Assembly (NCBI GenBank): GCA_003245525.1
Contig: QKCY01000303.1
Location: 1 to 36,077, forward strand
DNA length: 36,077 nucleotides
Source: Victivallales bacterium
GTDB lineage: Bacteria; Verrucomicrobiota; Lentisphaeria; Oligosphaerales; Lenti-02
Direction of reading: 5' to 3'
In this document: positions 1-36,077 of the stretch, piece after piece
How the letters are laid out: every line of letters starts with the position of its first letter
Position numbering within the stretch: position 1 is the first letter of the stretch
Program-made: the position numbers and the translations under genes
The notes under the pieces: generated by a model
The model's database searches: none
Seen by the model: the letters and a program-made list of their open reading frames with translations, nothing else
Told to the model about the DNA's origin: nothing

Positions 1-2674
1 GGAAAACCGAGACGGCCCCGCGGTCGCGGTATTTCAGAGTGTCGAGAAGCACCTCGCCCTGCACGGTCTGCTTCAGCTCGAACGTGGTCTCCATCCACGG
101 TCCCGGCGTCGCCGAACGGAGGAGCACAATCCCGAGGCTGGCCAAAGGCCGCACTACCTCCGTTTCGCTCCCTTTCCAGGTGGCGTCGAGAGCGGGGAAG
201 GACAGCCAACCCGGCAGGGCACCACCGGTTTGACCATACACCACACTCCCCAGCCTCTCCTGCCAGCGGCCACCACGGGGTTCCCAGAGGGTATCCACCG
301 TCATGTTCGCGCTGTCCTGGCGGAAGTCGAGTTCGTCCACAATCAGGGCGTATTGGCCGACTTGCTGGAGCAGATGCCGTCGCCATGCGCAGAACGCCGC
401 GCGCGGCACGGTGCCCAACGCATACACGCTATTCCCCACCACATCGCGGGCTAGCAGGCCCGCATCCATGGCCACGCTGGATTCCACCATGCCATCGGCT
501 TTGGTCAAGACCTGGTTGAGATAGCCACGCAGCAGGGGTTTCCCTGCGATCCGCAGATCCAGAATCGCAAACGTGTGGTAGGGATTCCGGGACGCCCCGT
601 TGAATCCGTCCAACAAGACGAAGTCGCCGCCGCTATCCACCTGGTCCCGGAAGCTGCCGAAGGCAAAGGACTGGTCCAGGGGAATGCCACTGCCCCGGGT
701 CTGCCAAAGGGGTTCGGGCAAGGCCTGGATCGACCATTTCCCCGTGAGACCAGTGGGTTCAACCGCAGTCAGTTCCGGCCCCGGCCAGAAGGACTGCCCC
801 ACCCGGAAGATGCCGGTGTCCTGGTGGGTGCGGTGCTGACGGTAGTAGAGCCAGCGGCCATCGCCGGTCAGATGGGCCGCCTTGTGGAGGAAACCGAGGG
901 ATGCGTACCGGATTTGCCGGTCGTCGCTCTCGCCGTTGAGCAGGGCTTCCTGCCCGCGCAGGAGCTTGGCCACCACGCCATTCTCCAGCGGCACCCGGTC
1001 GCCGCTCAGACAGAGGTAGGTGAAGACTGGGGCGATGCCGGTGCTGTACCAGAACAGGTTGTCGTTCTCCCCCGCCACCCAATCGTGGCGGTGCAGGGAA
1101 GCGAAGGCGTAGTTGGCAGCGGCGAAGGTGTGTTCCCAGACCGGATCGGGATAGTCGCGCTGGAAATAGCGGCCCAGGCAGTACAAGCCAATGGCCGCCC
1201 ATTGACCGTGCCGCGAACTCACCGAGCCGGCGGGACCGCGCAGGCCGTAGATGCCTTTGCGGGCATAGTCGTCGTGGTCCAACTGGCGGGCCAGGGCGTT
1301 GGTCACCCGCAACCGTTCGGCGTCGGAGAAGACCGGGCTCTCCTCGATGAGGTCCCAGAAAAGGGTCATCATGTGCTGGTTGTAGTGATAGGCTCCGGCC
1401 AGGGGATCGTCCTTGTTCTCGATCCGTTCGCCATCGATGCGGGCAATCTCCGCCTTGGCTTGGGCATCGGGGAAGGCCAGGCGGATAACCTCGCGCGCCT
1501 GCCGGGGATCACCGGTCAGGTAGTAGAGGGCCATGCGCTTGCTGATGGAGTTCCAGCCGAAGTAGCCCACCGAGCCGTAGCCATCCGACGCCTCCCACGT
1601 CTGAACCTGCTCGATATCGTCGGGCACGGTCAGCCTTGTCCCCAGCCGCACATCGAGCAGATAGCCCAATCGGAGGTCGCCAGGCTTGCCTACCTGCTGA
1701 ATCCGTTCGGCCAGCCGGTCGGCAGCCAGAACCACCCCCGCCTCGTCGCTACCGCCCACCAGAATCGCGTTCCGGCCATTGCCGAAGGGGTTGTGCAGCG
1801 AATGCAGGGCGTAGCCACCGACACCGGGGTACTTCCCGTCGAGCAAGGTGTAGTAGAGATCGTAGAGCCGCCCCAACACGGGATTGGTGGAGCGGTTGCC
1901 CAGAATCACCGCGTGCTGGGCCAAGGGCAGCGGCACCTCCGCCACCACCGGCAGTTCGACGCCAGTCGCCGTCCGAATCGCCTCCTGCAACCGTCGGGCC
2001 GCCTCCGCATGGCAGGCCGGTGCCACGATCGCCGCCTGAGCCTTGCCGTCCGTCACCAGAGGCGTCGCGATATGCAAATCCTTGAGGGCCGTGTACTGCG
2101 GAGCCTTCATCTCGGGCACGCCAGCGGGAGCCTTCGGCAGTTCGACGCCTGCCCGGACCCGCACATCGGCCAAGAGGATCGTGGTCCCCTCCCCCTTGTG
2201 GGTATAGAGGTAGATACGGGCACTCTTCGTGCCGACCGGGCTCTTACCGTAGACCGCCAACTCCTCGAACTTGTCTGTCGCCGTGGTACGCAGGTCGATC
2301 TGAGAGAGCTGGTTGGAGGGCAGGAACCGAAGCTGGAGATAGACGTTGCCGGGTGCTGGGCGGTCGGGCAACGCCGCCACCCGCACCTTCACCTCGTAGG
2401 TCTCCTCCGGTTCGGCGGGGAAATCCTGGGACAGGCCGATCTCGCGACCCGGATCGGCATCCTGCAACCGCAAGGCGGGCCCGTCGGCAAAGGCGGGACG
2501 GGCCGGAGTCAGCGACTGTTCCGCGCCCCCTCCCCCGTAGAACTGCCACCCGGCGGGAACCTTGGCTCCGGCTGGCCAGTCCGCGAAGGAGCCATTCACC
2601 AAATCGACCGCCCGTGGTGCGGCCATGGCCATCGCTCCCGAGAGACAGAGCGCGAGAAGACACCCGGTTCGCAT
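1..2674 (-). CDS. Secreted carbohydrate-active protein, heparinase/alginate-lyase-like (3' end beyond window)
   Basis: The frame is open from ATG at 2674 to the left edge, about 891 codons, so the C-terminus is missing and the gene is absent from the ORF track. The start follows GGAGG by 7 nt. Residues 1-19 form a signal peptide. Residues about 22-175 look like a jelly-roll carbohydrate-binding module, with alternating beta strands and a VNGSFADWPAG opening. Residues about 190-330 resemble the alpha/beta N-domain found before many glycoside hydrolases (EAARRLQEAI, then HAVILGNRSTNP). From about 360 an alpha-rich region (AYHYNQHMMTLFWDL) suggests the (alpha/alpha) toroid of polysaccharide lyases, followed by a beta-sandwich (FVLLDGFNG near 686) as in heparinase II/III proteins. 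It probably acts on an acidic polysaccharide outside the cytoplasm. It lies 48 nt after the upstream hydrolase gene, so it is likely the distal gene of that operon. Substrate and catalytic residues cannot be assigned. Confidence 0.8.
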   Translation of the reverse strand, partial: MRTGCLLALCLSGAMAMAAPRAVDLVNGSFADWPAGAKVPAGWQFYGGGGAEQSLTPARPAFADGPALRLQDADPGREIGLSQDFPAEPEETYEVKVRVAALPDRPAPGNVYLQLRFLPSNQLSQIDLRTTATDKFEELAVYGKSPVGTKSARIYLYTHKGEGTTILLADVRVRAGVELPKAPAGVPEMKAPQYTALKDLHIATPLVTDGKAQAAIVAPACHAEAARRLQEAIRTATGVELPVVAEVPLPLAQHAVILGNRSTNPVLGRLYDLYYTLLDGKYPGVGGYALHSLHNPFGNGRNAILVGGSDEAGVVLAADRLAERIQQVGKPGDLRLGYLLDVRLGTRLTVPDDIEQVQTWEASDGYGSVGYFGWNSISKRMALYYLTGDPRQAREVIRLAFPDAQAKAEIARIDGERIENKDDPLAGAYHYNQHMMTLFWDLIEESPVFSDAERLRVTNALARQLDHDDYARKGIYGLRGPAGSVSSRHGQWAAIGLYCLGRYFQRDYPDPVWEHTFAAANYAFASLHRHDWVAGENDNLFWYSTGIAPVFTYLCLSGDRVPLENGVVAKLLRGQEALLNGESDDRQIRYASLGFLHKAAHLTGDGRWLYYRQHRTHQDTGIFRVGQSFWPGPELTAVEPTGLTGKWSIQALPEPLWQTRGSGIPLDQSFAFGSFRDQVDSGGDFVLLDGFNGASRNPYHTFAILDLRIAGKPLLRGYLNQVLTKADGMVESSVAMDAGLLARDVVGNSVYALGTVPRAAFCAWRRHLLQQVGQYALIVDELDFRQDSANMTVDTLWEPRGGRWQERLGSVVYGQTGGALPGWLSFPALDATWKGSETEVVRPLASLGIVLLRSATPGPWMETTFELKQTVQGEVLLDTLKYRDRGAVSVF

Positions 2675-2722
2675 CGTCGGTCCTCCACGTCGGCAGGGCG
2701 GCGGACGGAGGGAGACAGGAAA

Positions 2723-3691
2723 CTAGTCCAGCCGCTGCAGGAAGGCTGTCGCCCGGTCGACCACCTCTTGGGTCCAGGCGGCAGACGAAAAATTATGGTT
2801 CGCCCCGGCGATTTCCACCAGTTCCACCGGAAGCGCGTGCTCGCGCACGTAGTCGCCGAAATAGGTCTGCGCCGCCGGGGCATCGGGATCGCCCGTGCCG
2901 TAGATCATCAGGGCCGGCAGATCGGGACGGAGTTTGGCCAGATGCTTCTTCGGGGCCTCGCCGCCCTGGGTTCGGCTCTCGACGGCGGCGGACTTCGCAG
3001 TCTTGCCGAGGGCGCGTTTGGGCGACGCCGTTTCCTCCGGCTTCGCCTCGCCCTCCTCCTTGCGCCGGTTGCGGCCCCGGTTCAGGAAGTGGCCGAAAAG
3101 GACGTTGAAGACCCCCTTGACGCTCACATCGCCCCGGAACAGCCGCTTCCAGGTGCTGCCCTGGGTAGCCTTGCGCCAGTACACGCGCAGGTAGTGGAAG
3201 GTGCGATGCACATCCCGCCCGAAGGCGTCGCCGTCGGAGAAGGGATAGACCGAGAGCAGGATCAGCCCCTTGGCGGGCAGCTTCGGCAGCGTGCCGATGG
3301 TCACATTGCCCCCGGAGCAGAGACCAAAGTAGACGATGTGGTCCAACCCGGTCGCCGCCCGGAAGGCCGCCGTGGCCCCGACCAGATCGTCGGCCATGGT
3401 GGGCAGACTGGCAGTCAGGCCATCGCCCTCGCTTTCGCCGCGTCCCCGGAAGTCGAAACGCAACGACGGATACCCCGCCGCCGCGAACTGGCGGGCCAGA
3501 TGAGTCAGCAGGCCCTGCGGACCCGACCGATTGCCGCTCCAACCGTGGACAAAGATGATCCCCAGCTTCTTGCCCGCTCCCTCCGGCGTGGCCAAGACCC
3601 CGCGCAGGCTGGCTCCCTCGACCGCGAAGGAGAATGCCGCCTCGCGACCGGTTCCAGCGAGAGAAGTCTCGGGCTTCAGTCCGACACTCAT
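2723..3691 (-). CDS. Alpha/beta hydrolase, exosortase-associated hydrolase 1-like, Cys nucleophile
   Basis: This is a 322-residue cytoplasmic alpha/beta hydrolase without a signal peptide. The oxyanion region reads FVHGWSGNR, followed by LRFDFRGRGESEG. The nucleophile elbow is GLCSGG, with Cys125 where most family members have Ser. The acid lies near DPDAP (about 266-270) and the base is His299 in GANHNF. A Cys in a GLC elbow, the FRG downstream motif and the WRK-LFRG stretch recall exosortase A system-associated hydrolase 1 (TIGR03100). This is from memory and not searched. An insert rich in Lys/Arg/Glu (about 205-245) sits in the cap region. The start lies 7 nt after the upstream stop, and the AGGAG ribosome site overlaps that stop, so translation is probably coupled. 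Function may be an acyl or thioester transfer linked to the cell envelope, but this is inference. Confidence 0.85.
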   Translation of the reverse strand: MSVGLKPETSLAGTGREAAFSFAVEGASLRGVLATPEGAGKKLGIIFVHGWSGNRSGPQGLLTHLARQFAAAGYPSLRFDFRGRGESEGDGLTASLPTMADDLVGATAAFRAATGLDHIVYFGLCSGGNVTIGTLPKLPAKGLILLSVYPFSDGDAFGRDVHRTFHYLRVYWRKATQGSTWKRLFRGDVSVKGVFNVLFGHFLNRGRNRRKEEGEAKPEETASPKRALGKTAKSAAVESRTQGGEAPKKHLAKLRPDLPALMIYGTGDPDAPAAQTYFGDYVREHALPVELVEIAGANHNFSSAAWTQEVVDRATAFLQRLD

Positions 3692-3698
3692 CGGGCAA

Positions 3699-4961
3699 TC
3701 ACTCCTGGGGCGGGGCCGGGGGCGGCGGAACTGGCATGGCGGGGGCGGCCGGTTTGCCTGCGGGCTTGACGGGGGGCAGGTACTTCTTCAGGAACTCCAT
3801 ATGCTTCGCATAGGCGTACTGGGCGGGCTTCTCGTCGTAGTACAACACGAAGTTGTGCCCGCCACCCGGCACCACGTCGTAGGTGTAGGTCTTGTCGTAC
3901 TTCTTCAGTTGGGCGATCAAGTCCTCGTGGCTCTGGTGGAACACGCTGCCTTCGTAGGCCCCGCCGATGAAGAGCAGAAGCGGGCAGTGGATCGTGTCCG
4001 CATGATGCACGATGCTGCGCTGCATCAGTCCGGCCAACTGTTGGTCCACGGGCTGGTTGCAGAAATCGGCCCAGCTTAGCCAGTTGTTCGCCCCGCGGCG
4101 CATCCGGTCCCAGTAGTAGCGGAAGGGATTCACCAGCCAGGCGTCGTAGCTGACCATACAGCAGGCATCGGGATGGCGCGCGGCGGCCAGGAGACCGATG
4201 CCAGCCCCGAAACTGTGGCCGATGACCCCGAACTTGCCGCCCTGCACATAGGGCAGCTTGCGGGCAGCCGACACCGCTGACAGGGCATCGTCCACCTCGC
4301 CGTCCAGATTCTCGATCTCGCCTTCGCACTTGAAGGCCAGGCTCTTTGGCACGTACTGGCTGGCAAAGAGATCCTCGCCGCGGAAAGCAGGCCCGACGAT
4401 CACATAGCCCTCCGCCGCCATGCCAGCCAACCATGGCAGAGCATAGACCGGCACCCCATAGGCGGCACCGTGGGTATAGAGCAGCAGGGGGAACTTCTGG
4501 TCCGGCTGCCGGTTGGCGGGCACCACCAGCACGCCGTATTGCTTGAGGTCGTCCACCAACCAGCGCACAATCCAGATCTCGGCCGCCTCCGCGTCGGGCA
4601 CCCGAATCCGACCGAGCATCTCGAAGGTACCATCCGGCACCGGCGCCCACTTCTCCTCGGGCAGGGGTTTCAGTTCCTTCACCAAGGCCACCCCCTCCTG
4701 CCAATCCTTGGCGGCCGTCGCCATGTCGTCCTTGCTCGCGGCCAAGCGGCCGTCGAACCACTTCTGCAAGGCGGCCGCGCAGTCCTTGCCCTCGATCAAC
4801 GGATCACCGAGCGCCTTGACCAAGGCCGCCTCCTCGGGCGTGAGGCTGTCGGGCCCTGCCCAGTCCAGCCCCTCCAGACCGGGACGGACCGAGTCCCCGG
4901 CCATCAGCCCCGCCGCAACGAACAGGCCCAGGAGAAGAAACAGACGATATGGACGAAACAT
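3699..4961 (-). CDS. Secreted alpha/beta serine hydrolase, S9/dienelactone-hydrolase-like
   Basis: The ORF track extends this frame to 5183, but ATG at 4961 gives an ideal signal peptide (MFRPYRLFLLLGLFVAAGLMAG) and lies 2 nt after the upstream stop (TGAGTATG), so I take it as the start: 420 residues. A helical N-terminal part (about 35-120) precedes the hydrolase domain. The nucleophile is Ser250 in GHSFGAG and the catalytic His is 369 in GGGHNF. An oxyanion-hole segment is visible around YTHGAAYG. This is the architecture of acylaminoacyl-peptidase-like and acetyl-xylan-esterase-like secreted hydrolases. The C-terminus is Pro/Ala-rich (PPVKPAGKPAAPAMPVPPPP), perhaps wall- or membrane-spanning. 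Sandwiched between two exosortase-hydrolase-like genes, it is the only member of the trio with a classical Ser. Esterase versus peptidase cannot be decided. Confidence 0.87.
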   Translation of the reverse strand: MFRPYRLFLLLGLFVAAGLMAGDSVRPGLEGLDWAGPDSLTPEEAALVKALGDPLIEGKDCAAALQKWFDGRLAASKDDMATAAKDWQEGVALVKELKPLPEEKWAPVPDGTFEMLGRIRVPDAEAAEIWIVRWLVDDLKQYGVLVVPANRQPDQKFPLLLYTHGAAYGVPVYALPWLAGMAAEGYVIVGPAFRGEDLFASQYVPKSLAFKCEGEIENLDGEVDDALSAVSAARKLPYVQGGKFGVIGHSFGAGIGLLAAARHPDACCMVSYDAWLVNPFRYYWDRMRRGANNWLSWADFCNQPVDQQLAGLMQRSIVHHADTIHCPLLLFIGGAYEGSVFHQSHEDLIAQLKKYDKTYTYDVVPGGGHNFVLYYDEKPAQYAYAKHMEFLKKYLPPVKPAGKPAAPAMPVPPPPAPPQE

Positions 4962-4963
4962 AC

Positions 4964-5812
4964 TCAAGAGACCTTCTCTTCGGTCTTGGGAACCGCGACC
5001 TGCAAGATATCCCCCAGGAAGGGCAGGACCGCATCGATCACGGCATCCGATTCGTAGTATTCCAGCTGACCCCAGAACGGTTTGTCCGCCACCACGGTGG
5101 TCTGCTTGGCGGCATCCACCAGCGGTTGCCAGGCAGGCGGCAGCTTCGCGGAGCCCGACACCCGGATCACCTGCAAGGCGCAAGCGGGAGCCAACTTGCC
5201 CACCAGACTACCGGCTTCCACCTCGGACAACTGCCCGGCCATCTGGGACGACACCGCCACCCCGCCGAAATCGACGGTTTCCCCCGCCCGCCAGCGGCTG
5301 GCGGCATCGGCACCGGTATCGTCGCGTTGGCCTGACATCATGTCCTTGATCTTCTGACGACGTTCGAGATCGCGCAGGAATTCATTCCCGCTCAGCACGG
5401 GTTCGAGCAGCACCATGGCCCGCGGCGGCAACTCGACAGCCGCCTGTAGCGCTGGCAACGCGCCAAACCGGACGCCGATTGGGCACCAGGCCGAAATCCC
5501 CGCCTGCTGCCGCACGAAATCCGCCGCCGCACACACGTCGGCGCACCAGCCCGCGAAATCCGCCTGGGCATGTTCGCCCGGACTGTCGCCGGTCCCAGCC
5601 AGATCGAAACGCAGAACCGGAATGCCGCAGGCGGCAATGGCCCGCGCCAGTCGGACCAACAGGCGGTAGGCGCACTTCTTCTCCTCGCCGAAGGGTTCCA
5701 CCAGAACCACGGCCGTATCCGTCGCCACCCGTTCCGGCAGATGAAGCGTCCCGTAGAGGTCGCCGCCGGGGCCGGGCAGATAGCCGCTGGTTTCGTTGCA
5801 GGAGAGACCCAT
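4964..5812 (-). CDS. Alpha/beta hydrolase-fold protein, exosortase-associated hydrolase 2-like, nucleophile replaced
   Basis: This 282-residue protein has no signal peptide and shows the alpha/beta hydrolase layout: VVLVEPFGEEKK, then VLRFDLAGTGDSPG, then an elbow region GVRFGALPAL. The elbow carries Arg115 where Ser, Cys or Asp would be the nucleophile. The PFGEEKK segment and GVRFGAL elbow resemble exosortase A system-associated hydrolase 2 (TIGR03101), recalled as having PPFAEE and GLRLGALLA. No clear catalytic His is visible near the C-terminus, so it may be a non-catalytic or atypical family member. It starts the tight three-hydrolase block, with GAGGT about 5 nt before the ATG. The upstream sialidase-fold gene ends 83 nt away on the same strand. 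That it works in the same process as the 2723-3691 protein is inferred from gene order. Confidence 0.82.
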   Translation of the reverse strand: MGLSCNETSGYLPGPGGDLYGTLHLPERVATDTAVVLVEPFGEEKKCAYRLLVRLARAIAACGIPVLRFDLAGTGDSPGEHAQADFAGWCADVCAAADFVRQQAGISAWCPIGVRFGALPALQAAVELPPRAMVLLEPVLSGNEFLRDLERRQKIKDMMSGQRDDTGADAASRWRAGETVDFGGVAVSSQMAGQLSEVEAGSLVGKLAPACALQVIRVSGSAKLPPAWQPLVDAAKQTTVVADKPFWGQLEYYESDAVIDAVLPFLGDILQVAVPKTEEKVS

Positions 5813-5840
5813 TCAGCACCTCGAACAGATAACGGACAAG

Positions 5841-5874
5841 GGCATCCACCATAGAACCCCGTCCGCCGGATGCC
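5841..5874 (-). other. Hairpin between sialidase-fold and hydrolase genes
   Basis: GGCATCC and GGATGCC form a perfect 7-bp inverted repeat with a 20-nt loop, in the 83-nt gap between the gene ending at 5896 and the gene starting at 5812. No U-tract follows. It could be a weak attenuator, an RNA-processing site or chance. It does not clearly separate the two genes into different transcripts. Confidence 0.35.
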
Positions 5875-5895
5875 AACGCTCGCGAGAAGACTTCG

Positions 5896-7083
5896 CTAGT
5901 CGCCCAAGGAGAGAGGCAGGCGGCAGAAGAAGACGCTGTAGGCGTCCTCCCACACGAAGACCAGCTCCTGTGCCCCCTCGTCGATGTAGCCATCGGGATA
6001 GTTCAGGGGCTGCCGGGGATTGGGGTCGGTCACCAAATCCACCTTTACGGGCCAAGTCTTCATCCCGTCGTGGCTCACCCAGAGGGAGAGCGGGTTGCGG
6101 CCCCGCATGATGTCGGCGGAGCTGTCCACCGGATTGTGGATCAGGAAAACCCGTCCGTCCGCCGCCTTCAGGAGCAGCACCTTGGCGGCAGGATTGGGGA
6201 TGTCGCTGCGTTCCGGCTGACTCCAGGAATCCCCGCCGTCCCACGACTCGGCCCACCAGAGCCGTCCGTCCCGCTGGGACCGGATCAACATCACCACATG
6301 GCCAGGCTCCAGTTCGACCACGCGCGGCTCGATCAGCCAGCCATGCAGTCCGCCCCGCAGGTAGCCCGAGCGGCGGAAGCTCGCGCCCCCGTCGTCGGAC
6401 AGCAGCGTGCCCACACAGTAGCGGTGGTTGCGGTCGGCCCAGGCGTTGCCAGCATTTTGCTGGAGCATGCCTTCCGCCATGTAGGGAATCTCCTGCACGG
6501 CCAGCGGCTTGCCGCCAACCATCGGTTCCAGCGGCGGGCGGCCATGGGTGGGTTCGCACCACTCGCTACCGATCAACTCGGGCCAACTGACCGGGATGAC
6601 CCAGCGCCCCGAGACGAGCCGGATGCCCTTGTTCACCCAGACGTTGTCGACTCCACCGGGCACGGAATGCGGCCCCTCCCAAGTGATCCCCCCATCCCGG
6701 CTGATCGCCCGGTAGGAGTTGATGTGGGTCATCCACGAGCCCATCCCATAGGTCTGGAGGAAAGCGTGGACCTCGCCCTCCCCGGCCAGGAACAGCTCGG
6801 TGGTGAACAGCCCCAAGGAGGTGTGCCGGAAGAGCACGCCAGGCTCCGTCCACGTGGCCCCATCATCCATGGAGCGGGCATACATGGTGAAGTTGCCCGG
6901 CGTCGGTTCGCAGAAGGCGCCCGTCGTCCAGGTCGCCAGCAGGTGGCCAGGAGAGGTACGGCAGAGCAGCCCCTCGCGAGTGAACAGCCGTTGGCCGGAG
7001 TCCTTCCACGGGTACCCTTCGGGTCCAGGCCAAATCCGCTGCATCGACAGGGCGGGATGGATAACGGCATCGCTGGCAAGCAT
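5896..7083 (-). CDS. Sialidase-fold (BNR/Asp-box) protein, no signal peptide
   Basis: The 395-residue protein carries five Asp-box-like motifs spaced through the chain (SMDDGATW, SRDGGITW, SDDGGASF, SWDGGDSW, SHDGMKTW), as in six-bladed sialidase propellers. In GH33 sialidases these boxes are structural, not catalytic. A classical N-terminal FRIP arginine motif is not obvious, so true sialidase activity is uncertain; related folds include other exo-glycosidases and lyases. No signal peptide is visible, so it probably acts in the cytoplasm on imported oligosaccharides, unlike the two secreted paralogue-like proteins in this window. AGGAG lies 8 nt before the ATG. It is probably the first gene of the minus-strand operon and is divergent from the hybrid kinase gene. 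Confidence 0.85.
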   Translation of the reverse strand: MLASDAVIHPALSMQRIWPGPEGYPWKDSGQRLFTREGLLCRTSPGHLLATWTTGAFCEPTPGNFTMYARSMDDGATWTEPGVLFRHTSLGLFTTELFLAGEGEVHAFLQTYGMGSWMTHINSYRAISRDGGITWEGPHSVPGGVDNVWVNKGIRLVSGRWVIPVSWPELIGSEWCEPTHGRPPLEPMVGGKPLAVQEIPYMAEGMLQQNAGNAWADRNHRYCVGTLLSDDGGASFRRSGYLRGGLHGWLIEPRVVELEPGHVVMLIRSQRDGRLWWAESWDGGDSWSQPERSDIPNPAAKVLLLKAADGRVFLIHNPVDSSADIMRGRNPLSLWVSHDGMKTWPVKVDLVTDPNPRQPLNYPDGYIDEGAQELVFVWEDAYSVFFCRLPLSLGD

Positions 7084-7242
7084 GGCGGAACTCCTAAGCT
7101 GTCCTTGGTCTCACGGCCCATAAGGTAGCCGGGATGGATTCGCCGCCAACCTGGAAGGCGATGGGCAAAGCGCACATGCCGTACTACAGTGGTAATCCCT
7201 CGCTCCGGAACGAAGTCCCCTCTGCACAATCGACGGAATCCC
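7084..7242. promoter_or_regulatory. Divergent intergenic region (sialidase-fold gene / hybrid kinase)
   Basis: This gap must hold promoters for both directions. I see only weak candidates. On the minus strand TTGGCG and TACCTT are 16 nt apart upstream of the 7083 start. No good -35/-10 pair is visible for the kinase. No clear palindrome was seen. Confidence 0.3.
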
Positions 7243-10200
7243 GTGAACCGCAGGATAAGTCTGTTCCTCGGCACTATTATCCTTCTCACCGCCCTGGGCG
7301 TGGCCTTGGTCTGCTGGCTATGGGGCCGGTCCTTGCTCCATCGCTGGCTGGAGGAGGAAACCCACCGGGTCCAGGGGTACATCCAGCAGTCCGTGGCGAA
7401 CCGCGACCGGCTGCTGGAACTGGTCGACAACGACCTTGCCCGGGAGATGCGGGAGAAGCTGCCCCTAGCCGCCGCCGCGTTGGGCTCCGACCCTCTCCGC
7501 ACCACCACCGCCGAGAACCTCCGGCAGGTGGCCGACCGCTACGGTCTCGACGATCTCTACCTGATCGACGCATCGGGAACGGTCGTGGCCTCCACTTTGC
7601 CCGAGGATGCCGGCCTCGATCTGGCCGACCGTAACCCGGCTTTGGGCACCTACCTGGGCACCCTTCAGGGAACCGGGACCCTCAGCACCCACACCATCTC
7701 CGTCAGCATGCTCAGGGGGGTCTTCCGCAAGTACGGGTATTTCAGCCCAGTGGGCACCGACTATGTGGTGGAGGCATCCTACGATGTCGAGAACTACCTG
7801 GCAACCCATTTCTCGCCCGCCACCCGCGACCTGCTCCTGTTCCGGGACTTCTCCTTGTTTCCCGAAGACTGCCACTTCGTCGCCGATGTGGAACTCTACG
7901 AGCTGGTCCAGGGAGTAAACTGGTCCCTCACCCGCCGTGGCGGGCACCTGCTTCTCACCGGCGACCAGAGGAGCCAGTTGGAGCACGATGGCATACTGGA
8001 CCTGAAGGAAGGAGACGGGACACGCTACATCCTGCTCGGGGGGCACAGTCCGGTCGATCCGGGCAGCGGGCAATTCCGGGAACGCCGGGTGGCCCGCATC
8101 CAGTTCGACCGCTCGCGCCTGCGCCAGGAACTCCATACGTTGCTGGTCGGAGTGGTGCTCTCCGCGCTCCTGGTGGGCATGGTTGCCCTCCTGGTCGTCA
8201 CCGAGTATGTGGACCGTCGCTACCTCAGCCAACTGGCCATGCTGAATGACGCCATCGTCCACATCGCCGAAGGCGACTACAGCCTGTCCACCCCGCCGGT
8301 CGGCCACGACGAGCTGGCTACGACCGCCAGCCACGTACGCCTCGCCGCCGAGCGGATCAGCCAGCGGGAACGCGCCTTCCAACGGCTCACCAACAATCTC
8401 AACATCACTTTAGAGAGCATGGGCGAAACCGTGATCGCCACCGATGCCGAGGGGCGGATATCCCGCCTGAATCCGGCCGCCGAGACCCTCACGGGGTGGA
8501 CCGCCCTCGCTGCCAGCGGGCGGGAGATCGGCGATGTCTTCCGCCTGGCCGGTGCCGACTCCCAGTTGTTCCCGCGCCTCTTGGACCGCAGCCGCCAGGA
8601 AGCCGCTCCCGTCCCGCTCCCCGCCTGCGCGACGGTAGTCTCCCAGGACGGCACGCGGCGCGAAGTGACGGGGAGCGTCGCCGTGATCCGCGCAACCGAG
8701 GACGAAGCCCTGGGCTATGTCCTGGTCTGTAGCGACACCACCGAGCAGACCCGTCAGGCCAACCGGCTCCACGAGTTTGAGAGCCGTCTCCGGGCGATCA
8801 TGAACCATGCCCCCATCGCCATCGCCCTCGTGACGGACGAAGGCAAACCAGCGTTCGTCAACCTGTATCTCTGCAAGCTGCTCGGCAGCAGCATGGAGGA
8901 TGTCCACCGGCGGGGCATCGAAGCATTCACCCATCCCGACGACCTGGCGCGGGTCCGCCACGAGACCAGGCGGCTCCTGGCTGGCGAGGCCGAGACCTGC
9001 TGGTTCCGGGCCCGCTACCTGCACCCCGACGGCCAATCGGCTTGCGCCGACATCACCATGGTCGCCATCCGGGAGCAGACCGAATCCCCCTGCCTCCTCT
9101 TTCTCGGACGCGATGTCACCGACGAGGAGCGCATCACCCGCGAACTGCGCTGGGAACGGGAGCAGCGCCGCCTGATCCTGGACCACACGCGCGAGTACCT
9201 GCTCCATCTGAAACCGGACCTCCACGTGGAATGGGCCAACCGGGCCGCCGATCCGGAGGGACACAGCATCAGCCGCAGGCTCCGCTGCCACCAACTGATC
9301 TTCGGCAACGAGGAGCCCTGCCAGGGATGCCCGATCCAAACCGCCATACGGACGGGGGAACCGAGCGAAAGCACGGTCGATGCCGGCGGCAAGCGCCTGA
9401 TGGTGACCGCCAGCCCGCTCTACGACGGGGACCACCGGCTCGAAGGCATTGTCGTCTCGGCCCGGGACATGACGCGGCTTCGGGAAATCGAACGGCAGCT
9501 TTTCCAGGCCCAGAAACTGGACGCCCTGGGACGCCTGGCCGGCGGCATCGCCCATGATTTCAACAACATGCTCAATGTCGTCATCGGCTACGGAGAACTG
9601 ATCGGGCTCGAGGAGGACGAGGCCTGCCGGGGCGAATACCTCGCGGGCATCATCCAGGCGGCCCGTTCCGCCGAGGGGCTGGTGCGCCAGTTGCTCGCCT
9701 TCTCGCGGACGACGGGAGACAGTCAGCGCGAGGAGCTGGACCTCAATCCTCTCGTCCAGGCGTTCGCCAAGATGCTGGGGGGGGTTCTGCCCGCCAATGT
9801 CGAGTTGGAACTGCACCTCCATCCCGTCGCCCTGCCCACCCAGGTGGACCGGGGGCAGTTCGAGCAGGCCCTGATGAATCTCTGCATCAACGCCCGCGAT
9901 GCGATGGCCGACGGCGGCAAGCTGACGATCCGCACTTATCCGGTCTACCGGGACGGGGCATCCAGCCAGGCCTACGGCAATTCCCGTGGAGGACACTTCG
10001 CCGGTTGCGAGGTCAGCGACACCGGCACGGGCATTCCCGAACGCCTGCTAACCCGCATCTTCGATCCCTTCTTCACCACCAAGCCGCCCGGCCAGGGCAC
10101 CGGTCTGGGGCTCTCCACCACCTACGCGATCATCACCGACCACGACGGCATGATCGAGGTGGAGAGCACGCCGGGCAAGGGGACCACCTTCCGGATTCTC

Positions 10201-10647
10201 TTCCCCCTTTTGGGGCGAGTGGAAGCCCCCCTGGCCCCCCACTCCGTCCTGGAGCCGGAGTTCGCCGCCCAGGGCAAGGAGACCATTCTCGTAGTGGAGG
10301 ACGACGAGCCGCTGCGGCACCTCGTACACGGCTTTCTGGAGCGGGCAGGCTACCAGACCATTCTGGCCAGCACGGGTCCCGAGGCCATCTCCCTGTTCAA
10401 CCGGCACCACGCGGCCATCTCCCTGGCGCTGATCGACGCCATCCTGCCGGGGTGTCCCGGAATCCAGGTGGCCCGCCACATTGGCTCCCGCCACGCCGCT
10501 CTGCCCATCCTCTTCTGTAGCGGCTATGCGGGCGACAGTCCCGACTTCCCCGACATTGAGGACCGGCTGATCACCAAACCGTTCCGCCGTCTGGAATTGC
10601 TGCGCCGCATCCGGGCCGCCCTCGACAACCGGCCCGATTCCGTCTAG
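7243..10647 (+). CDS. Membrane-bound hybrid histidine kinase with three PAS domains and receiver
   Basis: The ORF opens at a GTG at 7189, but GTG at 7243 places a short basic tail directly before the first membrane helix (about residues 5-27), so I prefer it: 1134 residues. An extracytoplasmic sensor of about 270 residues follows, then a second helix (about 300-320) and a HAMP-like segment. Three PAS domains cover about 385-750. The third holds an RCHQLIFGNEEPCQGCP stretch with three Cys, seen in some redox- or metal-linked PAS domains. The kinase core has the phospho-accepting His771 (GGIAHDFNN), N box (NLCINARDAM), G1 (DTGTGI) and G2 (GTGLGL). A C-terminal receiver has the acidic pair in VVEDDEP and phospho-acceptor Asp1065. 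No separate output regulator is adjacent. It probably senses an extracellular or redox cue; the signal is unknown. Confidence 0.93.
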   Translation: MNRRISLFLGTIILLTALGVALVCWLWGRSLLHRWLEEETHRVQGYIQQSVANRDRLLELVDNDLAREMREKLPLAAAALGSDPLRTTTAENLRQVADRYGLDDLYLIDASGTVVASTLPEDAGLDLADRNPALGTYLGTLQGTGTLSTHTISVSMLRGVFRKYGYFSPVGTDYVVEASYDVENYLATHFSPATRDLLLFRDFSLFPEDCHFVADVELYELVQGVNWSLTRRGGHLLLTGDQRSQLEHDGILDLKEGDGTRYILLGGHSPVDPGSGQFRERRVARIQFDRSRLRQELHTLLVGVVLSALLVGMVALLVVTEYVDRRYLSQLAMLNDAIVHIAEGDYSLSTPPVGHDELATTASHVRLAAERISQRERAFQRLTNNLNITLESMGETVIATDAEGRISRLNPAAETLTGWTALAASGREIGDVFRLAGADSQLFPRLLDRSRQEAAPVPLPACATVVSQDGTRREVTGSVAVIRATEDEALGYVLVCSDTTEQTRQANRLHEFESRLRAIMNHAPIAIALVTDEGKPAFVNLYLCKLLGSSMEDVHRRGIEAFTHPDDLARVRHETRRLLAGEAETCWFRARYLHPDGQSACADITMVAIREQTESPCLLFLGRDVTDEERITRELRWEREQRRLILDHTREYLLHLKPDLHVEWANRAADPEGHSISRRLRCHQLIFGNEEPCQGCPIQTAIRTGEPSESTVDAGGKRLMVTASPLYDGDHRLEGIVVSARDMTRLREIERQLFQAQKLDALGRLAGGIAHDFNNMLNVVIGYGELIGLEEDEACRGEYLAGIIQAARSAEGLVRQLLAFSRTTGDSQREELDLNPLVQAFAKMLGGVLPANVELELHLHPVALPTQVDRGQFEQALMNLCINARDAMADGGKLTIRTYPVYRDGASSQAYGNSRGGHFAGCEVSDTGTGIPERLLTRIFDPFFTTKPPGQGTGLGLSTTYAIITDHDGMIEVESTPGKGTTFRILFPLLGRVEAPLAPHSVLEPEFAAQGKETILVVEDDEPLRHLVHGFLERAGYQTILASTGPEAISLFNRHHAAISLALIDAILPGCPGIQVARHIGSRHAALPILFCSGYAGDSPDFPDIEDRLITKPFRRLELLRRIRAALDNRPDSV

Positions 10648-10682
10648 GGTATTGGCTCACCCCATTGCCCAGGAGAATTGGC

Positions 10683-13055
10683 ATGTCGAGGAAACGCGTC
10701 TGGTTCGCCATCTGCACCCATCCCAACATGAACTACGACCGGTCCGTCCGGTCGGTCATCTGGGAGAAGTTCCCCCAGTTCTACCGGCTCTACCTGAACT
10801 ACCTGGCCGCGCATCCGGACCTCAAGTCCCATATGCAATTGCCGACGCAGACGCTGCTGTCGCTCAAGCAGTGCGCGCCGGATGTGATCGACCTGGCCCG
10901 CAGTCTCCAGGCGCGGGGGCAGGTCAAGTTCATGGGAACCTTCTTCAGCGAACCCATAGGCCAGTGCATGGACGGGATGAGCATGCTCGAATCCGCCGAA
11001 CTGGGCTGCGCCTTTGCCCGTCGTGAGCTCGGGGCCGAACTCGAAGGCTTCTTTCTCCAGGAGATCGCCTACACGCCCACCATTCCCTACCTGATTAACC
11101 GGATTGGCGTGGGCTGGACCATCTACCACGATTGGGAATTCGGCAAGGACCTGCATCCCTGCTGGCTGCGGGGGCTCGACGGCAGCCGCTGCGTCGGCGT
11201 GCCCATGATCGAGCACGCCCGGCGGCAACAGGTGAAGGAGAATCCAGACAGCATTCCCGAGGACGCGCTGTTCACCGTCCACTGCGACATGGAGTTCCCC
11301 AACGCCATCCACGGGTTGCACCAGTTGGAGCAGTGGTTCCGCAACGAATGCGGCTACGACACCCGCTGGTGCTTCGTCAGCGAATACCTCGCAACGGTTG
11401 GTACCACGCTCGAAAAGGCAGTGTCCCCCTGTACGAACAAGGCGGAAGACCCAACCCATTCCCCCAGCCTCAGCCGCTGGTGCAGCGACCATCTCAGTAT
11501 GGCTCTCCACGAGCGGACCCTGGCGGCCATGGAAGCCCGGCGCGCCGCTGCCATTCTCGATCCGTCCGGCACGACGACGGTGCCCTTTGCCGATTCGCTG
11601 CGTCCCCATTCGGCCTGGGATGTGGAGGCGCCCTCGATCTATCCCGAACTGGATGCGGTCCTGAGTCCCGAGGCCGCCCCCGCCGAGCGGATGCGCCACC
11701 TCATCGCGTGGGGGACGAACTCCGACGCCCGCGGTTGGTATCCCCTGCTCGAACGCCGCCACGAACGCACCGACACCTTCGGCGAAGTGGAATGGATCGC
11801 CCACGAGCAGATGCGGGCCGTCCTGGCCGACGGCGGGAACCAAGCCGGGATTCAGCTCGTGCATCCCGGTCCCGCCATCGCCTGGCGGGACGAGATCGTC
11901 GCCTCCGAACCCCTCGCCTTCCTCGCCCCCGATGGCACCGATGCGGTGGAACAGGTCCGCCGCCAAGGCGCGAACTGGGAACACCACCTGCGCCTTGATC
12001 TGCCCCGCTACTCGACGGTTTCCCTGGCCCGCCGCCGTCAGCCGCGCCCGCCCGCGGAGTTCCAGCCGGGAGACAGCGTGGGGAGTCTGCGTTTCGCCGA
12101 CGGCGCTCTGCTCTTCGCCCCCGCCAACGGCCCTGCCCTGCGCGTGGTTCTACCGGACTTCCAGATCTGTGTGAAGCATCTGGACGCGGAGTTGCGCGCT
12201 CCTCGCCCCGAGTCCCCGTGGCGGACCACCGTCCTGCCCGGTCCCTGCCCCCGGCTGGTTGCCGAGCGGCAACTGGACTACCACATTCATTTCCGGGCGG
12301 AATACACCCTCGACGGCGACCAGCTCTTCGCCGACTGGCGGTTCTGGTTCACCGCCCCCACCCTGGTGGAAAGCCTGGACAACGAATCCACCTGGAAACG
12401 TACCGATTTCCAGCCTGGCGGCCTGCGTGCGGAGGTGGTCGTCGGGCGGCCGGGCGAGGTGTACTACGACATCCCCCTCGGCATGGTGCAGCATCCCAAT
12501 CCGGCCGCGTCCTTTGTGGCCCCCCTCACCCACGCCATGCTGCAGACGGGAGACGACGGCGTGGCCCTCGTCAGCCGCAGCGGTTCCCAGTCCTTCGCCG
12601 TGGCGGGGGAAGAAGGCCGGATCGCGGTCTGCATGGGCAAGTCCACCACCAGTGGCGGACGCCGCAAGCTGAGTTTCCGGATCGGCGACACCATCACCGA
12701 CTTCCAGCACGAAACGGAGTGGTACAAGGAGTTCTTCTACGGCGAACTCCGCCATCGATTCGTCGTTCTGCCCTATGCCGGCGACTGGTCCGGGCTGGCT
12801 CTGCCGACCCGGTGCTTCGCCCTGGCCACGGGACCCCGCCTGGTCGAGACCTCCGCGCTCGTCGCCGGGAACCGCACGCTGGCCAAACTCGCCCCGGATC
12901 ACGTTCATCTCGTCGGCATCGATCCGCAAGGCCGCCTAGCGTTGCTCCAGGAAACGGTCGGCACCGCTACTGACTTCCGTCTCTGCCTGGACGGTGCCGA
13001 ATACACGGGCCACCTCGGGCCCTTCGGGGTCTGCGAGATCGCCCTGCGGGACTAG
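10683..13055 (+). CDS. Glycoside hydrolase family 57-like / GH38-type (beta/alpha)-barrel protein
   Basis: ATG at 10683 is preceded by AGGAG with 7 nt spacing, so I use it rather than the TTG at 10665: 790 residues, no signal peptide. The N-terminal 330 residues show the order of motifs typical of the glycoside hydrolase/deacetylase barrel: VWFAICTHPNM at the start, GQVKFMGTFFSEP, then FLQEIAYTPTIPYLI near residue 127 and HCDMEF near 200. GH57 enzymes carry a W-PE-Y-P-L motif at that place; here the Trp is replaced by Leu and the Pro by Gln. The C-terminal half is beta-rich (VWFWFTAPTLVES-type strands), as in alpha-mannosidase and GH57 C-domains. It probably cleaves an alpha-linked glycan. 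It follows the kinase gene by 35 nt and could share its transcript. Exact family and substrate are uncertain. Confidence 0.78.
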   Translation: MSRKRVWFAICTHPNMNYDRSVRSVIWEKFPQFYRLYLNYLAAHPDLKSHMQLPTQTLLSLKQCAPDVIDLARSLQARGQVKFMGTFFSEPIGQCMDGMSMLESAELGCAFARRELGAELEGFFLQEIAYTPTIPYLINRIGVGWTIYHDWEFGKDLHPCWLRGLDGSRCVGVPMIEHARRQQVKENPDSIPEDALFTVHCDMEFPNAIHGLHQLEQWFRNECGYDTRWCFVSEYLATVGTTLEKAVSPCTNKAEDPTHSPSLSRWCSDHLSMALHERTLAAMEARRAAAILDPSGTTTVPFADSLRPHSAWDVEAPSIYPELDAVLSPEAAPAERMRHLIAWGTNSDARGWYPLLERRHERTDTFGEVEWIAHEQMRAVLADGGNQAGIQLVHPGPAIAWRDEIVASEPLAFLAPDGTDAVEQVRRQGANWEHHLRLDLPRYSTVSLARRRQPRPPAEFQPGDSVGSLRFADGALLFAPANGPALRVVLPDFQICVKHLDAELRAPRPESPWRTTVLPGPCPRLVAERQLDYHIHFRAEYTLDGDQLFADWRFWFTAPTLVESLDNESTWKRTDFQPGGLRAEVVVGRPGEVYYDIPLGMVQHPNPAASFVAPLTHAMLQTGDDGVALVSRSGSQSFAVAGEEGRIAVCMGKSTTSGGRRKLSFRIGDTITDFQHETEWYKEFFYGELRHRFVVLPYAGDWSGLALPTRCFALATGPRLVETSALVAGNRTLAKLAPDHVHLVGIDPQGRLALLQETVGTATDFRLCLDGAEYTGHLGPFGVCEIALRD

Positions 13056-13072
13056 CGCCGGGCTGTCCGGTT

Positions 13073-13101
13073 ACGCCGCCGAGGTCGCTCCACGGCGGCG
13101 T
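13073..13101. terminator. Bidirectional terminator hairpin between convergent genes
   Basis: ACGCCGCCG and CGGCGGCGT form a perfect 9-bp GC-rich stem with an 11-nt loop, in the 56-nt gap between two convergent stops (13055 and 13112). There is no U-tract on either side, but position and strength fit a shared terminator. Confidence 0.7.
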
Positions 13102-13111
13102 GATGTCTGCG

Positions 13112-15208
13112 TCACCGAACGGGCTGAGGATCGCCCGCCTTCCTGGCGTCGAAGAACTCGGCGAGGGGGTAGGCTTGCTGGTTGACCGCCCGGGCGGCGT
13201 TGAGGAGCGTTTCGTGGGGCTTAAGCTCCTGGGTGAACATCCCCTTGTTGACGCCGCCAGCGGAATCGAGATGGGTGGATTCGGCGGGGTCGTCGTGGTA
13301 CTTGAACCAGTGCCAGCCGACGCAGGTGCCGGATTCGAGGAGGCCGAGGGTGAAGTGCTGGTAGAAATCAGCGCGGTCCTGCTGGGTGTGGACCAACCAG
13401 CCGGCACCCTTCGCGTTGGCCAGGCCGGTATCCTCGGCCTTGGCGTACCATTCGCTGATGATGACGGGCTTGCCGCTGGTCGCATACCAGCGGGCCATCT
13501 GGTCGAGATCGGGGCCCCAGACGCCGTAGTAGTTCACCGAGATCACGTCCACGTACTTCGCGACCATCTGCATGAAGAGGGGGTTGTCGAACTGGGAACT
13601 GAGGTTGATGCGGCTGCCGATGTAGAGGTGATTCGGGTCGTGCCGCCGGATCGCCTGGCTCACCACTTGGTAGTAGCGCTCGAAAACGTAGGCGATGAAG
13701 GCCAAACGATCACGCCGACCGACGCCAGCCAGATCGGCGTTGCCCCGGCGCGCCGTGAGCCAAGCCACGGCAGCATCATGGCCGGGCTTGAGGTCGGGAT
13801 TGGTCACATCGAGGGCGAGGTGGCGGTCCAACAAATCGACGGGACACTGCAATTCGTTGTCCGAGAAGATGCCGAGGAGGCGGGGATCGTCCTTGGTAGC
13901 TTCCAGCCGCTTCGCGTACTCCTCGCAGAAGGCCTCGAACTCGGGATGGAAGACCGGGATACAGTCGTTGGCGAATCCGGTGTGTCCGGCGGTGGCGTAG
14001 GTCATCTTCTTGCTTCGGGCAAAGGAGGAGACGAACCCAGTCCCCAAGGTATAGCTGAAGGGACGGGAGACCCTACGGAGGGCGGAGTTGCCCGAACTGG
14101 TGCCGTTGAAGCCGTTCTCGACGAAGATCCGGGAGGTCTCCTCCGCCCACTGCTCGGTCGTGCCGTACTGGGCCTTCAGGGCATCCCAGGCCACCTTGTA
14201 CTCCGGCATGACGTGGTTCATAGCCACATGGATGAAGCGGTAACCGTCGGGATCGATGAGCCACCAGCGGCCCTCGATCTGCTTGGCATAGAAAAAGCCG
14301 GTGGCAGTCTCCTGCGGTCGGTCCATCCAGCCGCCGTAGGGGTCGAGATGGACGGGATCGGCGGGTGGCAGGTAGCCGGCCAGCTTGGCCAGGACGCGGG
14401 TGGGACGGACCTGCCAGTCGCTGCCAGCAGCCACGTCCACCGTGCCGTCGCGTTGGGGACGGACCGGGGGGACCTGACGGTCGTAGCGGTCCTCGGTAGC
14501 GGCGAAGAAAGCTTGGACCTGCGCGGGCGAGAGAGCACGTTTCCAGAGGCGGAGTTCGCCGATCCGCCCCTCGAACGGCAGGGCGTTCCGACCGGGCGCG
14601 TCCCCCAGGAAGAGCGGTCGTTCATTCCCCTTGATGACGCCAGAGTGAGGCTGCGTCCCGGTCTGGTTGCCGTCGACAAAGGCAGTCAGATTCTGCCCGT
14701 CGTAGGTCACGGCCAGGTGGATCCAGACATCGAGCGGCAGCCCATCGGACAAGGCGATGAAGGTCTTCTTGCCGGTGGTGTTCCGGGTACCAAAGGAGAC
14801 GCTGCGCCCCGGCTGCGCGACCATCCCGAACAGGGGCGTGGTCCAGCTCAGATTGGCGTCGGGACGCCCAAAGAGCAGCGTATAGCGGTTGAGTACGGCC
14901 GGGCGGACCCAGACGGCCGCCGTGAATTGGTCGGTGAAGCCAAACGGCGTGCGTTCGGGGATGGTCACCATGGTATCCATGCCATCGAACGCCAGCGAGT
15001 TGCCGTTCCGTTCGGGCACGATCCTCCCGGCCGTGATCTCCCCATCGTTGCCGACCGGCGATAGATCCCGCACGGTCTTGCCGTCGCTGCTGCCGAAATC
15101 CCAATGGCCAACCAGTCCTTCGGCGACAGGCACGGTTTCGTCACCCGCCTGCGCGAGACCCAGGCTAATGACGAGCAGGACAATAAGATGCGGGATGCCA
15201 AGTCTCAT
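13112..15208 (-). CDS. Secreted LamG-domain glycoside hydrolase, agarase/GH-A clan-like
   Basis: The track extends the frame to 15325. I choose ATG at 15208 because it gives a clean signal peptide (MRLGIPHLIVLLVISLGLAQA); ATG at 15229 is an alternative. The product has 698 residues. Residues about 30-230 are a concanavalin/LamG domain (GLVGHWDFG, then FDGMDTMVTIP, LFLGDAPG, FEGRIGELRLWKRAL), the kind that binds polysaccharide. From about 290 a WWLIDPDGYRF segment, typical of agarase-like enzymes, opens a (beta/alpha)8 barrel. Candidate acid/base is Glu452 in FSDNEL and candidate nucleophile Glu586 in VIISEWYAK, a spacing normal for clan GH-A. It is expected to hydrolyse a galactan or similar polysaccharide outside the cytoplasm. 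The next gene upstream on this strand ends 124 nt away. GH50/GH86-like assignment is tentative. Confidence 0.83.
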   Translation of the reverse strand: MRLGIPHLIVLLVISLGLAQAGDETVPVAEGLVGHWDFGSSDGKTVRDLSPVGNDGEITAGRIVPERNGNSLAFDGMDTMVTIPERTPFGFTDQFTAAVWVRPAVLNRYTLLFGRPDANLSWTTPLFGMVAQPGRSVSFGTRNTTGKKTFIALSDGLPLDVWIHLAVTYDGQNLTAFVDGNQTGTQPHSGVIKGNERPLFLGDAPGRNALPFEGRIGELRLWKRALSPAQVQAFFAATEDRYDRQVPPVRPQRDGTVDVAAGSDWQVRPTRVLAKLAGYLPPADPVHLDPYGGWMDRPQETATGFFYAKQIEGRWWLIDPDGYRFIHVAMNHVMPEYKVAWDALKAQYGTTEQWAEETSRIFVENGFNGTSSGNSALRRVSRPFSYTLGTGFVSSFARSKKMTYATAGHTGFANDCIPVFHPEFEAFCEEYAKRLEATKDDPRLLGIFSDNELQCPVDLLDRHLALDVTNPDLKPGHDAAVAWLTARRGNADLAGVGRRDRLAFIAYVFERYYQVVSQAIRRHDPNHLYIGSRINLSSQFDNPLFMQMVAKYVDVISVNYYGVWGPDLDQMARWYATSGKPVIISEWYAKAEDTGLANAKGAGWLVHTQQDRADFYQHFTLGLLESGTCVGWHWFKYHDDPAESTHLDSAGGVNKGMFTQELKPHETLLNAARAVNQQAYPLAEFFDARKAGDPQPVR

Positions 15209-15293
15209 TCGGAGGCTTCTTTCTGCCATGGGTGAAGGTGCCCGGGGAATGGAGAGCAGCAAGCATGCCCTCGGGTGAGTGGTTCTGCCAAGG

Positions 15294-15306
15294 CCCGTCG
15301 GACGGG
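15294..15306 (-). terminator. Short hairpin downstream of the sialidase-fold gene
   Basis: CCCGT-CGG-ACGGG forms a 5-bp stem inside a 13-base inverted repeat, 27 nt past the stop at 15333 on the minus strand. The stem is short and no U-run follows, so it is only a possible terminator or pause site. Confidence 0.3.
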
Positions 15307-15332
15307 TACGATGGCCTTCGGTCACAGGAAGG

Positions 15333-16952
15333 CTAGTGCCCTACGAAATCCGTTTCCTTCAGCTTGATGAAGGAGAGGCCCTGCCAGGTGGTGACCCAGA
15401 GTTCGCCGGGGCGGCGTTCGAAGATCTCGGGGTAGCTCTGGCGTTGGTTGCGGAGACGGAGAAGGATGACGGGGTCGGTCCAAGTCCTGCCGTCGTCTCC
15501 GCTGAAGGCCATGGAGAGCTCCTCGCGGCGGCCGACGTTGCGGGGACGGTTGTCGGCGAAGCGGTTCCAGAGGAGGACGAGGCGGCCGCTGGCGAGGCGG
15601 CGCAGAATGCCGGGGGAGCCGCTGGCCTTGATGGCGCTCGGGACGGGCTTGGTCCAGGTCAACCCCTGGTCGGCGGAGAAACACTCGTAGAAGAAACCGT
15701 CGTAGCTGCGCAGGAGAATCCAGAGCCGCCCGTCGCGCAGTTCCTCGACGGTGCCTTCGATACTGCCGGCATGGTCGCCGCGTCCGCCGATGTCCATGAC
15801 GTTGCTGCGCTGCCAGGTCTTGCCATCGTCAAAGGAGGTGTAGGTGAAGGAGAGGTTGCGGCCGGGATTGTGGACCATGTCCTGGCCGACCAGGACGATC
15901 TCCCCGGTGCTGAGCTGGAGCATATCGCGGAGGGCGCCGCAGAACCCCTCCTGGACGAGGCTGACTTCGGGCCACGTCTTGCCGTCGTCGAAGCTGCGGG
16001 CGAGCCAGGTCCAGCGCTTCATGTCGTCGTTGGGCTCTTCCTTCTCCTTGTTCCAGGAAAGCTTCTCGTCGGCAATGTTCAGGAAGGGGCAGAGGGTCAC
16101 GCCCGACTTGGTCCGCAGCAGGAGGATATCGCCGTTGCCGTCCCGGATGCGGAAGGGAACCCCCACCTTGGCGATGCGGCCCTGCGGCTGCCAGGTCTGG
16201 CCATCGTCGGCGCTGGCGAAGGCCTGGACGCCGCCGTCCACGTTGACGACGGTGAGCAATCCCCCGTCCGGCAGGTTCATGAACGGACCGTGCCATTTCG
16301 TGTCCTGTAGCTCGGCCTTGGGGTGGCACCACAGCTTGAGCGTATCCGGATCATAGGGGGCGGGGGAGAAGACGCCCTCGGCGGCGAAGTCGGTCAGTTC
16401 GACCGTGGCCCGGCGGGGGTCGAACCCAAAGCAGTCGAAGGTATAGGTGGGCACATCGTGGGCGTAGACCTCGCGACCGTTCACGGCGAAGGCGACGCGG
16501 TTGCCGGCGCGAGTCACGACGAAGTCGAAGGGCTTGCCGTCCTCGATCCCCGCTTCGGCGGGAGCGATGAAGGGAATGCCGCCGTGGCCCTGCGGCGTGA
16601 GCAGCCCGGTCAGGTAGATCTTGCCGTGGTTGCCCTCGAAGCCGAAGGCATGGAGCCGGTCGAAGGAGAAGCGGGCGGCGCTATGGTGCAACCCCCGGAT
16701 GGTCAGCCGGGCGGTGATCCGGAAATCCCCTTCGATCAGGCCATGGGAGGCGAGCAGCCAACGGTCCGCGCCAGTGCCCCGGAGCGCGCCGTCCGCCGCC
16801 TCCCACGGATCCCCGTCGTAGACCACGGCCACCGGCTTTCCGCCCGCCACGAACACCCGTTTCTCGGTGGTTCGCTCGGCGGGGGCGGCTCCCAGGGAGA
16901 CCGCCAGAAGAAGGAACGCCACGGCCAGGCCACGACGGGGAGGTTGGGTCAT
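15333..16952 (-). CDS. Secreted two-domain sialidase-fold protein
   Basis: The true start is ATG at 16952, which shares one base with the stop of the upstream Fe-S gene (TGATG). The track start at 17423 would run through that gene. The 539-residue product has a signal peptide (MTQPPRRGLAVAFLLLAVSLGAAPA). Residues about 25-195 form a concanavalin-like beta-sandwich (FGFEGNHGKIYLTG, GKPFDFVVTRAGNRV). The rest is a BNR propeller with Asp boxes SADDGQTW, SFDDGKTW twice, SADQGLTW and SGDDGRTW. The same two-domain layout with similar motifs occurs in the protein at 31283-32938, so the two are paralogues. It is likely an exo-acting glycosidase on sialylated or similar glycans at the cell surface. 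A classical FRIP motif ahead of the first box is not visible, so sialidase activity is not proved. Confidence 0.87.
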   Translation of the reverse strand: MTQPPRRGLAVAFLLLAVSLGAAPAERTTEKRVFVAGGKPVAVVYDGDPWEAADGALRGTGADRWLLASHGLIEGDFRITARLTIRGLHHSAARFSFDRLHAFGFEGNHGKIYLTGLLTPQGHGGIPFIAPAEAGIEDGKPFDFVVTRAGNRVAFAVNGREVYAHDVPTYTFDCFGFDPRRATVELTDFAAEGVFSPAPYDPDTLKLWCHPKAELQDTKWHGPFMNLPDGGLLTVVNVDGGVQAFASADDGQTWQPQGRIAKVGVPFRIRDGNGDILLLRTKSGVTLCPFLNIADEKLSWNKEKEEPNDDMKRWTWLARSFDDGKTWPEVSLVQEGFCGALRDMLQLSTGEIVLVGQDMVHNPGRNLSFTYTSFDDGKTWQRSNVMDIGGRGDHAGSIEGTVEELRDGRLWILLRSYDGFFYECFSADQGLTWTKPVPSAIKASGSPGILRRLASGRLVLLWNRFADNRPRNVGRREELSMAFSGDDGRTWTDPVILLRLRNQRQSYPEIFERRPGELWVTTWQGLSFIKLKETDFVGH

Positions 16953-18007
16953 CAATCTGCGTCCTTGATACGCCCCAGATTGTCCAGCTTGGTCCGTTCG
17001 TCGTTGTAGACCGCGCCGGGCGGGTCCATCGGGGGCTGTTCCCAGTCCACGGTCCAGACCGGACGGCGCCGGAACTTCTCGTGGAACTTGTTGGTGAGCA
17101 CGCCACGATTCTCCATGGAGACCATGCAGGCGCGGGTGCAACCGCGCGCGCCGCACACGGCCTGCCCGGTATTGTACACGTTGCTGGGCTTTTTGCTGAA
17201 GGGCGACCAGGAGGACTGGGTCACATTCTTGCCGTACATCGGCGGGGTGTACTGCTTCGCGGGGGGCAGCTCGTCCTTGGTGGCGAGACCGCCACGGAAG
17301 GCGATGTCGCAGGCCGCGCAGTCGATCTCGCCCCACTCTACGTCGTGCCCGGCCAGGTTGACCTTCACGGTCTTGGTCCGGCTGATGGCCCCCGTCGGGC
17401 AGTCGCGCACGCAGGCCATGCACTTGTTGCAGAGCTGGGGACGGCCGGAATCGGGATAGAGCGGATCGGGCTCCAACTCCAGATCGGTGATGATGACCCC
17501 GAAGCGGTTGCGGGGGCCGAACTCGGGGGTCAGCAGCATCTTGCTGTAGCCGATCTCGCCCAGACCGCAGAGGAAACCCGCGATACGCAGGTGGATCATC
17601 ACGTCCGGCGCGGCCTGGCCCTCGCGGACCGGGCGGCTGTAGCCCCGGCGCAGGTAGCCGTCGCCGTCGATGGCGCGCCAGTCGCTCTGGTGGCCCATGG
17701 GGACCGCCTCGTAGCCCTCGTCCTCGATGGCCTTCGAGAGGTTGATCACGGTCATGGGCATGTAGAGATAGGTGATGCCGCCGTAGCCCATGGCCGAGTA
17801 GTTGCTGAAGTAGGTGCCTTCCTCGATGCCGCGCATGCTGCCGCGCATCACGCGGAAGGCCATGCCGATCACGCTCTTCGCCTCGGGCATGATCTGCCGG
17901 GGGTCCATTTGGATGGGAGCGCCGTTCCAGCGCTCGATGTTGCCGATGCCCACGGCATCCGCACCCATGCTCCGTGCCAGTTTCTTCACCGCTTCGGCTG
18001 TCAGCAT
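16952..18007 (-). CDS. [4Fe-4S] reductive-dehalogenase/QueG-like oxidoreductase
   Basis: ATG at 18007 follows a near-perfect AGGAGG with 6 nt spacing, so I use it rather than the upstream start at 18031: 351 residues, no TAT or Sec signal. The N-terminal half (LARSMGADAVGIGNIERW, EAKSVIGMAFRV) resembles the corrinoid/nitroreductase-like part of epoxyqueuosine reductase and reductive dehalogenase relatives. Around residue 220 lies a complete cluster motif CNKCMACVRDCP. Further Cys in CAACDI and CGARGCTRACM could supply a second cluster. The role is probably reductive chemistry in the cytoplasm. Its stop overlaps the start of a secreted sialidase-fold gene, an unusual partner, so the two are co-translated. 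Whether it binds cobalamin cannot be told from sequence alone. It is not a standard QueG in context: no tRNA-modification genes are nearby. Confidence 0.85.
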   Translation of the reverse strand: MLTAEAVKKLARSMGADAVGIGNIERWNGAPIQMDPRQIMPEAKSVIGMAFRVMRGSMRGIEEGTYFSNYSAMGYGGITYLYMPMTVINLSKAIEDEGYEAVPMGHQSDWRAIDGDGYLRRGYSRPVREGQAAPDVMIHLRIAGFLCGLGEIGYSKMLLTPEFGPRNRFGVIITDLELEPDPLYPDSGRPQLCNKCMACVRDCPTGAISRTKTVKVNLAGHDVEWGEIDCAACDIAFRGGLATKDELPPAKQYTPPMYGKNVTQSSWSPFSKKPSNVYNTGQAVCGARGCTRACMVSMENRGVLTNKFHEKFRRRPVWTVDWEQPPMDPPGAVYNDERTKLDNLGRIKDAD

Positions 18008-18053
18008 CGTTGGCCTCCTATGCCTGCACATATGCCGCGCATTCTATATTGCG

Positions 18054-18083
18054 GAATTCTTAGTTCGTCATTGATGAATTCAT
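18054..18083. promoter_or_regulatory. Twin GAATTC palindromes upstream of the Fe-S gene
   Basis: Within an AT-rich stretch upstream of the 18007 start, two GAATTC sites lie 22 bp apart, about two helical turns. The second sits in a 10-bp perfect palindrome, ATGAATTCAT. This could be a tandem operator for a dimeric repressor. A TATAGAAT-like -10 lies closer to the gene on the minus strand, without a good -35. Confidence 0.3.
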
Positions 18084-18162
18084 GCGCGGACAAACAAAAA
18101 TGGCATCACAACGGCCAAATGCAAGTTCCCGGTACGGAAAGCGGCTGGTCCGTCGGGGGTAA

Positions 18163-18225
18163 GCAAGTGAACCCAGCCTGGCGGGCAAACCCGTCAGACT
18201 GGGCGCACTCCGGGGTGCCCCTTGC
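18163..18225 (-). ncRNA. Candidate three-way-junction RNA element after cysE
   Basis: Directly after the cysE stop codon the sequence can fold into a closing stem (GCAAG with CTTGC), a long hairpin at 18172-18203 with 14-nt arms pairing at 13 positions (one G-U, one mismatch) around a 4-nt loop, and a small GCAC/GTGC hairpin. The long hairpin alone would suit a terminator, but no U-tract follows. The element also sits about 155 nt upstream of the Fe-S gene, so a 5' leader or riboswitch role is possible. I recognise no known riboswitch class. Confidence 0.4.
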
Positions 18226-19203
18226 TCAGTCGGCGCTGCCCGAACCACGCCGCTGTTTGATGGAAAGGCTGGGCGGGGCAATGGTGACCTTCGTGAAGGG
18301 GGGAACCCCTTCGGTCAGCCAGACATTGCCGCCGATCACCGAACCGTGACCAATGGTGATGTCACCGAGAATGGTGGCACCCGCATAGATGGTCACGTCG
18401 TCCTCGATGTTGGGGTGGCGCTTGGCTCCCTTGATCAGCCGACCGCAGGCATCCTTCGGGAAGCTCAAGGCCCCGAGGGTGACGCCCTGGTAGAGCTTCA
18501 CGTTGTCGCCAATCACCGCCGTCTCGCCGATCACCACGCCGGTACCATGGTCGATGAAGAAGCCCTTGCCGATCGTGGCGCCGGGATGGATATCGATTCC
18601 CGTCTCGGTATGGGCATACTCGCCCATGACCCGCGGAATGAGGGGAATCTTCGCCACATAGAAGGCATGGGCAATGCGGTTCACCGCAATGGCCTTGAGC
18701 CCGGGATAGGAGATAATGACCTCGTCGGCCGAACGGGCCGCCGGGTCGCCGTCGAGGGCGGCGGCCACGTCCTCCTTCAGCACCGCACGAATACGCGGCA
18801 ACTCGTCCAGGAGTCCCAACACCGCTTCCTCGGCCTGCTTGCTGCAGTCGCAGCCGACGCAGCACTCCACCTTGCAGCGGTAGGCCAGAGCCCGGCGGAC
18901 CTGGGGGTAGAGCGTCTCGAAGACCTGGTTGACCAAGTCCCCGATGACGAACTCCAGGCCCGCCCGAGTTACCGGACGCCGCCCGGTATAGCCGGGGAAA
19001 CAGATTTCCAGAAGATCCTCCAGGGCGGCCAGGACTTGCATCCGCTCCGGCATGTTCCCGCCGTCGATATGGCTGATCCCTTCCTGGTCCTGGTAGGTGC
19101 CGCACACGGCGTGGGTGATCTCCCGCGCCCGTTCGGGCGTCCAGGCACTGGGACCTTGCCGCGTTTCGTGGTGTGGGCAGGGGGTAGTATTCGAATGCGG
19201 CAT
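18226..19203 (-). CDS. cysE: Serine O-acetyltransferase (EpsC-type, long N-terminus)
   Basis: This enzyme makes O-acetylserine from serine and acetyl-CoA, the first step of cysteine synthesis, in the cytoplasm. The 325-residue product has an alpha-helical N-terminal domain (1-195) and a left-handed beta-helix of hexapeptide repeats. The catalytic core reads DIHPGATIG, then [13 protein letters not shown], then [10 protein letters not shown], followed by [20 protein letters not shown]. The length matches the longer EpsC-type enzymes, not the 270-residue E. coli form. The N-terminal domain holds an unusual Cys cluster, [11 protein letters not shown], near residue 110. The start lies 2 nt after the dtd stop (TGAGTATG) with GAAGGAAG upstream, so the two genes are co-transcribed and probably coupled. 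The gene pair is housekeeping rather than part of the glycan clusters. Confidence 0.93.
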
Positions 19204-19205
19204 AC

Positions 19206-19649
19206 TCAGACTTCCTTCTCGGCCAGGATTGTTACAGGGCCATCGTTGACAAGGCGCACGGCCATCGTGGCACCGAACTGGCCGGTGGAAGTATGGACCC
19301 CACGCAGGCGCACCTGTTGCACGAAGTACTCATAAAGGGGTTCCGACACCGCCGGTGGCGCCGCCTCGATGAAGCTCGGGCGCCGACCTTTCCGGCAGTC
19401 GCCGTAGAGAGTGAACTGGGAAACCACCAGGACCTCACCGCCAACGTCGAGAACCGACCGGTTCATCTTCCCCTCCTCGTCCTCGAAGATGCGCAGGTTC
19501 AGGCATTTCTCCACCAGGAAATCCGCTTCCGCCTGGCCATCGCCCACCCGGACGCCCAGCAGAAGGAGCAGTCCCCGGCCGATCTGGCCCACGACCTCGC
19601 CATCGATCGTGACGGACGCCTCCGAAACCCGTTGCACCAACGCTCGCAT
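19206..19649 (-). CDS. dtd: D-aminoacyl-tRNA deacylase
   Basis: DTD removes D-amino acids (and glycine from tRNA-Ala) mischarged on tRNA, acting as a cytoplasmic dimer. The 147-residue product has the usual family length and starts with the family-typical [13 protein letters not shown]. Both signature motifs are present: [17 protein letters not shown] near residue 80 and NDGPVT near the C-terminus, a normal variant of NxGPVT. The ORF track start at 20183 is an antisense extension across the giant protease gene; ATG at 19649 with AAGG just upstream is the real start. It is the first gene before cysE on this strand. Confidence 0.95.
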
Positions 19650-19742
19650 GGGACCTTGAACCTCTAGCAGGGATAGAACTCGACGGCAGGCCAATACCAT
19701 ACCCGCTCCCCCCGACTCTGCATCCGCGCGGACCAACCTCCA

Positions 19743-19762
19743 CTTGCCCCCGCTTGGGCAAG
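19743..19762. promoter_or_regulatory. Inverted repeat between dtd and the giant protease gene
   Basis: CTTGCCC and GGGCAAG form a perfect 7-bp inverted repeat with a 6-nt spacer, 60 nt upstream of the preferred protease start and about 95 nt upstream of the dtd start. Position between divergent genes suggests an operator; a terminator is unlikely. A TATCTTAT stretch just after it could be part of a -10 region. Confidence 0.35.
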
Positions 19763-19821
19763 GCCCTATCTTATTGCGGGGTGCCCGGATGGGCGATGCG
19801 AATGATGGTAAAGACCATAGT

Positions 19822-22800
19822 ATGCGACAGCGGAACCGATATACCCAGCGCGCACTCCCCATTGTCCTCCTGGCAATAGGTCTGGCCCTGCTCGTCTCGT
19901 GGCTCGCCTGGCAGGCGGAGATCCGCCTCGCCCGCCCGGCGGGGCGGGACGGCACGCCCCGGGAGCCCGCCTCGCGCGTTGTTCCCCGAACGATCCCCGC
20001 CGTGCCCCCCGGCCAACCCGGCGGAGCCACGACGAATGCGAGGGGCGGAAACGGCAACCGGGGCGGAACCGCGGCCTCGTCGCTGCCGCCGCCAACCACT
20101 CCCACCCTCGCCATCCTGTCGTCCAGTCCGGAAGAAACCGTGGCGGAGATCCGTTTCCCGGCTCCGGTCATCACGCCAGTCACTTACCACGGCCGCCAGG
20201 CGGTGACCGTCACCATGGCGCATTGCCAGTCGCTGAAGGGAGTGGACCAGCCTGCCCTGCCCGTCCAACGTTGGGAACTGGCCATCCCCACCGGTGCCCA
20301 GGCGTCCATCGAGATCACCCAGCTCGACTCCTACATGACGCCGTCCGATCCCCCGGTTCCATCCGGCGGTTTCGGTTTGCGCACCGCCTCCCGTCCGGAA
20401 GGCGAGTTCGGCGAGACCTACCAGGGCACCACCCCCTACCCGACCGAGATCGCCGAGCTCTCCGCCTCCTATCTGGTGCGCAGCATTGAGGGGACCGGGG
20501 TGATTGTCCATCCCGTGCGCTATCTGCCAGCCGAAGAGGCGCTGGAAGTGGTGCGCTCCGTCCAGGTCCGGGTCCGCTACACCCCGGCCAACGCGACCGC
20601 GGCCCTGCGCTACCCGGCCGCCCCGGCCTCCCGTGCCTTCCGCCAGCTAGCCTCCAGCCGCTACGCCAATTACAGCGAGACCATTGCCACCACCTCGTCG
20701 GTAACCACCCGCACGGACGGGGCTTTCACCGGTACCGACACCTTGCTGGTCATCATGCCCGACGCCTGGGCTGGCCAGTTCGACGACTTCCTCGTGTGGA
20801 AGCGGCAGCGTGGCCTGGAAGTCCTCACCGCCCTCTATCCCAGCGATACGGGCGAGACCACCACCGAGCTCGCCGCCTACATTCAGAATGCCTATGATGC
20901 CAGCGATATCGCCTACGTGCTTTTCCTCGGCGACGAGGACGCGATCCCGACCAGCCAAGGGACCCGGACCGACGCCTCCGGCAACAAGACCCCCTCCGAC
21001 ACCGTCTACGCCCTGGTAGCCGGGGACGACTCCTACCACGACCTCCTCCTTTCCCGCGTCTCGGTAACAACCGCCGCCAGAGCCGCCACGGTGCTGGACA
21101 AGTACCTGGCCTACGAGCGCGACCCAGATACCACCGAGGGCTGGCATGCCAGCGGCATGATGGTCGCCTCCAATATCGACAACACGAGCACGGGGGACAC
21201 CGTCTACCTCAACAACACCGACTCCGACGACCTCGACCTCTTCCGCGCCGACCTTACCGACAGCGGCCTGTTCACCACGGTGAACCAGGTCTACCAGGGA
21301 ACGACCGAGGGGAGCACGGCCAAGATATCCTCCTACTGGAACGCCGGACGCAGCCTGGTCTACTACCTCGGGCACGGATCCGAAACAAGCTGGACCAGCG
21401 TCACGTTCTCCACCGCGAACGCGGCCGCCCTGACCAATGGCACCATGCTTCCCTATGTGGTCAGTGGTGCCTGCCTCAATGGCGCGTTCCAGGAGAACGA
21501 CCCCTGCCTCGCCGAGGCCATGCTCTGGGGAACGGAAGCCAGCGGCCAGGGCGGCGCCCTGGCGGTCGTCGCCTCCACCAACAACATGTCCTGGGACCCG
21601 CCCATCGCCATGCTCGACGCCTTTACCGGCTACTACCTGGGGCAGAGCAGCTTCGACGTCGGCAGCTTCCTCTCCGTGAGTGGGCAGGCGCAGCTCTGGG
21701 ACGCGGGCGGCCTTGCCTTTGCCAGCATCCAGCGCGCCATGGACTACTGCGTGGAGGCAGATAGCGGGACCACCGGAACCTACGAGATGGAGCTCATTAT
21801 GCAGCAGACCCAGCTCTTCGGCGACTGCACGGCTGGCGTCCGGACGGTTACGCCCCAGAGCCTGACCGTCAGCCACGAGAGCTGCGTCCTGCCCCTCGCC
21901 GAGGGCCTCACCGTAACGGTCGCCGATCCCGATGGCGCAGCCGTGGAGGGGGCCGTCGTGACCCTGCTCGACGACAGCGGCAACCAGGCTGTGGGAACCA
22001 CCGACGAGAGTGGGGAGACCACCCTCTCAGGAAGCCTTTTCACCCCCGGCGGCACGGTAACCCTCACCGTCTACGAGCGCGACTCCATCCCCGTCCAGGA
22101 AACCGCGTTCCCGGTGAACGACGGCTCAGTCGTCATCCGGACCTGGTTCCTGCCCACCGGCTTCGTCGGCGAGTCCTGCTCCCAGGCCATCGTGGCCGCC
22201 ATGGGGACGACGCCCTACGCCTGGACGCTGACCAGCGGCAGCCTGCCCGGGGGGATTGCCCTGGATGCCACCACCGGTACGCTTGCGGGCACCCCTGCCA
22301 GCACGGGTGAATACACCTTTTCCCTGACCGTCACCGACAACAACGGGGATACCGACACGCAGGCCTTCTCCTGGACCATCGGCCAACCCGTCCAGATCGC
22401 CGACCAGACTCTCGCCGAGGGTACCGTCGGCACGGCCTATTCCGCCACCATCTCGGCTAGCGGCGACTTCACCCCCTTCTCCTTCGCGCTCGCTGGGGGC
22501 AGCCTGCCGCCGGGACTCTCCCTCGACCCCGAAGGCAACCTGAGTGGGACCCCCGCCGTGTATGGTGCCTACAGCTTCACGGTCGCCGCCACCGATAGCG
22601 AGCGGCGCACCGCGGAGGCAACGGTCTCGCTCACCGTGCAGGCCAGCGACACGATCACCATCACCACCACCGCCCTCCCCACCGGCGAAGTCGGCGTCGC
22701 CTACTCCGTCCAGTTGGAGGCAACGGGCGGCACGGGCAGCGGTCTCGCCTGGGCTCTGCTCAGCGGCGAACTGCCCGACGGTCTCAGTCTGGGCGACGAC

Positions 22801-25800
22801 GGTCTCCTGGCGGGCACGCCCACGACGACGGGCACGTCCACCGTCACGGTCCAGGTCGCCGATGATGCCGACGTACCCCATACTGCGAGTGCGGAGTTCT
22901 CGGTCACGGTCGGCCAGGCCGTGGCCTTTGGCAACACGGCCCTGCCCAGCGGCACCGTCGGCTACGCCTACAGCGAGGAACTGCCCACCACCGGTTCCTA
23001 CACGCCGTTCACGTTCAGCGCAACTAGCGGCGAGGAATACGTCCAGAGCATCGCGGACTCCACCTTCAGCGCCGGCGGAACTTTGCAGAGCGACTGGTAT
23101 GGCGACGAGGTGAACCATACCCTCTCGTTGGGGTTCGATTTCCCCTTTTTCGGCCAGACCTACAATACCTGCCAGGTGGCTGACAACGGGTATCTGATCT
23201 TCGGCGACGCCGCTCCCACCACCGGTGACAGCGCGGTATATCCCGATGCCAGTTGGAATGCCGAGTCGGGCCGCCTGGACGACTTCCACATCATCGCGCC
23301 CTGCTGGGCCGATCTCCTGATCGTCGCCACCACCTACCCCGACACGGGCATCTGGCTGACCCAAACCAGCGACAGCATCACCATCTGCTGGCGTGGGCGC
23401 GACTATGACCACACCAGCTACGTCCTCAACTTCTCGGTCACCCTCCATGCCACCGGGGAGATCGTCTTCCACTACGGGACGATCCAGACCTCCAACCGTG
23501 TGGTCATCGGCCTCGGCGATGCCAGCGACCACGACAGCGTGCTGATCTTCAGCCAGATCAAGGACGGGACCGGGGCCAGCGCCTACAGCAACTCCGACGA
23601 CCTGGTGTTCACTCCCGAGGGCTCACTGCCGGACGGGCTGACCCTCTCCTCCGGCGGCGTGCTCTCCGGCACCCCCACCACGGCGGGCAGCTACTCGTTC
23701 CTGGCCACGGTGACCGATGCGGAGGGCAATACCGACGCCGCTACGTTTGCGATCAATATCCTGGAAGTGGCCGATCCCGACACCAATAGCGACGGGGACG
23801 TCAGCAGCACCGAGATCCTCGCCTACATCGAGCGATGGCACGCAGGAGAGGTCACCGAAGCCGAGGTCGAGGATGCCGTCGCCCTCTGGCAGGCAGGCCC
23901 CACCACCAGCCGTGTCAGCTCTGCCAGCCGCGGCATCGCCGTCGTGGCGCGGACCCGGGTCCGCGTGGCATACGGCGACCGTGCCATGCTGGACCGGATC
24001 ATCGCCCAGGGCCTCGACATCGCCTCGGTCCACGATGGCCAGGCCTGGATCTATGTTTCGAGTAGCGAGCGCGCCTGGCTCGAAGACCAGGGCCTGACCT
24101 GCATCGACGCTCCTCGCTCCAGCACCCGCTCCTCCACCACCTACACCTACGCGGAACTGTCCGACTATCTGGATACCCTAGCCTCGACCTACCCCAGCCT
24201 CTGCCGGGTGGCTCAGATCGGCACCTCCGTGGAAGGCAACGCCATGCTGGCCTTGGTCCTCTCCGACCACCCGTACCTCCAGGAGGACGAGCCGGAAGTC
24301 CGCATCTCCGGCGGCATCCACGGCGACGAACGCCTCGGCGTCGGCCTGTCCGTCCGCCTCGCGGAATGGCTCCTCCAGAACTACGGGGGAGAGGACGCGG
24401 ACGGCCTGCGCGCCACCAACCTGCTCGACACCACCGAACTGTGGATCGTGCCCCTGCTCAACCCCGACGGCTACTCGGCAGTGCCACCGACCCGCGAGAA
24501 CAGCAACGGCCAGGATCTGAACCGGCTCTTCCCCGACGGATTCCTGGACGGGGTGAGCACGGTCTACGCCGAGGGTGCCCCCGACACCAGCAACCAGGAG
24601 GCCGAGCAGGCCGCCATGATGGAATGGACCGCTAGCCACCGCTTCGTCCTCGGCGCCAACCTGCACACCGGGGCCCAGCTCGTCTGCTATCCCTACGGCA
24701 ACAGCGCGACGGGAGCCAGCCAATACAGCGCCAGTCCGGACAACGACCTGTTCATCGACATCGCCCAGGCCTATGCCAACAACCACAGCACCATGGCCAC
24801 CACTGGCACCTTCGCCGGCGGCATCATCAACTCCTGCGATTGGTACGCCGTCGTCGGGGAGTTCGCGGACTGGGCCTACCGCTACACCGGCAGCCTGGAG
24901 GTCACGGTCGAGCTGGACACGGACGACGATCCCGATGTGGACCTGGCCTGGACCGCCAACGAGGAGGCGCTCCTCTCCTTCGCCGAGTCCGCCCAGCAGG
25001 GACTGCGCGGCGTGGTGGTGGATGCCGATACCGGCGACCCCGTCTCCGCCGTCATCGCCATTGATGGCAATGAACGGCAGGTCTTCACCGATCCCGCGGT
25101 CGGCGACTATCATCGGCTGCTCCTGCCCGACACCTACAGCGTGACCGTATCCGCCACGGGCTACGTTTCCCAGACCTTCACGGACGTGGTCGTGAGTGCG
25201 GGCGACGCGACCCGCCTCGACGTGGCGCTGGCATCGGCCGCCGACAGCCTCCAGGCCACCCGCACCTTTTCCACCCTCCTCTTCGAGCCGGATGCCGAGA
25301 ACACGGTCGGGATCGAGGTCGATCTCGACGAGGCCAGCCCGCCCCACGCCTTCATCGTCTCGGAGACTCTGCCCGACGCATGGACGTACGTGAGCGGCTC
25401 CGCCCTGGAGACCTCCTCCGGTACCGCCCTCGCCACCCCCAGGATCGAAGGGCAAACTGTCCAGTGGCTCTTCTGGCGGGACGAAGTCCAGGACCGCTCC
25501 TTCACCTATGTCGCGCAAGCCCCGGCCGACGGCGACGAGACCGTACTCTTCGGGGGCTCGCTGCGCACGGCGGACACCAGCATGGGCACCGGCGGGGACA
25601 GCGAATGGCTGGCCCATACCAGCGGACGCTTCGCTGTGACCATGCCCGCAGGCTGGAGTCTGCTGTCCCTGCCGATCACGCCTGCCGACAGCCTGGTCGC
25701 GGACGTTTTCGGCGACGCCGACATCTCCATCTGGGCCTGGGACGCCGCATCGCTCTGCTATCGCACGCCCACTGACCTCAGTGCCACCGAAGGGTACTGG

Positions 25801-26046
25801 GTCTACGCCGCCGAGGAGACGCCCCTTATCGTCGAGGGGACCGCGCCCGTCTCCGGCACCCGCGGGTTCCCCTTCGGCTGGAACCTCTTCGGCCCCCTCG
25901 CCGACCGGGATCTGCTCGACGACTCCATCTTCGACAGCGACACGCTGGAGTGGTCCTCCGGCGAGTACCTGAGAGCCGTACAGCTTCAGTGCGGCAAGGG
26001 CTACTGGATTCACGCAGGGACGTCGGGAGAAGCCACCGTGCGCTAG
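19822..26046 (+). CDS. Giant secreted double protease: C25 gingipain-like plus M14 carboxypeptidase
   Basis: ATG at 19822 gives a basic start and one membrane segment ([20 protein letters not shown]), so the 2074-residue product is probably exported or anchored; starts at 19744 (TTG) and 19789 are possible. Domains in order: a propeptide-like region to about 300; a C25 cysteine peptidase (about 305-700) with catalytic His518 (YLGHGSE) and Cys551 (VSGACLNG); an Ig-like segment; He_PIG putative-Ig repeats from about 770; an inserted beta domain ([12 protein letters not shown]); an EF-hand/dockerin-like loop [12 protein letters not shown] near 1319; an M14 peptidase with zinc ligands His1500, Glu1503 (GIHGDE) and His1615 (ANLHTG), plus catalytic Glu1697; a CarbopepD-like beta-sandwich (about 1727-1800); and a C-terminal domain ([11 protein letters not shown]). 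No type IX or PEP-CTERM sorting tail is visible. It should cut proteins internally and trim their C-termini. Confidence 0.9.
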
Positions 26047-26073
26047 CCCCCCCGCTTTTGCCGGTTCCAGGGG

Positions 26074-26102
26074 TTGCACGACGCGCATGTCGGGAGTATC
26101 AT
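26074..26102 (+). promoter_or_regulatory. Sigma70-type promoter of the TIGR04073-like gene
   Basis: TTGCAC and TATCAT are separated by exactly 17 nt, close to the sigma70 consensus, about 58 nt before the chosen start at 26161. It lies just past the stop of the giant protease gene, so the downstream gene has its own promoter. Confidence 0.6.
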
Positions 26103-26160
26103 GTTAAAGAACAAGGCTCACGCCGACGACGTCCCACCCGCTCACGGAAAGGTCTATTCT

Positions 26161-27030
26161 ATGATGATGAGAAGAGGCAAGCAGATCGTCGCCATCCTGG
26201 CTCTGGCCACCTGTCTAGCGGGCGCGGTTCGGGCCGACCAGGCCGATTTTGTCAACAACTTCCTCGTGCATAGCGAGCTCTATGTGTGGAATCGCTTTGC
26301 CGACTTCCTCGAGATCAACCGCGCTGGCTTGGCCGTTGGTCCCGCCATTGGTGCCGAAATCGCGTTCACCGAGTACGCTCAGATCGGTGCCTATGCGGCC
26401 AACGAGCACGGTGTCACCTTCCCCCTCGCCTTCCCCAGCCCGACCGGCGTGCTGATCACCGCTCCCCTCTGGACCGTTCCGTACCTCGAGGGCGAGAACA
26501 TCTTCACGGGCCATGTCGGCACCTACAAGACCGCGTGTTTCGGCCCCCGTCGGCGGGAATCCAGCATCGCCAACGAAGTTCGCTTCGAGCGGCAGAAGTG
26601 GGATCTCCGCATCCAGGTCGGGGCTGGTCTGGTGCATGGCTACTACGCCTTCGACCCCCTCGAAGCCTATGACTTCCTGGCGGGCGTTTTCACCCTCGAT
26701 CCCAAGAACGACGACGAGAAGCTCGACCCCACCATGATCCGCAAGCCGGGTCGCCAGTTGGGCCGTGGCTTTGCCAACTTCTTCGGCGGCGTCGTCGAGA
26801 TTCCCCTGAGCATGATCCAGGTCACCCGGGAACAGGGCGACTTCGCCGGGGCCACCACGGGTGTCACCCAGGGCGTCTGGCGCTTCGTCCTCCGCGAAGG
26901 GGTTGGCGTCATGGAGATCGTCACCTTCCCCATGGGCTGGGAGAATATCATCGAGCCTGAGTATCCCATGCAGCCGACCCGGTCCGCCGACTGGCGTGTG
27001 CTGCGTCCCGAGTTCCGCGACCGGCTCTAG
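26161..27030 (+). CDS. Exosortase system-associated protein, TIGR04073 family-like
   Basis: The start at 26161 (ATGATGATG) gives a signal peptide, MMMRRGKQIVAILALATCLAGAVRA, and has AAAGG upstream; the track start at 26074 overlaps the promoter. The product is 289 residues. Residues after about 195 carry GRQLGRGFANFFGGVVEIP and REGVGVMEIVTFP, which I recognise as the core of TIGR04073, a family found in PVC genomes that encode exosortase. The N-terminal half is an extra domain, with repeated Gly/Ala-rich beta segments (GLAVGPAIGAEIAF) suggesting an envelope or outer-membrane location. The molecular role of the family is unknown. No exosortase or PEP-CTERM protein is encoded here, but the two exosortase-hydrolase-like genes at 2723-5812 fit the same system. 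The family call is from memory. Confidence 0.82.
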   Translation: MMMRRGKQIVAILALATCLAGAVRADQADFVNNFLVHSELYVWNRFADFLEINRAGLAVGPAIGAEIAFTEYAQIGAYAANEHGVTFPLAFPSPTGVLITAPLWTVPYLEGENIFTGHVGTYKTACFGPRRRESSIANEVRFERQKWDLRIQVGAGLVHGYYAFDPLEAYDFLAGVFTLDPKNDDEKLDPTMIRKPGRQLGRGFANFFGGVVEIPLSMIQVTREQGDFAGATTGVTQGVWRFVLREGVGVMEIVTFPMGWENIIEPEYPMQPTRSADWRVLRPEFRDRL

Positions 27031-27061
27031 CCTCGACGCCCAATCTGGACTATTCTTCGAC

Positions 27062-27093
27062 CGGGGCCTCTCCTGACCAAAGGGAAGGCCCCG
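27062..27093 (+). terminator. Terminator of the TIGR04073-like gene
   Basis: Two 12-nt arms beginning CGGGGCC and ending GGCCCCG pair with one G-U and one mismatch around an 8-nt loop, 31 nt after the stop at 27030. CTTCATT follows, a weak U-rich tail. Confidence 0.65.
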
Positions 27094-27136
27094 CTTCATT
27101 GGGGCGGATCACTCCCCGGCGGTACGGCAGCAGCCC

Positions 27137-27907
27137 GTGAAAGACATCCTCACAGACGAACGGTTGTTCTATCAGAGACCCGGTCTTGGGGTGGTCAGAC
27201 ACCTCGGCATTGTGCTCGCGGCCCTGTTCCTTACGGCGGCGACCATCTTCCTGATTCCCCTCTCCGACGCCCTCACCGCCAAGCCGACGGAGCCCCTTGA
27301 GCTCCAGACCGTCTCCACCACCTCCTGGCGGCCACCGCCACCACCGCCGCCCCGGCAGTTGCCCAAGCCACCGCCCCCGAACCAGCCCCCCCGCCCCGTC
27401 GAGGCCAAGGCCAAGCCCAAACTCACGCCGCGGCCGACCGAGCCCCCCCGGCCCACGGCGCGGCTTCCGCTCCGCATCGATTTCGATACGCCGAAGTTCG
27501 AGGCCGACTTTGCCCTCAGCTTCACGGTCGATCCCAACGCGACCCTGATCCCCGAGGCGACGGAAGCGCCACCTGGCGAACCCGGCCCTCCCGCCGCTCC
27601 CCCGGAGAAGGACACCTACGAGACCAGCGAGCTCGACCAGAACCCCGTTCCCATCTCCCGTCCCCATCCCGTTTTCCCCTATTACGCGCGACGGCGCGGA
27701 ATCGAAGGGTATGTTGATGTCCGCTTCACGGTGAGTGCCGACGGCACGGTCGAGGGTGCCGAGACGCTGGCGGCCCAGCCGACCGGCGTCTTCGAGAGCG
27801 AGGCCCTGCGGGCCATCCGCCGTTGGCGTTTCAAGCCTGGTATCCGCAACGGCAACGCCGTTGCCGCCAGGATGCAGATCCGGATTCGCTTCACTCTGGA
27901 CCAATGA
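27137..27907 (+). CDS. tonB: Energy transducer TonB
   Basis: TonB spans the periplasm and passes energy from the inner membrane to outer-membrane receptors for uptake of bulky substrates. The 256-residue product starts at GTG with weak ribosome-site support. It has one N-terminal membrane helix (about 22-44), a Pro/Lys-rich linker (WRPPPPPPPRQLPKPPPP), and a C-terminal TonB domain with the typical YYARRRGIEGYVDVRFTV and RAIRRWRFKPG motifs. The usual ExbB and ExbD partners are not in this window, so it must use ones encoded elsewhere. It overlaps the downstream TPR gene by 4 nt (ATGA), showing coupled translation. In a glycan-degrading region it plausibly powers TonB-dependent oligosaccharide import, but no receptor gene is nearby. 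Confidence 0.92.
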   Translation: MKDILTDERLFYQRPGLGVVRHLGIVLAALFLTAATIFLIPLSDALTAKPTEPLELQTVSTTSWRPPPPPPPRQLPKPPPPNQPPRPVEAKAKPKLTPRPTEPPRPTARLPLRIDFDTPKFEADFALSFTVDPNATLIPEATEAPPGEPGPPAAPPEKDTYETSELDQNPVPISRPHPVFPYYARRRGIEGYVDVRFTVSADGTVEGAETLAAQPTGVFESEALRAIRRWRFKPGIRNGNAVAARMQIRIRFTLDQ

Positions 27908-29193
27908 TGCGCTTTTGCCACTGCCTGCTGCTCTTGCTCCCGCTCTGCCTCGGGGCTGCCGACGCGGTACCCACCATTCCGGCGGGCAGGGACACCGAAC
28001 CCTCGCTCAGCGAAGCCGAGGCCCAGATCATCGCCCAGGCCACCGAACTGGGCAAGACCAATGCCGCCGAAGCCGCCACCCAGTTGCGGACCAGCGAGAC
28101 GGCGGATACCAGCGCCGCCATCGAGTTCGCCGAAGCGGTCTACTGGGCGGAAGCCCATCAGCCCGGCGAAGCCCGCGACGCCCTTGGCCGGGCTCTGGCC
28201 AAGTACCCTCGCTTCCACCGGGCCCGGATGAATCTGGCCAAGCTCCTGATGGAACAGGAGGACTATGCCGACGCCTCGCGCCAACTGCGCGCCCTCCTGT
28301 CCTCCGACGCCCCCGACCGGGCCGAGGCGTGGCGCCTGCTGGCCTATACCTTGCGCGAACAGCAGCTCCTCCCCGCCGCCGAAGCCGCCTACCGGGAAGC
28401 CATGGCGTTCTATCCCGAGGACCGCGCCCTGCGGCTTGGCCTGCTCAGTTGCCTGATCGAGCAGGACCGCTATGCGGAGGCCGTCCCTTGGGCTCGCCAG
28501 GAGCTTGCCATCGAGCCCGACAAACGCGAGTTCTGGGGCCTCCTGGCCAACGCCGAACTGGCCGCCGACCAACGCGAGCGCGCCCTCCGGTTGCTGGAGT
28601 GCGCCCACCGCCTGGGAGCCGCCGACCCCGCCATGCTCGCCGTCCTGGGCGATCTCTATCTGGACCAGGAACTGCCGGAACCCGCCCTGGCCTGCTACCG
28701 GGAAGCCGCCCTGCTCGACCATGCCCCCGTCGGCCGTCTCCTGGCCGGTTTCGAGGCCCTGGTCCTGAGCCGCAACCTGGCGGAGGCCAGCCGGCTCGAT
28801 GAAGTCCTGGCCGAGCGCCAAGACCAGTACACGCCCGGCCAGCGCCTGCGCTACCGCGCCCTCCGCGCCGCCCTCGCCGCCGCCGCCGGACGGACCGACG
28901 ACGCCATCCGCGCCTACCGCCAGGTGCTGGACGAAGACCCCATCCAGGGCGAGGCCCTTCTCGCCCTCGGCGACCTCCTGCTCGGGCAGGACCCCGACGA
29001 AGCCCGCGAGCTTCTCCTCCGCGCCGCCCGCCTCGACCGCTACCAGATCCGAGCCTGGACCGCCCTGGCCCGGCTGGCGGTCGAGCAGGGAGACATGGCT
29101 GCCGCCGCCAACTGGGTCCAGCGGGCCCTCGCCCGCAAGGCCGATCCCGCCCTGGAGCGGTACCTGGCCCAGATCCGCGCCGCCATGCCCTGA
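27904..29193 (+). CDS. Secreted TPR-repeat protein
   Basis: The start overlaps the tonB stop (ATGATG at 27904/27907); the earlier track start lies inside tonB. The 429-residue product has a signal peptide (MMRFCHCLLLLLPLCLGAADA), possibly periplasmic. The rest is a run of helical pairs with TPR-type spacing (for example EARDALGRALAKYPRFHRARMN and AAEAAYREAMAFYPEDRALR), about nine or ten repeats, very rich in Ala, Leu and Arg. Such proteins are scaffolds, and in PVC and Bacteroidota genomes they often follow tonB genes, perhaps organising envelope complexes. The last codons and stop lie inside the first unit of the downstream repeat array, which is odd and suggests the repeat copied the end of this gene or that the gene ends in a repeat element. 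Confidence 0.88.
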   Translation: MMRFCHCLLLLLPLCLGAADAVPTIPAGRDTEPSLSEAEAQIIAQATELGKTNAAEAATQLRTSETADTSAAIEFAEAVYWAEAHQPGEARDALGRALAKYPRFHRARMNLAKLLMEQEDYADASRQLRALLSSDAPDRAEAWRLLAYTLREQQLLPAAEAAYREAMAFYPEDRALRLGLLSCLIEQDRYAEAVPWARQELAIEPDKREFWGLLANAELAADQRERALRLLECAHRLGAADPAMLAVLGDLYLDQELPEPALACYREAALLDHAPVGRLLAGFEALVLSRNLAEASRLDEVLAERQDQYTPGQRLRYRALRAALAAAAGRTDDAIRAYRQVLDEDPIQGEALLALGDLLLGQDPDEARELLLRAARLDRYQIRAWTALARLAVEQGDMAAAANWVQRALARKADPALERYLAQIRAAMP

Positions 29194-29510
29194 CAGCAGC
29201 GGCGGGGCTCCCGGAAGTGGACGAAGTGGACGCGGATTGACCACCCGCACCGCCATGCCCTGACCTAACGGCGGGGTTCCCGGAAGTGGACAATGTGGAC
29301 AATGTGGACGCGGTGGACGAAGTGGACAGGGCTTGACCACCCGCGCCGCCATGCCCTGACAGCAGCGGCGGGGCTCCCGGAAGTGGACAATGTGGACGCG
29401 GATTGACCACCCGCGCCGCCATGCCCTGACAACAGCGGCGGGGCTCCCGGAAGTGGACAATGTGGACGCGGTGGACGCGGTGGACGAGGCTTGACCACCC
29501 CGGCATTGCG
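29175..29510 (+). repeat. Four tandem units with internal GTGGACNNN 9-mers
   Basis: Units start near 29175, 29245, 29341 and 29411, giving lengths of 70, 96, 70 and about 95 bp. Each holds a conserved block (CCGCCATGCCCTGAC, GGCGGGG, CCCGGAAGTGGAC), then two to five 9-mers of form GTGGACNNN, then TTGACCACCC. Lengths differ by whole 9-mers (unit two has three more than unit one). The first unit includes the stop codon of the TPR gene. No credible coding frame spans it. Confidence 0.9.
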
Positions 29511-29567
29511 GCGCACCCCGCACCGCTCCCACCCTGCTCTAGTCCGGGCTTCTTCCCCTGCATTCCT

Positions 29568-29612
29568 CCCATCCGTCCCATAAGTCCCATCCGTCCCATT
29601 GGTCCCATTCCC
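29568..29612. repeat. 9-bp array with CCCATNNGT period
   Basis: CCCAT recurs at exactly 9-bp steps (29568, 29577, 29586, 29595, 29604), forming five units such as CCCATCCGT and CCCATAAGT. It resembles the reverse complement of the upstream GTGGACNNN array in its GTCC core, so the two may be related intergenic repeats in opposite orientation. Confidence 0.8.
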
Positions 29613-29679
29613 CTCTCCCAGCCCGCAACTCCCCTGCCACCAGCGAGAAGCGTTCTGGAGAAACTTGCGGAACCCACGC

Positions 29680-29708
29680 TTGACAAGCTCTCCGACAACA
29701 GGCATAAT
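29680..29708 (+). promoter_or_regulatory. Sigma70-type promoter of the GntR gene
   Basis: A consensus TTGACA and a CATAAT are exactly 17 nt apart, 50 nt before the GTG start at 29758. This is the best promoter in the window. The GntR-type palindrome lies directly downstream of the -10, a normal place for autoregulation. Confidence 0.8.
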
Positions 29709-29715
29709 GCATCAT

Positions 29716-29741
29716 GGTTGATGTGGTTAACCAGGTAAACC
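29716..29741. promoter_or_regulatory. Palindromic operator candidate for GntR regulator
   Basis: A 26-bp imperfect palindrome centres on the perfect 10-mer TGGTTAACCA, with GGTT and AACC at the outer ends (10 of 13 half-site positions match). FadR-type GntR regulators often bind TGGT-N-ACCA-like sites. It begins 8 bp past the -10 of the promoter, so bound regulator would block its own transcription. Confidence 0.65.
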
Positions 29742-29757
29742 ATAGAGGAAAAGCCCC

Positions 29758-30402
29758 GTGCCCAATCCGGACGACACTCAGCAACTCCAAGTCTACGACG
29801 CCTTGCGCGCCCTGATCCTGGGCAACGAGTTCGAGCCCGAGGAACGGATCTCCGAACGGGCCCTGTGCGAGCGGTTGGGGGCAACGCGGGGACCGGTTCG
29901 CGAAAGCCTGATTCGTCTGGAGGGGGAAGGACTGATCCGGAAGACTCCCGCCCATGCCTACTATGTGGAGCATTTCACGCTCCAGGACAAGCACGACGTC
30001 TACGCCGTGCGCCTGGCTCTGGAGCGGCTCGCCGTACGCAAGGCCGCGCTGGCTGGCGCCCTGGAAGACAAGATCGCCCTGGCGGTCATCTGCGAGGAGG
30101 AACGCCAGGCCTTTGCCAGCGGCGACGAGCCCGCCCGCTTCCATTGCGACCAGCTCTTCCACCAGCGGCTGGTGCGCGCCTCCGGCAGCCGCATCCTGAA
30201 ACGGATCTTCGAGATGGTCACCCTGCCGGTGCTCGCCGCCAAGACCGTCGTCCGGGAGAAGACCGAGCGTACCATGACCCAGCACGAAGCGATCTGCGCT
30301 GCCGTCCGCGCCGGAGACGCCGACGAAGCCGAGCGCCTGATCGGGATCCACTTGGAGCCGGGAACCCGGTTCCAGGACGAGGAGGACGACACGGGACGGT
30401 AG
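29758..30402 (+). CDS. GntR/FadR-family transcriptional regulator (FCD domain)
   Basis: The 214-residue product starts at GTG 29758 with GAGGAAAA upstream. Residues about 8-75 are a winged helix ([39 protein letters not shown] shows the GntR pattern). Residues about 80-205 are an all-helical FCD ligand domain. Likely metal-binding residues are Asp and His in DQLFHQ, His in TQHEAI and His in GIHLEP, so the effector is probably a sugar acid or carboxylate held through a metal. Promoter and palindrome just upstream suggest autoregulation. The next genes, a pseudopilin and a secreted sialidase-fold protein, follow on the same strand beyond a terminator, so they are the likely targets, perhaps responding to a sialic-acid-type or uronate signal. 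The effector is inferred only. Confidence 0.92.
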
Positions 30403-30464
30403 CGGACCACGCCCTGCCCCTGACGGGAAAGGCAAGGCGGGTGGACGAACGAAGCGTGAATGGT

Positions 30465-30486
30465 GGGTGCCACACTTCCGGCACCC
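30465..30486 (+). terminator. Terminator hairpin after the GntR gene
   Basis: GGGTGCC and GGCACCC form a perfect 7-bp stem with an 8-nt loop, 62 nt past the GntR stop, followed by CTTAA. It separates the regulator from the pseudopilin gene, at least partly. Confidence 0.6.
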
Positions 30487-30547
30487 CTTAACGGAATGCC
30501 CAGAAACGGCTGCTCGCAGCCACGGACGAGGAAACGAGGAACTGGCC

Positions 30548-31261
30548 ATGAACCATCACCGTCGCTTCACCCTGATTGAACTGCTGGTTGTGATCGCCAT
30601 CATCGCCATCCTGGCCAGCATGCTTCTGCCCGCCCTCTCCCAGGCCCGCGAAAAGGCGCGCCAGGCAAGCTGCATGAACAACCTCAAGCAGCATGGTCTG
30701 GGAACGCTCATGTACGCCGACGACCATACCGAGACCATGCCCTGCGCCGTCGTGCTGGATGCTGGCTCGCCGGGCTATGTCTACGGCAACCGGCGCTATC
30801 CCCAGGAACAGATCCTGCCCTATGTCACCGACCGCAACGTCATGACCTGTCCCTCCGACTCGGCCCCCTACTACAGCGGCGGCGGGGGGGCCACCACGCC
30901 GTATCTCAAGGTCTCCTATGGCTATAATGTGAACCCCTTGGAGAACGAGACCCCCTCGAGTCTAGTCACCGTCGGCATGTGCGGACGCAAGATGGCCCTT
31001 ATGCGGCAGCCGTCGGGCAAGGTCATGTGGACGGATACCGAATCCATCTTCGCCAGCGCCGTCCGCTCCCTGTCCCCCCTGACGGGCGACGCGAACGGGT
31101 TTGGCGACGACGTGGACAAGGCGGCCTACAACTTCCACGGCGGGAAACTCCAGGTCACCTGGCTCGATGGCCATGTGAGCCGCGAAACAGCCGGACGCAC
31201 CGTTGCCCCCTGGTCCAACTTCGTCACCGGACAGACCAAGTGGGAAGTGGATAACGACTAG
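30548..31261 (+). CDS. Type II/IV pseudopilin-like protein (prepilin N-methylation motif)
   Basis: ATG at 30548 with GAGGAA upstream gives a 237-residue protein; the track start at 30467 adds a non-conserved tail that crosses the terminator. The N-terminus is a classic class III prepilin signal: a short basic leader, [13 protein letters not shown] with Glu at +5, and a long hydrophobic helix. The next part ([23 protein letters not shown]) and the WLDGHVS motif near the C-terminus define the H-X9-DG type of protein that PVC bacteria encode in very large numbers. It should be cleaved by prepilin peptidase and sit in the inner membrane or a pseudopilus. The sialidase-fold gene follows 21 nt later, so the two form one operon. 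Its role in glycan use is unknown. Confidence 0.93.
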
Positions 31262-31282
31262 AGCGCGAGCCCGAGAGGCACC

Positions 31283-32938
31283 GTGAAGCACTCCATCTCC
31301 ACCTGTCTCGGCATCCTGGCCTCCCTGGCCGTCCTCCACGGCGCGGAAACCGTCCTGGTACACGATGGGATGCCACAGGCCGTCTCGCCCAAATCCGTCG
31401 GCTGGCAGACTGCGGACGGCTGGCTGGAAGCCACCGGCAAGGAGGCCAAGTTGGTGGCCGGAGTGGGCATCGGCCCCGGCGATTTCGCGCTCCGGACCCG
31501 GATGGAGATCCGTCACTTGGCCCGGAGCGCGGCGGTCTTCTGGCTGCGCGACAGCTACTTCGGCTTCGAAGGCGGGCACGGCAAGGTGTTCCTGACCGGC
31601 CCGCTCTTTGGCGACGCCCACGGCACCTCCATTGGGGAACCCGCCGATTTCCTCAAGGACGGTGTCCCCTTCGACTTTCTGGTGGCGCGAACCGGGAGCA
31701 AGTTGCGGATTGCCATCGATGGCAAAACCGTCTGGGAGCAGGAGGTCGGCACGGACCCGCTTGGCCCCTTCGGCTTCCAGCCTTGGCGCGCCACCATGCG
31801 CATCCGCGAATGCGTCGCCGACGGCAGTGTGGCCCCCCGCTTCATAGCTTGGAAACCCCCAGTCCGGATCATTGAGGAACACGGCATGAGAAAGATCGTC
31901 CTTCTTCCCCCCGGTCCCGAGAATCCCCGCAACAGCGAAGGGGACTTCGTCCAACTGCGCGACGGACGGCTGCTCTTCGTCTACACCCATTTCGTCGGGG
32001 GGCGCAGCGACCACGCCAAGGCCTACCTCGCCGGTCGCTATTCCAGCGATGGCGGTGCCACCTGGACGGAAGAGGATGTCACCATCCTGCCCAACGAAGG
32101 GGGCATGAACATCATGTCCGTCTCCCTCCTGCGGCTCGCGGATGGGCGGATCGCCCTCTTCTATCTGCGCAAGGACGCTCTGGATGACTGCCGTCCCGTG
32201 GTCCGCTTCTCCACCGACGAGGCCCAGACCTGGAGCGAGTCCACGGTGGTAATCCCCGACGCCGAACGGGGGTACTACGTGCTGAACAACAGTCGGGTGG
32301 TACAGCTCGGCAATGGCCGCCTGCTGGCTCCCGTTGCGCTGCATAACCGGCCCGGCTGGGAGAAAGCCGACTGGTCGGGCGAAGTGGCCTGCTACCGTTC
32401 GGACGATGCCGGTGCCACCTGGCAGTGCAGTGCCGCCTGGCAGCAGGCCCGCTCCCCCGAAGGCAAGCGGTTCAGCGCCCAGGAGCCAGCCGTGGTCGAA
32501 CTGAAGGACGGCCGGGTGATGATGCTGGTCCGCAGCAATGCGGGCGTGCAGTTCCTCTCCTTCTCGGCGGACAAGGGGGAGAGCTGGAGCCCGTTGGCGA
32601 TGTCGAACATATCCTCGCCCCAGTCTCCTGCGTCCATCAAGCGCATTCCGGGTACGGGCGACCTGTTGCTGGTCTGGAACGACCACACGGGCGTGCCCCC
32701 GGAGCGGGCCGATCTTCGCACCCCCTTCAACGCGGCCATCTCCCGCGACGAAGGCCAAACCTGGATCAACGTGCGGACCATCGAGGACGATCCCGACGGC
32801 TGGTACTGCTACACCGCCATCGCCTTCGCCGGCGATCACGTCCTGCTCGGCCATTGCAGCGGCAAGCGCAACCAAGCCCTGGCCACCACCCAGGTCACCC
32901 GTTTCCCCGTCTCCTGGCTTTACGAGCAGGCTGAGTAA
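31283..32938 (+). CDS. Secreted two-domain sialidase-fold protein (paralogue)
   Basis: GTG at 31283 follows GAGAGG and gives a signal peptide (MKHSISTCLGILASLAVLHGA); the product has 551 residues. Residues about 20-190 are a concanavalin-like domain (FGFEGGHGKVFLTG, GVPFDFLVARTGSKL) matching that of the protein at 15333-16952. The remainder is a BNR propeller with Asp boxes SSDGGATW, STDEAQTW, SDDAGATW, SADKGESW and SRDEGQTW. It is probably an extracellular exo-glycosidase of the sialidase superfamily. The gene lies 21 nt after the pseudopilin gene and downstream of the GntR regulator, so it is probably induced by the product of its own activity. Active-site Arg triad not assigned by eye. Confidence 0.88.
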   Translation: MKHSISTCLGILASLAVLHGAETVLVHDGMPQAVSPKSVGWQTADGWLEATGKEAKLVAGVGIGPGDFALRTRMEIRHLARSAAVFWLRDSYFGFEGGHGKVFLTGPLFGDAHGTSIGEPADFLKDGVPFDFLVARTGSKLRIAIDGKTVWEQEVGTDPLGPFGFQPWRATMRIRECVADGSVAPRFIAWKPPVRIIEEHGMRKIVLLPPGPENPRNSEGDFVQLRDGRLLFVYTHFVGGRSDHAKAYLAGRYSSDGGATWTEEDVTILPNEGGMNIMSVSLLRLADGRIALFYLRKDALDDCRPVVRFSTDEAQTWSESTVVIPDAERGYYVLNNSRVVQLGNGRLLAPVALHNRPGWEKADWSGEVACYRSDDAGATWQCSAAWQQARSPEGKRFSAQEPAVVELKDGRVMMLVRSNAGVQFLSFSADKGESWSPLAMSNISSPQSPASIKRIPGTGDLLLVWNDHTGVPPERADLRTPFNAAISRDEGQTWINVRTIEDDPDGWYCYTAIAFAGDHVLLGHCSGKRNQALATTQVTRFPVSWLYEQAE

Positions 32939-32960
32939 GGCAGTGGGCAAGAACTGGACA

Positions 32961-32998
32961 GGTACCTACACTGGAAAGGTGCCCCCAGGTAAGCCTGG
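32961..32998 (+). terminator. Two small hairpins after the sialidase-fold gene
   Basis: GGTACC pairs with GGTGCC (one G-U) and, directly after, CCAGG-TAAG-CCTGG forms a second 5-bp stem, 23-60 nt past the stop at 32938. Together they may end the transcript. From here to 33120 I see no gene; this short gap marks the change to lower GC. Confidence 0.4.
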
Positions 32999-33120
32999 AT
33001 GCCAAACAGACCCCAGCCGCACGTGACTCATCTACTGCGGTTGTCCCGTCATTGAGCACCGCCGGCCGCCTCGGCTCCTTCTGCGCGCTGGTTGGCGAGG
33101 TGGAAGGCCAGGAACTGGGG

Positions 33121-35925
33121 TCAACCTGCCTCCCGGTTCGTGCTAGCGTGTTGCTCAAGCCAGTGTTGCAGGATCCCTGGCAGGGCATTGATGAGGTCCG
33201 GATCCCACGGGCCGTCCGACTGGATCTCGGGCATCAGCCAGGGTCTCTGTTCGGACAACAGCCCCATCACTTCTCCGAGCCGGTTGCCGAACAGTAGCTG
33301 CGCCCGTTCTTGATCCAAGCCAGCTTCGGGCGCGTCTGCGAACAGAAGGGGAAATACCTGCAAGGCGATCCTTCTTGGTGCTGCTTCTATAGCGTTCGCT
33401 AGGGCTTCGCCGAGCCATTGCCAACTGCCCGGAAGAAGAACTTGCTCACCGTTCTTCCTTCCTTGCAGACCGTTGCAGAAATCCCAGACCACACATGGGG
33501 TGTCGTCCAGACAGCGGGCAAGAGCGCCGGGATCGCGGCCAAACCTCTCCCGTGCTTCCTCAATGAAAGCCTTCCGTACTGCTGACTCAACAGTAGGCTG
33601 CCCGGAAATGTGTGACCAGCCAGAACATATCATGTTCGCCAAGCGAAGGCTGAACCCAAGCACAATCTCTGCCTGTCGTCTAGCCCACTGGTCCAGGAGC
33701 TTCTGACGTTGCTCTGCCAAGTCCGGGTGGCTCGGCGGAAAGAGCCGCCGAGACAGTAGCAGGACTTCCGTTAGGCCAGTGATTCCTGATATACTTGTCT
33801 CGTTCCCGCCGGTTGTCTCCCATGACTCGCCCAAAGTGACGAGATATCGTTCGGCCAATCGCTGGATTCCCTGGCCATCCAGCAGGAGGGGAGCGAACTG
33901 TTCAACCGTCCAGGAGACTGCCTGACTGCCTAACATCTCGCTGGCCAGGTTCACTCCCTGGATGCTGTATGAAGGGCCATCCATCTGGAACCCCTCTAGT
34001 GCTGCCAGAATCTCCTGGTCTCGTATGCCTTCGCTCTGAGTAGGCTCTCCCCTAACCAGCCGCGCCCAGTACTTACCCGACTTGTCGGATGCTACTCCTT
34101 GAGGTCGGGAATCCGAGCAGAGGAAGCCAGCCGCCAGATCCTCTTCTCGCTCGCCCATGATCTTCCTGCTAGCGCGGCTCCTTTCGGCGGTACTGGTGGA
34201 AGAAGCGACACTCCTCCAGACCGGAAACAGAAAGCGGATTATGCGCCTGGCAGAGCCCGTATTCCACTCAACGGGAGCCGTACGGCTCTCCCATTCGGCG
34301 TCCAGCGGCTCAATATACTTTTCTCGCTCATCGCCGTTCGCCTGAGAGGCCAGCCTGAGTGCGCTCCCATGGTCCAACAGGAATGCATATGCTTCCGGTG
34401 CGCAGAATCGGAGTGTCTGGAAGGCCAGCAATTCGTCGATATCTACTTCACCGTGGAGCCCGTTTCTCCACACCTGCCAGGTGTGGGACAGTGTGGTTCG
34501 CAACAGCCTCGGGGTTGACGCAAGTCGAACCATGGATCCGGAGACGGAGCTGACTGTCGAGTCACCGAAGTCTGGCGCGTCGCCGCGTAGGCGCTCCCCG
34601 GTCCTCTGGCTGTCCCCCACGGGGTCGATATCCTGGAACGCTTCGAGGCAGTGTTGGCGGAGGCACCGGACAGCGAGAACTACATCCCTGGCTGGCAATG
34701 AAAGGAAGCTCTCGATGTGGTCGCATGTCCGGACCAGCACGTCTGTCAGGTGCGTCTCGGATGGGGTTGTCGCTAGGATGAAGGAGACTCTCGGCAGCTT
34801 CTTTGCATTGTCCATTAGCGAGTCCAGTTCGTCCTGGAACCCATTGTCAGGACTGTTGCGTTCGAAGTCGTCGAGGATCACCACAAGGTGTTGGCCAGTG
34901 GCGACCAAAGCTTGGTCCAGACCGCGCAACACAGTTCCAGCCTCGCGATTCCATTGCAGCAGTGAGCCGAGCCCTCTCAACCATCCTGTGCCAGTTTCCG
35001 AGATCGCCTCTCGGTAGTGAGCAGGCAGTTGGGTGAGTGCCAGGCAGTCCACATGTCCTGAGAGAGCTTCAACGACCATCTCAAGAATGTGCTCGGATAC
35101 AGACCCTCCGCGTAGCCCCCAGCCAGTGACTCGGCAATGGATGAAGCCATTTCCAGACCCAGCTACCTTCGTGTCCTCGTCTGAGTTGCTCAAGTAGTAC
35201 CAGATGAGCTCGCCAAGACTCGTCTTGCCGCATCCGTATGGTCCCACTACGCCAACTGTGCAAGCCGATTCCCGAATGTGCCGAGCTATCCGCTGAGCCA
35301 TCGTCGCCAGGCCAAACATCGCTTCAGACGGGGCGTGTATGGGTTCGTCCTTCTCGAGCCACTGAAGCAGTGCCTCTGCATCCTCGGCCAATGACTTGAG
35401 GGTATCACCGTCGCTGTCTGCTTTCGCGCCGCTCGGCCGGCTTGGGGCACTTCGACTGCCTCTTGCGGACAGCCAATGGATTGCTGAGGCGATGGCTATG
35501 CCCGTCCCCAACGATACCATCTCCCAGAAGCAACCCGCCTCAGCAAAGCACCCAAGGAATGGCGAGGAGTTGCCCCTGACGCTGAGGGAATAGGTCGGGA
35601 CATAGAGAATGCATCCCACTACTGCTGCAATCCAGGCCGCTGGATAGCAGCCCAGGGTCCTCGGCCTGATATCGCTCAGGCGGAAGCCCTTGAGGCTGAT
35701 GAGAACCCACCAGACGGCAGCAGCTAACAGCGCGGCGACCAAGAGCCGGGGGACGAGGGCAAGCGCGCCAAGGACGTTGGCCAGAGCATCCGCAGTAGGG
35801 CGCAGTATCGGATGGAGAAACCAACATGAGACCAAGCCAATCACAGCGTACGAGACGACATCCCGCCATCGGCATAGTCTGGCCCTGATAGGCGTAACCA
35901 CACAGTCGTTCGCAGATGATGTCAT
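33121..35925 (-). CDS. Membrane KAP-like P-loop NTPase, possible defence gene
   Basis: ATG at 35925 with GGAG upstream is a better start than 36063, which runs through upstream sequence. The product is 934 residues. About four membrane helices lie in the first 155 residues (for example LVPRLLVAALLAAAVWWVL and SLGTGIAIASAIHWL). Walker A is VGPYGCGKTS with Lys234, and Walker B is VVILDDFERN with Asp352/353. The wide insert between them and the LDDFERN form fit the KAP family (P-loop NTPases with membrane segments; PifA of plasmid F, which excludes phage T7, is one). The C-terminal 450 residues show no domain I recognise. GC is clearly lower (about 53-56% by eye) than in the rest of the window, and rarer codons are used, suggesting transfer. 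Upstream partners, if any, lie beyond the right edge. A STAND or other AAA+ NTPase is the alternative. Confidence 0.85.
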   Translation of the reverse strand: MTSSANDCVVTPIRARLCRWRDVVSYAVIGLVSCWFLHPILRPTADALANVLGALALVPRLLVAALLAAAVWWVLISLKGFRLSDIRPRTLGCYPAAWIAAVVGCILYVPTYSLSVRGNSSPFLGCFAEAGCFWEMVSLGTGIAIASAIHWLSARGSRSAPSRPSGAKADSDGDTLKSLAEDAEALLQWLEKDEPIHAPSEAMFGLATMAQRIARHIRESACTVGVVGPYGCGKTSLGELIWYYLSNSDEDTKVAGSGNGFIHCRVTGWGLRGGSVSEHILEMVVEALSGHVDCLALTQLPAHYREAISETGTGWLRGLGSLLQWNREAGTVLRGLDQALVATGQHLVVILDDFERNSPDNGFQDELDSLMDNAKKLPRVSFILATTPSETHLTDVLVRTCDHIESFLSLPARDVVLAVRCLRQHCLEAFQDIDPVGDSQRTGERLRGDAPDFGDSTVSSVSGSMVRLASTPRLLRTTLSHTWQVWRNGLHGEVDIDELLAFQTLRFCAPEAYAFLLDHGSALRLASQANGDEREKYIEPLDAEWESRTAPVEWNTGSARRIIRFLFPVWRSVASSTSTAERSRASRKIMGEREEDLAAGFLCSDSRPQGVASDKSGKYWARLVRGEPTQSEGIRDQEILAALEGFQMDGPSYSIQGVNLASEMLGSQAVSWTVEQFAPLLLDGQGIQRLAERYLVTLGESWETTGGNETSISGITGLTEVLLLSRRLFPPSHPDLAEQRQKLLDQWARRQAEIVLGFSLRLANMICSGWSHISGQPTVESAVRKAFIEEARERFGRDPGALARCLDDTPCVVWDFCNGLQGRKNGEQVLLPGSWQWLGEALANAIEAAPRRIALQVFPLLFADAPEAGLDQERAQLLFGNRLGEVMGLLSEQRPWLMPEIQSDGPWDPDLINALPGILQHWLEQHASTNREAG

Positions 35926-36077
35926 CCACTTCTCCCGTTTGGACGATCCTGGTGCCTTGCCAGCAGAGGAGACGCTCTGTCCACAGACGGAGGGAATATA
36001 CTCCAACCAGCCTCCAGGGCATCCGATGCAGGGGGCTACCCAACAGGGCCACCATCTCACCAACGTCGACCTTACCG
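35926..36077. other. Right-edge region upstream of the KAP-like gene
   Basis: This 152-base edge stretch shares the lower GC of the NTPase gene. Two minus-strand frames stay open to the edge, one of them continuing into the NTPase gene in another frame until 35540. Neither gives a recognisable protein. It may hold the promoter or the 3' end of an upstream gene. Confidence 0.3.

Follow-up and report, generated by a model that had tools for sequence, protein, structure and literature searches.

Our analysis of a 36,077-nucleotide stretch of DNA from a Victivallales bacterium (hereafter the window; it is contig C208 in a draft genome of 6.7 Mb) shows that three closely packed hydrolase genes are a variant, specific to their lineage, of a widespread hydrolase pair with no assigned function, and that this variant is real and conserved. 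The pair consists of a hydrolase with Arg at the nucleophile elbow (hydr2) followed by one with Cys (hydr1), and in the variant the gene for a predicted exported Ser hydrolase (the middle gene) lies between them. The best explanation, to which we assign a probability of about 0.45, is that the pair would be a cytoplasmic Cys acyltransferase with an Arg pseudoenzyme partner, moving acyl groups from an acyl carrier protein (ACP) to a surface glycan or lipid, and that the exported hydrolase was recruited in the Lentisphaeria.

The hydrolase trio of the window

The initial annotation, made from the sequence alone, had described three packed alpha/beta-hydrolase ORFs with Cys, Ser and Arg elbows, the middle protein being secreted and normal at its elbow. 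The positions and elbows were read as claimed (Table 1), as were the gaps of 2 nt (hydr2/middle) and 7 nt (middle/hydr1) between genes that all lie on the minus strand. A hydrophobic N-terminus was present in 24 of 27 orthologues of the middle protein, versus 0/31 for hydr1 and 0/33 for hydr2. All three proteins exceed the Pfam gathering cut-off for alpha/beta-hydrolase families (PF12146, PF00326 and PF12697), and their predicted folds agree with membership of that fold.

Table 1. Coordinates of the trio genes and their key residues in the window
Feature	Position	Strand	Description
hydr2	4964..5812	-	282 aa; alpha/beta hydrolase, Arg elbow, putative pseudoenzyme partner
hydr2 Arg115 codon	5468..5470	-	Nucleophile position (GVRFG; elbow GVRFGA)
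Middle gene	3699..4961	-	420 aa; predicted exported Ser hydrolase, S9/DLH-like
Middle-protein N-terminus			ATG start, begins MFRPYRLFLLLG
Middle-protein signal peptide (predicted)	4896..4961	-	First ~22 residues, MFRPYRLFLLLGLFVAAGLMAG; basis: hydrophobic N-terminus in orthologues
Middle-protein Ser250 codon	4212..4214	-	GHSFG; elbow GHSFGA
Middle-protein His369 codon	3855..3857	-	GGHNF
hydr1	2723..3691	-	322 aa; Cys-His-Asp set; putative Cys acyltransferase/thioesterase
hydr1 Cys125 codon	3317..3319	-	GLCSGG; Cys in 88/88 loci
hydr1 Asp268 codon	2888..2890	-	GDPDAP; invariant
hydr1 His299 codon	2795..2797	-	ANHNF; invariant

The outer two hydrolases had been presented as lacking the Ser nucleophile. 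Ser is indeed absent from both, but hydr1 keeps Cys125 together with Asp268 and His299, the latter two invariant in 30/30 orthologues, and to judge from these residues it carries a full Cys-His-Asp active-site set. The position of the catalytic His in the hydr2 C-terminus reads PFWGQ, without a catalytic His, and hydr2 looks catalytically dead, a putative pseudoenzyme.

The likeness of the outer pair to the exosortase A system-associated hydrolases 1 and 2 (hydr1_PEP/hydr2_PEP; TIGR03100 and TIGR03101) stands in part. These families are the top NCBIfam matches and form the same hydrolase couple, and their relatives in Proteobacteria are linked to exopolysaccharide genes. However, both scores are far below the curated cut-offs, at 95.5 bits against 168.45 for hydr1 and TIGR03100 (57%) and 128.6 bits against 202.75 for hydr2 and TIGR03101 (63%), and the window has a secreted hydrolase between the two. 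For the middle protein, the NCBIfam search returned no close family.

Conservation in the order

The expectation that the trio would be conserved in relatives was confirmed across the order. Among 60 relatives, hydr2 was matched in 34 and hydr1 in 37, a few of these matches being weak; the order hydr2-middle-hydr1 is kept, and gaps or overlaps are mostly small. Within the order, every assessable hydr2 has Arg at the elbow and 30/30 hydr1 proteins have Cys. Conservation of gene order and elbow residues throughout the order shows that the trio is not a chance arrangement. The nearest named relative of the window is 'Victivallales bacterium Lenti_02' (hydr1 identity 75-76%), and the other close loci are mostly from Lentisphaeria, among them that of a cultured strain, Oligosphaera ethanolica DSM 24202.

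Outside one family (f9: G010, G016, G020 and G022), every middle protein that could be assessed has both Ser250 and His369. In f9, Ser is replaced by Gly in all four members, and no His was seen in them at the equivalent of His369. Despite the lost residues, this family retains the middle protein at its usual operon position.

Neighbouring genes differ both between and within families, and include the apolipoprotein N-acyltransferase gene lnt, ABC exporters, glycosidases and, in the window, a BNR/sialidase-fold protein. Sialidase-fold and lyase-like genes had been proposed as company of the trio. The upstream neighbour at 5896-7083 is a sialidase-fold protein (PF13088), but the downstream ORF at 2-2674 exceeds the cut-off of no family in Pfam or NCBIfam, and the sialidase-like neighbour did not hold up as company, varying even inside the same genus: G001 (L111 of the wider set below) has a GH16-like gene where the window has BNR. 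A laminin-G-like gene is also found close to the trio in the window. Because the trio alone is constant among these neighbourhoods, we regard it as a self-contained unit, which probably draws ACP or CoA from elsewhere in the genome.

A wider family of Arg/Cys hydrolase pairs

To place the pair in a broader context, we scanned a hydr1 alignment against the genomes of 84,980 species, which gave 80 loci; eight plasmid loci from proteobacterial relatives, found by plasmid tblastn, were added, and a six-frame HMM scan of all of these (L103-L190) was used for elbow counts. The hydr1 elbow was Cys in 88/88 loci and the hydr2 elbow Arg in 68/70, with Gly instead in the proteins from Shinella and Roseateles. 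This conservation was not built in by the search, because the scan patterns (HGWSGxRxGP and SVYPFSDG) leave out the elbow.

A single pattern recurs in these loci: an Arg-elbow hydrolase and then a Cys-elbow hydrolase, encoded as two genes or as one protein of ~600 residues. In every locus showing both, hydr2 precedes hydr1; 36 loci are fused, and hydr1 was seen alone in 11, some of them cut by contig ends. The hosts include Lentisphaeria, Armatimonadota, Abditibacteriota, Planctomycetota, Kiritimatiellota, Akkermansia and Sphingobacterium, with Alpha- and Betaproteobacteria represented by plasmids; those proteobacterial relatives nearest hydr1 that were read have the Cys elbow. TIGR03100 and TIGR03101 were again the top matches, below cut-off, for the wider-family examples tested. 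The window shows the residues and order of this tandem family, the middle gene separating the pair in the trio clade, and hydr2 provides a TIGR03101-type partner in the trio, as it does in most relatives with a long enough contig. In the paired family, a Cys and an Arg elbow are the rule and not a sign of decay, and the couple is an old, widespread hydrolase family.

Fused double hydrolases of Proteobacteria, such as WP_014250124 of Azospirillum and WP_013428943 of Mycetohabitans, likewise have a hydr2-like half followed by a hydr1-like half, with Arg and Cys elbows in the Azospirillum protein. Unlike the trio, they are one polypeptide in an ACP-linked operon with no secreted partner between. 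For a fused relative belonging to the window's own family, the AF2 model has scores (pLDDT 85, pTM 0.86) consistent with a fixed two-domain arrangement. No full-length structural match to the fused protein was found among the best 50, each of which covers about one domain (TMq <=0.35).

Carrier-protein and glycan genes beside the pair

Outside the trio clade, unfused pairs usually have an ACP gene immediately upstream, often with glycosyltransferases, and an ACP ORF abuts hydr2 upstream in 13 non-trio loci. The pair is preceded by ACP in two members of the order (G007 and G014), and the ACP has a PP-binding match (PF00550) in G007 and in the verrucomicrobial locus L145. The 5' part of the L145 operon contains a ketoreductase-like SDR, a ketoacyl synthase, another gene from the same cluster as the synthase, E1 alpha and E1 beta; its 3' part runs glycosyltransferase, ACP, hydr2, hydr1, glycosyltransferases and a MurJ-like flippase.

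Similar company is found in Proteobacteria. The fused protein closes an operon in Azospirillum and Mycetohabitans, where ACP, acyl-CoA dehydrogenase, amino acid:ACP ligase, DUF1839 and a glycosidase precede it. Its Shinella counterpart belongs to a glycan cluster, in the company of glycosyltransferases, a flippase, asparagine synthase, ACP and an adenylate-forming enzyme. The Variovorax pair sits between nonribosomal peptide synthetase genes, alongside a phosphopantetheinyl transferase and exopolysaccharide genes. In many contexts of the pair, a thioester on a carrier protein goes together with a product that is a surface glycan or peptide. No ACP was found next to the trio in any trio locus, window included.

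A TIGR03100-type hydrolase, Bcam1334, belongs to an exopolysaccharide cluster of Burkholderia cenocepacia, and a role in polysaccharide quality control was suggested by authors who characterized other genes of the cluster (PMC3584217). It resembles the pair's relatives in being of TIGR03100 type within a biosynthetic exopolysaccharide cluster, a likeness taken from its description. In the literature under the family accessions, we found nothing specific on the pair beyond that paper.

History of the middle gene

A maximum-likelihood tree built from 89 hydr1 sequences places every trio locus within one clade of 30 rows (support 100/99). The non-trio rows inside this clade are four hydr1-only loci and a fused relative, L121, which is genome G002. 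This genome belongs to the window's own family and has hydr2 and hydr1 fused; the middle gene was not found in it, the genome being 83% complete. The middle gene was probably gained once, and lost in G002 with fusion of the flanking genes.

The middle gene is strictly confined to genomes that carry the pair. It was present in 28 of the 60 relatives, all 28 with hydr genes, and in a phylum sample of 388 genomes it occurred in 16 of the 43 with hydr1 and in 0 of the 345 without (Fisher p=3e-17, shared ancestry ignored). It also persists when the genes are dispersed, over three contigs in G030 and two in each of G009, G026 and G043. Compared with the p-value, these cases of dispersal are the more telling evidence. 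The case for pairing, fusion, residue conservation and co-occurrence is strong.

Candidate function and alternative explanations

In the model that we favour, hydr2 and hydr1 would act as one functional unit, whether as two adjacent genes, the products of which would form a heteromer, or as one fused protein. Cys125 would take an acyl (or aminoacyl) group from ACP as a thioester, ACP being the presumed donor in the window's own lineage also, and hydr1 would pass the group to a cell-surface glycan or a lipid-linked precursor. The dead partner, hydr2, may dock the carrier protein or the acceptor. Under this model, one clade within Lentisphaeria inserted a secreted Ser hydrolase between the genes of the pair, and this enzyme has depended on the pair since; after export of the product, this middle enzyme would probably trim or deacylate it, in the periplasm or outside.

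Hydrolases with a Cys elbow are well placed to accept acyl groups from thioesters, an example being PHA synthase (PhaC), which is alpha/beta-hydrolase-like with a GxCxG elbow and a Cys-Asp-His set. Acyl transfer by hydr1, which shares the Cys elbow, is a works-like analogy with this enzyme. Membership of the PhaC family is unsupported, as hydr1 has no PhaC match in Pfam (general abhydrolase only) or among the 50 best structural matches (Foldseek). Because many of the pair's contexts combine a carrier-protein thioester with glycan or peptide products, and a Cys elbow is suited to a thioester, the analogy leads us to favour acyl transfer over editing hydrolysis, its main rival. Counting against acyl transfer, the Cys triad could equally hydrolyse thioesters, no ACP adjoins the trio, no acyltransferase family matches hydr1, the varied trio neighbourhoods name no single pathway, and hydr2 of Shinella and Roseateles has Gly, not Arg.

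A bolder proposal, which we consider possible but doubtful, is that the pair would constitute an undescribed class of two-subunit ACP-dependent acyltransferases, each made of a Cys hydrolase and an Arg pseudoenzyme and decorating bacterial surface glycans across many phyla, to which Lentisphaeria added an exported Ser hydrolase whose catalytic residues were later lost in one family.

Editing hydrolysis would make hydr1 a thioesterase resembling type II thioesterases, using its Cys to clear wrong acyl groups from ACP, with hydr2 regulatory. ACP adjacency and the intact Cys-His-Asp set fit this equally well, and the nearest structures to hydr1 are hydrolases, namely feruloyl esterases and PETase-like and lipase-like Ser hydrolases. 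However, the strict retention of Cys rather than Ser in 88/88 loci favours transfer, by the general-knowledge analogy with PHA synthase, and several pair loci adjoin glycosyltransferases and flippases; we judge editing unlikely.

It is rather improbable that the trio degrades polysaccharides or esters together with the sialidase-fold enzymes and others secreted from genes in the window. The BNR/sialidase-fold and laminin-G-like genes close by, and the glycosidases often found beside Lentisphaeria loci, would suit such a role, but hydr1 and hydr2 have no signal sequences, the neighbours change within a genus (GH16-like, not BNR, in G001), and relatives of the pair occur in biosynthetic glycan operons. 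A role in lipoprotein or envelope-lipid acylation is a long shot, suggested by nine loci in which an lnt-like gene cluster lies upstream of hydr2, overlapping it by 4 nt in G030; only part of family f8 has this arrangement, within a hisD-argS-lnt housekeeping row, and it is absent from the window and from the f2, f9 and f10 loci.

The initial annotation had raised co-occurrence with exosortase, and the genome that contains the window does encode one exosortase (PF09721), on another contig. Together with the TIGR03100/TIGR03101 top matches, this could place the outer pair in PEP-CTERM sorting, which we find highly improbable: the family scores are below cut-off, and the two traits are independent. 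Exosortase PF09721 exceeds its cut-off in 38 of the 60 relatives, 22 having exosortase and hydr genes, 12 hydr genes only, 16 exosortase only and 10 neither (Fisher p=1.0); put differently, 12 of the 34 hydr-bearing relatives have no exosortase above cut-off, and 16 of the 26 hydr-less ones do. The independence also holds within the order and among the more complete genomes, and for the order we reject the link. Finally, that the outer genes are decaying duplicates of one esterase with lost function, as altered elbows and weak hydr1-hydr2 similarity might suggest, is scarcely credible, being refuted by the conservation of Arg and Cys over several phyla at deep divergence and by full-length frames that stay open.

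Implications

Overall, the first interpretation of this locus is partly supported. Two 'hypothetical equivalog' families that were named by exosortase company only now fall within a broader family whose mechanism can be tested: a Cys triad with an Arg pseudo-partner, beside ACP and glycan genes. To annotate the window pair as 'exosortase A system-associated' would be misleading. The trio is a clean case of a secreted enzyme made dependent on a cytoplasmic pair. If the bolder proposal of an acyltransferase class is true, the family that lost the middle-protein residues would have a module of three hydrolase folds with a single catalytic subunit.

Surroundings of the hydrolase trio

The large ORF adjoining the Cys125 hydrolase gene hydr1 encodes an apparent signal peptide and is kept within the same genus, with 76% identity to its counterpart at L053:5551-7971; searches of Pfam and NCBIfam returned nothing above the cut-off. 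Several long minus-strand ORFs between 20647 and 36063 of the window are likewise without a Pfam match, and the two very long antisense frames are probably artefacts of composition.

Other features of the window
Feature	Coordinates	Strand	Remark
Large ORF	2-2674	-	Beside hydr1
Antisense open frame	575-3769	+	1064 aa, over likely genes
Hybrid sensor histidine kinase	7189-10647	+	Large, PAS domains; divergent from trio side
Further laminin-G-like and BNR/sialidase-fold ORFs	13112-17423	-	
Antisense open frame	19744-26046	+	2100 aa, over likely genes

The trio and the Arg/Cys pair in relatives

Within family f9, the middle hydrolase carries Gly in place of Ser250 and has no His369 (genomes G010, G016, G020 and G022; loci L059, L063, L065 and L066), and catalysis would therefore be possible there for the Cys protein of the trio only. 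In part of family f8, the Arg115 gene hydr2 is immediately preceded by a hisD-argS-lnt housekeeping row (L034-L036, L038, L068, L069 and L071), and lnt, the apolipoprotein N-acyltransferase gene, overlaps hydr2 by 4 nt in genome G030.

The cluster at locus L105 (NZ_CP084753.1) and the one in Shinella have nearly identical layouts, and the record's label, Roseateles (Betaproteobacteria, 'UNVERIFIED_ORG'), may be mistaken. A verrucomicrobial operon (L145:896-14000) combines the pair with a ketoacyl synthase, E1 alpha/beta, an acyl carrier protein, glycosyltransferases and a MurJ-like flippase, and looks like a pathway for an acylated glycan or glycolipid.
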